A stretch of 64,000 nt of DNA, from assembly GCF_028583425.1 (NCBI RefSeq), contig NC_072792.1, positions 156,804,676 to 156,868,675 of the forward strand. The letters are read 5' to 3'. Both the position numbers and the translations under genes were made by a program. Positions within the stretch are counted from its first letter, which is position 1. Every line of letters begins with the position of its first letter. The notes under the pieces are model-generated. The model did no database searches. It was not told where the DNA came from and saw only the letters and a list, made by a program, of their open reading frames with translations. This document shows, one piece after another, positions 1 through 64,000 of the stretch. Source of the DNA: Eublepharis macularius (Eukaryota; Chordata; Lepidosauria; Squamata; Eublepharidae).

Positions 1-768
1 GAACACATTAAAAGTGCCTCATGCTTTGAAAGTATACCATTGAATATTACATATACTTAGCTTTTTCAATAGAAAGGATAGAATAATGTACACACTCATT
101 ATTTTGAGTAAGGAATAAAGAGGTGGTAGCTCTGCATTATTTATTGTAATGCACGAAGGTATGATACCCAATAACAAGTCACTTTTTGTTACAGCTAAAG
201 TACTGCTGTCCCATTTATGCATACAAGGTTTCAAGTACTGTGCTAAATTTAAGGTTGAAATCCTGTGTTTGAAATTTCTAATAGAGGCTGATTTTTCATT
301 GCATTGTCAGTAGAGTTGTGTAACTTTTAGTTTTGCATTTCCCCACACTAATTTTTGTTATTCAGTTATATCTGGGACCGACTAGGCACCACACAATGTA
401 AGCTGCATCTTGATTCCCAGTCTCTTATTCAGCACAATAACTGAATTAATGGGCTGAAGCTTTATGCATCCCTCCACCTCAAAATGAGGCTTTTGCACCT
501 CCATGACTGGGCGATTGTCAATACTCCATCATTGTCTCTGGCCCAACTATCTGATGCCCCCAAGCATACATTGAGAAAAATGAGTTGGTGGGAGCTGCAT
601 CCCTGAACTGGGCTGGACAAAATCATGCCTCCCCACTTTCAATGTACCTTTTGAGATTGCCATTGTGTGAAAACAGTGTCAGCGTAAAGATCCACTGAAT
701 ACTTCATTTCCATGAAAGTTGCTCTCAAACGTGATGGAACTTTGAAACCAAACCTAGTGCTAGCATAC
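1..768. other. upstream flank, nothing recognised
   Basis: No gene, RNA or repeat that I can name. Longest open frame is 71 codons and unremarkable. Confidence 0.5.
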
Positions 769-962
769 GGTTGCCAACTCTTCCTTGTGAAATTCCTGGA
801 GATTTGGGAGTGGAGCCAGGGGAGGGTGGGGTTTGGGCCTCAGCGGGGTATAATTTCATAGTCTTGCCCTCCAAAGCTGCCATTTCCTCTAAGAAATATA
901 GTCTGAAGATCAGTTATAATTCCAGGGGAACTCCAAACCCCAGCTGGTGCCTGGCAACTCTG
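769..962. repeat. short interspersed GC-rich repeat (MITE-like)
   Basis: Resembles a very common reptile repeat with the course GTTGCCAACTC...CCTGGAGATTTGG...CTCAGCGGGGTATAAT...TAATTCCAGGGGAACTCC...GGCAACTCTG. The ends are inverted copies of GGTTGCCAAC/GTTGCC-like sequence, consistent with a non-autonomous DNA element. Family not named. Related fragments occur near 48800-48890 and 60640-60680. Confidence 0.5.
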
Positions 963-1179
963 TTGTGGAAGAAACTTTGGCACCTTGTTCATGGTATCGG
1001 ACCGTGGCTTTTACCACAGAAGCAGCTTCTGCTGCAATCAGTCTGCTAATCTTTACAAGGTGCGGGTTCAGTTGCGCTTACGGACCAATTAGATTTCCAG
1101 AGTATAAGCTTTTGAGAGTCAAAACTAAAAATATTATACCTTCACCTTAAATATCTCTGCCACCTTCTGACTGGACGCT

Positions 1180-1840
1180 TCTGCAGCGTGTCACGGCTTC
1201 TTTGCGCAGGGCGTACCGCAGTTGCTGCAGTAGGAAGGCGGGGGGGGAGAATGAGGGCCGCGGCCGTCCTTTTCCACACCGCCTGTCTCTTGTCCTTCGC
1301 GGGTCGGTCGTGTGAGCAGACGTGCAAGCTTTCCCCTCCCTCCATCGATGCGGAGAGGCCTGGCCACCCGCCCCCTCCGTCAGCCGCCGGCGCTGCTCGT
1401 CCCTCCTCCGGGCGGTCCTACCCTCTCCCCCATGTGCGGAACCGGCGCCGCGCTGCGTAGAGGAGGAGGGCGGAGAGGCCTGGCGGCTGCTGCTAACGCT
1501 AACGGTTTTCTTTCAAGCCGCGGGGCGCGCGAGTGGCGGCTTTGAACGGCTTCTGCGAGGAACAGGAGGAGGCCGCCGGGCCCCAGGCGCTTCCCTCAGC
1601 TGAGGAGGCCGGCGGGGGCTTTGGGAAGGGCATGTAAGTGAGGCCGGGCGGGATGGAAAAGGCGGGCTGCCGTCCTATAGGGATCTTCGAAAGCCTCTGG
1701 CGTCCCCTCGTTCTTTTTCTCCTCAGCACAAGGAGTCAACAATAGCTCGACTAGGGGAGGCAGCGTAATACGCTGCGCTTACGTGGGAGTAAGGCCCGCT
1801 GACACAGTGGGGCTTCACCTCGCTATCCTAAACCGCCCTT
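1180..1840 (+). promoter_or_regulatory. SACS: CpG island / SACS promoter region
   Basis: GC-rich, CpG-dense stretch, the only extended one in the window, lying immediately before the first SACS donor site. No convincing TATA box is seen, as is common for broadly expressed CpG-island promoters. The transcription start cannot be fixed from sequence alone. Several open frames of 60-90 codons across the island are a by-product of high GC content and resemble no protein I recognise. Confidence 0.8.
1461..1633 (+). other. SACS: SACS exon 1 (5' UTR, ends in AT of start codon)
   Basis: The 3' edge is set by a consensus donor GTAAGT at 1634-1639. Exon 1 ends ...GGGCAT, and the next exon (3622) starts GTCGGCAAGG, so splicing gives ATG TCG GCA AGG GTA ACT (MSARVT). 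In this frame the last stop is TAG at 1458-1460, and I see no ATG between it and 1632. The split ATG is therefore the only in-frame start ahead of the conserved ubiquitin-like exons. The base at -3 is G, favourable for initiation; +4 is T. The left edge given is only the last in-frame stop; the true exon start is unknown. The human N terminus is six residues longer. Confidence 0.65.
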
Positions 1841-4800
1841 CTAAATCCATTGAGGGTGTAACGTTCAGGGTGTAAGCTTTCCAGAGTCAGAGCTCCCTTC
1901 TTCACATACCTGAAACTCTCTGTTTAGGATTGTGCTGTTAATTCCCAGGAAATGCGACCCCTTCAGGATTGGGCTTCTTATACCTTGCAGCAAAAACCAG
2001 CCCAGGTCCTGCCGGGGCTATCAGATGTATGAACATGGACAGTGAGGATTAGGGAGAGCTCGATATTTGTCTCAAATTATTCATCTGATACTTTTGCTGC
2101 TTTTATGGCTATTAATAGTTCTCTACTTTTTTTTTTTTTAAAGTCCATAGCTCTTGTTTTTTAACGCTTATTTTATGTTTGGGTGCCAGCACTCCTGCTT
2201 TTAAAAAAATGGTTATATTTTATCTATATTATGTTATTAGTTAAATTGTTTTTTTAAAAATTCCATGCTGCAGATTTCCTTGAGGGTCATCTTGCAAGAG
2301 AATGAGGGGTGAAAGTGATACAAATAAAGTACAGTTTCAAAGATCTCCCCACATTCCCATGTGCATATGCATAAGTGTGCACATACATCTTTACTGTTCA
2401 CTGCAGGACAATGTAGACTTCAGTCTATGAAGGCTTTTGCCACAATGCATTTGTTACTCTTCAAGGTAGCACAGGATCCATCCCCCATCCTGTTATCTGT
2501 GTTTTGCAACTGAAAGTGGGGAATCTTGAGGAAGGGATGTGTATTGCAGCTGCTTTTTGATCAGGGTGGAATACCATGCACTTTCTCCCCCCTACCCCCA
2601 GCCCCCAGTGATTTGTTAACATATGGAGAAAGTGACAGGTGCAAGCAAAGCCAAGAGCATATTCAGGATAATAGCTGTGGATTGAAAGAAATTGAAGGGC
2701 AATGAAGAAATGCCTTCCTGCCAAGAAACCTCACATTAGAAGGAAAAAGAATTGCTCTTAGGGGAAAAATGAATATTCCATAATATTCCATAATGAATAT
2801 TTCCCCTCAAAAAGGTCTAGAAATACATATTTCATTCACATTAGTGAGTTGTCTGAGTCTCCTCTACACGTCCCTGGCTAGGAATTGCAGTGGTAGTTTG
2901 CACTGAGAATTATAATAAGTATGTAATTATTAATTAGGCAATTTTTAAAACTACAAGTATCAAAATACAATTGTGTAAATCTCTGTAAGCGCTGGTCATT
3001 CTTTGTTAAAAAAAAAAGTACAGAGCTGATTAAGGCTCCCATAAAGCAACTAAAATGAGCAAAGAGTGGAACCTTTCCAACAAAAGGCTAAAGCGATTGA
3101 GCCTTTTAGTCTAGAAAAGTGTGGGATGGGATATGATGACAGGGTTTTATTAAGTTATGAGTAGTGTAGAAGTGTGAGAAGACCCACCCCTCACATAAGA
3201 ACTTTGTCATTCAATGAAATTGAAGAAAGTAAGTTCAGGGCAGGCAAAAAAGAAAAGAAGTGGCACTTAATCATATTAGTGGATATTAGTATTACAGGAC
3301 CATCTATATCTCTCCCCCCAGCACCTAATAAAAGGGGACAGCTATGGCTATCATGCCTTTCTTGGTGTGTGAGATTCTCTGATTGACCATTGCGCAGGTT
3401 GTGGACTAGATGGTCTTTTAGTCTGATTGAGTAACACAGTTTTTATGTACTGGTACAGCCTATGAAATATTTATATGTCTGAAGAATTCTGTGAGGTTTG
3501 AGAGGCTGTATATGCTAAGTATGAACAACAGAACAATTAAAATATTGTTCTGCTTGGTAATGTACTGTATTCTTTTGCTATTTATTCAAATCCAGCTTCC
3601 TTTGATTTCTTGATGGTATAGGTCGGCAAGGGTAACTGTGCTTCATGACTATGTGGGCTGCAGGACATTTGAGGTGCTACCTTCAGTGTCTGTTGGAGGC
3701 ATCAAAGAGTTAATTTATCCAGAAACAGGTTTTCCAGTAAGTGAGCAGTGTCTATACCACCATGGAAGAGAGGTAAGCTTCCTCATCTCTTAGAACTTCT
3801 AAACTGGGACCTAGGCTCCCTTTGACATTCTGCTATTGCAAAATAAATGAATTTACATGAGAAAGCTGTGAGAGTGTATATTCCAGACATAATTAAAGAT
3901 GCTTTTTTTGATTCATGAATGTCTAAAATGACTTGTGGCCAACCTGCTTCCTTTTGTTTGCCCTGTTGCAAGATCTCAGATAGAATGGTATAGAATCTTA
4001 GTGTCCTGGGGCAGTGAAGCACTTCTCAGAAATGTTGTGCGCTAATTGAGCAGTTGTGGTCTGTTTCCCTGCCCTGAGCACAGGAAGATCAGAATTCTTG
4101 AAGTCTTAAGCCAGTGATTCCTGATGGGGTGTCCTTAACAGGTGCTAGTGTGTTTAATGGTGCCAACTTGATTCTTGGGTCTTGGAGATAAAACTCAAAA
4201 GGTCAATGGAACAAGAAAAACAAAATGAATAGGGTTGCTCCCTTCCAACTGATTGACTAGTGAATGGCTGAACTCATTCTGCACATTACGTCCATGTGCT
4301 CTCAGCTTTGCCATAGGCTCAGGCTTTCTTACATCTATGAGCTTTATAATCCTTCCCCTTTGGTCATGCACATAGTAAACTTACCCATTTATTTGGGAAA
4401 TGAAACCATTTGTCTCACTAGTTGCGGTTATGGTGAGGAGCAGCATATTCAAGAATGCTCAACATCTAAAATCTCCTTTCATTTCAGTTACCTGACTTCA
4501 TCAAGATTGAGGACCTTCAGACTTCCCAGAATCATGTGTTTCTAGACCTTTTGTCAAAGGGCTTGAAAGGAGGAGGTACGGTAAATACCATAAACCATTC
4601 CTTCAACTGTTGCCCCTTCCATTTTCCTCTTTTCTCTGTTACTACTATGTTTAGCGTTTTAACAATTTCAGTGGTCGTATATACAGTTGGAACATCTTTT
4701 TGCAGAACTTTTTGGACCATGTGTTATTGTAGTGTGTAATAAAACAGTGACTGGTTTTTGTTTTGAGAAAGGTTGATTGTTCAGTATATGCTGGCAAGGG

Positions 4801-7800
4801 AAGAGGGGAGGGCTTCAGGGGCTTGTGAAATTTTATACACAAGAATGGGGTCCTCAGATTGCTAAACATTGAAAATTTCTGTTTGAGAGAGTTTGTTGGT
4901 TTGGGTTCTTTGAACTGCCACCAAAACTTCATTGAGCAGTCCTCAGTGTTGTAAAGAGGCTGATTTGCAGGCATGGAAAGTTACAAATAGTTTGAAAGTG
5001 TAGTGTAGCTTGAATGTTTGTTTATTTTATTTATACCTCGCCTTTGTCCTCAATGGGGATCCAAAGTGGCTTATATCATTCTCCCCTGTGAGGTAGGTTA
5101 GTCTGAGAGTGTGTGAATGGCCCAAGGTCACACAGCAAGCTTCCATGTTAGAGTGAGGATTTGAACTTGGGTCTTCCTGACACACTATCTACTGGATTTG
5201 AGTCTAGTGGCTCCTTAGAGACCAACAAGATTTTCAAGGTTTAAGCTTTCAAGAGGCAGAGCTCCCTTCTTCATACTTCTTCACACTGAGTTGAGTGTGT
5301 AGTTTTTACAGGTGACTGACCAGGCAGACAGTGAAATGATGGCAAAAAAGTAGTAATAATTGTAGTAAAGTATGGTCTGCATTGTGTTATACACTAAATC
5401 AAATAAATAATTTTGGGCTGGCTCCGCACTAACATTTCCATGGGTATAAGGATTTCTGTACATGGAGCATAATTCTTTGCCTCCTTCCTCCTATGGCAGC
5501 CTGAAATGCCCCTATTCCTTGGGGTCCCTTCTTCCCCAAAATAGGATTTCACGGGTAGAGGGGAAATGAACTCTGTGGGTGGAAATCTTTGCACCCATGA
5601 AAACATCTAGTCTGGATCCAAGCCTATATCTTTTTAATGAGAATTTTTAATGAGAATTTTAGTTGTATGCTGAGATATAGTTACAGCATACATTAATATG
5701 ATTATTATGCTTTGAATTGGATTTGTATTGTGTACGAGTTATTAAAATAAATAATTCTACAAGAGTTTATTTTATTTTTTGCTGAACTTACTTTAAAAAT
5801 AAGGTATGACTTTATATGGGGTATCCAAATGCTATATACCTTTAATAATAATACAGCAGAAAACCACCAGTAAACTCCTTCAAATATAATGAAACAGCAG
5901 TTGATTTCATTAAAACTATATTCTTAGGGTGCTAGTGTTATTATTATAGCATAAAGTTTAATGCTGCAAAGGTTAGTCTTTGCTGTTCTACAAGGCTCTT
6001 GTTCTGCTGTTATAGACAGCTAGCTGCTTCTCTAGAGTAATTTCATCAAGCGTGTTGTAAATTAAAATAAGTTTTGAATGAAGGCATGCAGACAACAGAT
6101 TTATTGATTGATCTTTCAGCAGTGGGTATGTATGGAATTCTGGGGGTATGGCCCAATGGAACTAGAGAGAATACTTGAGTGGTAGAATCAATTGGGACGG
6201 TCTGGGTTGTGCAGGGTTTTTTTTTGTTTCCCCATTACATTGTCCCGCATTCATGCTCCCATCTGTAAGTAACCTGTATTTTTTCTCTAAAAGAAATGCT
6301 TTCTTTAAAAAAAAAAAAGACAAAAATCTTTCTCACCATCTTTTTAATGTGTCCAGAAGGGAAGGGATGCCTTCGGTTTCAGTGGAAAGGAATGCTCCCT
6401 TCATTCTCCCCTCATCTACATTGTCACATTAACTTATTCTTTTGTTTTGTTTTTGAGTGCTGAGCAATGTTTTTGTTTTGTTTTCTTTTGAGTGCTGAGC
6501 AATGGTAACAGCACTGTTTGTTGAGCTATGAAAATACAGAGTTGTATGTGTGTTTGTATTCGTAAGCAATACATAAGTCTTGCATTACTGAAATAGAAGG
6601 ATTGGGTAAGGCAAGGATTCACAGCTTACTGCCATTCCTGTAACCAAAAAACACATCCATGCTTACTGTGGTGCTTATACTAACTATGTGAGATTCTTGA
6701 CACAGAGAGCCAAGCTACAAGTGACGAATTACACTTGCCATTCACTTGCTCTCCACTTAGTGAGAGCAAGAGAACAGAGGAATACACGTGAGTCTGTTCA
6801 CTAGCCAGGCAAGTGTAATTCGTCACTTGTAGCTTGGCTCAAAGAGAGGGGAGGGGATTGGCCCTATTGCCTCGCTCAACTTAGAAAGAAGCCAATGCAT
6901 GGGGAGAGGGGTGGCCCCAGTTTAGAACTGCAGAGATGCTTCGACACAGAGGAAGAGAGGAATTTGCTTTCCTAGAGCTGAAATGTAGCTGAAATCCGTA
7001 GGGCACTAATTCACTAGGGAGGATTTATTGGCCCCATTGCCTTGCCCAGTCTAATTAAGTAATTCATTCATTAATCAGGAATGGGAGGGAGGACTGTCCT
7101 CATTGCCTTTCCCACAGCTTAAATGTTGCTGAATTCATTACAAGGAGGCAAGTGTGGAGAGAGTGGCATTGTGTTGTTCCTTATCCCTACTGTTCAAACA
7201 TGGAGGTTAAAAAACCAAGCATTTCAGCTTTGAGCTATTCCCAAGCAGCAGCATGCATGCATTCTGAAATAAAAAAAGAAAAGAAAAGGTGGTTGGGAAA
7301 TCATGACGGTGGCCTGACATATTGGGAGGGGGTGGGTGGGGGAATGTACATCTGGTGTGAAGAACAAACAGGGCAAACTATATTAGGACCATGGATTGCC
7401 CTGCTGCATCTGAAATCTCCATAGCAAGTGTGAATTGACCAATAGTTGTGGTAGTTGTGGTATGATTACCATGCCCCACCCCTTGGGTGGAAGCAGACCT
7501 GGTTGTAGTATCAATGAGCGATTTGTGCAGTGGTAACCACTGTGGCTGCCCAACCAGGGCAATTGAATGGCAAAGTTGCAGGCAGCCACCTCCGTACAAG
7601 TTGCCTGGCTGGAAAAAAATCTGAAAACAGTAAATTTGCTAATGTGACAAAAATAACAATTATATGTGTTTCTGAAACAGTTTTGTCTCTTCTGCATTTT
7701 TAGGCCGTTTTGGACAAACGACACCACCACTTGTTGATTTCCTTAAAGATATTTTGAGAAGATATCCTGAAGGAGGACAGATTCTTAAGGTAAAGCATAA

Positions 7801-10800
7801 AATATTTTAAAGTAAATATTATTTAAAAGTTTTACTGCATTAAATATCTATTTAGTTAGCCAACGTATCTTCCTTAATAGCCATTTTGCCAGCATTTTAT
7901 CTCTTTGTGATACATTAAGTTGACTTCTCATTGTGTATTAAAGAAACAATTAATTTGTTTGATGAAAGGGGTGAGGGCAGAGAGGGACAGTGCATCAAAG
8001 ATACATTGCTGAATCCTCTCCTTTCCTGATAAGGAATACAATGAGAAAAGAAAGGGGGACCTTCTTGTTTCTTGTCATGCCTGCGACAGTGAGGTTTGAA
8101 TACACATTTCCAGAGCACCTGGGAAATGGACAGAAGGCCAGTGATTCCATGTATTACTTGGGCCTCCGGTCTTTGCACTGGTTTCCTTTTCTGGCAGCAC
8201 TGGGGCTGTAGCACTCTGACATTGTTACCTCTGAATGCATGGAGCCAATGGAAGGATTTCCCTCGGCTGCCATGGCCTCTTTTCTCCTTGCTCCATCACC
8301 AGCCTTAAAAACTTGGTCTCTTTAAAAAAATTCTGGATGCTTCAGATATCTTGATTGCTTTTAGAGCCTGATGGAGGTAAAGAAATGACAGCAATACATG
8401 GCAGAAGGAAAAGGGGGGGGGGAGCAAAAACAAGGAGAAGCTGAAGCAAGGCTGAGGGGCTTGGGTTTGTGGAAGGAGATGGAACGGTTCTCTCTCAACA
8501 TGGCTCATCAAATGTTTTGTGTTTTAAATGTTTTCGTTGAATGTCATTGCTATTTTTATATTTGTATTTTATTGATTTATGATAATTATGGGGGAAAGTG
8601 CTATCAAGTTACAAGCGACTCACAGCAACTCTGTAGTTTTTTCAAGGCAAGAGACATTCAGAGGTGGTTTGCCATTGCCTGCCTCTGCGTAATAACCCTA
8701 GACTTCCATGGTGCTTTTCTATCCAAGTACTAATCAGGGCCAACCCTGCTTAGCTTCTGAGATCTGATGAGATCAGGCTAACCTGGGCCATACAGATCAG
8801 GACTTGTGATAATAGTAAATAATAATGTCTTGTTTGGCCCTGAATTGTAAACAGTTTGAACACCTAAAATGTTTAAGGGGCAGAGTTGATTGGTTTTTTT
8901 TGGTGGGGGGATGGACTCCTGGTATGGCTACTCTACTACTTCAGCTGGCATTGAGGTGTTAATTGATATCATTGCTTTCATTTTTCCTTCTGTGCTTCAG
9001 CATTATGATTTAGATAACAATTTTAATCTCCTCTGGAGGTCTTTCATTCATAGGGTCACCATAGGTCAGAGGTGACTTGACAGCACATAACATACAAGTT
9101 GGGGAAGGTGGGTTTATTCAGATTCCTGTAGTTTTAGTAGCTGATTATTTAGGAAGGCTCTGCTAGGTTTGCTCCGACTGCTGCAGGAATAGGGGACAGA
9201 GAAGCAAATAACATCGTCATAAAATAGAAGAGGTAAGCTGCCACTTACACAGTGCCATTCTTGGTTTCATGGAATATTTTACCCTCTCAGTTGACTAGCA
9301 TGCCAATCCTAAATTGATGATTTTTTGTTGATCTGGTTCAACCTTTTTATAGTTCATTAAATAACATATTTGTTTTACCTTTTTTTCAGGAATTAATTCA
9401 GAATGCAGAAGATGCTGGTGCCACAGAAGTTAGGTTTCTATATGATGAGACTCAGTATGGGACAGAGTCTCTCTGGTCTAAAGACATGGCTCAATACCAG
9501 GGTAAATATTTCTTTTTTTTCAGATCCAGCTTTGTTCCTAGCTTATTTGCCGTTTGGTGAAGAAGTGATGTACTTTGAATCAACATTAGCGCAAAAAAAC
9601 TTTGTAGTTAAGTTTTGTCTAGATTTTGTGTTTTACATACAGTTATTTCATGTATAATCTAGGGATATACACCCAAATATTTCCAGTCTGAAAATATAAA
9701 TGAAAAATACTATATCAGTATTTTTCAGGTATATTCTGGTCATCTGAAATGGTATTCAGGATTTGAGAATATCAAATTCTGGGATTTTAGAATCCTGAGG
9801 ATTTTAGAAAAAAGATGGTGGCGCAGACAGGAACAGGCTCGTCAGCTCCCACCATCTTTTACTTTTAACAGCTTCCCTGTTACTTTTAGCCAGCATTAAC
9901 TTAACTTTTTAATTGACAAAGCTGCACCATTGCTTTTCATCACCTTCACCCCATACCCCGTGCAAACAACTGAAATTGGAAGGAGAAGAGAGGAAACAGC
10001 TAACCTGCAGAACAGTTGGAAGCCGGGTGAGCGAGCATAGTGAAACAGAGTAAGGCTGAGCGAAACTGAGCAAGGCAAGGTGGAGCTGCCCTGAGCCCGG
10101 CTGACGCAGGGGAAACCTGGTGGGGGAACGGGGCTGAGTGAAGTCGAGTGAAGTTAAGCTAAATTACTTTGATATTCGACGCCTGAGTTAAGCACTGACA
10201 AGCCGAGGCTGACGCCCCATGCGGAGCCAAGCGGCTGAGTTTGAGCAGCCAGGTTGAGGGTTGAGTTGAGCCGAGCTGTGCTGCTGAGCTGAGCGACCGA
10301 ATTGAGCTGAGCCCCACCGCTGATACTCCAGTGCTATCCAGTGCTGAGAGGTGCGTTTAAAAGAGATGTTCGCTGCTACCTGATTACCCAGGTGCTGGGA
10401 GTTGCAAGGCCTTCCCAGGCAGTTCTGGAGGTTTGGAAGCTGGCGTTGAGCTGAGGAGCTAGAGGATGGCGTCTAAGAGAGGCGCCCTGGCTGAGTGTTG
10501 AAGTGGAGTGGAAGAGAAAGAACATGCTGCTCAAGTCACTAAAATTGGGTTACAAACCTGCTGGACTGGAGGAGAGGTTGGTAAGAGAAGGTGTGGGGTG
10601 AGCAGCCTGGGACCATGGGACTTGTGCGGGGGACATGGTGTATTTGTGTGCCTTGCTTGCCCCCCCCCCCCAGAAGCTGGAATATCTCTGCACTGGCCTG
10701 GAGACAGCTGGGTGGCCTGAGAGACCATCGAAGGCCCCTAGAGGTTGTCGGGGTTAGCCAACCGAACTCAGAATCAGGCTGAGTTCTAGATGGCCTAGAG

Positions 10801-13800
10801 CTGGAACTGTGGGCCATTCCTTTGAATTTGATGGAGGGGTCATGGATTTGCTGAGAATCTTTTAGGTTATTTGAAATTTTATTGGGCGGAGGGGGGGCTT
10901 ATGACTAGGTTCTATGCTTGATAAATTGAGAGGCATGGGGTAATGTTATATAATGCTATAAATGTATTGGGATTTATATATATATATATTTTTTTTATAA
11001 AAAATTTTATTGGAATTAGAAATATTTCGTCATTTATAACAATCAAATTACTTTAATATTCCAGTTCTAACCCCCTCCCTTCCCCCCCCCCGTTTGTTGA
11101 CTTCCAACAGTTTTCCAACCCTTTGTCTATTCTTCCCCTACTCATTTCAACTTATTTTGTCAATTAAACATATACTTTCACACTCTTCTAAGCTAGTCTA
11201 TTATAACACAGTACTAAGTCAGTTTCCCTTCACTTATCAACTAACTAATACATTCCTGGCATATTATTCAATAGTAATAATACTGGTAATATTCTCAATA
11301 TCCTGTACTCTAACTTATTCATTCTAATGTCATCAATATGGGACAAACAATTTATCCCTCCCTATACATAACTTGAGTGCTCATAAGTGATGAATACATT
11401 TATAAGTCAACCAATTTAACTTATACTCTATATGTTACTCTTTACTTCCTCTTATATCTTTTATCTTTATAACATAAAGTCAATCAATTTGACTCATATT
11501 CTACACATTTCTAAATATCGCTATAACCAAAAATACCTTCAGCATAAGTCAATCAATTTAACCTATATTCTATATGCTACTTCTCATTCCCCCCCTGCTT
11601 GTATTCATGAATTTTAATTCTATTAATTCTCAATTACACCCCTATCTGCCAGCAACATAATTAATTAATTAATTTCTATTCTTATATATCACATAATAAC
11701 TATTACTTAATACTGTATAGAATAATCAAATAGAATAATTGCTTAGTAATTCTTCTTTAACTCTCCTCCCCCCGGTATAGTCACTTCTCTCTTCTTTTGT
11801 TTTTCTTCAATAATTTTCAAACTGCCACAGTTCTCCTCCCACCTCCCATTTTTTCACCAAATATTGTTTCAGCTTCTCCCAATCTGTGTTAAACTGTCCT
11901 GGATCAAGGTCTCTTAGTTTTCTTGTCAGTTTATCCATCTCCGCCATGTACAGCAATTTGTGAATCCAGTCCTCTATAGTTGGCACTTCTTGTACTTTCC
12001 ACTTTTGCGCATACAAAAGTCTAGCCGCTGCTGTCATGTAAAAAAGCAATGTCCTATGTTGTGCTGGAATATCTTCCATTCCCAAGTTCAGTAGCAGGAG
12101 TTCTGGGTTCTTATTAACTTGAAACTGTAAAATCTCACTTATTACTCTTATTATTTCCCCCCAGTACTGCCTGACTACCTCACAAGTCCACCACATATGA
12201 TACAAAGATCCTTCATGTATTGGGATTTATATTGATGTTAATTGAGGGCAGCTAAGTTTATGTTGTTCTGTATTGCTGAGGATGATGTTACGGGATGGAG
12301 GTTGTGGAAGGGCTGTGTGGGGGGAGACTGGAATGGAGATGGGGATCCCAGTACTCTGGTGGCAAGGGAGGTATGGTGGTGGGACAGGGTTTTGGAGTGG
12401 AAGGCCTCAGAGATGAGATAGAGCTTGGTGTCCTTTCAACCTGCGTCCCATCCCAAGGCATGCAGGTTGTGGGGCTAGGAGGAGAAACAGCCTTCCTTGG
12501 CACTGTTGTGTAATGCCAGGTCCATTAATAATATGCTACATGACTTTTTTGCTGCAGAAAATGTGGACCTGGTATGCATGACTGAGACCTGGGTGAGGGA
12601 TGGTGAAATGGTTGCCCTGAAAGGACCCCCCCCCCAGGGTTCTCGGTCCTTCACCAGTCCTGAACGAATGGTCGGGGGTGGAGTGGGGTGACTATACTCA
12701 TTCGAGAGTCTTTCTCCTTCAGGCCAGCCCCCGTACCTAAGATCACTGGCATTGATTGTGTTGGCCTGATGTGGGATGCTGAGGAGAGTGTAGCTATCTG
12801 TCTGGTGTACCGACTGCCTAGCGCACCAGCAGCTACCCTGTTGAACCTGTTGGAGGCGGGGGCGGGGTGGGCCTTGGAGCACCCTAGGCTGTTAGTCTTG
12901 GGTGACTTCAATGTCCATGCTGACGATGCTGCCTCCTCTCAGGCTGTGGACCTGGTGTCATCCATGGCAGCACTGGGACGCTCCCAATTTATTTCAGCCC
13001 CCATGTGCCAAGTGGGCCACACGCTGGATTTGATCTTTGGGATGGGGATTTGTGTGGACCTTGATGCCACTGAAGTGGTGCCGTGGTCAGACCACTCTGT
13101 CCTGAAGGCTTGTCTGGGAGTGCCAGCCTCCTCCTGCATAGGCAGTGAGCAAATTTATGCTTGTTCGTGGAGACTAATGGATCCAATTGGTTTCCAGAAT
13201 GTTCTGCGGGATCCGGTGCCCCTGGCGGTTTGTTAGATGAGCTGGTGGAGGATTGGCATGGCTGTCTCTTAGAAGCCATTGACGAAATTGTTCCCCGTTG
13301 CCCTCTTTGTTCCCATGTCAGACTAGCCCCTTGGTATACAGAGGAGCTACAATGGATGAAATGGGAACTGAGACGACTTGAGCGAGTGTGGTGATGGAAT
13401 CGGGACGAAGAGACAAGATCATCTTATAGAGCGCTGTTTCCCAAAGTATGGGTCAGGACCCACTGGTGGGTCACGAGCGGATATTGGGTGGGCCCTGAAA
13501 CTGATAGGGTGACAGTCGCAACACGTTGGCTGGGCCGTGTGGAAGCAGCAATATAACGCTGCTTCTTTTTCTTCATGTTAGGCACGGGTGCGTTATATAT
13601 GGTTATTGTATTAGGTGGGTCCCGAACTTTGAATTTTTTTTTAAATGGGTTACGGTCCAGACAACTTTGGGAAACACTGTTATAGAGCATTTATGAAAGC
13701 TCATGAGGTGGCTGTGAAGGCAGTGAAGAAAGACTACTCCGCTGCCTCCATAGCATCTGCAGGCTCACGCCTGGTAAAATTGTTTCAAGTGGTTCGGTCC

Positions 13801-16800
13801 TTGGTCTCCCTCTTGCAGGGAGACTGCCAAATTAGAAATTTGGCTATTAGCTGTGAGACTTTTGGGAGGTTTTTTACAGACAAAATCTTGTCCCTCCGCC
13901 ACAATCTGCCGGCCACAGTTAATTCAGTAAGAGAACTGGAGACCCCTTGGCCATCTTCTGGTCTGATTTTAGATCACTTCAGTCTGGTCTCCCAGGAGAA
14001 AGTTGACAGGATCCTGCAGCTGGTGAGGCCCACTATGTGCTCCTTGCCCTTCATGGCTAGATAAGGCCAGCGTAGATGGGCTGAGGGCCCCACTGGAGAC
14101 TATTATTAACATGTCGTTGAGCTCTGGGTTTTTTTCCAGACCGTTAAAGGAAGCTGTAGTGAAGCGTCTCTTGAAAAAGCCAACTTTGGACCCCACCGAC
14201 CCATCCAGTTACTGCCCAGTCTCGAACCTCCCGTTTCTGAGTAAGGTGATTGAGTGGGCGGTGGTGGAGCAGCTTTAGACTTTCTTGGAAGATGCATCGG
14301 TCCTGGACCCATTTCAGTTCGGCTTCTGACCAAGGCCATGGGACTGAGACAGTGCTGGTCGCCCTCACAGACGATCTCCATAGGCACCTGGACTGAGGCG
14401 TGTCAGCGCTGCTGGTGCTGTTGGATCTCTCAGCAGTGTTTGACACGGTCGACTATAAATTGTTGACCCACCGTCTTGCCGATGTGGGGATACAAGGGAC
14501 TGCCCTGCAGTGACTTGTCTCTTTTCTCCACGGTCGGGGACAGAGGGTGGTGCTTGGGGAGAGGTTATCAGCATGCCAAACATTGGTGTGCAGCATCCCC
14601 TAGGGGGCAATACTCTCCCCTTTGTTGTTCAATCTGTATATGTGCCCCCTCACCCAGCTGGTATGGAGTTTTGGACTGGGTTGTCACCAGTATGCGGATG
14701 ACACCCAGTTGTAACTGTTGATGGATGGACAGCCTGGCTCTCCCCCTGTAGCCCTAACTAAAGCTTTGGAGGCCATGTCTGGATGGGTGAAGCAGAGTAG
14801 ACCAAAGTTGAATCCCATGAAGACGGAGGTCCTGTACTTGGGCCGTGGGGTGTCGGGGGGGGGGCGGAAATCCAGCTCCCAGCCTTTGATGGGGCAGCAC
14901 TTGTGCCCGTTCATTGGCCAGGAGTCTTGGTGTGACGCTGGACTCCTCCTTATCAATGGAGGCCTAGGTCACAGCAGTTGCCCGGTCTGCTTTTTTCCAC
15001 CTTCGGCAGGCCAGACAGTAATCCATGCAATGGTCATCTCCAGATTGGACTACTATAACTTGCTCTACACATGGCTTCCCATGAGTCTGACCCGGAGGTT
15101 GCAGCAGGTCCAAAATGCTGCTGCGCGTGTCCTTGTTGGCACACTATACAGGGACACTTAACTCCAACCTTGCAGCAGCTGCACTGGTTCCCCATGGAGT
15201 TCCGGATCAGGTTCAAGGTGTTGGTCTTAACCTTTAAAGCCCTAAATGGACTGGGACCAGCATACCTGAGGGACCGCCTCTCCCTGTATATGCCCTGGAG
15301 GGTGCTGAGATCTGCAGGTAAACACCTGCTGGTGGTCCCTGGCCCCAGGGAGGCTCAACTGTCCTTGACGAGGGCCAGGGCTTTTTCGATCCTGGCCCCG
15401 ACCTGGTGGAACTCTCTGTTGGAAGACACCCAAGCCCGCCAAGATCTTTCATCTTTTCAGCGGGCATGCAAAACAGATGTTCCTCCAGGCATATGGTTGA
15501 GGTCAACATTAAATCCATCAATGAGCCTCCCTGTTGGTCTCCTACCTGGGGGGAGGGGAACTATATAAACCATCCCCCACACATGAGCAGCCATAAGATA
15601 TTGATCCATTCCTCCACATTTTTTATATATGGTGAACTGGTGGACTTCCTGATATGTTTGTGTTTGGAATCTGTGATTTTAGTGTATTTTACTGTATTTC
15701 TCTATTTTTACTTATTATTGTAACCAGCTCTGAGCCCGCTTGGGGAGGGCGGACTATAAATCAAACAGATGATGATGATGATAATCTCAAATATTTATTC
15801 CAAAAAAATCTCTGAAATGTTCAGGAATATCTGGGGCTACTATGTTAAGGATTCCTGGACTTTTCTCTCCTCTCTCAGGGTTTTCTGGCAATGGGAGGAA
15901 GTGGGGAGGGTTCCTCACAATTACACAGCAGCTGTAGAGAATGACTTTTTTTGAGAGTCAGCGCTCCCTTCATCAGATACCTGATGAAGTGAGCTCTGAC
16001 TCTTGAAAGCTCATACCCTGGAAATCTAGTTGGTGTTTAAGGTGCTACAGGACCCGAATCGTCCTCTTCTACTACAGATCAACATGGTTACCCACCTGAA
16101 ACTACCTTTGTTAAGGTGCACATCCATAGTGTAATCTATATACATCCATTTAATTACCAATATGACCTACAATGGGTGTATCCTACCTGCAAGTCAATCT
16201 GGATTGTGGCTAGGTTTAGGTGTACAATGAAAATAAGTTAGAAACCAGTGCTTGGATCATCCAGATGTAATATTCATAAGGCAGAGAGAATTATAAAGTT
16301 AGAAATTATTAATGACTGTTCAAGTTTATCTCAGTATATTCTTTTACAATATTCAGCAGTTACATTCTCCACAGATCAATACATTTATGCTGTATTTCTT
16401 GGATTTTAATATAATGTCTTTAAAAAATTGTAAGTGTACTAAAATTTCTTATTTTGTCTGTATTTATCTATCAGGTCCTGCACTGTATGTATACAACAAT
16501 GCAGTTTTTACCCCTGAGGACTGGCACGGCATTCAGGAGATAGCAAGAAGTAGGAAAAAGGATGATCCTCTCAAAGTTGGAAGATTTGGAATTGGATTTA
16601 ATTCAGTTTATCACATCACAGGTATTTACAGTGAACCTTTTTAAATAAAAGTACATTGGGGCCTTGTACATGTGGGACATGTGCTCCATTGGTGCTCACA
16701 CTAAAAGTTTGCTCTAGATTTAAAAATAGTTTGTTAGTTTGAATAGGCACTGGTTAGTAGGAAAAAAATTAGCATTATTAACAAGGTGGGGTAAAGGAGA

Positions 16801-19800
16801 ATTAACCCACACAGGGATATATGACATGTTGCTGGGCTAATGAAACTCTAAAGATAATGTCAAGCCAATGTAGTTCATGATTTCCTGAAACCTCTTCCTT
16901 GGGTTAAGTGAAAGAGGATCTCCAGAGGTATTCATGACTGTTACGGAGTTTTCAAAGGTGATCAGTGAATACCAAGTTACACTGGCCTAATGCCCTGTCT
17001 TTATATCTTAGGTGAGTAGGGTCTCCATCTTCCTGAGTAATTTGCTTCTACTGCAGCAACAGCAGTCATCCAGTATTTGGAAGACAGGGTTCATCAGCTT
17101 TTAACCTTTCAGGGTAGGTTAACAAATAGGAAGTTTCTGAAACTAGATTCCCTTTGTTATTGTGAACTTGGTCCTTATTAGTTAATTTATGCAAGGCAGC
17201 ATCTCAGTAATTTGGCAATTAGTTACAATATCTGGGAAAAGCTGTCCTATCTCTGAGGAAAACGTTCTTTCTGAGGTGGCTCCTTTTGCTTTGATAGTTG
17301 ATCTTGCTTAAGTTTCTGCAAGAAGGCTGGCACTTCATAAAGCTTGACTCGAGAGGGTTAGAGAGATGTGCGTCTTCCTCACAGCTTTTAGCTGATTTTT
17401 TTCTTTTTGCCACTTAAGTTGGGTGTCTTACTGGTGTCTTACTTTACAGCATAGTAATTAACAAAAGGCTTTTAAAAATGTCGTAGGTTTGTATTTTTAG
17501 ATACTGTTTGTGTGCTGTTCATATTTTTGGCTTTACATTTTGCAGATGTACCAAGTATATTCAGTGGTGACCAAATTGGAATGCTGGACCCACATCAGAT
17601 ACTTTTTGGACCCCGTGAATCAGGCCAATGTTGGAATCTAAAAGATGACAGCAAAGAAATTAATGAACTTACAGACCAATTTTCACCTTTCATTGGTGTG
17701 TTTGGAAGCACAAAAGAAACTTTCAAACATGGACACTTCCCGGGTACATTCTTTCGCTTTCCTCTTCGCCAGCAACCTTCCCAGCTGAGTAGTAATCTAT
17801 ATAACAAGGAGAAAGTTCTAGAATTGTTTGACTCCTTCAGAGCAGATGCAGATACAGTACTTCTGTTTCTTAAATGTGTGCAGGATGTTTCCTTACATGT
17901 TAGGGAAGCTGATGGGTCTGAACGATTAGTTTTTAGAGTTACTGCAAGTGAGAACAAGGCTTTGAAGCATGAAAGGCCCAACTCTATCAAGATTCTGGGA
18001 AGTGCAATAAATCAGTACTGTAAAGGAGTTCCAAGTAACAGCATAACATGTGTGACATACCATATAAACATAATTCTCGAAGATGAGAGTGTTAAAGATG
18101 CACAGAAAACATCTTGGTTGGTATGTAATAGTGTTGGAGGGCGAGGAATATGTAATGAGTTGGATTGCTTGGCCGATGACTTGAAATATATTCCAACAAT
18201 TGGTATAGCTATGTCATTATCAACCAACGAAGAAGAAAAAGGAGCTGTGGCACAGTTTTCAGGAAGAGCATTTTGCTTTCTTCCATTGCCACCTGGTGAG
18301 GAAAGCAAGACAGGTCTCCCAGTTCATGTTAGTGGCTTTTTTGGTCTCACAGATAATAGAAGGAGTATCAAATGGCGAGAGCTTGACCAGTGGCGAGATC
18401 CAGCAGCCTTGTGGAATGAGCTGCTTGTGGCCAACGTTGTTCCAAAAGCATACACAGTTCTCATATTGGAAGCAATTAAACGAATGGAAACTGAAAAGAA
18501 CTCAGATTTCCCTTTGTCAGCTGAGAGGATTTACAGATTGTGGCCTGAAAAGAATAAAATAAGAGTTCACTGGCAGCCAATTATAGAACCTCTCTTGAAA
18601 GAGCTCTTCCAGAATGCAGTTATATACTCTATCAGTGATCACTGGATAAAGGTGGAACAAGTTTATTTCTCAGAAATGGAGAAGAGTTTGGAGTATACCC
18701 AAGCCGTGCTAAACTATCTCCAGGAATCTGGGAAAGAGGTTGCAGAAGTACCAGATAATATTGCAAATGCTGTTGACCTCATTATGTCTGGTACCAAACC
18801 TGTGAAAAAAGTGACTCCTGGTACAGTGCGACAAGTTTTAAGAAAATTTGGGCACACAGGATCCGCTGATGAAAAGCTTCATATCTTAGACTTTGTGCTT
18901 AGCGATGGAAACTACAGTGAGCTTATTGGTCTGGAACTGTTGCCTCTGCAGAATGGGAGTTTTATTTCATTCTCATCATCTGCGTCAGATCAAGATGCAA
19001 TTTACATAACTTCAGAAAGTTATCCAAGGTATAATATGCACAATAGTTTGTTTTACTATGACATAAAGGTTTTATTTAAGTGTTGAACTGTATGGTTTAG
19101 TTTTTATTAATGGCACATCCCTCTGCAAGTAGTAGTAGTAGTAGTAGTAGTAAATAATTAATAATAAACAACATTCAGTTTATATACCGCCTTTCAGGAC
19201 AACTTAATGCTACACGCAGAGTGGTTTACAAAGTGTGTTATTATTATCCTCATAACAATCTCCCTGTGAGGTGGGTGGGGCTGAGAGAGCTCCGAGAAGC
19301 TGTGACTGACCCAAGGTCACCCAGCTGGCTTCAAGCAGAGGAGTGGGGAATCAAACCTAGTTCTCCAGATTAGAGTCCTGCCACTCTTAATCACTGTACC
19401 AAACTGTACCTGCTTGTGTTCTGCTCTAGAATACCTTTGCCTGTATAGGCAGATGGGAATACAGTCTGAAAAGAGGAGGTTTTTTCTAAATTGCAGCCTT
19501 TGATCTAGCAAAAAGTCCACAAATGCCCCTTTTCTGCATGAACTATATCAGAAAATGGCCCTGCTTTCAGTCCTTTAGGGAGGCATCAATGGCTTTCTGA
19601 TATAAGAAGCCATGCCTTGCAACCAACCTACTTTATTCCGGGGGTGGGGGGGTGGGGAGAGAAAAGAAGCCTGGAAAAAGGGGGTCAGGAGCATACAGAG
19701 TTGAATAATGAGCTCTTGACCTGACAGTGCAGGACTTGGAGAAACAAGAGCACATTCTCCAAGGTTTAGGGGTGGCACAATATTCTGCTTGTTATGCAAA

Positions 19801-22800
19801 GCTAACTTGCTTCAAGGCTGTGTTTCTGGATCTATTCTTGCCAATTGTTAGACGTATCACTCATATGGCTAAAGGACGGGCTACAGTTGATTAGGGCTGA
19901 AGGGTTGGCGGCAGTGGTTTTCAGCCCTGTGGGCTGGGACTGAGAAGTAGATTGTGACTTCTAAGGCAGCTTACAAAATAAAAATAATAAAACATTAAAA
20001 AATGGTAATTAAAAATCCAGCCCAGAATAAAAACATAGATAATAAAAAGACCATTGACAGCTTAAAATAATAGTTTTCAAACTAAAATAATGTTAAAAAT
20101 AATCAACCCCTCAATTAAAACACTGAGTGAACAAAAATATTTTTGCCTGGCACCTGAAAGAAAACAACAAGACCAGGGATCCACAACTGTAAAGTTAATT
20201 ATGTATATTTCTCAATTTATCAATTTTAGAAGTGCAGAGTGCAAAAGTGCTAGTGTGAATAAATACATAATTAATTATACAATATAAATACAAAAGTACA
20301 AAAATACAGAGTCCATTCATTTACAAACATGGAATTATTTACAAATCTTCACTGTCTGTAACTCATTCTAGTCTTTGTAATGCAGAATGCCAGTGATAGT
20401 AAAGGAAGCCGGTAGGTAGAGAGTTTTGCAAGATGTTATTCATTCACAGTCCAAGAACTTGAATTAATATTTGAAAAGACGCCAACGGGAATATGCAGGC
20501 AAATTATCATTAACCCGTTTCGTGAGTAAAAAACTCACTTCATCCTGGGCATAAAGTAATTTGGGCCGGACTTTTTTACTCACGAAACGGGTTAATGATA
20601 ATTTGCCTGCATATTCCCGTCGGCGTCTTTTCAAATATTAATTCAAGTTCTTGGACTGTGAACGAATAACATCTTGCACAACTCTCTACCTACTGGCTTC
20701 CTTTACTATCATTGGCATTCTGCATTACAAAGACTTGAATGAGTTACGGACAGTGAAGATTTGTAAATAATTCCATGTTTGTAAATGAATGGACTCTGTA
20801 TTTTTGTACTTTTGTATTTATATTGTATAATTAATTATGTATTTATTCACACTAGCACTTTTGCACTTTGCACTTCTAAAATTGATAAATTGAGAAATGT
20901 ACATAATTAACTTTACAGTTGTGGATCCCTGGTCTTGTTGTTTCCTTTCGGTTTGTATACCGGGGTTGCCCATTGTTTTTCCTTTGGCACCTGAAAGAAA
21001 GCAATTTAGGTGCAGGTAAGCCTCGAGACAGGGCTTTCCCCTTCTTGCAGGTGGTTTGCAAGACCAGGAGGAGGAGGGAGAAGAGGATCAGGACAGTGTG
21101 GGAGAAAAGACTAACAGAGCTGATGGCAAATCTACATTTGTATCCAGATAATGTGTGAGATAGCCATGAGGTGTTTATACAGCCCAGTATATCTATAAAT
21201 ATTTAAAATGAAAAAAGTAGAAACTTGATCAGCATTAACTGATGTGCAATTCCTGCATTTTATATGGGGGAAAGAGAAAGTAGCTTGAAAAGCACAGTGG
21301 GTTTAGAAGCAGATCCCTCTTCAAAGTCTTTCAGGGCCACTGATGTTGATGATGCTCCAGGCAGCAGGGGAGATTCCAAGAGACAAAGGCAAGGGAAAAG
21401 CAAGGGCCAAAGGCAAAGAGCCAACAGGGAAGAGCTTGAGGATGGCACTTCCCATCCCTCTCTGCTCCAGTTCATCTATCCTCAGTACATTTTCATAATT
21501 TTGTAATTTCATTCTTAGCATTTGGTGGACCTCTGACTGATATAATTATGTATACACAATATATAAACTGTAATTACTGGTGGATTTGAAGGAGTTACAG
21601 TTACTGTCAAAACTCAGTGGGGGTATGGAAAAGCATATTGTATAGCCTAGTTGAGTGTTCATATCACAGTTAATTGTATGATGGTAGTGCAGTGGAATGT
21701 GTGTGGCCGCAGCAGAGGTGGCTTGTTTTATGTTAACTGAGAAGTTCTTGACAGAAAGAAAACTTTCTGCTTTTGAACAATAACATACATTATTTATTTG
21801 ATTAATATTCTGTTTTTAATGACATACTAGGTCCCTCTTCCCAGGTCTTGACGGAAGATTGCTTGCTGATGACCTGAAGCCTCAAGTTCTCTCTTCTTTG
21901 AAGGAAGCTGCCAAAAGTAGAGGTAATTTTTTTCAGTATGTGTCATCATAGTAACAGGAGGGTCCTGTTGAAATGAAGTCTTAGATGATCAACTTTTGAG
22001 GAAGGATATGATGGGTTTTTTTCAGGTAACGGATTGTAAATCACCAGGATCAAAGCATGATTTAAATCATTAATTCATTTCCCCCGTTTGTGCATCAAAT
22101 GCTTTTTATAGAAAAGTGTTTCCTGATTGCATATGATAACATTTAAATCTCTGCAGTTCCACAGATTTATGGGCACTTAAGATTTCTTAATTGGTGATTT
22201 CTGCTATGTAATCTCTCCCTCTGCAACCCACTGAATGCCTCGAATTTGGTTCCTAGGGATCACTGAGCCCTCAGGAATAGCTTAGGAGATGCGAGGTGGC
22301 AGCAGTGGGAATCATTGCCTCCTGTTAAGAGATGCCCTTAAGCCTTTGGAATGTTTGATTAGGTACAGGGTGTTGATTTACAAGTAGATGATGAAAAGTT
22401 AGGATGTTATTTTTTACTTCGAGATTTTCTCTAAGAAGAGAATAGGATGAAGAGTAATGTTCTGACCGGTTAGGTCTCAGGCTCATGTTTCTTTTCCACT
22501 TATCTCACTGCAGTGAAAACCCAACCTATGTTTAAACATGGGATCCCTGCTTTGGAAGATTATTCTTTCAGGGTAGGTAGAGACATTGGGTTCAAATGAA
22601 TGCAGAATCTTATGGTCCATTTATGCCCCCTTCCTGAGTGAAAGGGAGGAGTTGGACTGTGTGTGGTGAAGTCTTAGGCCTGGTGTTCCTGATTCAGTTG
22701 CCTGATACAGGGCATAGAATCCGCTATTGGGGATTCTCAGCAGCAGTTAAAATATACACATTTGCATGGTTTTTAATATTTTCATTGCTGCTGAGAATCG

Positions 22801-25800
22801 TCACTAGCGGATGCTGCTTGAGTCAATCTACCCCTAGAGGGAATAGTTTACACTCCTTCACAGCTGATATTTCTTACTAACTTCCAGTATCTTCAGAAAC
22901 AAAATTGTATCTTCAAAAACAAAATGACGCTCCTGCGCTTTCATAAACAAATGTTAATTCATGTTTATAATGTCTGTTTCAAAAGGTCTGAACAATGTAG
23001 CTCAAATAGATACCAGAGAAGTTACAAATAATGGACAAGCATAAAGTTCACATACCTCTAAACTTTTTGGAATTTGCTGTAATCAACAAATGTCTTTCCC
23101 TCTCCATTTATCAGTTTTGGCCTGAGTAGCATTTTTTCAGAGAGAAATCTCAACCTGGTATGGGTCTGATGGCCAAACTAGACATTATGGCATCCATGGG
23201 TCCAACCTGTGGACATTGGTGCCATTTTAGAGATGAATCCAGCCATTTAAAAATGCAGTGAGATAGAGTGGCAGCACCAGGCAATCTTGTGTCCCCCTGC
23301 CTGATGATGCATTTTAAAGTGTTGAAACAGCTGTGTTTTGGCACTTGAAAGGGCACTGGAGGGAGACAAAATTACCCCGTCCTGTCATGCTGTGGGACTG
23401 ATGAGGGTCAGGCCCTCATGACATTTTTAAATGCCAAATCTCTAAAATGTTGGCATCCACAGATCAGGCCTATGGATGCTGTAATGTCTAGTTTGCTGTC
23501 AGTTTCTCTTTCTAGGGGGAGAAAGTAGCAAGTGGACTGGGCCATCCCACATTTATTTGGTACCTTAAAGCAATAAAACTACAATTAGCAACCAACTAAA
23601 TACCAAACAATACAGAGTAAACAAGCAGTAATTGCTACTGTCAGGTTCTGGCAGTTAGATCCCCGTAGTACTCCACTGCATACACTCCAGTGTATGAGTT
23701 AAAGTTACTTTATTAGAGATCCATCAGTATCAGCATACACAGGCAAGGGTATTGGCAGTGACGTGTATAAAGTTGGAGGGGTTAGTTATAGGGAAAGTTC
23801 CCGCCTTTAGGATATGGACGGTTAGCCTTCTGGTGCAAAGGAGCCAGAAGGGGGGGAGGGGGTTTGAGGCAGGAGGCAAGAAGAACTGTAGGAGAGATGA
23901 AGTTATTTTTGGTTCCCAGGGAGAAGCTGGCACTCAAGGGCACATTCTCAAGCGGCTGTGAAAACGAAAGTAGATATCGCAGCAGGCACCTGTGAGATAA
24001 GCAACCCTCTGCTAGACAGGCCCCAAAATGCCACTTCCCATACTCTCAGAGGTTCAGCACATAATACAGAGCACAGAGAATACTCATGGCAGATACCACA
24101 GCTACATACTAAAGGTTGAAGACTGTTTTCTGTGAATGAAAGATGTGACTCCTGCAAAGGATTCTTGTTCTGTTGCTTGGAAGAAAATGTTGAATGTGCA
24201 GGTGGAAAATCCCATTGTGCAACCAAAATGCCTTTCCTTATGGAAGAAAATAGGGACACCTTTCCAATTACAGAGAGCTTCTGCACATAAACATGCAGAA
24301 TCAGAGCCATCTTGTATTATTATTAGCAGATGCATTTCCCCTCCCTCAAAATGTGTTTCATTATATTTTAGCCCATCAGCTCCTCTGGGGATTTTCAGGT
24401 AGGATGATCAGCTGAATAATTGCTGAACTGAAGCCTGATGGGTGTGTGTGTTTGATTACTGGATGTTCTGCTTGTACCGTTTTCCAGATTGGTAGTGATT
24501 ACTAGTCTGGTCCATTGTACTTGTGCTTTTCAAACAGTTTACTTCTACTAATACTTCTTAAGTCATACTTGAAAAATAATCAAGACAATTACTGTTGGAC
24601 TTTTGTAAGTTTATAAAATGTACAGGGATCTGATTAATGCTTTAAAATATAGGGCTCATAATATTTTCATCAAAAGCAAAGGCACAAATGATTTGAATTA
24701 GCTAGTGAAGCATAAATATAAATTGATGTTAATCTAAAGAAAGTACACACTAGGAATAACATACAGATTTATATTTTAGTCTGTTCCAAAAAAGTTGACC
24801 ACTATCAGTTATAAAAAACAGCTTAAGGACAGAGTTGTCCCAAGAGTACAGTGAACGGAGGCAACCACCCTGGACCATGTGCTTGCGGGAGCTTCCCAGG
24901 CACTTTCCTGAAGAAGCCACTGTTCGGTGATTTGCCAGCTAGGAGCTGAGCGGTTCGGAATGGGGCCAAAACCAGATTGCAACATATACTTCAGCCTCAA
25001 AACTCCCGCGGATCACATGAGTGCTGCCGTTTGTGCAGCATTTTTGGCTAAATGATGGCTTGGGGCTGAAATCGCATCATACGCACTTTTAGCTACAAGC
25101 CACCACCAAAGATCACACTAGTCACATGGCCTGCAGGGTCTTCAAGCAGCATTGAGTTGACAGAACACACAATATACTGCAGTCCCAGGCCATTTCCAAT
25201 CATGTGGACAATGGGTGGTCTAAGCAGGGCCCACCAATCTTACAAGATCAGGAAATCTCACAAGGCTGGGGGTTGGTGGGAGGAGCTTGTCTTGGACCCT
25301 ACATTCCCTGCTGAAGGGAATATTATAATTTAATAATTACCTTAAACTTGATTTGCAAAGAGGGTAGAGGTTAAACATCATTAAGGAGGCATTTCAAATA
25401 AAAGCAGAGATATGTTTCCTATACCTTTCAGCTTTATTAGAGATATTGGTGCTAGTATAGTATTTCAAATTGTCATTGAATCATAGTCTTACTGAAACTG
25501 GAGACTCGATCCAAACCATTTCAGTGGTTTTAGCAGGACGAAAAAGGCCAGAGAATGTAGGTTTCTCTTTATCCCATCTCTTATTAACTGCTTTGGAATT
25601 TTCCAAGTTTAAAAGTGATTTGCTGTGTGGCTTGGGAGGCTTCAGTTTGAGAAAGGGAAGCCCAAAGCCCAACCGGGCATGCAACACAATGCCTTGTGTT
25701 GCAGCTAATATGTAGACTGTGGAGTTGCATTCTGATTTTGATACTTCTGCTCTCATTTCTTCCTTTGCTCCCTTTCCCCCACACATCAAGGCACAGAAAC

Positions 25801-28800
25801 TAAGTAGTAAAGAGAAAACTGTGTAGAAGAAACATACCTTGAGAATGGTGGTCACTTGTGCTCTTAAATATTTATAGGTGTCCTATAAAAGTGTGTTGGG
25901 GGGGTTGCTCTTCAAATCTTGCTTTTAGGTTGTTCCAGGGAGAAAAAATTCTAAAAGAAAGTGAGGTGGCATGTAGGTTTGTAGTGGTATATTAAAAATC
26001 AGTTGATAAGTGGAATTATATAAATATGTATATTGTTAATTGCATGGTTGGATTGCTAGTTGCATGTTTGATATGAAACTGGATTACATTTATGTAGGTT
26101 TTTTTAGTTTAAAAAGTAAGAAAAGAGATTGTATAATATAAAAATGTTATGCAACCTGCAATATGTAATAATTTCCAATTAAATTGAAGAGATAGAATTA
26201 ATTTATTTTGGTTGCTGTGTTATTGCCTGAATTTTGCTTGTGTTTCTTGTCCTGATTGTGACCATGTTTCAGAACTTAGGCAGTACTTCAGTGTTTTAAA
26301 AGGTGACTAAAGTGTATCACAGGTATTTTAATTTGTAGATGAAACTGTTAATTTTGACTTTCTTTAATAGTAATAATTTTCTAGTATACTACTAAAGTAT
26401 TGTAAAATATCTGCAGTATAATTTTTCAAGATATATGTCTTGTATAGAACTATTACATATTAGGGATTATGTATTCCATCGCAGTAGGTTCCTTTAGGAT
26501 AGCTAAGGTTATGCTAGATTAGACAGATAAGTATTGTATTTATTGTATCAAATGTTAACCAGGAAAACCCTACCTAACAGTGTTTCAATGTTGTGATGTT
26601 CTGTTCTTGGGATTTCTTAGAGTAACTAGAGCTTGGAACTGATGTTTCCATCTGTTCTAGCTTGTAAATCTGTGGACAGGGTTTTGTATTTTGTTTTTGT
26701 TTAAGACTTGTTGATCAAACAACTGTACAATAACATGATTGTTGATCAAAATGTACAATAACATTTACGCTTAAGTTACTTGATTTGTTATAATAAATGT
26801 TTATCATCTCTGTCAATATACCAAATCATTCGTTTTGTGTCACTTAGTCCCTTCATCTGCAAAGTATACCCTGAAAAGGTTTTAAATTTAGTACCGTTTT
26901 ACACATAGATCTATTTAATGATAGAGTATCTTTCCTATCCTAAGCAGAGTTCCTTAAATAAAGGACCCATATTTCTTTACTAAAGATAAAATCGGGCTCC
27001 ATACGAATCTTTGTTCCTCAGCAGCCAACACATACAAAGTGCTTTCTAGGTACTTTGTCCTTAATATAATTAAGTATATGGCCTTATTGATATTCTTATT
27101 TTCAGCAGAGGAACATGCACAGATCAGATGCGTACTGGTGAAACGAACTATCGGTGCATGTTTAAAACAGTGGTAAAGTAGTTTTCTGATGAAATAGTAG
27201 TTCTGCCATCTGCCTTGCTAAATAAAACGGATTCACTTGTTAAGGCTTCAGAGCAGATACAAGGGAATAGTTCGCTATTGGGGCATATATGCAAGCATCT
27301 TCCCCTTTCTCTTGTTGTAATACAGGCATGTCACACACAAACAATTACTCCTTGATTAGAAAAGGACAAAGGCTGCTTTCTCACACTTTTAATGCACTTT
27401 AGCATTGTGTGAAACAGGAAAATCCACTTGCAAATGACCACTGAAGTCCATTGAAAGTGTATTGTCTAATGTGTGTGAAATCAGCAAAAGGTTTTTGTCT
27501 AAACTGTTTGCCTACTCTCTTATGGCACTTTGTGGACTGTAGAAACCCCTAGCTTCTAGTATGGCCTGATACATAGTTTTCCTGGTGAGCATAGTAGAGC
27601 AGGAATGGTTTGCTTTGTTTCACGGGGTTGGAATGTGACAACTAAAGATGATCCACAGTGATCCGGCTTCCCAAGTGTACTTAATGCTATTTCACATTGT
27701 AATCTGATCCAGATAATCAAATTACAATAGAATATGATGACTTTTTAGTAAATGGCTCCAAAAAACAGTTTGTGATATTTTTTTCCTTTTCATCTTTCTG
27801 TTCTACAAAAGTATTCTTAATGTTATTATTTAGTTTGAATAGTTTTATTTTTTATTTCAGGAAGACTGTGCACTCAACTACAACTTCTGAATCCTGAACG
27901 ATTTGCACGACTTGTCAAAGAAGTTTTGAATACTCTGTGGCCTGATAGAGATATAACAGTGCAGTGGTTCCCACATTCTGAAGATCAAAATCACCCACCC
28001 GTTTCATGGCTTAAAATGGTATGGAAGAACCTGTATTTACATTTCTCTGAAGACTTATCCTTGTTTGATGATATGCCACTTATCCCAAAGACATTACTAA
28101 GTAAAGACCAAGAAGTGGTAGAACTTATTAGACTGAGGACTCCATCTTCAGTTATTCTAGATGATGGATCTGAAACACAACTTCCGGAATTTTTAGCTGA
28201 CATAACCGAGCAACTTGGTGGGATTGTGATTAAGGAACTGGATCCTTCCATACAGCATCCACTTTTAAAAAAATATGTACATGCCCCATTGCCAAATGTA
28301 GTTTTGCAAATAATGGAAAAACTTCCTTTACAGAAATTAACGGATCATGTTGCATCATTCTCCATATCATACAAAAATGCCCTTAGGAGCTTCCTTGCTA
28401 GTTTAACTGATATTAGTGAAAAAGAGAAAAGAATCATTCATGAACTAGTGATATTTAAGAAAATTGAACATTCGCTTGATGAAGAACATTCTTTTACTGC
28501 ATTGAAAGGTTGTAAAGTACTGCATCACACTGCCAAACTTCCGCCTAATGTTAAACTGTCTGTTTCACTAGTTGACAGTAGTGATGAAGCTACTATTCGT
28601 TTAGTAAATATATTGAAAATAGAACAGCTAAAGACCACTGATTGCATGAAGTTTATTTTAAAAGACATTGAAAATGACTTTTATTCTACTGAAGAAGCAA
28701 CAAAAATTATGCTGTGGTTTCTGGAAAATCTGACTTTCCTCAAAAATGAAAATGCAGAAGTGTTGGATTGGCTGACCCCACTAAAATTTATTCAGATTTC

Positions 28801-31800
28801 AGAAGACAAGATGGTATCAGCTAATGAACTTTTTGATCCTGAGATAGAGGTATTACAGAATCTGTTCTATGGTGAGGAAGACCACTGCTTTCCTCCTCCT
28901 GTGTTTAAAACATCTCCAGATACTCTTCATTCTTTGAGATTAATAGGCTTAAAAAGTGAGAACAACTTGGAAGAGAGAGATATTTTGAGTATAGCACATA
29001 AAATTGAAAGCTTGAAGGACTGTGCAAGCACTGATCAGGAGGAACTTAGAAGAAAAGCCAGAACTTTGTTAACCATTTTGAACAAAAGCTCTTCATTACT
29101 GCATTCACCTGAAACAAAGGCCATGCTAAAAAAAATTAAGTGGATTCCAGTGTGCAAGGAAAGACCTCCAAATTACCCAAATTCATTAATTTGGAAAGGT
29201 GATCATTGTAGTCTGTGTTCGCCACCTGAAATGTGTGATTTATCCCAGGCAACCTTAGTAGGTTCCTCAGTTCCCCTTGTAGAAAGTGTCCGATCAAGTG
29301 TTGAAAAAGCACTAGGGATTTCAATTAAACCTAGCATCAAATCAGTGTTAAAACATTTTAAAGTGGTAGTAGACTGGCATAGTTCCAAAAAATTTAATGA
29401 TGAAGATTACTATCAGTTTCAGCACATCTTGCTTGAGATTTATGGATTCATGAATGAACACTTAGATGAGGGTAAAGAGGCTTTTAAAGCCTTAAAATTT
29501 CCCTGGGTCTGGACTGGTAAAACTTTTTGTTCACTCTCTCAGGCAATAATAAAATCAGCTTATGATCTTGACCTCCAGCCATATTTGCATCATGTGCCGA
29601 AAACTATGGCCAAATTTCATCAGTTGTTTAAATTCTGTGGGTCAATCGAGCTGCTGAGCCCAGACCATGTCTCCATGGTCATTCAGAAAATATATCTGAA
29701 AAGTGAACATTCTCTTACTGAAGAAGAGAGTAAGCAAAATCTTCATATCATGTTGAATATTATTAGGTGGTTGTACAGCTGCCAGATTCCTGCAAGTTTA
29801 AATACACCTGTTCCTTTATATTCTAGCAAAAAACCATACAGACTTGCCATGAAGCCAATTCATGAGTGTTGCTACTGTGATATCAAGGTTGATGACTTAA
29901 ATGATTTGCTTGAAGATGCTGTTGAACCAATAATTCTGGTTCATGAAGACATACCCATGAAAACTGCAGAATGGTTGAATGTACCTTGTCTCAGTACCAG
30001 GTTGATTAATCCAGAAAATATGGGGTTTGAACAATCTGGGCAAAGAGAACCCCTCACTGTAAGAATTAAAAACATTTTGGAGGAATACCCTTCTGTATCA
30101 GATATCTTCAAAGAGCTTCTTCAGAATGCTGATGATGCTAATGCAACTGAATGTAACTTTTTGATAGACATGAGGCGAAATAATGACATAAGAGAAAATC
30201 TTTTGGATCCTGGAATGGCAGCTTGTCATGGACCAGCCCTGTGGTCTTTCAACAACTCTGAATTTTCTGACTCTGACTTCCTAAATATAACTCGATTAGG
30301 AGAGTCTCTAAAAAGAGCCGAGGTTGACAAAGTTGGAAAATTTGGCTTGGGTTTTAATTCTGTTTATCATATCACTGATATCCCCATCATTATGAGCAGG
30401 GAGTTTATGATCATGTTTGACCCAAATATCAACCACCTCAGTAAACATATAAGAGATAAGTCCAATCCTGGGATCAAGATTAATTGGAGTAAGCAGCAGA
30501 AAAGACTTAGAAAATTCCCTAATCAGTTCAAGCCATTTATAGGTGTGTTTGGTTGTCATCTTCCATTGACCGTGGAGGCTCCTTACAGTTATAAAGGGAC
30601 ACTTTTCAGATTGTCTTTTAGAACTCAACAGGAGGCTAAAGTAAGCGAAGTCAGCAGTACTTGCTACAATACTGCAGACATATATTCTCTTGTAGATGAG
30701 TTTAGTATTTGTGGACACAGGCTGATACTCTTTACTCAGAGTGTAAACTCTATGGTTTTGAAATATTTGAAAACAGAAGAAAGTAACCCAGGTACTGCAC
30801 AAGATACTGTGACTATTAAAAAAAATCTGTGTTTGTCCAAAGCAATAACTACCCCTGTAATAAGTATTCTAAAGGAAGCTGCTAAACTCATGAAAACATG
30901 CAGTAGTAGTACTAAAAAGCTTCCTACAGAGTCACCAAAGTCCTCGTGCATATTGCAAGTAATAGTGGAAGAGTTTCATCATGTATTTAGGCGGATTACT
31001 GACTTGCATTCTCCAGTTTTTAGGGGATCAGAAGATGATACACCTTCTTTTTTAGAAATGGCTAAATCGGGCCAGACAAAAAGACCTGCTGATGAGCTGC
31101 CACAAAAAACAGTAGACACTACAATGTGGCTTATATGTTCTTGCATGGATACTGGGGAAGCCTTAAAATTTTCATTGCATGAAAGTGGACGAAGGCTAGG
31201 ACTTGTGCCTTGTGGTTCAGTTGGAGTTATGTTGTCTGAAACTCAGGATCAAAAATGGACTGTGAAGCCCAATTGCAGCAATTTAGGAGAAGTATTTTGC
31301 TATTTACCTCTTCGAATCAAAACTGGTCTACCTGTTCACATTAATGGTTCCTTTGCAGTTACATCAAATCGAAAAGAAATATGGAAGACTGATACAAAAG
31401 GAAGGTGGAACACAGTTTTTATGCGGCATGTCATTGTAAAAGCATATTTGGACACTCTTGTAGTTTTACGCAACATGGCAGTCTGTGGAGAGCTAGAGAA
31501 TTACAGTTACTGTGCAGTGTGGCCTGATCCTGACATGGTGCATGATGATTTTTCAGTTATATGTCAAGGATTTTATGAAGAAATAGCTCATATGAAAGGC
31601 AAAGAAGGAATCCGAGTGTTCTCTGATGGTTCTTCCTGGGTGTCCATGAAGAATGTAAGATTCTTAGATGATTCTCTGTTGAAACGTCCAGACATTGGAG
31701 CAGCTGCCTTCAAGATTTTTCTCAAATACCTTAAAAAAACTGGCTCAAAAAATCTTTGTGCTGTAGACCTTCCTTCATGGGTCAAAGCTGGCTTTGAAGA

Positions 31801-34800
31801 CTCTGGATGTAAACAGATATTACTAGAGAATACTTTTTCAGAGAGACAGTTCTTTTCTGAAGTATTTTTCCCAAATATTCAAGAGATTGAAGCAGAACTC
31901 CGTGATCCTTTAATGCAGTATGTTCTAAGTGAAAAGATTGGTGAGTTCTCAGAAATTTTGTCTGTTACTCCATGTATTCCTTGTTCTTTAACTGAACACC
32001 CTCTGGTGGAACCATCAAGATTGATCCATCCTGAAGGTCGAGTTGCAAAATTGTATGATAAAGAAGATGGAAGATTTCCCCATGGAACCAATCAGGATTA
32101 CCTAAATCCAATAATTTTGGTTAAACTAGTTCAGCTAGGCATGGTAAAAGATGATATTTCATGGGAAGACCTTGTTGAACGTTCAGAGTCAGTAGCAGAC
32201 ATTAATATGACTGATCATGCTTCAGCATGTCTCAGAAGCAGTATAATATTAAATCTTATAGATGAAAAGCTTAAATATAGCGATCCCAGAGCTAAAGAAT
32301 TTGCTGAAAAATTTCAAACAATTCCTTTTCTTCCGTTTCTCACAAAACCAGCAGGTTTCTCATTGCACTGGAAGGGCACTGATTTTAATTCTGAAATGAT
32401 GTTTTCAGCAGTGGACCTTTTCACAGCTGATCATCAAGACATAATTTGTCTGTTAAAACCAATCCTTAATGAAAACTCCCATTCCTTTAAAGGTTGTGGA
32501 AACATTCCATTGGCTGTCAAAGAGTTTTTAGGCTTGTTGAAGAAACCAACTGTTACTATGGTTATAAATCAATTGAAAGAAGTTGCAAAGTCTTTTGATG
32601 GCATCACTTTGTATCAGGAAAACATTACCAATGCTTGCTATAAATATCTCCATGAAGCACTGTTACAAAATGAAACAGCTATGATCATTGAGGAACTGAA
32701 AAACTGTAGTTTCATTCTTGTTGAAAATGGTTATGTTGACCCCACAAAAGTGTCTTTTCACCTGAATTTTGAGGCCGCACCATATCTCCATCAACTGCCT
32801 AATAAATATAGAAATAATTTTCGTGAACTTTTCGAAAGTGTAGGTGTGCATCATGCTTTTACAGTGGAAGATTTTGCTCAGGTTCTTGAGCTTGTCAATC
32901 AGGAAAGGGAAACTAAACCACTGACAGAAGAAAATTTTCAGCTGTGTAGGAGAATCATCAGCGAAGGAATATGGAGTCTAATTAGAGAAAAGAAGCAAGA
33001 ATTCTGTGAAAAAAATTATGGCAAAATTTTGTTACCAGATACACATCTTGCTCTTCTGCCTGCTAATTCTTTGTGTTATAATGATTGTCCTTGGATAAAA
33101 GTGAAAGACACAACTGTAAAATACTGCCATGCTGATATTCCTAGAGAAGTAGCAGTAAAGCTTGGTGCTATACCCAAGCGACATAAAGCCTTAGAAAGAT
33201 ACGCATCCAATATCTGCTTCACTACTCTCGGAACTGAGTTTGGACAGAAAGAAAAATTAACAGGCAGAATTAAAAGTATTCTAAATGCATATCCATCAGA
33301 GAAAGAAATGCTGAAAGAGCTTCTTCAGAATGCAGATGATGCAAAAGCTACAGAAGTCTGTTTTGTGTTTGATCCTCGACAACATCCAGTTGATCGAATA
33401 TTTGATGAAAAATGGGCACCACTTCAAGGGCCTGCACTATGTGTCTACAACAATCAGCCTTTTACAGAAGATGACATAAGAGGAATTCAAAACCTCGGGA
33501 AAGGCACTAAAGAAGGCAACCCATGTAAAACTGGGCAGTATGGCATAGGATTCAATTCTGTCTATCACATAACAGACTGCCCTTCATTCATTTCTGGTAA
33601 TGATATACTTTGTATTTTTGATCCTCATGCTCGATATGCACCAGGTGCTACATCAATTAGTCCTGGACGCATGTTTAGAGATCTGGATACTGATTTCCGA
33701 ACACAGTTTTCAGATGTACTGGATCTCTATTTAGGTGATCATTTTAAACTCGAAAACTGCACAATGTTTAGGTTTCCACTTCGAAATGGAGAAATGGCAA
33801 AAGTTTCAGAAATCTCCCCAGTGCCATGTTCAGACAGAATGGTGCAAAATCTTCTTGATAAGTTGCGCACAGATGGAGCAGAACTCTTGATGTTTTTGAA
33901 TCATATGGAAAAAATTTCTATTTGTGAAATAGAGAAAACTACAGGAGCTCTTAATGTCTTATATTCTGTAACAGGCAAAGTAACTGATGGAGATAGGCTG
34001 AAGCGGAAGCAATTCCATGCCTCTGTGATAGACAGTGTAACTAAGAAGAAACAGCTTAATGAGATACCCACGCAACAAATAACTTACACCATGGATACTG
34101 AAGACTCTGAAGGAAATCTTACAACTTGGTTAATTTGCAACCGGTCAGGTTTTTCAGCCATGGAAAAGGTATCCAAGAGTGTTGTATCAGCTCACAAGAA
34201 TGAGGACATTACTCTTTTTCCACGAGGAGGAGTTGCAGCATGCATTACTCATAACTACAAAAAACCACACAGAGCATTTTGTTTCTTACCTTTGTCTCTA
34301 GAAACTGGATTACCATTTCATGTCAATGGGCACTTTGCTCTGGATTCTGCCCGAAGAAATCTGTGGCGTGATGATAATGGAGTTGGAGTACGAAGTGACT
34401 GGAATAATAGTCTAATGACAGCATTGATAGCGCCAGCCTATGTTGAGCTTCTGATTCAGCTGAAAAAGCGTTACTTTCAAGGCACTGATCCAACAGTGTC
34501 ACTACTACAAAACACCTCTATGCATATTGTGAAAGACATTTTGAAAAAGTTTCTCTCTTTCTTTCCAGTTAACAGACTTGATCTGCAGCCTGACTGGTAC
34601 TGCTTAGTGAAAGCAGTGTACAGCTGCATTCACGAAGAGTCAAAACGCCTCTTACCTGTTGTACGAGCTCCAAGCATTGATGGCTCTGATTTGCATTCAG
34701 CAATTATCATTACTTGGATTAATATGGCTATCTCAAGCAAAGCTAGGCCTTTCTTTGACAATTTGTTACAAGATGAGTTGCAACACCTCAAAAATGTAGA

Positions 34801-37800
34801 GTACAACATTACAACACGCAAAACAGTAGCAGAAAATGTCTATAGACTCAAACATCTACTTTTAGAAATTGGTTTCAACTTGATATATAGTTGTGATGAA
34901 ACTGCAAATCTTTATCACTGTCTTGTGGATGCAGGGATTCCTGTGAGCTATGTGACTCCTGCTGATGTCCGATCATTTTTGATGACATTTTCCTCTCCAG
35001 ATTCTAATTGCCACATCGGAAAACTTCCTTGCCGTCTTCAGCAGACGAACTTAAAGCTTTTTCACAGTCTAAAACTTCTTGTTGACTACTGTTTTAAAGA
35101 TGCAGAAGAAGATGAAATCAATATTGAAGGATTACCTCTGCTCATTACACTTGACAGCGTGTTGCAAGTTTTTGACTCAAAGCGGCCAAAGTTTTTAACA
35201 ACCTATCATGAACTGATCCCTTCACGAAAAGATTTGTTTATGAACACACTCTATTTACGATATAGCACTATTTTACTTAAATGCAATGTAGCAAAAGGCT
35301 TTGATATCACTAGCTTTGCTGATTTGTTGCCATCTGTGTTGCCAAGAGAATACAAGGCTAGAGGCTGTATGAGATGGAAAGAAAACTTTGCAAGTGAATC
35401 ATGGCTTAAGAACACATGGCATTTTATTAGTGAATCTGTAAGTGCCAAAGATGACCAGGAAGATGCAAAACCAACCTTTGAAGATGTTGTTGATACATTG
35501 AAAGATTGGGCATTGCTTCCAGGTACAAAATTCACTGTCTCCTCCAATCAGCTTGTTGTACCAGACTGTGATGTTTTGCTTCCTCTCAGTCTTATGCATA
35601 TAGCACTCTTCCCAAATTCTCAGACTGATAAAGTTTTTCATGCTTTAATGAAAACTGGTTGTATTCAGCTTGCTCTGAACAAAATTTGCTCCAAAGACAA
35701 TGCACTAGTGCCCTTATTATCAGGACATACAGCAAATATAGATAACCCTTCAAGCATTTTAAGAGCTATACATTACATGGTTCAGACTTCAACATTCAAG
35801 ACTGAAAAATTAGCTGAAAGTGACTTTGAGGCTCTCTTAATGTACTTCAGTTGCAATCTAAATCATTTAACATCTCAGGATGACATTAAAATTTTGAGGT
35901 CCCTTCCATGCTATAAATCTATCAGTGGAAAATACATAAGTATTTCAAAATGTGGAGCATGTTACGTACTCACAAGAAGTATCCCCTCAGTTGAAGTGGA
36001 TAGATGGACACTGTCAACTTCTTCTGCCTTTCTTGAAGAGAAAATCCATTTAAATGATTTGTACAATGTGCTTGGGTGTGTTCGAGTGGATGACCTTGAA
36101 GTTTATCTGAAGCACCTTTTACCAAAGATTGAAAGTCTGTCTTATGATGCAAAGCTGGAACATCTCATTTACTTAAAGAATAGACTCTCCAGCATTGAAG
36201 AATCGACTGAAATAAAAGAACAACTTTTTGAAAAGTTAGAGAGCTTTTTGATCATTCATGATGCTTGTAATAGGCTAAAACCTGCAAAGAATTTTTATGA
36301 CAAAACTGTAAGTGTGTTTGAAGTTATGCTCCCTGAAAAATTCTTTATACCGCAAGATTTCTTTAAAAAACTGGAACAACTCACAAAACCTAAGAATCGT
36401 GCTGCATTTCTTACTTCATGGGTAGCATTTCTCCGAAACATGGGACTTAAGTACATTATTTCCCAGCAGCAGATATTGCAGTTTGCTAAAGAGGTCAGTA
36501 TGAGAGCTAACACAGAAAACTGGACTAAGGATACACTGCAGAATACAGTGGATGTACTCCTTCATCATATATTTCAAGAAAGAACTGATTTATTCTCTGG
36601 AAATTTTCTTAAAGAATTATCTTTAATTGCATTCTTGTGTCCAGAACGTGCTCCCGCAGAAATTGTCAGATTCCATCCACAGTATCAAGAGGTTAATGGA
36701 ACACTCCCGCTCATAAAATTTAGTGGAGCCCAGGTAAATCCTAAATTCAAACAAACTGATGTTTTGCAGCTTCTGTGGACTTCATGCCCTATTCTTCCAG
36801 AAAAAGCAACACCTTTAAGTATCAAAGAACAAGAAGGAAGCAGTCTTGGTCCACAAGAACAACTTGAGCAGGTTTTAACTATGCTTAATGTCAATTTGGA
36901 TCCCCCTCTAGACAAAGTTATAAATAACTGTAGAAATATATGCAATATAACAACATTGGATGAAGAGATGGTGAAAACAAGGGTTAAAGTCCTAAGGAGT
37001 ATTTATGAATATCTCAGTACAGAGAAAAAGGAATTCCGATTTCAGCTTCGAGGAGTTGCTTTTGTGATGGTTGAAGAAGGTTGGAAGCTGTTGAAGCCTG
37101 AGGAAGTAGTAATAAATCTTGAGTACGAGTCTGATTTTAAGCCTTACCTTTACAAGCTTCCACTAGAACTGGGTACCTTCCACCAGTTATTTAAACACTT
37201 AGGCACTGAAGATGTCATTTCAACAAAGCAGTATGTGGAGGTCCTGAGTCGCATATTCAAGAATTCTGAGGGGAAACAGCTTGATCCTAATGAAATGCGT
37301 ACCGTTAAGCGAGTTGTTTCTGGCCTATTCAAAAGCCTTCAAAATGATTCTGTTAAGGTTAGAAATGATCTGGAGAATGTGCGAGATCTGGCTCTTTACC
37401 TTCCTAGTCAAGATGGTAGACTGGTAAAATCAAGCATCTTGGTTTTTGATGATGCCCCTCATTATAAAAGTAGAATACAAGGAAACATTGGTGTGCAAAT
37501 GCTGGTTGATCTTAGCCAGTGTTACTTGGGAAAAGACCATGGTTTTCACACTAAGCTGATAATGCTCTTTCCTCAGAAACTGCGGCCTCGTCTTCTTAGC
37601 AGTATTCTTGAGGAGCAGTTGGATGAAGACTCGCCCAAAATCTGCCAGTTTGGGGCACTTTGTTCTCTTCAGGGAAGGCTCCAGTTACTGCTATCTTCTG
37701 AACAGTTCATTACAGGACTTATTAGAATTATGAAACACGAAAATGACAACGCATTCTTAGCCAATGAAGAGAAAGCCATAAGACTTTGCAAAGCCTTACG

Positions 37801-39415
37801 GGAAGGCTTGAAAGTTTCTTGTTTTGAGAAGCTACAAACAACATTACGGGTTAAAGGTTTTGCTCCTATTCCTCACAGCAGAAGTGAAACATTTGCTTTT
37901 TTAAAGAGATATGGAAATGCAGTAATATTACTTTATATACAGCACTCAGACAGCAAAGATATAAATTTCCTTCTAGCATTAGCAATGACCTTGAAATCTG
38001 CAACTGATAATCTGATTTCTGATACTTCCTATTTAATTGCCATGTTGGGCTGCAATGATATTTATAGAATTAGTGAAAAGCTTGACAGTTTAGGAGTGAA
38101 GTATGACTCTTCAGAGCCATCAAAACTTGAGCTGCCCATGCCTGGCACACCTATACCATCTGAAATCCACTACACGCTTCTTATGGATCCAATGAATGTT
38201 TTTTATCCAGGAGAATATGTTGGCTATCTTGTTGATGCAGAAGGAGGCGATATATATGGATCATACCATCCAACCTATACATATGCTATCATTGTACAAG
38301 AAGTAGAAAGAGAAGATGAGGAAAATTCTAGTTTCCTTGGCAAGATTTATCAGATTGACATTGGGTACAGTGAGTACAAAATAGTAAGTTCTCTTGACTT
38401 GTACAAATTCTCAAGACCTGATGAGAGTTCTCAAAGCAGGGACAGTGCACCATCTACACCCACAAGTCCCACAGAATTTCCAGCACATGGACCAAGGACA
38501 ATTCCTCCTCTGTTCCCTGGAAGGGAAAGTCACAAGTCATCATCATCTAAACATCATTCTCCCAAAAAAATTAAAGCAAATTCTCTGTCAGAAATTTTAA
38601 GAGAAGTTACATCAGTGGTGGAACAAGCCTGGAAGCTTCCAGAATCTGAAAGAAAGAAGATTATAAGAAGACTGTATCTTAAATGGCATCCAGACAAAAA
38701 TGCAGAGAACCTTGATATAGCCAATGAAGTTTTCAAACATTTACAAAATGAAATCAACAGGCTAGAAAAGCAGGCTTTTATAGACCAAAATGCAGATAGA
38801 GCATCCAGGCGAACATTTTCATCTTCAGCTTCCCGATTTCAATCAGACAAATTTTCGTTTCAGAGATTTTACACTTCTTGGAATCAGGAAGCTACAAGCC
38901 ATAAATCTGAAAGGCAACAATCAAAAGAAAAGTGTCCATCTTCTACAGGCCCATCTTACTCTCAGCGATTTTTTGTGCCACCCACATTTAAGTCAGTAGG
39001 AAATCCTGTTGAGGCACGTAGGTGGTTGAGGCAAGCCAGAGCAAACTTCTCAGCTGCAAGAAATGATCTTCATAAAAATGCCAATGAATGGGTATGCTTC
39101 AAATGTTATTTGTCTACCAAGCTAGCCTTGATTGCTGCTGATTATGCAGTAAGGGGCAAGTCAGATAAAGATGTGAAACCAACTGCACTAGCACAGAAAA
39201 TTGAGGAATATAGTCAACAGCTTGAAGGTCTTACTAATGATGTTCACACCCTGGAAGCATACGGAGTAGACAGCTTAAAAACACGCTATCCAGACCTCCT
39301 TCCTTTTCCACAGATTCCAAATGACAGGTTCACTTCTGAAGTTGCTATGAGAGTGATGGAATGTACAGCATGTATTATAATAAAACTTGAAAACTTTATT
39401 CAGCAAAAGGTATGA
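1632..39415 (+). CDS. SACS: SACS, sacsin (complete spliced gene)
   Basis: Coding sequence by splice-site reading: 1632-1633, 3622-3772, 4488-4575, 7704-7789, 9390-9501, 16475-16621, 17546-19028, 21831-21922 and 27861-39415. These add to 13716 nt, or 4571 codons plus TGA, with every junction in phase; human sacsin is 4579 aa. The translation follows human sacsin (recalled) along its full length. Order of domains: ubiquitin-like (about 5-80), three sacsin repeats each opening with an Hsp90-like ATPase fold (ELIQNAEDA about 110, ELLQNADDA about 1473, ELLQNADDA about 2540), XPCB near the C terminus, Ser/Thr/Pro linker about 4244-4290, J domain with HPD at 4330-4332, and HEPN about 4435-4571. Sacsin is a cytosolic and mitochondria-associated co-chaperone-like protein acting on intermediate filaments; its loss causes ARSACS in humans. 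No break is seen. Identity is certain; only the first codon is inferred. Confidence 0.97.
1856..1915 (-). repeat. Penelope-like-tail fragment with hammerhead-like pattern
   Basis: On the - strand it reads ...TGAAGAAGGGAGCTCTGACTCTGGAAAGCTTACACCCTG..., the same dispersed sequence found at 5196-5290, 15945-16105 and 58718-58800. Assignment to a Penelope-like or related retroelement tail is from memory of similar reptile repeats and is tentative. Confidence 0.4.
3030..3440 (+). mobile_element. degraded CR1 LINE 3' end
   Basis: Contains the typical CR1 tail wording GTTGTGGACTAGATGGTCTTTTAGTCT at about 3397-3424. The preceding block (TAGTCTAGAAAAGTGTGGGATGGGATATGATGACAG) resembles the CR1 3' coding/UTR region GGATATGATAGC. 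Old and heavily diverged; sense strand. Confidence 0.5.
3622..3772 (+). CDS. SACS: SACS exon 2 (ubiquitin-like domain, first part)
   Basis: Acceptor AG at 3620-3621, donor GTAAGC from 3773. Reads g|[18 protein letters not shown] and then ETGFPVSEQ, matching the human ubiquitin-like N terminus ([21 protein letters not shown]). The domain is reported to contact the proteasome. The exon ends on a complete codon (E51). There is no in-frame ATG inside the exon, which is why the start must come from exon 1. It is the most divergent exon relative to human, in keeping with weaker constraint on this domain. Confidence 0.9.
4488..4575 (+). CDS. SACS: SACS exon 3
   Basis: Acceptor TTTCATTTCAG|TTA, donor GTACGG from 4576. 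Reads [10 protein letters not shown]...[10 protein letters not shown] and completes the ubiquitin-like domain (human LSDWIKIGDL...QSKGLKGGG). It ends one base into a Gly codon finished by GC of exon 4. The alternative donor at 4581 would break the frame into exon 4 and is rejected. Confidence 0.92.
5020..5188 (-). mobile_element. tRNA-derived SINE, 3' part
   Basis: On the - strand: GGTTCAAATCCTCACTCTAACATGGAAGCTTGCTGTGTGACCTTGGGCCATTCACACACTCTCAG..., then GCCACTTTGGATCCCCATTGAGGACAAAGGCGAGGTATAAATAAAATAAA. This is the same family as 44574-44880, in which the tRNA-like head is better preserved. In SACS intron 3. Confidence 0.55.
5196..5290 (-). repeat. Penelope-like-tail fragment
   Basis: Reads on the - strand ...GAAGAAGGGAGCTCTGCCTCTTGAAAGCTTAAACCTTGAAAATCTTGTTGGTCTCTAAGGAGCCACTAGACTC. 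It is the same dispersed tail as at 58718-58800 and 15945-16105, and directly abuts the SINE at 5020-5188. Confidence 0.45.
6707..6840. mobile_element. palindromic MITE
   Basis: Terminal inverted repeats of about 33 bp: GAGCCAAGCTACAAGTGACG at the left start is matched by its reverse complement CGTCACTTGTAGCTTGGCTC at the right end, and the match extends inward through AATTACACTTGCC. Element length is 134 bp. No clear target-site duplication, so the superfamily is not assigned. In SACS intron 3. Confidence 0.65.
7704..7789 (+). CDS. SACS: SACS exon 4
   Basis: Acceptor CATTTTTAG|GC, donor GTAAAG from 7790. Reads [20 protein letters not shown] and PEGGQILK, practically identical to human. This is the start of the first sacsin repeat, just ahead of its Hsp90-like nucleotide-binding motif. 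Confidence 0.97.
8590..8802 (-). mobile_element. 5S-rRNA-derived SINE with Bov-B-like tail (copy 1)
   Basis: The + strand segment CCAAGTACTAATCAGGGCCAACCCTGCTTAGCTTCTGAGATCTGATGAGATC is the reverse complement of the 5S rRNA internal promoter region, so the SINE head is at the right and the element lies on the - strand. Its far end (CTATCAAGTTACAAGCGACTCACAGCAAC) is the reverse complement of a Bov-B-type 3' terminus. Matches the squamate 5S-Sauria type of SINE mobilised by RTE elements. Confidence 0.75.
8885..9092 (+). mobile_element. Bov-B (RTE) LINE 3' end fragment
   Basis: Ends with GGTCTTTCATTCATAGGGTCACCATAGGTCAGAGGTGACTTGACAGCACATAACATAC, nearly the same as the end of the larger Bov-B copy at 58055-58120. 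Only the 3' terminus is secure; the left limit is a guess. Confidence 0.6.
9390..9501 (+). CDS. SACS: SACS exon 5 (first ATPase-like motif)
   Basis: Acceptor TTTTTTTCAG|GAA, donor GTAAAT from 9502. Reads [20 protein letters not shown] and onward to [11 protein letters not shown]. The E-x-x-x-N-A-x-D-A signature is the Hsp90/GHKL Bergerat helix with the conserved catalytic-type Glu and Mg-binding Asn. It ends one base into Gly147. Confidence 0.97.
10980..12214 (-). mobile_element. 5'-truncated L1 LINE inserted in the L2-like element
   Basis: The frame at 12205-11807 on the - strand is an L1 ORF2 C terminus ([20 protein letters not shown] ... [20 protein letters not shown]), followed by an AT-rich 3'UTR and a terminal A-run, seen as T-rich sequence on + near 10989. 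The 18 bp ATGTATTGGGATTTATAT flanks it at 10962-10979 and 12215-12232, a textbook target-site duplication. The perfect repeat suggests a fairly recent insertion. Confidence 0.88.
13432..13679. mobile_element. hAT-type MITE inserted in the L2-like element
   Basis: Inverted ends CGCTGTTTCCCAAAGT / ACTTTGGGAAACACTG with 8-bp flanking duplication TTATAGAG (13424-13431 and 13680-13687), the hAT hallmark. Length 248 bp, no coding. Removing it plus one duplication rejoins the LINE frame ([12 protein letters not shown]), confirming it arrived after the LINE. Confidence 0.88.
15945..16105 (+). repeat. Penelope-like-tail fragment with CTGATGA...GAAA motif
   Basis: Reads GATACCTGATGAAGTGAGCTCTGACTCTTGAAAGCTCATACCCTGG, then GGTGTTTAAGGTGCTACAGGACCCGAATCG and CAACATGGTTACCCACCTGAAAC. 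CTGATGA followed by a short hairpin and GAAA is the conserved core order of a hammerhead ribozyme, a motif known from Penelope-like retroelements. The family call is tentative. Confidence 0.5.
16475..16621 (+). CDS. SACS: SACS exon 6
   Basis: Acceptor TCTATCAG|GT, donor GTATTT from 16622. Reads [20 protein letters not shown] and then [16 protein letters not shown], the GHKL G-box region of repeat 1. Asp162 corresponds to human Asp168, a residue mutated in ARSACS, with the six-residue N-terminal offset. It is preceded by the longest SACS intron in the window (6973 bp), filled by a LINE. Confidence 0.97.
16622..17545 (+). other. SACS: SACS intron 6
   Basis: GTATTT...GCAG. No repeat or other feature recognised. 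Confidence 0.7.
17546..19028 (+). CDS. SACS: SACS exon 7 (rest of sacsin repeat 1, part)
   Basis: Acceptor ATTTTGCAG|AT, phase-2 end before donor GTATAA at 19029. It gives about 495 residues, starting [20 protein letters not shown] and ending with [12 protein letters not shown]. Strong identity to human is visible throughout, for example [20 protein letters not shown]. The open frame runs past the donor to a stop at 19084-19086, so reading through this intron would truncate the protein. Confidence 0.97.
19126..19420 (-). mobile_element. tRNA-derived SINE with (TAG)n tail
   Basis: On + it starts with a TAG trinucleotide run (about 19127-19150), then TATATACCGCCTTTCAGGACAACTTAATGC and GTCACCCAGCTGGCTTCAAGCAG. 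On the - strand this is tRNA-like head, GGTTTGATTCCCCACTCC (B-box like), body, and GGCGGTATATAAACTGAATG tail. In SACS intron 7. Confidence 0.6.
19900..20147 (-). repeat. left part of an older LINE-tail repeat hosting the hairpin element
   Basis: AAAATAAAAATAATAAAACATT and the TTTTGCCTGGCACCTGAAAG wording resemble a dispersed reptile LINE 3' end on the - strand. It continues after the hairpin insert at 21001 (GCAATTTAGGTGCAGGTAAGCCTC). Family not assigned. Confidence 0.35.
20164..20984. mobile_element. long hairpin retroelement (about 370-bp inverted arms)
   Basis: Arms at 20164-20533 and 20572-20941 are nearly exact reverse complements (ACAACAAGACCAGGGATCCA against TGGATCCCTGGTCTTGTTGT at the outer ends, with a handful of mismatches visible). 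A 38-bp loop lies at 20534-20571. A 43-bp tail (20942-20984) follows only the right arm. The whole is flanked by TGGCACCTGAAAGAAA at 20148-20163 and 20985-21000, a 16-bp duplication typical of target-primed retrotransposition. A hammerhead-like motif lies on the - strand at 20512-20550. No coding. In SACS intron 7. Confidence 0.8.
21831..21922 (+). CDS. SACS: SACS exon 8
   Basis: Acceptor GACATACTAG|G, donor GTAATT from 21923. Reads [20 protein letters not shown] and then [10 protein letters not shown], against human [30 protein letters not shown]. The polypyrimidine tract in front of it is weak, but both phases fit the neighbouring exons. It is the shortest coding exon apart from exons 3 and 4. 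Confidence 0.93.
22717..22812. repeat. imperfect palindrome, possible MITE
   Basis: GAATCCGCTATTGGGGATTCTCAGCAGCAGTTAAAATAT pairs with ATATTTTCATTGCTGCTGAGAATCGTCACTAGCGGAT across an about 20-bp spacer. In SACS intron 8. No duplication of flanks identified. Confidence 0.5.
23166..23502. mobile_element. non-autonomous DNA transposon with about 36-bp inverted ends
   Basis: Left CTGATGGCCAAACTAGACATTATGGCATCCATGGG pairs with right CCTATGGATGCTGTAATGTCTAGTTTGCTGTCAG. 337 bp in all, non-coding, in SACS intron 8. Superfamily not assigned because the target-site duplication is unclear. Confidence 0.6.
23503..27860 (+). other. SACS: rest of SACS intron 8, largely unassigned
   Basis: AT-rich single-copy-looking sequence. 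A stretch beginning about 23640 (TGTCAGGTTCTGGCAG, with an antisense AATAAA at about 23712) is faintly LTR-like but not claimed. No exon is expected here, since exon 8 joins exon 9 in phase. Confidence 0.5.
27861..39415 (+). CDS. SACS: SACS exon 9 (giant terminal exon)
   Basis: Acceptor TTTTATTTCAG|GA, uninterrupted frame to TGA at 39413-39415. About 3851 residues (721-4571) are encoded by this one exon, matching the well-known giant last exon of SACS. It carries sacsin repeats 2 (about 1453 on; [14 protein letters not shown] about 1547) and 3 (about 2520 on; [13 protein letters not shown] about 2615). The J domain has helix II/HPD/helix III ([13 protein letters not shown] at bases 38687-38695). 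HEPN opens [20 protein letters not shown] at about base 39002. Conservation with human is highest in the second half of repeats 2 and 3 and in HEPN. All three ATPase-like motifs keep the N-A-x-D core. Confidence 0.98.
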
Positions 39416-41040
39416 GAAACATGGTTACAGACATAGTGTTCTCAGAGGTGCATGCCATGCCTCCAGCCATAGTTTTCTACAGCTGCTTTTGGGTGGCATA
39501 TTATATGCCTGTGTGTGATGGTGGTGCAGAAGCCATCCTCAAATGTGTACAGAATACCACACACATTGATGTGGTAAGTGCATGCCCCGAGTTCACTGTT
39601 GCTAGGAAGATCTATGTACTAAATGTAATGAAAAAAATGTGATTTACACGTGCAGTTACTGTACTTCAGAAGTTACACATTTTAAAGCTTATAAATACAA
39701 TGCATATGGTACTGAGGGCCAAATTAGATGTTCAACGGTAGACCTGGGTTGGTAACCTGAGTCATCACTGAACAGCTACAGAGTGACAGGTGAAGGGCAT
39801 GATTTGCAGTTGAGAAGCAGTAAAAGAGTATTTAAATTTTCCCTAGCCTGCCATTTTTATTCCTTCCACGTACTACTTTTCCGTGTGATGCAACAAATGT
39901 ATATCTGGATACCAGAGGCTGGGGGGAAGAGGGTTGACTGTAGAAATGGCAGGCAGGCAGAGGGTTATGTACCCCACTCCCCTGATCACACGATATTTTT
40001 CCACTGCAAATCATAGTCTCCCTTCACAGTTAGGTGACATTCCAGATGTCCCCCTGAACATCCAGTTCAGTCCTGAGATACATACAATTAACATTAATTT
40101 ATATAGCTAGTTAAAAAAAACCTGAGCCTGTTATAAGTAAAACTGTAGAACATATATTTAAAGATTTGCAGGGAGAATGAGCTAAAAAAATGGCTGGATA
40201 CAGAATACAGTAATATAATTCAAAGAACTGAACTGCACTTTATATAACCAAAGCTTAGGATGATGGTTGGTTAAATCTTTTTGTGTGTGCGCGTGTATAT
40301 GTACCTATATCCTCAATTTTATCTAATCAATTTTGTTTCCAAATGATGTCTTTTTTTTCTCAGTGTACTAATGTGAGATGGGATGTTATCTTTATAATGT
40401 TCAGAAATCTTTGGAGGTGGAGAACAGAACATTCTGTATTCATTTGTTTTCTATGGACATTGATTCATTTCACTCAAAATAATACTTCCTGCTACAACTG
40501 ATAAGTTTGCCCCACTGTTACATCAGAGGTTAAGGGACCTTTGAAACAGCACAGTTTTTTAATCCTCACTGTTCAGTTACTTCAACACATGACTTGCTTT
40601 TCTTGTAGTCTACTTTACATGTTCTGGCATTTTGATGTTTTTGTTTAATGACAGTTACATGAGCATCGATTAGAAAAGTCCTTCATTTTGTCTAGGGTTT
40701 TTGAAATTGCACACTGGAGGTCATATTTTTAGAAGCATCCATGTGCCAGCAATTTGTTTTTGTTTATATTTTTTTCATGAACTGCTATTGAGAATAGTAT
40801 AAATTAGTAAAGAATTTTGGTATACAATGGGATAATTTTTTATTACATATTAAATGGTGCTGCAATGTTAAGCTTTTTTTTAATTTTGTCTCACAGTGTG
40901 GCACATGAGATGTCTGACATTTAGTCCATATACTTTCTTTTATAAACTGTAATACTTTTTGATAATGCCATGTAAATTATTCAGTATTTGTAAAAAAAAA
41001 ATGAAAACGTATGAAATAAATCTACTGCATTTAGAATTAT
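39416..41040 (+). other. SACS: SACS 3' UTR
   Basis: AT-rich, non-coding sequence directly after the SACS stop. A 76-codon open frame at 39412-39642 overlaps the stop and resembles nothing known, so it is not called. The UTR end is inferred from the AATAAA signal at 41015-41020. A second AATAAA lies about 315 bp downstream. Confidence 0.7.
41015..41020 (+). terminator. SACS: SACS polyadenylation signal (proximal)
   Basis: Canonical AATAAA about 1.6 kb after the stop, followed by T/GT-rich sequence (TTGTCATAATTTGTTTG) as expected for a cleavage region. Confidence 0.6.
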
Positions 41041-41330
41041 GTTCCATTATTACTAAGTTGTCATAATTTGTTTGATTAATACACTGAAACTGCAATTTCA
41101 TTTACAGTTTGTAAAACAAAAAAGAACAAAAGAAACAAAAAGGTTGCAACAAAAATTATTGCAGTCAAAAATGAAAAATATTTGAGAAAAGCTCTTTAAT
41201 TTAAATGTAAACAATAGACTTCAGTGAAAAAAACCGCTCAACAAATTTCTAGGCTTTAAAATATTTATTCTATTACTTCGCAAAACCCATGTGGATATTT
41301 CTGCTGTTAAGTGCCATAAATTAATTTTAT

Positions 41331-41336
41331 AATAAA
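41331..41336 (+). terminator. SACS: possible distal SACS polyadenylation signal
   Basis: Second AATAAA (within TAATAAACACAAAG), followed by a GT-rich stretch (GGCTGGTGTGTTGATTTTT). It would lengthen the 3'UTR by about 0.3 kb; use of either site cannot be decided here. Confidence 0.4.
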
Positions 41337-41459
41337 CACAAAGATCCCTTCAGGCTGGTGTGTTGATTTTTAAACAAGGACTCTTTCACCAGTGATTTTC
41401 AGTACAGGCAGAAAAAAGAATCCCTTTTCAGTTCTTTGGTCACTCAGTTAAGTTGGCCG

Positions 41460-42130
41460 TTGAGTTACCCAACCCTGTTTCCCCAGAGGCTGCGCGTTTA
41501 AATACCTGTGTGGAGCCACTGAGAGATTTTCAGTATCATGAAATGCAGCAACTTCAATATGCGAGTAACACTGAGCTCTCTCTGATTTTCATCCAATTTG
41601 AGAGCTGTGGTTAATTCCTTGAAAAAGTTCCTGGGTATAGTTATACTGAATCTGAATCCAGAAAAGACCGATGGATCTTAAGAACAAAGGACAATAGCTT
41701 CATTTGTTAAATATGTGCATTGTGCTATCCTGTAAGGGCTGCAAACCTTGGGATTCTTCTTGACTGCTTTGTTGCTAGATCTGCAAGCAGTCTTTTTGAT
41801 CAATTTAGGCTGATATGTCATCTGCAGCCTTTCAGATTAGTAGCATCCAGCCATTGTTGTTTTGCTCATCTTCTGATCTGATTATTGCAACATGTTCTAC
41901 ATAAGGCTGTGATAATTTAGATTACAGCTTCAACTAGTGCAAAATACTGAGCTGTATTTATTAACTAGGATGTTGCATTTCCATCTGCAGTGACTTTCTG
42001 TATGCTTTAGGGCTCATCTTCAGTGGTTGATGTTTATTTTTAAAGCATTGCAGAGGTTGAGTCCGGCATAATTTAGGGAATATCTCCTGTCTTAGCACCT
42101 GAGCTCTTGCTTGTGTCTTTTACTGGTGTG
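41460..42130 (+). mobile_element. ancient L2-like LINE remnant
   Basis: Decayed reverse-transcriptase wording can be followed across frames: CTGAATCCAGAAAAGACCGATGG (LNPEKT), GGGATTCTTCTTGACTGCTT (GILLDC), CTGATTATTGCAACATGTTC (DYCNMF), CTTCAACTAGTGCAAAATAC (LQLVQN). Much more diverged than the copy in SACS intron 5. Confidence 0.6.
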
Positions 42131-42737
42131 ATGTAAGAGTATAAGTTGTGTCCAGCTCCATGGATCATTCAACTCTCCAATTGGAAGAGTGCACTGTAGC
42201 ATGCTTGGCACTATTCCCAGCTAGCTGAGAGTCAGAAAGGTAAGGAGCTCCATTATGCTTTATGGCAAGGGTGCCTAATTTTGTGGGTACTTCTGGAATT
42301 TTGAGGACCAGGGAATGAGCATCACCCTCAAGTGGCTGTAATGAAAGGCCAGGGCCCATTATAGACTCACTGGCACGGAGTGCTAGGGCCAATCACAAAT
42401 GTTGAGCGATTGTAAAGCAAACGTCCTGCTACCACGGCAGCAGCTGTTTCTGGATAGGTGTTCTCTACAAACACAAAGGTGATGCCTCCTGAATTCTTCT
42501 GAAGCACCGGCTATTCTGGTGAGGTGAACAAAAGCCAGGACAGACTTTGGGGACCAGAACAGGTTTGGGGGTAGTAGGAAACCCTCAGTGGTTGCCATGG
42601 TATCCAAGGATAATATATTGGGGACCACTGCCCTATGGAGTTTCTATCTACTACTCTCAGCTGCAAGTGTGTGAGGATGGTTCATACCTTAAGTTTATTT
42701 TCTAAGGGCTTAAAGATCTTTATGTAAGTTATCTTAA

Positions 42738-43960
42738 TGCCATAGTAGTAGTGCTGCTGGATTAGACCAGTGGTCCATTTAGTTCAGCATCCAGTTTTAT
42801 ACAGTGGGCAACCAATTGCCCTGGAGAGCAATGAACAGGGTATAGAGACCAAGGCCGCCTTCCCCAATGTTGCCTCCTAGTGCTAGTATTCAGAGGTTTA
42901 CTGCCTTTGAATATGGAGGATCCTTTATTCACTAATAGCTATCAATGGACCGCTCCTCCATGAATCTGTATGACCTTTTAAAGCCATCTATGCCTGTGGC
43001 CATTACGACACCCACTGGCAGCAAATTCCAAAGAAGTATTTTCTTTTGTCTGCCCTGTACCTATTGCCCATCAACTTCATTGGGTCCTAGTATTATGGGA
43101 AAACACTACGCACTAGATACATAATATTATAAACCTCTATCACACACCCCTAAAGTCTTTCCTCGTAAGACAGGTGCTGCAACTCCTTGATCATCTTGGT
43201 TCCCCTCTTCTGTACTTTTCCTGGCTCTGCAATATTCTTTTTCATATATGGCAACCAGAACTGTTCCAAGTATTCCAAATGTGGCTGCACCACATGTATA
43301 TCTACCATCAAGTTGCAATCGACTTATGGCAAGCCCAGCAAGAGTCTCAAGGCAAGCGAGAAGCAGAGGTCTTCTTTGTTGGTTGCTCATCCAAGTACTG
43401 ACCCTGCTTAGTTTCTGAGATCTGATGAGATCAGGCTATACCATGCTACCTTCCCTCCCAGCTTTTTATAAAAAGCATTACAATATTGGCTGTTTTATTC
43501 TCAGTCCCTTGCCTAAGCATCCTGGCATGGAGTTTGCCAGCACACTGAGTTCACTCTTTTAGCAAGCTTTCCCCTGGAACTCTTGTTCTCAGCCAGTTCA
43601 GGACCCCTCAACGTATACTTAAGGAGGGAGTGGTTGTTTCAATGTACATCAGTTTACACTTAACCAACATAAAACTTTTGTAGCCTTTCACAATCCACTT
43701 TGGTTTTCACCATCCTGAATAATTTGATATCAACTGGCTACTATACTACTCATCCCCAATTCAAAATCAAGCTGCTTGCTTCCTTCCAGCGCAACGACTG
43801 TCAGTTGATTCCTACCTTCTGCTGCCTGTTGATTAACCAATTTTAAGCCTTAAGAGGGCCTTTCCTTTTATCCTGTCTGCTAAGGTTACTCAGAAGCCTT
43901 GTCAAAAGCCTTTTGGAAGTCTTATTATAGAGAGAGACAGATAAATCCCAACATGCCTGC
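42738..43960 (-). mobile_element. CR1 LINE 3' region, interrupted by a SINE
   Basis: Antisense CR1 tail wording at the left (GGATTAGACCAGTGGTCCATTTAGTTCAGCATCC). It is followed by the body (CCTCCATGAATCTGT, AAAGCCATCTATGCCTGTGGCCA, GACAGGTGCTGCAACTCCTTGATCATCTTGGTT, CAAATGTGGCTGCACCAC) and continues after the SINE (TGGCTGTTTTATTCTCAGTCCCTTGCCTAAGC ... CAGAAGCCTTGTCAAAAGCC). The two halves fit one continuous element. Confidence 0.7.
43296..43460 (-). mobile_element. 5S-rRNA-derived SINE (copy 2), inside the CR1 copy
   Basis: CATCCAAGTACTGACCCTGCTTAGTTTCTGAGATCTGATGAGATCAGGCTATACC is antisense 5S rRNA; ATCAAGTTGCAATCGACTTATGGCAAGCC is the antisense Bov-B-like tail. Shorter than the other copies. 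Confidence 0.72.
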
Positions 43961-44573
43961 TGAATAGTTGCACACCATACCATTTTGCTTAGCACACAGA
44001 ACAATGAGAAATCAAGGCCCTGAGATGCTGGTAATAATTACTAGGGCTCAGCTTGCCACCTGTCAATGTGGCCAAGTATAACCCTGGTTTCCCTTGCCCT
44101 TTTGCTTTTCTGGTGTTCCCGCATTTTCACAGGTTTTTTTAATCACTTGGACCAAGAAGTTTACCTACTCCTATAGTAAGTGTTTCTTTAGTACCTTAAT
44201 AGGTAGCCCTGTTCCAGGTATGCAGAGGGCAGGGTATGGAGTCACCTACCAAGTCCAGTACATAGCAAAGGGCAAGACTGCCACAAGGTGGTCTGCTCCC
44301 ACAGGCACAGGCAGCATACTAGGATTTGAGTTTGCATAGACAGTATGTCTGTCAGGAGCAGGAGTAAATATCATATAGAGTACAGCCTATATTCATTACT
44401 ACTATAAGAGGCTGTGTCTAGCACCTTTACACAAGGATCAGAGCTGTGATTTTATTTAATAACCCGAGTAGATAAATTCATCTTTCTGAACAGAGTACGC
44501 CTGCTATTTTTGAAACATGCATTTTAACATGTGTTCTGGTGTTCTTACAGAATCATGGAGGATCAAACTTGAG

Positions 44574-44885
44574 CTAGTGTGGGGTAGCAGTTAGTGTGCT
44601 GGACTAAGATTTATTTATTTATTTATTTAGCCACATTTCTAGACCACCCTCCCCGTCAGATGAGCTCAGGGTGGTTTAACAAAGATCTGGGACACCTGGG
44701 TTCTAATCCCTGTTCTGCCATGAAAACTTGCTGGGTGACCTTGTGTCAGTCATACTCTCAGTCTAACCCGTCTCACAGGGATGCTGTGAAGATGAAAGGA
44801 AGAAGAGAATGATGTAAGCTGCTCTGGGTCCCCACTGGGGAGAAAGGGAGGGTATAAATGAAGTAAATAAAATAAAAATAAGGGT
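44574..44885 (+). mobile_element. tRNA-derived SINE with nested fragment
   Basis: Head GTGGGGTAGCAGTTAGTGTGCTGGACTAAGAT (A-box like), then after an insert CTGGGACACCTGGGTTCTAATCCC (B-box like, about 44698-44709). Body CTGGGTGACCTTGTGTCAGTCA; 3' end GTCCCCACTGGGGAGAAAGGGAGGGTATAAATGAAGTAAATAAAATAAA. It is the best-preserved copy of the family in this window. Confidence 0.7.
44611..44681 (-). mobile_element. LINE 3'-end fragment nested in the SINE
   Basis: TTATTTATTTATTTATTTAGCCAC...CCACCCTCCCCGTCAGATGAGCTCAGGGTGGTTTAAC is an antisense L2/CR1-type 3' end (compare the sense end at 15723-15765). It is flanked by AAGAT at 44606-44610 and 44682-44686 and cuts the SINE exactly between GGACTAAGAT and CTGGGACACC. 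Confidence 0.65.
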
Positions 44886-45037
44886 CTGTCAAATCCAGCA
44901 TCACATTTTCTCCTGTTGGTAAACCATGTGTACAATAAATAAAGATGGTTTTGCTGATCCACTTGCTAAGGATCTACTTCTCAGTGCTCCAAAATGTGGC
45001 AAAAAATGGCCAGAGAATGTGCAATATACGTAGGTGT

Positions 45038-45211
45038 TTATTGGCAGACACTACTATTTTCTTTGCAAGTGGAATCCACACCAGCCACTGACAAGTAAAG
45101 CTTTCCATCTGGGCAAACACAGACCTCATAGAGTTCTTGATTGCTGCCAGATTCTCCACTTGTTCCTTCAGGCAATTGGGGCAGTCGCACAGTCTGAGCA
45201 TCAAGTGTAAG
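45038..45211 (-). CDS. SGCG: SGCG terminal coding exon (cysteine cluster)
   Basis: Acceptor CCATGCAG|CTT, stop TAA at 45040-45038. Reads [20 protein letters not shown] and on to [30 protein letters not shown], with the EGF-like-type cysteines needed for sarcoglycan complex integrity. The 3'UTR lies below 45038. A minus-strand AATAAA occurs at about 44457-44452 and others fall in the repeat at 44611-44630; the real end is not settled. Confidence 0.96.
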
Positions 45212-48200
45212 CTGCATGGAAGAAAAGCATGCACACAAACAAATTGATTTGTTCACACACAAACTCAGCTGCAGTGTTTTATGAATTCTCAGTTATATGC
45301 CAGACATATCTGAACCAATTTCAGTTTGCAGTAGAAGCAATGCCAATCGAGGGAGACGTTTTAGAAGAGTCTATATTAAAAAGTGTTTAAAATAGATACA
45401 TGTAGCGCAGAACCCATATGAATAGCTAGGTTTAGATCAGAGGACTTCTCCTCCTAAAATATTTCCTTTGTTACCTCTGCCCACCACCTTGCCTGCCTCT
45501 CACTTATTTTCTTGCCAGGCTGCCCATTGCCTCACCCATACTCGCTACTGCCTGCCTACTCTCTCTCTCTGGACTGCCTACTTGCCTCTTTTTTCCTCTG
45601 CGCTTCTCCCCTTCACCATTTTGCTGCTTCCTCTTTCCCACTCCTCATACTTTCTTACCTGCTTTTCTGCTGCTGCTGCCAGGAGGTCAAAAAGATGGCT
45701 TCTGCAGAAAGCAGCTGCTGAGTGCCTAGTTGCAGTGGTGTTAGAGCCCACAGTCCCCTACATGCCCCTCCAGCCCAAACACCACTGGCACTTGGCTCTC
45801 GGCATCTGCTTTCCGCAGCAGGCTTCTTTCTGTCCTGGAGATGGTGGCTACTCTGGGCAATCACTTTTGATGCCCCACCCCCAGATCTGCCAATGAATCT
45901 TGGGGATTATTAAGCAACTCTCAAGATAGCAGGTCACGTTTTCTGTAATTTGGGGGGCTTTTAAGTCTCCCTCACAGTTTAATATGGCATTCAGGTTTGC
46001 AAGTCGGGGGGGTCCCATAGGTTTGTACAAAGAGCTCCCCCAACTGTACCTGATTACAGTGGGTGGATTTTTTGGTCTGCATCCTGAGGTTCAGCATTAG
46101 GTACATGATAAATGGGAGAATCAAAGAAATTTAAAAGCAGCAGTTAGCTCTTTGGGACCAGTCCCAAACTACTTTAATATTAGAAATCTTAATGGTAGTA
46201 ACACATGGCAGGTTTAAAAAAAATCTCACTTTAAATACCAATAGTAAACAAAGGTTTTTAACTCTCACCTTGCCGCCATCACTACTATGTAGCTTGATAT
46301 CCAGATTAGAAAGAACCTCAATATTCCCAGTCTGTGTTTTAATATGAATCCCTCGTGGAGCATCCATGCTGAGAGACCGGGTTGGAGATTCTAGTCTGAA
46401 AGTAATTAGAAAGAAGTAGTAAAAGGAAATTAGCATCTTGGCAAAGAAGAGTTTCTTACCTGATTAGTTTCTGTTCTTGTGGACAGGAGATCATTCTCTG
46501 AGTGGGTGATGTCTCATTTGGGAATAAAAGGCAGGGCTAAAGCCATTTCCTAGGAGGTGGGACATCCAAAAAGGCCAGCGAGGAAACTGATGTTGACTCT
46601 ACTCAACATACATTGTCTGTTCCCTGTATACTGAAGTTTAGAGGCAAGGGAGACTGACCTTAAATGGAAAAAAAATGCAATATAAGGACACACTAATGAC
46701 AAGACCTGTGACTGGTGGGGGAAAGCTCTCTTGTATTCATACAACTTGACAAGGTGGACGCAGTGATCCACAAAAGGAATAGCCATTCTCCAGGCAAAGA
46801 TTTTCTCCTCTTGTGAAAAGGGGGATGGAATGGGATTCAGAAGTATGCATCTATAAGTCTAAAAAGGCAAGTAAGTCTCCTTGGTTAAGTCTCACTGCAA
46901 CCAATTTCAGGAACAGGGCTAGCATTTTGAAGGACTCTTTCACCAAGAATGTGTTGTCTCTTTTGAAGACAAAGGTAGCTCTGGTCCCGACTTTTTCAAA
47001 ACAGTGAACAAAACACCATCAAAGAACATTCTCTTATATCGAACTTGTAGGTATAATATTCCCTTGTGCCACCAAAGTTGTTTGTTTGGATTACTTGAGA
47101 GGTGTGATGGAAGAAAACCGCACAAACTCCAAGAAGTCTCCATCCTTGATTGTACGCAACATCCATTTGACCAGTGGTGTTGGTATCTCCCAGAGGTTTG
47201 TAAAGCCCACCCTTACAGGCTCAAAGTGTCCAGCAGTTACTGAAAGGCCAAATTAGTTGTGAGGAGGACTTATTTCCAAAGTGTTGGTTCCCGAAGACTG
47301 GGTTGGAGGTGTTGTGTGCCACTTTTATTTCTAGCATATTTTGTTGTGAAAAGTTTGTGTCTAGTGATAGAAATGAAAGGACTGTGTTTTGAAGGTTTTT
47401 AATTACCTTTTTCACTGGAGACAGGATGTTACACACTCAAGAATGACTTCCTGTTATCTAGGGGAGAATATGTCACGTTCCGTGCAAGAGCAAATGTTCT
47501 GAACAGCATTGATTCCAAAGCAAGTGTTTGGAATTATAGCCTGGCATTAGATTCCTAAATAGGGCGATGGTGTCTGCTTATGCAGCCGCCAGAGCTTTTA
47601 AAATATCGGGGGGGGGGGGGGAAACAACAGTTTCAGCATAACTCACCCCCTAGATATTGTTCTCTAAATGATCTTACAGTCTAAATGCATCTGAAAAAGA
47701 GAGAGGCAATCCTAGCAATACTATTTCTCCTCATCAAAAGAACCCCTCCGATAAATTATCGGTTCTCCAAGCCTTACAAATCAAGTGTTCGTTGCACGAA
47801 AAAAAAAGCTTTGAAAATCTGTAGTACCACAAGATGGCAGAAAAGGACTTCCAACCTTTCAGTTTGTTTGCAACATAGGTCTCATGCATTCTCTAAATGC
47901 TAGAGGGAGACAGCTTTTGAGTTCTCAGTCCCACTGATTTTAGCAGAAGACTTAAGAATGCGCTTACATTTTAACAGGACAGATTTTTTACAAAACAAAA
48001 CCTGAACTCGGAAGAGGAACCTTGTTCTAAAACACGCATCTTGTTTGAATATATTCAAACACTCTCTCAGTTTGCTCTTAGATATAGCTTACACAAGGAA
48101 TTAACCCCTATTAGGTATTTTCTTTTGAAGATTATTGGTGATGGTGGAAAGCGCCATCAAGTCACACAGGTGTCTTACGGTGACCCTGTCGGAGTTTCAA

Positions 48201-51200
48201 GGCAAGACATTCAGAGGTGGTTTGCCAGTGCCTGCCTCTGCGTAACAACCCTGGACTTCTTTCGAGGTATCCCATCCAAGTACTCATTAGAGTGGACTCT
48301 TCTTAGCTTCCAAAATCTGATGAGATCAAGCTTGTCTCAGCCCTCTAGGTCAGGGTTTAAGATTATTACCCACTCCTATTTTGTACTGATTCTGGCTGGA
48401 ATCCAGAGAAATCTATTTGTACATGGTGGTGGTGAAGTCAGTGAAGTCAAGACTCACACTGCAGCATACCTAGCTAGAATAACGTGGCTGGTTTGCAGTC
48501 AAGATCACTCTAAGCTGAGCTCAGTTTATTTTTCATAACTGGAATGTATTAACTTTTTTAAAAAATCTATACTTTAAAATATGTAAAATATATCCCAAAA
48601 GTTCATTATATGCCTTTAAATAGAAAATGCCATTTGTTGACAGCAGAAAGGAGGTATATTCTTTACCCTTAGAGCACCTATGAATGCTGAATGTATTAAC
48701 ATGCATGAGGTTATGATCCAGAACCCCCCCCCCCCCGGCAATCTCTAAGGTTTTTACCACAGAGATTTGAGGGGGATTTCTACAGTATCGTCCAGAAGAG
48801 ATGTCACTTCTGGGTCAGACACAACCCTTCCCAGGCCCTGCCTCAGAAATCTCCTGGGGACTGTGGGCAGAGGCCTGGCAACCATATATACATTGCATGA
48901 AATGAACAAGGAGAATTAAACAAAAGCAGATTTGTATAACAAAGCCGCCTTTAGTGGAGCACAGTGCCTACACAGAGACCAAATGGCTAAGAAGAGTTCT
49001 ATTAGTGTAATCCTAAACAGAATTACACCCTTCTAAGTTAGCTGAAATCAATGGGCAAATTAAATATTTTTTTAAATGACCAGTACAACGAGAGATGTGG
49101 GAGTGATTTTCCTTCTCTATTTCTTGGATATTTACACAGCAGTCTCTTTCCTAATAAATCAGTCTTTCATGAAAACCAGCACTAGCCTCAAAGTCTGAAA
49201 ACCATGCAAGAGAAAAGGCCTTTGTGTGAGTCTTATCTTATGAAGTTCTCAATTAGAAAGAAGTCACTCATGGCAAACAATGACTATCACAATACACACT
49301 AGAGAAATACTCCAAAAATGAGGGTGACCTATCACATAGGAGCTTCTTCCTTGACGCAAATAGCGCAGAGAATACTGGAATATGAAGCACTGGTGACAGT
49401 CTAGCATTGCAATGCATCTGAATTTCAGCAGAAAACTTTGAAATAGCAGTGTAACATTTTAGTGTACATTTACTAATTCAGATGAAAATTCTCTAACCTC
49501 ACACTGTGCACTGAACTCCCATGTTCTACAGGTAGAACTGGAGTTAATGACAAATGTAGGTTTATCCCTGAAACGGAAACTCCACCATGAATTCTTCCTC
49601 CTCTGATTATAGAAATATTTGACATGACGACATCCCACCTTACCTGCATCCTAGTCCAACACTCTAATGAAAACAGTTCAGTGCTATAATTTACAGAGAG
49701 CTTTTGAATGTTCAAAATGGTTCACTTACAGTATTTTGTTGCAATACTTACAACAACCCTGTAGAGTGGAATATTATTATTTCCATATTGCATTGGAGTG
49801 CTGAAGCTTTCTGGTGAGTTCATGGAAGAGGTCAGTTTTAAAACTGAGACTTCCTACTTTGTATTTCTTTGAGCCATTGTGCATGACCTGGTTATACAAA
49901 GCAGACGTGGCTAACACTGCCCATGGGCTACTAGATGTGCAGTATAATATATCAGGTGTAGTTACTTTGACATATGCTCTTACCTAAGCTCTTTGTCAAA
50001 ATCTTCGGCTCTGACAAGAGGTGTTTCTACAGAATGTTCACAAAGAGCCCCTTCTGGCCCTGAAATGTAGAAACAAAGTACTGCAGGAAATGTAGGAATG
50101 AAGTATTACAGGAGACATATACAGATTGCAGCTGCCTGTTCTAACCATAGGAAGGGACAGTAACAGATTCGGACTCAGGGCTTGGATCAAGCAAAGCATT
50201 TCCATGGACAGAATGATTTCTACTAATTGAACATGGCTTTCTTGCTTCTCCCTTTCTGCTGCAACCCCCTGAAATGCTGCTCCAGGGGAAAGTTGCAGGT
50301 GGAAGTCGTTCCTTCTGCAGAAATATTCCACTGGATCCAAGACAGTTTTTTAAAAAATAAAATAACTCTCCAGGTTCATGAACTTCCTGAAATACATTAA
50401 TAAATATAGGGCCAGTTATTGTCAAGTTTAGAGGTGGGCATGAACCAGGAAAAAAAGGAACCATGTGGTTCGTCCCGTTTCACGAAGCAGGAACTACAAA
50501 CTTTCACAAACTTGCCTCAGTTCGTGAACCGGTTCGTGGTTTGTGGGGTTTAAATACCCCTTTCCGTGCTGCTGGAAAGCAGCATGGAAAGGGGCATTTC
50601 ACCTCTGCAGGCTTGAATCAGCTGCTTATTAGGGAGATCCCCAATTGGCAGCTGATCTGGGGATTTAAATGCCCCTTTCTCTATTGCTGCAAAGCGGCAG
50701 GGAAAGGGGCATTTCACCTCTGCAGGCTTGGATTAGCAGGCTTGTCCAGGAGATCCCCAACAAGCAGCTGATCTGGGGGGTTAAATGCCCCTTTCCCTGC
50801 TGCTGTGAAGTGGCAGGGAAAGGGGCATTTCACCCCCACAGGCTTGGATCAGCTGCTTGTCGGGGAGATCCCCCACAAACAGCTGATCCGGGGGTTTAAA
50901 TGCCCCTTTCCCTGCTGCTGCGAAGCAGCAAGGAAAGGGGCATTTCGCTGAGTTTAAATGCCTCTTTTCATGCTGCTTTGCAGCAGCAGGGAAAGGCGCA
51001 TTTCACCCCTGCAGGCTTGGATCAGCTGCTTGTCGGGGAGATTTCATATCAATTTGATTGTGGTGGGTTTCCAGAAGCTCTGCTCCTCAAGTTCTTAGGA
51101 TGGGACACATTAAAAGCTATACCAATGCAAAGACAGGAAGATATGCTGGTGCCATTTAACTCTGCGGAGCTAAATAGGATTCCTACGGATGTTAGACAGC

Positions 51201-54200
51201 TTACTGACGTTTAATCAAAGAATAGTCATGCTGCTATTAACAACAAATTAATCAAATTAAAACAAATAGTTTCATACATCAACATAGATGCAATTCTAAG
51301 GATATTTACTGACTAACTATATCAGCATATAATTGAAACTAGCACGTATCCCTGAAAGCTGTCACTTTGAATTTATGATTACACTGATCATATAATTAAT
51401 GATGGTGGTGGAAACTGCCATCAAGTCATAGCTGACTTATGTCAATCCTTACTGTGGTTTTCAAGGCAAGAAACGAACAGATGTGGTTTGCCATTGCCTG
51501 GCTCTGTATTGTAACCTTGGTGTTCCCTGAAGGTTCCCCATCCAATTATTAACCAAGGCCAATCCTGCTTAACTTACAAGATCAGGCTTGCTTGGGCTAT
51601 CCAGGTCAGGGGGATATAATCACTATTGATTGCCAATTACATGCAGTAGCAATTTTATTTTCAGACAGATGTTTACTTCCTAGAAAATATTTTGTGCTGT
51701 TTCTTAGACTTGCATGCAAACCTGTGACTCGAAGTTTATCTGTACCAATGGCCACTAAATTTTCATCCACTGTAAAAAGAGGCTTTCCTTCCAGATTCAT
51801 GGAGTTGATCTGAAATTCCTGACCATGGATTTCTACCATGTTTGGACCTAAAAAGAACATAAAAATAATTAAGTTAACATTTATCCTTTCTATCTTCTTA
51901 ATGTACAAGTGTACATTGTCAGTAAAATGATAATATTCTAAATTTAGATACATATTTGCTCATAGCCTGAGTTTTAATTAGCAGGAAAAGTAGTTTTTGT
52001 TCCTACCAGTTAGCAAAAGAAAATAATTTGGGAATGATCTATTCTGTATCTTGTAAATAAAAATGTGTGTGTGCAGTTGAACTGTGCACATGGGAGGCAA
52101 GAATATATTCCCTTGGTTCTATATTAATATTCCAGATTGAGCCCACTTGCGGGGAGGGCGGAATAGAAATTTGAAATAAGTAAATAAAATAAATTACATT
52201 TGATTAGCAAAATAACTCTCTTAATAGTTACATAATCTATATATTTCCTCATATATCACGTATATCATATTAAAATGGTTGTCTGTATAGGACATAGGTA
52301 TGAGTGTTAATCCTAAGAGCTAAACTGCCTGGGAAAGACTGTGAAAGGCTGAAGTCACAAGGTTAAAAGCAAAATACTCAGCTTTTGATTTTTCCAGAAG
52401 TAAATGCAGAAAAACCAAGTGGTTTGTTGCCAGTCTGTACGGGTTTAATTTGACTATCACCATTTGAGATATTTTTACAGTGCATCGTTTAGACTATATA
52501 GGCTGCCGTCAGAACAATTACTGTAACTTTGCATCTCCAAAGCTTTCAAATGCAAACTGAAGAAATACAGATCACACCTACCCACACTTAATCTGCCTGT
52601 GACATTCCCATCAGAATTGCGTGCATTTAGAGTAACATTATGAGTAGATTGTAAAAGCAATGATGAGTCCTGGAGAATTAAAAAGAAGTGGAAAAATTAG
52701 ACGCCTTTCAGAGGTTTTGACTGTGTTGCTGTTGAGCTACTCTGCTGTGCAGTCTGGAATACCTTACCATGTATGGTGTGCTTTTCCCATCACCCATTGC
52801 AATTTATGTTCTTTTTTCTTCCCACAGTCCTTAACTGTTGACCTTTTTATTCCCCGCCCACAACTTCCACTCTGCATCCACATCGTCTGTTTTAACTCAA
52901 GCTACAGGTTCCTTCATAGTCAGCAGAGCCCACTACAAGGTCTGTCACAGGATCCCACTTGGTTCTGGCCTTGGTCTCCACATATTTTTGGTACGGTTAG
53001 ATGTGTGGTAAAGGGACCAGAATTCAACTCACAAGAAGCAGGATAGGATAAAACTAGGATAATTTAGTAGCAGGGCCAATTAATTTTTGTTAGAATGAAG
53101 AAAGGGGAAAGCAGGGAGAAATTTCAGAGGGATAGCCAACCCCCACCCACCCCCAAAACAGCAGATAGTCTTAAGGCAGGTAAGTTGCATTCTGCCATTG
53201 GAAAATTTAGTCTTGATCCAACGAATAGTACCCAACTCAAAATTTGACACATGATCATTTTCCACATGTAAACAGTATCTTTTTAGACGACCCTTTAATT
53301 TTCCTGATTTACAGTCTAATCTTCAGAAGTTCCATCGAATTCAGTGGGGCTGATTCCTATCTATGTGTACGTAATATTGCAGCCCATCTTACCTTTCTAG
53401 AATGAACTTCTCTGGCATACAAAGGATATAAAAATTCTGACTCGCCCTCTAGACGAATTCCTTCACTTTCAACATATAGGTATCCCATTCCAATCTGCAA
53501 TAATTAAAAAAAAAGCTCTCATATCCTTTATCTGCTCTATATTTCTTACTAAAATGATAAAAAAAACCTCAGATGACCAAAACGACTATCTTCTTGTAAT
53601 GGGGTTCTGAAGAAGAGGGCTCCCAGACTCACTTGGGCCCGTTTGTGGTATAGGGGAGAAGTGAGATGATGAAGAGGGGCTGCTCCCCCATTCCTTTTCT
53701 TTGGCAACTATTCTCGTTGTTTGGCAGGCATGGAGAACCTCGGGGCGAGCTTGTCCACCTCTGCTGGAGCAGCATGGTGGCACATCAAGGTTGTTTCTGC
53801 TAAGTTCCCATCATTTTTGCCAGGTGCTCAATCACAGGCTGTCCTGGGGAGGTGGGAATGAAGCTGACCAGTGCTTGGAAGGGTCCACAGATGTGCCAGG
53901 GGCCCAGTCCACTCTGGCTTCTGAAGAAAATATCGCACTCTGATCTGGCTAAGGGAACATTATGCGTTTACTCAGGTCATATCTGGGTATCTCACACTAT
54001 CAGCAAATGGTAGTTTCCATTTCACATTCAGTCAGATGTCCACAAACCTACATGGATCTTTAGACTGTGACTCTTTACACTCGTTTTAATGTCTTTCCTG
54101 ACTGCCTGTAAACTGCCCGGAAAGCAAGCAAGGCAACATGTACATTTTAAAATAAACACATTGGATTTGCTGCAAATAAGCATGACAGAAATGAACATGA

Positions 54201-54416
54201 TGAAGAGAAAAGTACACTTACTGGAGAAAACCACATCACTTTAAGAATCCAAATTAACAGAGCAAAATTCACAATTAGGATGATGATCAGGAGAAGAACA
54301 AACAGATAAAGGCAACGCTTTCTCCAGCCATAAATGCCAATACTGTAGACATACTGACTTTCTGGTCTCTCTAGGTTAGTACCTGGCGTTGTTGTTATAT
54401 ACTGTTCCCGTACCAT
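45038..54416 (-). CDS. SGCG: SGCG, gamma-sarcoglycan (complete coding region)
   Basis: Seven coding exons on the - strand: 54416-54222, 53494-53393, 52669-52582, 51847-51722, 50059-49984, 46395-46269 and 45211-45038. They total 888 nt, 295 aa, with all junctions in phase; the human protein is 291 aa. It is a type II membrane glycoprotein of the sarcoglycan complex in muscle sarcolemma, linked to dystrophin. Visible parts: short cytoplasmic N terminus; one membrane segment about 36-60 ([20 protein letters not shown]); N-glycosylation sequon N110-V-T as in human; and the C-terminal four-cysteine cluster C269, C271, C287, C294, aligning with human C265, C267, C283, C290. It converges on SACS, as in human. 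The extra four residues are spread over exons 5, 6 and the 7/8 junction. Confidence 0.96.
45212..46268 (-). other. SGCG: SGCG last intron
   Basis: GTGAGA...GCAG. Contains a pyrimidine-rich stretch at about 45470-45670. The 142-codon open frame there is compositional and resembles no protein I know. Confidence 0.6.
46269..46395 (-). CDS. SGCG: SGCG sixth coding exon
   Basis: Acceptor CTTTCAG|A, donor GTGAGA. Reads [20 protein letters not shown] and on to [13 protein letters not shown]. The [15 protein letters not shown] block is identical to human. Confidence 0.96.
48138..48365 (-). mobile_element. 5S-rRNA-derived SINE with Bov-B-like tail (copy 3)
   Basis: GATGGTGGAAAGCGCCATCAAGTCACACAGG (tail), TTCAAGGCAAGACATTCAGAGGTGGTTTGCCAGTGCCTGCCTCTGCG (body) and CATCCAAGTACTCATTAGAGTGGACTCTTCTTAGCTTCCAAAATCTGATGAGATC (diverged antisense 5S). 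Same - strand orientation as the other three copies. Confidence 0.75.
49003..49053. repeat. half of a short palindromic repeat
   Basis: GTGTAATCCTAAACAGAATTACACCCTTCTAAGTTAGCTGAAATCAATGGGC matches the left half of the complete palindromic element at 55405-55490 (AATCCTAAACAGAGTTAC...CCATTGGTTTCAATGGG). Confidence 0.45.
49984..50059 (-). CDS. SGCG: SGCG fifth coding exon
   Basis: Acceptor ACATTTCAG|GG, donor GTAAGA. Reads [20 protein letters not shown] and then DKELR. It is one codon longer than human ([24 protein letters not shown]). Phe to Cys177 adds a cysteine absent from human at this place. Confidence 0.95.
50430..51045. repeat. tandem array of palindromic about 116-bp units
   Basis: After a lead-in rich in GGTTCGTG/CACGAACC-type wording (50430-50548), units begin with TTTAAATGCCCCTTTCCCTG at about 50549, 50664, 50779, 50895 and 50953. 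Each full unit is an inverted repeat (AAATGCCCCTTTCCCTGCTGCT/ AGCAGGGAAAGGGGCATTT) plus a spacer with GATCCCC...CAGCTGATC and CAGGCTTGGATCAGCTGCTTGT. The fourth unit is cut short (about 58 bp). Non-coding; lies in the SGCG intron between coding exons 4 and 5. Looks like a satellite expansion inside a DNA-transposon-like element. Confidence 0.75.
51398..51612 (-). mobile_element. 5S-rRNA-derived SINE with Bov-B-like tail (copy 4)
   Basis: GATGGTGGTGGAAACTGCCATCAAGTCATAGCTGAC (tail), TTTTCAAGGCAAGAAACGAACAGATGTGGTTTGCCATTGCCTGGCTCTG (body) and CATCCAATTATTAACCAAGGCCAATCCTGCTTAAC (antisense 5S), ending CAGGTCAGG. Ends about 110 bp from SGCG coding exon 4. Confidence 0.75.
51722..51847 (-). CDS. 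SGCG: SGCG fourth coding exon
   Basis: Acceptor CTTTTTAG|GT, donor GTTTGC. Reads [20 protein letters not shown] and then [22 protein letters not shown]. Human has INSNDGKPLF where this has [12 protein letters not shown], an in-frame gain of two codons (126 nt against 120 nt). Confidence 0.95.
52130..52196 (+). mobile_element. L2-like LINE 3'-terminal fragment
   Basis: TTGAGCCCACTTGCGGGGAGGGCGGAATAGAAATTTGAAATAAGTAAATAAAATAAA is the same 3' terminus as that of the intron-5 LINE (TGAGCCCGCTTGGGGAGGGCGGACTATAAATC). Severely 5'-truncated, in an SGCG intron. Confidence 0.6.
52582..52669 (-). CDS. SGCG: SGCG third coding exon
   Basis: Acceptor TTCTCCAG|GAC, donor GTAGGT. Reads [20 protein letters not shown] and then [10 protein letters not shown], with sequon N110-V-T (the human glycosylation site). 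A second N-V-T sits nearby (GNVTGR), where human has GEVTGR, so this protein has one extra potential glycosylation site. Confidence 0.95.
53310..53350. repeat. short dispersed repeat fragment
   Basis: CAGTCTAATCTTCAGAAGTTCCATCGAATTCAGTGGGGCTGATTCC resembles a common reptile repeat half related by style to 49003-49053. It lies 40-80 bp downstream of the donor of SGCG coding exon 2. Confidence 0.3.
53393..53494 (-). CDS. SGCG: SGCG second coding exon
   Basis: 34 codons, acceptor ATTGCAG|ATT, donor GTAAGA. Reads [20 protein letters not shown] and then [14 protein letters not shown]. Human is [34 protein letters not shown]; the human Cys in GHLC is Tyr here. Confidence 0.95.
54222..54416 (-). 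CDS. SGCG: SGCG first coding exon (N terminus and membrane helix)
   Basis: Starts at ATG (bases 54416-54414), [20 protein letters not shown] and on to [10 protein letters not shown], then donor GTAAGT. Two AGs sit just ahead of the ATG (...TCTCCAGCAG|ATG), so the exon begins at 54419 or 54416 and almost no 5'UTR lies in it. Upstream untranslated exon(s) must therefore exist further along the - strand. Confidence 0.96.
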
Positions 54417-55404
54417 CTGCTGGAGAAGAAAGGAAATTAGATAATCATGAAATTATGGGCTAGATCCAAAGTCCTCCTTCAGGAGCAGGAAAGGCATTTC
54501 TGCTCACAGAAGGGAGGGGGATTTTTCTTCAGTCTCCCCTTCCCACTGCAGCTTCCCACTGTTCTCAAGGGCCCACCAACTTCTAGGAGCCATTTTCTGT
54601 CAGTACTGAGTCTGTAGTGGGAAGGGGGAGATCGGAAAGATTCGGGTTTTTTTAGTATAGCTCCAATCAGCTCTTATAGTTAGAACCATCTGCAAAAGAA
54701 TATAACAAATGTATATAAATTTTAAAACATGACTGAAAACCATTTTTTCTAGTTGGTATCATGTTTCAAATACATTTCTGCTTTCATGTTCTTCAAGATA
54801 TGCTTTAGCAGTAGTATGGGATTATCGTATTTCAAAAACATGCTGTCCATCCTTAAACTAATCTATACTGACAGACAAAGAAATAAAAGTTTTCACCTCC
54901 TATCCCTTAACACTTATCATTTAGCTAACTAGTGATGAAATTGAAATTATACTTAGAATAGCATTGGAATTCATGATGCAGAAAAAACAGCCTTCTGAAG
55001 TAGGACTCTTGCAAGCCATTATAGGATTAGCAAGTTTTGCTATTGGTTTCTTTTGAATTTAATCTCAGTGAAACACCACCTTAATCATTTGTATTGAAAT
55101 GGAAACCAAGGTCTGTAAAATCTAATTGTTCATATGAGAAGATTTCAGATGGTTGCATGATTAGTTGTTCACCATACTCGCAATATTATTTTACGTGGAC
55201 TCTGCCCCTGTCCAGTCTGCAAGTTAACACCAAAAGCAGCTCAGGCCCTACTTCTCTGATAATATGTATTTGTAGCACATTGTGTTCAAGAGCAAATAAC
55301 TATTCTTTAAAAGAAATCAATTATAACACCTGAAGGTTATATTAAGAAACCAGCAAGTTGTACCCACATATTTTTCCTCAAGCCTCACTTTTGGATGCTA
55401 CTCT

Positions 55405-55490
55405 AGCTGTATAATCCTAAACAGAGTTACTCCAGTCTAATCCCATTGGTTTCAATGGGTTTAGACTAGAGTAATTCTGTATAGGATTGC
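55405..55490. mobile_element. short palindromic MITE
   Basis: AATCCTAAACAGAGTTACTCCAGTCTAATCCCATTGG folds back on CAATGGGTTTAGACTAGAGTAATTCTGTATAGGATT with almost no loop. About 85 bp; half-copies at 49003-49053. Confidence 0.6.
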
Positions 55491-55602
55491 TCTGCAAATG
55501 TATGATTTGATGGAAGCCTGAGACTCCTGAGCTTTACTTCCTTGTGGAATAACATGAATCCTTTGTTGGAAGGCCCCAGATATTACAAAGAGAAACTCCT
55601 CT

Positions 55603-56093
55603 ACCAAATAATATTACAAAAGAACAGAGAGACCTTTTTCATTACATGGTGACAGCAGCAAGAGTGCTATATGCAGCGAAATAGAAAACAGATACATGCC
55701 CTGATTTGTCAGAGTGGATAGATAAGATCTATGAATACGAATCAATGGATAAATTAGCTATTTATGTGCATGATAGACCAACAGCTGAATTTTGGGGAAA
55801 ATGGAAGTATTTCTTTGACTACAGGCTAAAATTAAGATTAATTAAGGTAACTTGGTACAAAGTTTGCATGATTAATTAAATTGTATGATTAATTAAAACA
55901 GTTGATATTAAAGTTTAGGTATAAGTAACTAAGGAGATAGAAGGAGAGCTACTATACAATTAAGTTGTGTTGTATTCTGATTTTATCTTTCTATTAGTTT
56001 AATCTAATTTCAAATGTAGTGCTTGTATAATTTTTATGCACTTTCTACTGTTATGTCTTTTGTTTTTAAATAAAATTTTAAAAACATTAAAAA
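55603..56093 (+). mobile_element. 5'-truncated L1 LINE
   Basis: ORF2 C-terminal wording HYMVTAARVLYAAK and SEWIDKIYEYESMDKLAIYV (one stop visible), same L1 type as 10980-12214. Then an AT-rich 3'UTR ending TTAAATAAAATTTTAAAAACATTAAAAA. Flanked by AGAAACTCCTCT at 55591-55602 and 56094-56105, a 12-bp target-site duplication. Confidence 0.85.
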
Positions 56094-56109
56094 AGAAACT
56101 CCTCTCATA

Positions 56110-58125
56110 GTTATTTTCCTGAAAATCCTGCAATCCTAAAGTTTCTAAAACAGCCTTTTGAGACACAATACATTGATCATAAGCCAGAAGAACTATGGGC
56201 TGAAACCAGAGATATTATCAAGGACTTATGTGCAAAGACTATTACTGTAGCCAAAAGAAAGGAGAAGCCTAAATAGATGACTGAGGAAACTCTTAAAATT
56301 GCTAAAAATAGATGAGAAACAAAAGCAAAAGGCAACAGAAATAGGGTCAAAACTCTAAATGCAGCTTTTCAGCAGCTTGCATGCAGAGACAAAGAAATCT
56401 ACTCTAATAACCAGTGCACAGAAATAGAAGAGAACAAAAAAGGAAGAACAAGAGACTTGTTCCAAAAGATCTGAGAAATCAAAGGGAAATTCAAGCCACG
56501 GATCAACATGGAAATACAGTATCTGATCAGAATAAAATAAAGATGGAAACAAGGCACAGAAGAACTATACATAAGAGATGGAAGGATGACAGATACTTTT
56601 GATGAAGAACCAGAAATCCTAGAAAGTGAAGTAAAAGCTGCACTCAAAGTTATTGAGAGAAACAAAGCACCTGGAGTAGATGAAATACCAATAGAGCTAT
56701 TTCAAGCCACAGAAATTGAGTCCAATAGAATCTTGACAAGAATATGTCAACAAATATGGAAAACAAAACAATGACCCACCGACTGGAAACACTCAGTCTG
56801 CATTCCAATCCCCCAAAAAGGGGATGCCAAGGAGTGCAGCAACTATCGGACAATCGCATTAATTTCCCATGCAAGCAAAGTGATGCTCAAAATTATACAG
56901 CAAAGACTCTTACCATATATGGAACGAGAAATGCCAGATGTTCAAGCTGGATTCAGAAAAGGAAGAGGCACTAGAGATCACATTGCAAATTTACAATGGC
57001 TAAAGGAACATACCAGGGAATTTCAGAAGAAAATCAGCCTGTGTTTTATAGATTACAGCAAAGCTTTTGACTGTGTGGATCATGAAAAGCTATGGAGAGT
57101 CTTAAAAGAAATGGGGGTGCCACAATATCTGATTGTTTTGATGATCAACCTGTACTCTGGACAAGAGGCTACTGACAGAACAGAATATGGGGAAACAGAA
57201 TGGTTTCCAATTGGCAAGGGTGTCAGACAAGGATGTATATTATCTCCCTACCTGTTCAACCTCTATGCAGAGTATATCATAAGGAAAGCTGGATTAGATA
57301 TAGAAGAAAGTGGAGTGAAAATTAGTGGAAGGAACATTAACAATCTGAGATATGCAAAGTTACTGTTACTGGCAGAAAATAGTGAAGACTGGAAATGACT
57401 ACTGATGAAGGTCAAAGGAGAAAGTGCCAAAGCAGGATTAAATCTGAACATCAAGAAGACAAAAGTAACTACTGAGGAGTTGCACAATTTTAAAGTTGAC
57501 AATGAGGAAATTGAAATTGTTCAAGATTTTCTATTCTTTGGTTCAATCATCAAACTGAAGGGAGATTGCAATGAAGAAATCAGAAGAATATTGAGACTTG
57601 GAAGAGCAGCTGTGAGGGAGCTAGATAAAATTCTTAAAGATAAAGATGTCTCTCTGGGAACCAAGATCAAGATAATCCAAACTATGGCATTCCCCATTGC
57701 CATGTATGGATGTGAAAGTTGGATGGTAAAGAAAGCTGACAGGAAGAAAAATGATTCATTTGAAATGTGGTGCTGGAGGAGAGTTTTGCAGATACCATGG
57801 ACAGCCAAAAAGACAAATAAGTGGGTACTAGATCAAATCAAGTCTGAATTCTCCTTAGAAGCTAAAATGACAAGAATAAAGCTATCGTACTTTGGTCACA
57901 TCATGCGAAGACAAGATTCTCTGGAAAAGTCAATAATGCTAGGAAAAGTGGAACGCAGCAGGAAAAGACCACCTAAAACAAAATGGTTTGACTCAGTAAA
58001 AAAACCATGTCCTCCAGTTTGCAGGATCTGAGTAGGTCTATTAGAGAAAGAACATTTTGGAGGTCTTTCATTCATAGGGTTGCCATAGGTCAGAGACGAC
58101 TTGATGGCACATAACACACACAACA
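56110..58125 (+). mobile_element. Bov-B (RTE) LINE, 5'-truncated
   Basis: Linker region (FLKQPFETQYIDHKPEELWAETR), then reverse transcriptase: NKAPGVDEIPIELFQATE, GFRKGRGTRDHIANLQWLKE, IDYSKAFDCVDHEKLW, GVRQGCILSPYLFNLYAEYI. Then the C-terminal part (FGSIIKLKGDCNEEIRRILR, GHIMRRQDSLEKSIMLGKVE) and the Bov-B 3' terminus (TCATTCATAGGGTTGCCATAGGTCAGAGACGACTTGATGGCACATAAC). The endonuclease is absent and the catalytic YADD reads YAKL (about 57352), so it is inactive. Lies in SGCG upstream sequence. Confidence 0.85.
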
Positions 58126-58717
58126 CACATTCATCTAGGGTAGCCAGGTCTCCCCTGGCAACTGGCAGGAGGTGAGGGTAGGTGGGAACTTCCCAGTGTG
58201 CACACAATTGTGCAAATGTGATCCCCCCACTCCAGCAGATGGGCCAAGAGTTAAAGAATCAACACATCATCCACCATGGATGTGATTGCATGGGCACCCA
58301 TTTCTCTGGCCTGCCTCCTTCTACAGATCAGCTGGCGATTGGTGAGCAGAGGCATACATTGCCAGGAGTTTGCCCAGTAGAAGCAGGCAACTGGCACGAC
58401 TACACTCATCCCATATTTTGATTCTACACTCTTGAAAAAGTTTTGGTTTTGCTGTTCCTCTACCAGTTTTGCAGGTTAGGCACTTTTGGGGGGTTTCTTT
58501 TACAAACTATTCAAACAGCTTCTCTTTTGCTCCATCTGTGTAGTTGTGGATGAGGCTTTGCTTCACCTTGCAGGGTGACTTAGATTTCACCGGAAGTCAG
58601 TAAAAAACCAATGCCTGGAAGAGTTTCAGTGGTTGCCAGGATGACCATCGAGTAAGGAAGTCCACAGTTACATAGAAAGGAGTGGTTTTAGCTCAGAGAA
58701 ACTGTTAGGTAAACCAG

Positions 58718-58800
58718 TAGTATTTGAGTCCAGTGGCATGTTAGAGACAAACAAGATTTTCAAAGTGTAAGCTTTTGAGTGTCAGAGCAACCTTCTTTAA
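58718..58800 (-). repeat. Penelope-like-tail fragment
   Basis: TTTGAGTCCAGTGGCATGTTAGAGACAAACAAGATTTTCAAAGTGTAAGCTTTTGAGTGTCAGAGCAACCTTC is closely parallel to 5196-5290 and in the same orientation. Confidence 0.45.
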
Positions 58801-58924
58801 GTAAACTACTTTTTTTTGGAGAAAAGAATATTATCCACTCTTCCTCTGCCACCCCTCCTTCATGGCTTCTAGTGAGTAAACTGTCACTTCTATTACAGAA
58901 GGGTTTTTGTAGAGATAATCTGAG

Positions 58925-60015
58925 GTACATTTCGCACTCGGTTTTTAGAGCGCGTTTGTACCTGTTCCACATCCCATGTTTGCAAGGTTTTCACACTTAA
59001 AAGCAGTCATGGGATGCAGTCCCGCTTTTTGTCCGCTGTATCCCCGATTTTTCCCCCTGCGGACATACCCCGATGTTTTTTTAAGTTTGCTGCCGACTGG
59101 CAGCTGGCCCGCATTTTGCTAATGTGAACACTTTTGCCTCCTTTTTGCTTCTCTCCCCCCCCCCTCTCCTTTTCCCTGGGAGCTGATTGGTTTGTGCAGA
59201 ATTAACCACTCCCACCCTCCTCAGCTCTCTGAACTCCTTGTCCACCATTTTTTTTAGTAAAGCGAGCTGAGGGTCATAAGGCTGCTTCTTCGTTGGTTTC
59301 CTTCCTCCCGGTATGCATGCTGTTTTATTTTTTTTCAAAAGCCAGGAATGATTCCTAAGCTTACTGCTAATTCCCTGCTAGCTTTAAAATCAAGGAAAGT
59401 GTTAAATAGCTGCTTTCTCCTTCCTCCCTTAGGGTATGCACACACATTCTTTTTTTTTTAAAGACAAGAATGGGTTGCAACGTTGTAATGTTCCTGCACT
59501 TTCTTCCTGGCTTTAAAAGCCAGGAAAGGATTAAATGGCTGCTTTTCCCTCCCTCCCAGGCATGTTTCAGACTTTGCCAAAGAGGGGGGAAAACCCAAGC
59601 ATTTTGCACAGCCCTTTGGAAACAAGCCTCTGCTTCCTGGGAGGAGATGAATCGGCAGCATTTTAACCCTTTCCTGGCTTGATTTAAAAAAATGAGAGTG
59701 GTACATGTTTTCCCCCAGAACTCTGCCACCAATTGCCTCTCCGGTGGGCAGGGGACAGCCCAATCAGCAAAAAGGGGGGAAGGGTTCCAACATTGCAACG
59801 TTACTACGCATGCTGAATTTTTTTTAAAAAAGTGTGACATGAATTGCAAGGCCCCAAAAGCCCAAAATTGCACCGAGGTTTTGAAATGAAGCACAGACAC
59901 CAAATCGAAATTGCAGTGGACAGTGTGAAATGAACAGGTGCAATGCCGAAGCCACTGCGATCGGGGCGAATGCTCATAAATGGCGGTTTAAACCGTAAGT
60001 GCGAAAAGGGCCTGA
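58925..60015. mobile_element. DNA-transposon-like element with diverged inverted ends
   Basis: Left ACATTTCGCACTCGGTTTTTAGAGCGC pairs loosely with right TTTAAACCGTAAGTGCGAAAAGGGCC, and CTGAG occurs just outside each end. Internally, motifs recur in both orientations: GGTATGCA/TGCATGC..., GGGTTGCAACGTTGTAATGTTCC against CAACATTGCAACGTTAC, and CCAGGAAAG-ATTAAATGGCTGCTTT twice. The 178-codon frame on the - strand (59903-59367) is not recognisable. CpG content is above that of the surroundings. Confidence 0.5.
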
Positions 60016-63000
60016 GTCAGGATATTCCAATTGATGGAATAGGTGAGTCAACATGCCTTGGACATGGGGCGGGGGACGTTGCATGTCTCTCTGTATGTAC
60101 GTTACTCTCTTGATAAACTGCTTCTTTGTCTAAATGGGAAAGCCTTCTGACTCCTCTCTTCTTGCCTCATGGCCTTCCAAAGGGAAATGATGTACTTTTC
60201 AGAGCTCCCTCCACGAAGGCCTTATCCACACACCCACATCCAGCCTCAATGCCAGGCAAGGTGGCTATGGTAATAAAGTGATTCTTTAAACTAGGACTCT
60301 TTCTTTTTGCTCCAAGATATTGCTGTGAATAGAATCTTCCTCAATAAACTTTACGTTCTACCTTTTCAGTCATCAATTGCCTGAGGATTAATTACGGCAC
60401 AGTGGAGAAAACACTGACTGGGTAACTCTGCTACCAAACAAAATATAGCTATTTCTAATACCAATTCCGCGTTCCAGCTGAAAAAAGCCCTACTGACACA
60501 TGACTCTGCCTCCTTCCCCCTCTGCTTCCAGGCAGCTCCATTGCTGCCTGCCCTGCCCTGCCTCCTGCGTGGCACTGGTGAGAGTGGCCAGCCAGCCTGG
60601 CCACCTGGCCTGCTTCCAGTAAGTGCCACAGACCCCCTCTCCAGGGTCTGGTATTCTTCCAGACCCCATCTGGCAACCCTCACAACATCATGAGTTGGAT
60701 TTGAAAAATGGTAAGCTGCTCAACTTACCTTTCCCACTTCTCCCTATTTTCTGCAGCCCTCCATGCCACTCAAAAAACTGATCCTTAAGCTCAGGGGGAC
60801 CCACACAGAAGTAACATGGGATGCAGTATGAGGGCAGTTGCAGCTTTAGAGGGATCACTGTGGAAATCATGGACTGATAATGCCCTTTCAAGACCATTTT
60901 AGATCCAACACAATGGCTTAGATCCCCTAGAGTTTTAATGTGTGTGAAGAATTTCTGCTTGTGAAGAGCAACTTTCTTGCCTCCCTCTCCCACTGCAGGC
61001 TAAATTAATTCCCAAAGTCCTGTTCCCCGGGATCCCCTCTCCCCCAGGAACAATAGTTAGGGAGGCATTTCAAGCTGCAACAGGAGGGGGGAGGTGAGAG
61101 TGTTGCACTCTGCTAGTGGAAATCCTTCTGCCTGCAGATGAACTCCAGGGGAATATAAGCCCATGTGTTGTTTAGTAAGTGAAAGTTTATAATAGTATTT
61201 GGCAATGATCAAGCAATTTGGCTTACTTCTAAATTTGGAAGTTGAACAATATGTGATTAAAAGTAGATTTCTAGATGTTACGAAGTGGGTAGACTTGACA
61301 ACATATTTCTTTAATGACTGGCTAAGAAAACAGTCGGGCAACATAGCTGGTTAATAATAGTAGCAACAGCAGCTGTTAAGCAGTTTGAATTAATAACAGT
61401 AGACCTTCCCTTTACTATTTAAAATCTGTTCTGCTAAGCTATTAGCATTAGAGTACAAGAAAATAGGCTTTGAAAGTAAATGTTCAATGGCATGAAAACA
61501 AAAAAAGGAAATTATTCTGCTTTGTGGCTAATGAGGAAAAGATAATATAAGGCAATTTATATTTGTTCATTAAAAACTCTCCCTTTCCTTATCTATAAGT
61601 TCTTTCATATACCGTTTGTTACAAATTTCTGGAAGAGCATGAAAGGAAATTTTGTTTGCCTTCTCCCTCCTCACAACAGCTCACCAATCTGTATTACTCC
61701 ACATGGGTCCTGAAATCCTAGGAATCAACATTTCCAGGAGTGAGAGAGACTACTGGAGGCAGGGGTAGAAAGCAGGGAAGATCCACAACTGTCAACACTT
61801 TCCATTGAAGTACTGCTTGTATGACAGACCACCCTCACCCGCTTCACTCCCGCACACTCTGAGGCAAATTTTCCTGCCAAAATCCAAGTTTGCCTGCTTT
61901 GGCAGAGCAGCCCAAAGTGGCATGTCTCTAATCATGGATTTAAAGTCCTTTTGTGTCCCACCCTGATAAGCAGTTATAATTTTGGTTTTTTAGCCCAGCC
62001 CAGAAACTTGATGAGAGAAAAGCAGGAGCTTTCTTCCTTAGCAATGGAAATGGCACCAGACTATAATGTTCAAAAGAAACAACAACTTTATCGAACAAGC
62101 AGGGATGGAATGAGGGCAGTCAAGGAATGAAAGAGCTGAGGTAACATTCGTTGGTAGAACAGAATATTAGTTAAGTCACAGGCAAAACAGTTTTCTTGAA
62201 GCTTTGTTTCTTGTTCTTAATCCTTAACAGTGAGAGGTGTTTTGTTTAATACTTTGGTGACAACGTTTCTTCACAAAGTTCCCTTTTACAACTCAAGTTT
62301 CCTGATGTTAGCTCACAACTGTTTTCCTTTTACAACAGACCTGAGATCCTCCTCAGAGCCAACCCCCCTTTAGTCAGTAGGCAGGTATTTATCCTCTTCT
62401 AAGAGTTAACCCTTCTTCACTTGGTTTGAATGGGAGTCTTCACTTACTATCCACTCACTCTTGCCAAAATGTGTAAAGGGGTTTCAGCTTATGCTGGCTT
62501 TTATACTTGGAATTATTAACTAGAATTCTTCCTCAAGACAATGAAGTTACAGTTAGGGCAAAAGATTTCTCTCACTCCAGTGGGGAACTTGTCTGACCTT
62601 CCCTGTCAGATTCACTCACAACTCTTTCTCAAAATCCTGTCAGCAGCCAACTCTCTTCTCTAAGGCTGATTCTGACTGTCCAGTCAGAGACAAGGGAGCA
62701 GCCTGTCAATCAAGCTTTCATTCCAGGCAATTGTTAACTCCTACCCTTGCAGCTGTCTGAGTGCTGCACTTAGGAAGTGCATTCTGTCATAGCTGGACCC
62801 AACTCAGTATGAAAACAAAGGGTCTCAACATCATGACTTTAAACAGCTCTCTCACACATACATTCCATTTTGTTTTCTTAAACATCCAACCTGTTGAAGA
62901 GTTTTGCTTCCTAAGGAAAACTATCACTGTTACAGTTCCAGGCAATGCTATCAGCATATTCTGATAGCAGATACAACGAACACTCTTTAAGCCAATGGTT

Positions 63001-63845
63001 TCTTGTATGTGACAAAAGGAAAATTTAGAATTGTCTCCTTTTATATAGGGAATCCAGAAAGATATTTCTTGCAGGCATACTCAGCAGAACCACTAGACAA
63101 ATGGATTTTGAGAAGACCTGTTACTTTTTTATCTGTTTTGGATAAAATACGCGACCTACAAGGCAGCACATTTTGTTGTGGCAGGTGGGAATAGCAGACC
63201 TAAGAACATGCAGTCTATAGCTGCTCTTTATAAAAGTGACCACCTGGGAATGTTCAGTTTGAAGAGGAGGAGGTCGACGAGATACATGATTTCTCTCTTT
63301 CTGTCATAATTCTGTTTGGTAAATGTAACAGTTACAAATTAGCTGATTGCCCCATGCAGAACCTTTTTTATGAGTAACATTTCTTTGCCATAACCTACTG
63401 ATTTAAGCAAATAAACTGAGATGAACCGAACAAATATTGGGCAACCTTCCTGATTGATACATTTTTTATTCTAGCAGAGTGAATTAATGCACAACATATG
63501 CAGTGTTACCAATTATTATTAATTAAACTGTTGCATGAATTTTGTATCAGTGTTGTCATGAAGATCATTTACTTAAGAAAAAAACTCCTCTTCCTTGCAA
63601 TTATCTATCCTTCAGTAGTTTCAAAACAAGAATTAATTTCTCCCCAATAGGGACTATAGCAGGCCTGCTACAGCTGCTACTGTGGCTTGCAAAACAAAAG
63701 AAACTGCCGTGCAGTTGCTCTTCAGTTACCAGCAGCATTCCTCCCTCTCAGAATCTCATCTCTCTGCAGAGCAGTGTATCCAGAGTTCTGCTGGGCAGAG
63801 ACACCAAGCAAATCTAGGAATGTGTTTATCTGGGCTGTGTTGCTT

Positions 63846-63960
63846 TTATTTACTTACTTCATTTATGCCTCACTTTTCTAGCCAAAGGGAACAGAAAGTG
63901 GCTTACAATGTTCTCCTTTTTTCTATTTTATCCTCACAAATGTGGGTTACTACTTTGGCT
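63846..63960 (-). mobile_element. tRNA-derived SINE 3' part
   Basis: TTTATTTACTTACTTCATTTATGCCTCACTTTTCTAGCCAAAGGGAACAGAAAGTGGCTTACAATGTTCTCC and TATTTTATCCTCACAAA form the antisense tail of the family seen at 44574-44885 and 5020-5188. Confidence 0.5.
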
Positions 63961-64000
63961 TCTTCTTTCTGTTTGGCTGCTGATCAGCCAGTTGCTGGTC

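What the first reader, a model, noticed from the sequence alone, without database searches (positions are those of the whole stretch)
1632..3624. Sacsin start codon assembled by splicing (AT|G)
Exon 1 ends GGGCAT before a consensus GTAAGT, and exon 2 starts G TCG GCA AGG GTA. The spliced product is ATG TCG GCA AGG, directly continuous with conserved sacsin sequence. Between the in-frame stop at 1458-1460 and this point there is no other ATG, and exon 2 has none, so without the split codon the ubiquitin-like domain could not be translated. Unspliced or mis-spliced mRNA loses the start codon outright, tying initiation to removal of intron 1. Gene predictors that need ATG in one exon would miss or shift this start.
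Basis: partly seen in the sequence, partly recalled or inferred. Interest (0 to 1): 0.7.

Follow-up and report, generated by a model that had tools for sequence, protein, structure and literature searches.

The report
Sacsin start codon split by intron
In this reptile the start signal of the sacsin gene appears to be cut in two by an intron and made whole only by splicing, a rare but already known arrangement that still needs RNA evidence.

Summary
In detail: AT at 1632-1633 lies directly before a donor GTAAGT, and the ubiquitin-like (Ubl) exon starts at 3622 with G TCG, so splicing reads AUG-UCG into sacsin. The donor is at the 99.5th percentile of 2,515 GTs and is the only strong one in the CpG island. 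The acceptor is boxed in by an in-frame TGA at 3611 and homology from 3632, so the upstream exon must end in phase 2. One weak rival (ATG 2025, donor 2042) sits at chance level, and nothing like the human start exon was found. The rest of the gene reads open (4,571 aa). Corrections: the nearest in-frame stop is TAA 1500-1502, not 1458; unspliced RNA keeps the AUG but reads AUG-UAA, a start-stop. By alignment, the human AUG sits six codons upstream of the same intron, in a separate exon. Introns inside start codons are a known rare class (PMC1626468). No transcript or second reptile gene was available, so this is a well-supported prediction and a new member of a known kind.

The parts
1201..1800 (.). 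CpG island, probable promoter and first exon
   Evidence: five 200-base windows with CpG observed/expected 0.85-0.93 and GC 0.60-0.72
1503..1633 (+). exon 1, 3' part: 5' UTR ending GGGCAT; first base of the exon unknown
   Evidence: no ATG in any frame from 1435 to 1631; in-frame stops TAA 1494 and 1500
1632..1633 (+). first two bases (AT) of the split start codon
1634..1639 (+). 5' splice site GTAAGT; unspliced, ATG TAA reads across 1632-1637
   Evidence: score 5.10, percentile 0.9948; ATG TAA printed
1634..3621 (+). intron 1 (1,988 bases), phase 2 within the start codon
3620..3621 (+). 3' splice site AG
   Evidence: 89th percentile with a 10-base pyrimidine matrix, 98th with a 20-base one; bounded by in-frame TGA 3611-3613 and homology from 3632
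3622..3772 (+). exon 2 (= human exon 3): G of the start codon plus 50 codons, first part of the Ubl domain
   Evidence: match to sacsin Ubl 5vsx, E 2.4e-10
4488..4575 (+). exon 3 (= human exon 4), second part of the Ubl domain
   Evidence: spliced exons 2-3: Pfam ubiquitin E 6.9e-8; 5vsx E 1.5e-20
7704..7789 (+). exon 4
   Evidence: lizard sacsin 5v47 match
9390..9501 (+). exon 5; holds the first in-frame ATG after the split one (9486, Met142)
   Evidence: position counted by hand
16475..16621 (+). exon 6
17546..19028 (+). exon 7 (= human exon 8)
   Evidence: Pfam SACS E 2.2e-26 on the surrounding ORF
21831..21922 (+). exon 8 (= human exon 9); donor end chosen by homology among three open joins
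   Evidence: tblastn with recalled human peptide, E 1.5e-10; in-frame joins
27861..39415 (+). giant last exon to the stop codon
   Evidence: Pfam SACS E 6.7e-162, HEPN E 1.1e-9; PDB sacsin 3o10 E 1.4e-88

Best explanation
This is the 5' end of an open, apparently intact reptile (probably squamate) SACS gene. Transcription starts in the CpG island; exon 1 is 5' UTR except for its last two bases, AT. Removal of the 1,988-base intron 1 joins AT to the G that opens the Ubl exon and makes the AUG, followed by [10 protein letters not shown]. By alignment the intron has the same place and phase as the human intron before the Ubl exon; the codon that is Arg7 in human is the initiator here. Shown by sequence: the junction letters, frame, stops, homology from VTVL on, and the open downstream gene. 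Inferred: use of the donor in vivo, the transcription start, absence of a further 5' coding exon, and the human border of that exon. In unspliced RNA the AUG persists but is followed at once by UAA, so ribosomes starting there would terminate; this is predicted, not shown.
For: Spliced frame open and continuous. Only strong donor in 1200-1720. Any exon joined to the Ubl exon must end in phase 2: an in-frame TGA at 3611-3613 limits the exon on the left, VTVL homology at 3632 on the right, and both AGs between them (exon starts 3622, 3631) open with G in phase 2. Of the GTs in 1-3560 with a compatible phase and an upstream in-frame ATG, three score above 1.5: 1634 (5.10), 398 (3.66, also AT|G, outside the island) and 2042 (1.59) (GC donors were not examined). 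The number of ATG-bearing hidden-exon candidates in 1640-3560 equals chance: 1 observed, 1.03 expected in 200 shuffles. No match to a back-translated METKENR exon with up to 3 mismatches, 0.45 expected by chance. Start context has G at -3. Predicted length 4,571 aa against 4,579 in human: six of the eight missing residues would be the human N-terminal ones.
Against: No transcript, peptide or second reptile genome was available. Human SACS has one noncoding exon and then a coding exon before the Ubl exon, so a homologous short exon could be missed; one of the five donors of this gene that I scored is as low as 1.73. T at -1 is unusual for a donor (recalled). The acceptor at 3596 scores about as well as 3622 (4.58 against 4.78). 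A second AT-preceded donor-like site lies at 398, and AT precedes 5 of 115 donor-like sites of score 3.5 or more, so coincidence is unlikely but not excluded.
Confidence: 0.8

Rival explanations
1. As in human, exon 1 is wholly noncoding and a short exon with its own ATG lies between 1634 and 3621 (or upstream of the window), ending in phase 2; AT|G at the donor is coincidence or a second isoform.
For: Human arrangement: one noncoding exon, then eight coding exons before the giant one, residue 50 in exon 3; sacsin Ubl chain 5vsx reads ETKENRWVPVTVL (that it is human and that Met precedes it is recalled). One candidate: ATG 2025 to donor 2042, giving MYEHGQ|SARVTV with possible acceptors at 1727, 1949 or 1991. 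Real donors of this gene can be weak (1.73 at 16622).
Against: The candidate is what shuffled sequence gives, its donor is weak (1.59), its ATG has C at -3 and its peptide does not resemble METKENR. No METKENR-like DNA in the window at up to 3 mismatches. The AT|G junction in the right phase at the only strong donor of the island would be unexplained.
Confidence: 0.14
2. Translation of this mRNA starts elsewhere: at a non-AUG codon in exon 1 (open from 1503), or at Met142 in exon 5, giving a protein without the Ubl.
For: The frame upstream of AT|G is open from 1503 to 1631. The first downstream in-frame ATG is at 9486.
Against: An AUG with G at -3 would be available in spliced RNA and, if transcription starts after 1434, would be the first AUG in any frame. 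The Ubl frame is open and Ubl-like, which suggests that it is translated.
Confidence: 0.04
3. The 5' splice site at 1634 is not used; the apparent split codon is a chance match.
For: A second AT|GT donor-like site (398, score 3.66) occurs nearby without apparent meaning.
Against: 398 lies outside the CpG island. A donor of score 5 or more occurs in 14% of 2,000 shuffles of 1201-1720, and one preceded by AT in 1 of 2,000.
Confidence: 0.02

Closest known systems
Introns disrupting the start codon (phase 1 or 2 at codon 1), Nielsen and Wernersson 2006, PMC1626468 (section 6 and passages seen)
   Same: Intron inside the ATG; here phase 2, AT|G
   Different: The paper, as far as I saw it, only notes that they are 'relatively rare'; no example was compared here
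Start-codon introns: phase 0 directly after ATG, over-represented in ribosomal protein genes (PMC1626468)
   Same: First intron at the initiation codon
   Different: Those leave the ATG whole; here it is divided
Human SACS exon 2 / exon 3 junction (PMC3629688 passages; 5vsx sequence, species recalled)
   Same: Homologous Ubl exon ending at the same place (before residue 58); same position and phase 2 by alignment
   Different: Human AUG is six codons upstream (METKENR), in a separate exon; here the codon at the junction is the AUG. The human start of exon 3 is inferred by alignment, not read from human DNA
Start-stop (AUG-stop) minimal uORFs (PMC5972666 passages)
   Same: Unspliced RNA reads AUG UAA
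   Different: The cases described are in mRNA leaders; here it would exist only in intron-retaining RNA
Yarrowia lipolytica introns with donors after A, T or G of the start codon (42 introns; PMC13309789 passages)
   Same: Donor inside or directly after the start codon
   Different: Yeast; the 42 pool all three positions

Membership tests
SACS (sacsin) gene | N-terminal Ubl, SIRPT/SACS repeats, J-like and HEPN domains with a giant last exon | tested here: met
   Pfam ubiquitin, SACS, HEPN; DnaJ E 0.011, below its cut-off; PDB chains 3o10, 5v47, 5vsx named sacsin and 1iur, listed as KIAA0730 protein. In some searches polyubiquitin chains rank above 5vsx only by summing up to nine weak stretches; the best single-stretch match is 5vsx
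SACS (sacsin) gene | open reading frame through the exons | tested here: met
   Three joins at exon 8 / giant exon stay open (4,569, 4,571, 4,574 aa); the 4,571 one keeps the human-like [13 protein letters not shown]
Split (phase 2) start codon | AT at exon end, G at next exon start, in frame with the coding sequence | tested here: met
Split (phase 2) start codon | splice junction 1633/3622 used in mRNA | not testable with these tools
   no transcript collection on hand
Split (phase 2) start codon | no other in-frame AUG upstream in the mRNA | tested here: inconclusive
   none in exon 1 after the last in-frame stop; one chance-level candidate exon in intron 1; sequence left of the window not seen
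Split (phase 2) start codon | conserved in related species | not testable with these tools
   the collections are prokaryote, viral, phage, plasmid and metagenome; the one scan made, genome contigs, found no relative

The most novel reading that the evidence does not exclude
In this lineage the sacsin start codon stands on an old phase-2 intron that in human lies six codons inside the protein, with the separate start exon lost here or gained in the mammal line. As a general rule, any AT|G start codon with a GTRAG donor becomes AUG-UAA or AUG-UGA when the intron is kept, so such genes carry a built-in block on translating unspliced RNA.
Probability: 0.5. Interest if true: 0.4.

Novelty: new member of a known kind. 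Interest (0 to 1): 0.28.

Why it matters
If right, it fixes the N-terminus of sacsin, a protein of human ataxia, in a reptile, and marks a place where automatic gene models may put the start wrongly or drop the Ubl. The AT|GTRAG = AUG-stop rule can be tested across genes with split start codons: does retention of such introns lower protein output more than retention of other 5' UTR introns? Otherwise it is an uncommon but ordinary gene-structure detail.

Tried and rejected
Looked for a human-exon-2 counterpart by degenerate pattern: 0 matches in 64 kb with up to 3 mismatches, 0.45 expected by chance, so absence is weak evidence. Listed the GTs in 1-3560 with a compatible phase and an in-frame ATG (GC donors not examined) and compared hidden-exon candidates with shuffles: chance level at three thresholds. 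Considered the acceptor at 3596: it would put ATG GTA TAG and no in-frame AUG before the Ubl (read by eye). Considered the acceptor at 3631: it keeps AT|G and frame (MVTVLH) but scores far worse (-5.63). Looked for a relative of the Ubl region in prokaryote genome contigs in case of vertebrate contamination: none confirmed; viral contigs were not scanned. Literature: of the nine paper searches answered, six looked for split start codons, start-codon introns or start-stop elements. The useful papers were PMC1626468, PMC13309789 and PMC5972666. PMC12513839 and PMC10182648 turned out irrelevant (passages), and PMC10602964 added nothing (passages). In the titles and abstract starts listed I saw no paper on a split SACS start codon. 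The supplement of PMC3629688, which the main text cites for the lizard and other SACS genes, was not opened (cap 0, not tried).

Full report
What is there. The window carries an open sacsin (SACS) gene on the + strand. The giant last exon holds SACS and HEPN domains (Pfam E 6.7e-162 and 1.1e-9) and a sub-threshold DnaJ match (E 0.011), and matches solved chains 3o10 (sacsin) and 1iur (listed as KIAA0730). The exons encoding the first SIRPT repeat match the PDB entry 'Lizard sacsin' best (5v47, 541 bits, against 517-525 for three other sacsin chains), in keeping with a reptile; no other reptile chain was in that list. Exons 2-8 and the giant exon, joined with AT at 1632-1633, read to a single stop. 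Three joins at exon 8 stay open (4,569, 4,571, 4,574 residues); I take 4,571 because it keeps the human-like peptide there. These eight exons equal human exons 3-10 in number (ten exons, one noncoding and nine coding; PMC3629688 and PMC8745260, passages only).

The junction. Exon 1 ends GGGCAT and intron 1 opens GTAAGT; the Ubl exon opens G TCG GCA AGG. The other donors above 1 in 1200-1720 score 1.49 and 2.34. Five of the seven internal coding donors of this gene were scored and lie between 1.73 and 6.31, so the exon 1 donor is among the better ones despite T at -1. The acceptor at 3622 is middling with a 10-base pyrimidine tract (89th percentile) and good with a 20-base tract (98th percentile). 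The acceptor at 3596 scores about the same.

Why the upstream exon must supply the start. In the sacsin frame an in-frame TGA lies at 3611-3613, and homology with the solved sacsin Ubl begins at VTVL, codon 3632. The acceptor must lie between these points; the two AGs there (exon starts 3622 and 3631) both leave G as the first base in the same phase. Exons 2 and 3 hold no in-frame ATG; the next one is Met142 in exon 5, after the Ubl. So the AUG must lie in, or be completed by, the upstream exon.

Alternatives in the DNA. Of the GTs from 1 to 3560 that could join in phase and have an in-frame ATG upstream without a stop (listed; GC donors not examined), 1634, 398 and 2042 score above 1.5. 398 also makes AT|G but lies outside the CpG island. 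2042 would give MYEHGQ-SARV; one such candidate is what shuffled intron gives (1 observed, 1.03 expected, 62% of 200 shuffles have at least one). At looser thresholds the counts are also at chance (1 against 2.8; 5 against 4.5; 100 shuffles each). A back-translated human METKENR exon has no match with up to three mismatches. These tests lower the odds of a hidden start exon but cannot exclude one, because a short exon with weak sites is hard to see.

Comparison with human. The sacsin Ubl chain 5vsx reads ETKENRWVPVTVL...; that it is human, and the Met before it, are recalled. The alignment with the window is ungapped from VTVL to GRE. PMC3629688 assigns residue 50 to exon 3 and residue 58 to exon 4, which fits the E|L border here. 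If exon 3 has the same length in human (151 bases here), its first full codon is Trp8 and Arg7 is split in phase 2. The intron is then homologous and the reptile AUG stands where human has Arg7, six codons inside the human protein. The human start of exon 3 is inferred, not read. The predicted protein is eight residues shorter than human (4,571 against 4,579); six of these would be at the N-terminus. The three residues between junction and VTVL differ (SAR, WVP), as would be expected at a free N-terminus.

The nearest in-frame stops are TAA at 1494 and 1500. Unspliced RNA keeps an AUG: AT plus the donor GTAAGT reads ATG TAA GT. This is general: AT|GTAAG gives AUG-UAA and AT|GTGAG gives AUG-UGA. 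A transcript that keeps intron 1 therefore carries a start-stop element, a class known as minimal uORFs (PMC5972666, passages). Whether this matters for sacsin is not shown. The three other ATGs between 1200 and 1640 (1251, 1348, 1432) would make uORFs only if transcription starts upstream of them; the start site is unknown.

Known or new. Nielsen and Wernersson (PMC1626468; [quoted passage not shown] So the kind is known and this is a new member.

Verdict. The interest is modest: a rare but known gene-structure detail, with a neat start-stop corollary and a clear RNA test. Mending the report on checking (length difference of eight, three possible exon 8 joins, the species of 5vsx recalled) did not change these odds.

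Noticed in passing
3632-3772: The Ubl exon is only 28 of 47 residues identical to the sacsin Ubl chain 5vsx (counted by eye), while the next domain is far more alike. The residue at human R50, a Ubl position mutated by Parfitt et al. 2009 as listed in PMC3629688, is Cys here.
   Followed up: partly
1632-1637: Unspliced sequence reads ATG TAA: any AT|G start codon with a GTRAG donor yields AUG-stop if the intron is retained.
   Followed up: partly
396-403: A second donor-like site preceded by AT (AAT|GTAAGC, score 3.66) lies upstream of the CpG island; probably chance.
   Followed up: no
3594-3631: Two acceptors of nearly equal score 26 bases apart (exon starts 3596 and 3622). Use of the first would put ATG GTA TAG ahead of the Ubl and leave no in-frame AUG.
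   Followed up: partly
6707-6840: Inverted repeat with 31-base arms that match by eye (GAGCCAAGCTACAAGTGACGAATTACACTTG and its reverse complement) in intron 3, like a small DNA transposon (MITE).
   Followed up: no
12664-13236: Remains of a LINE-like element with an endonuclease domain (Pfam Exo_endo_phos, E 4.9e-6) in intron 5; by eye the element may run on to about 15.8 kb.
   Followed up: no
56775-57395: Reverse transcriptase ORF (Pfam RVT_1, E 1.7e-27) downstream of SACS.
   Followed up: no
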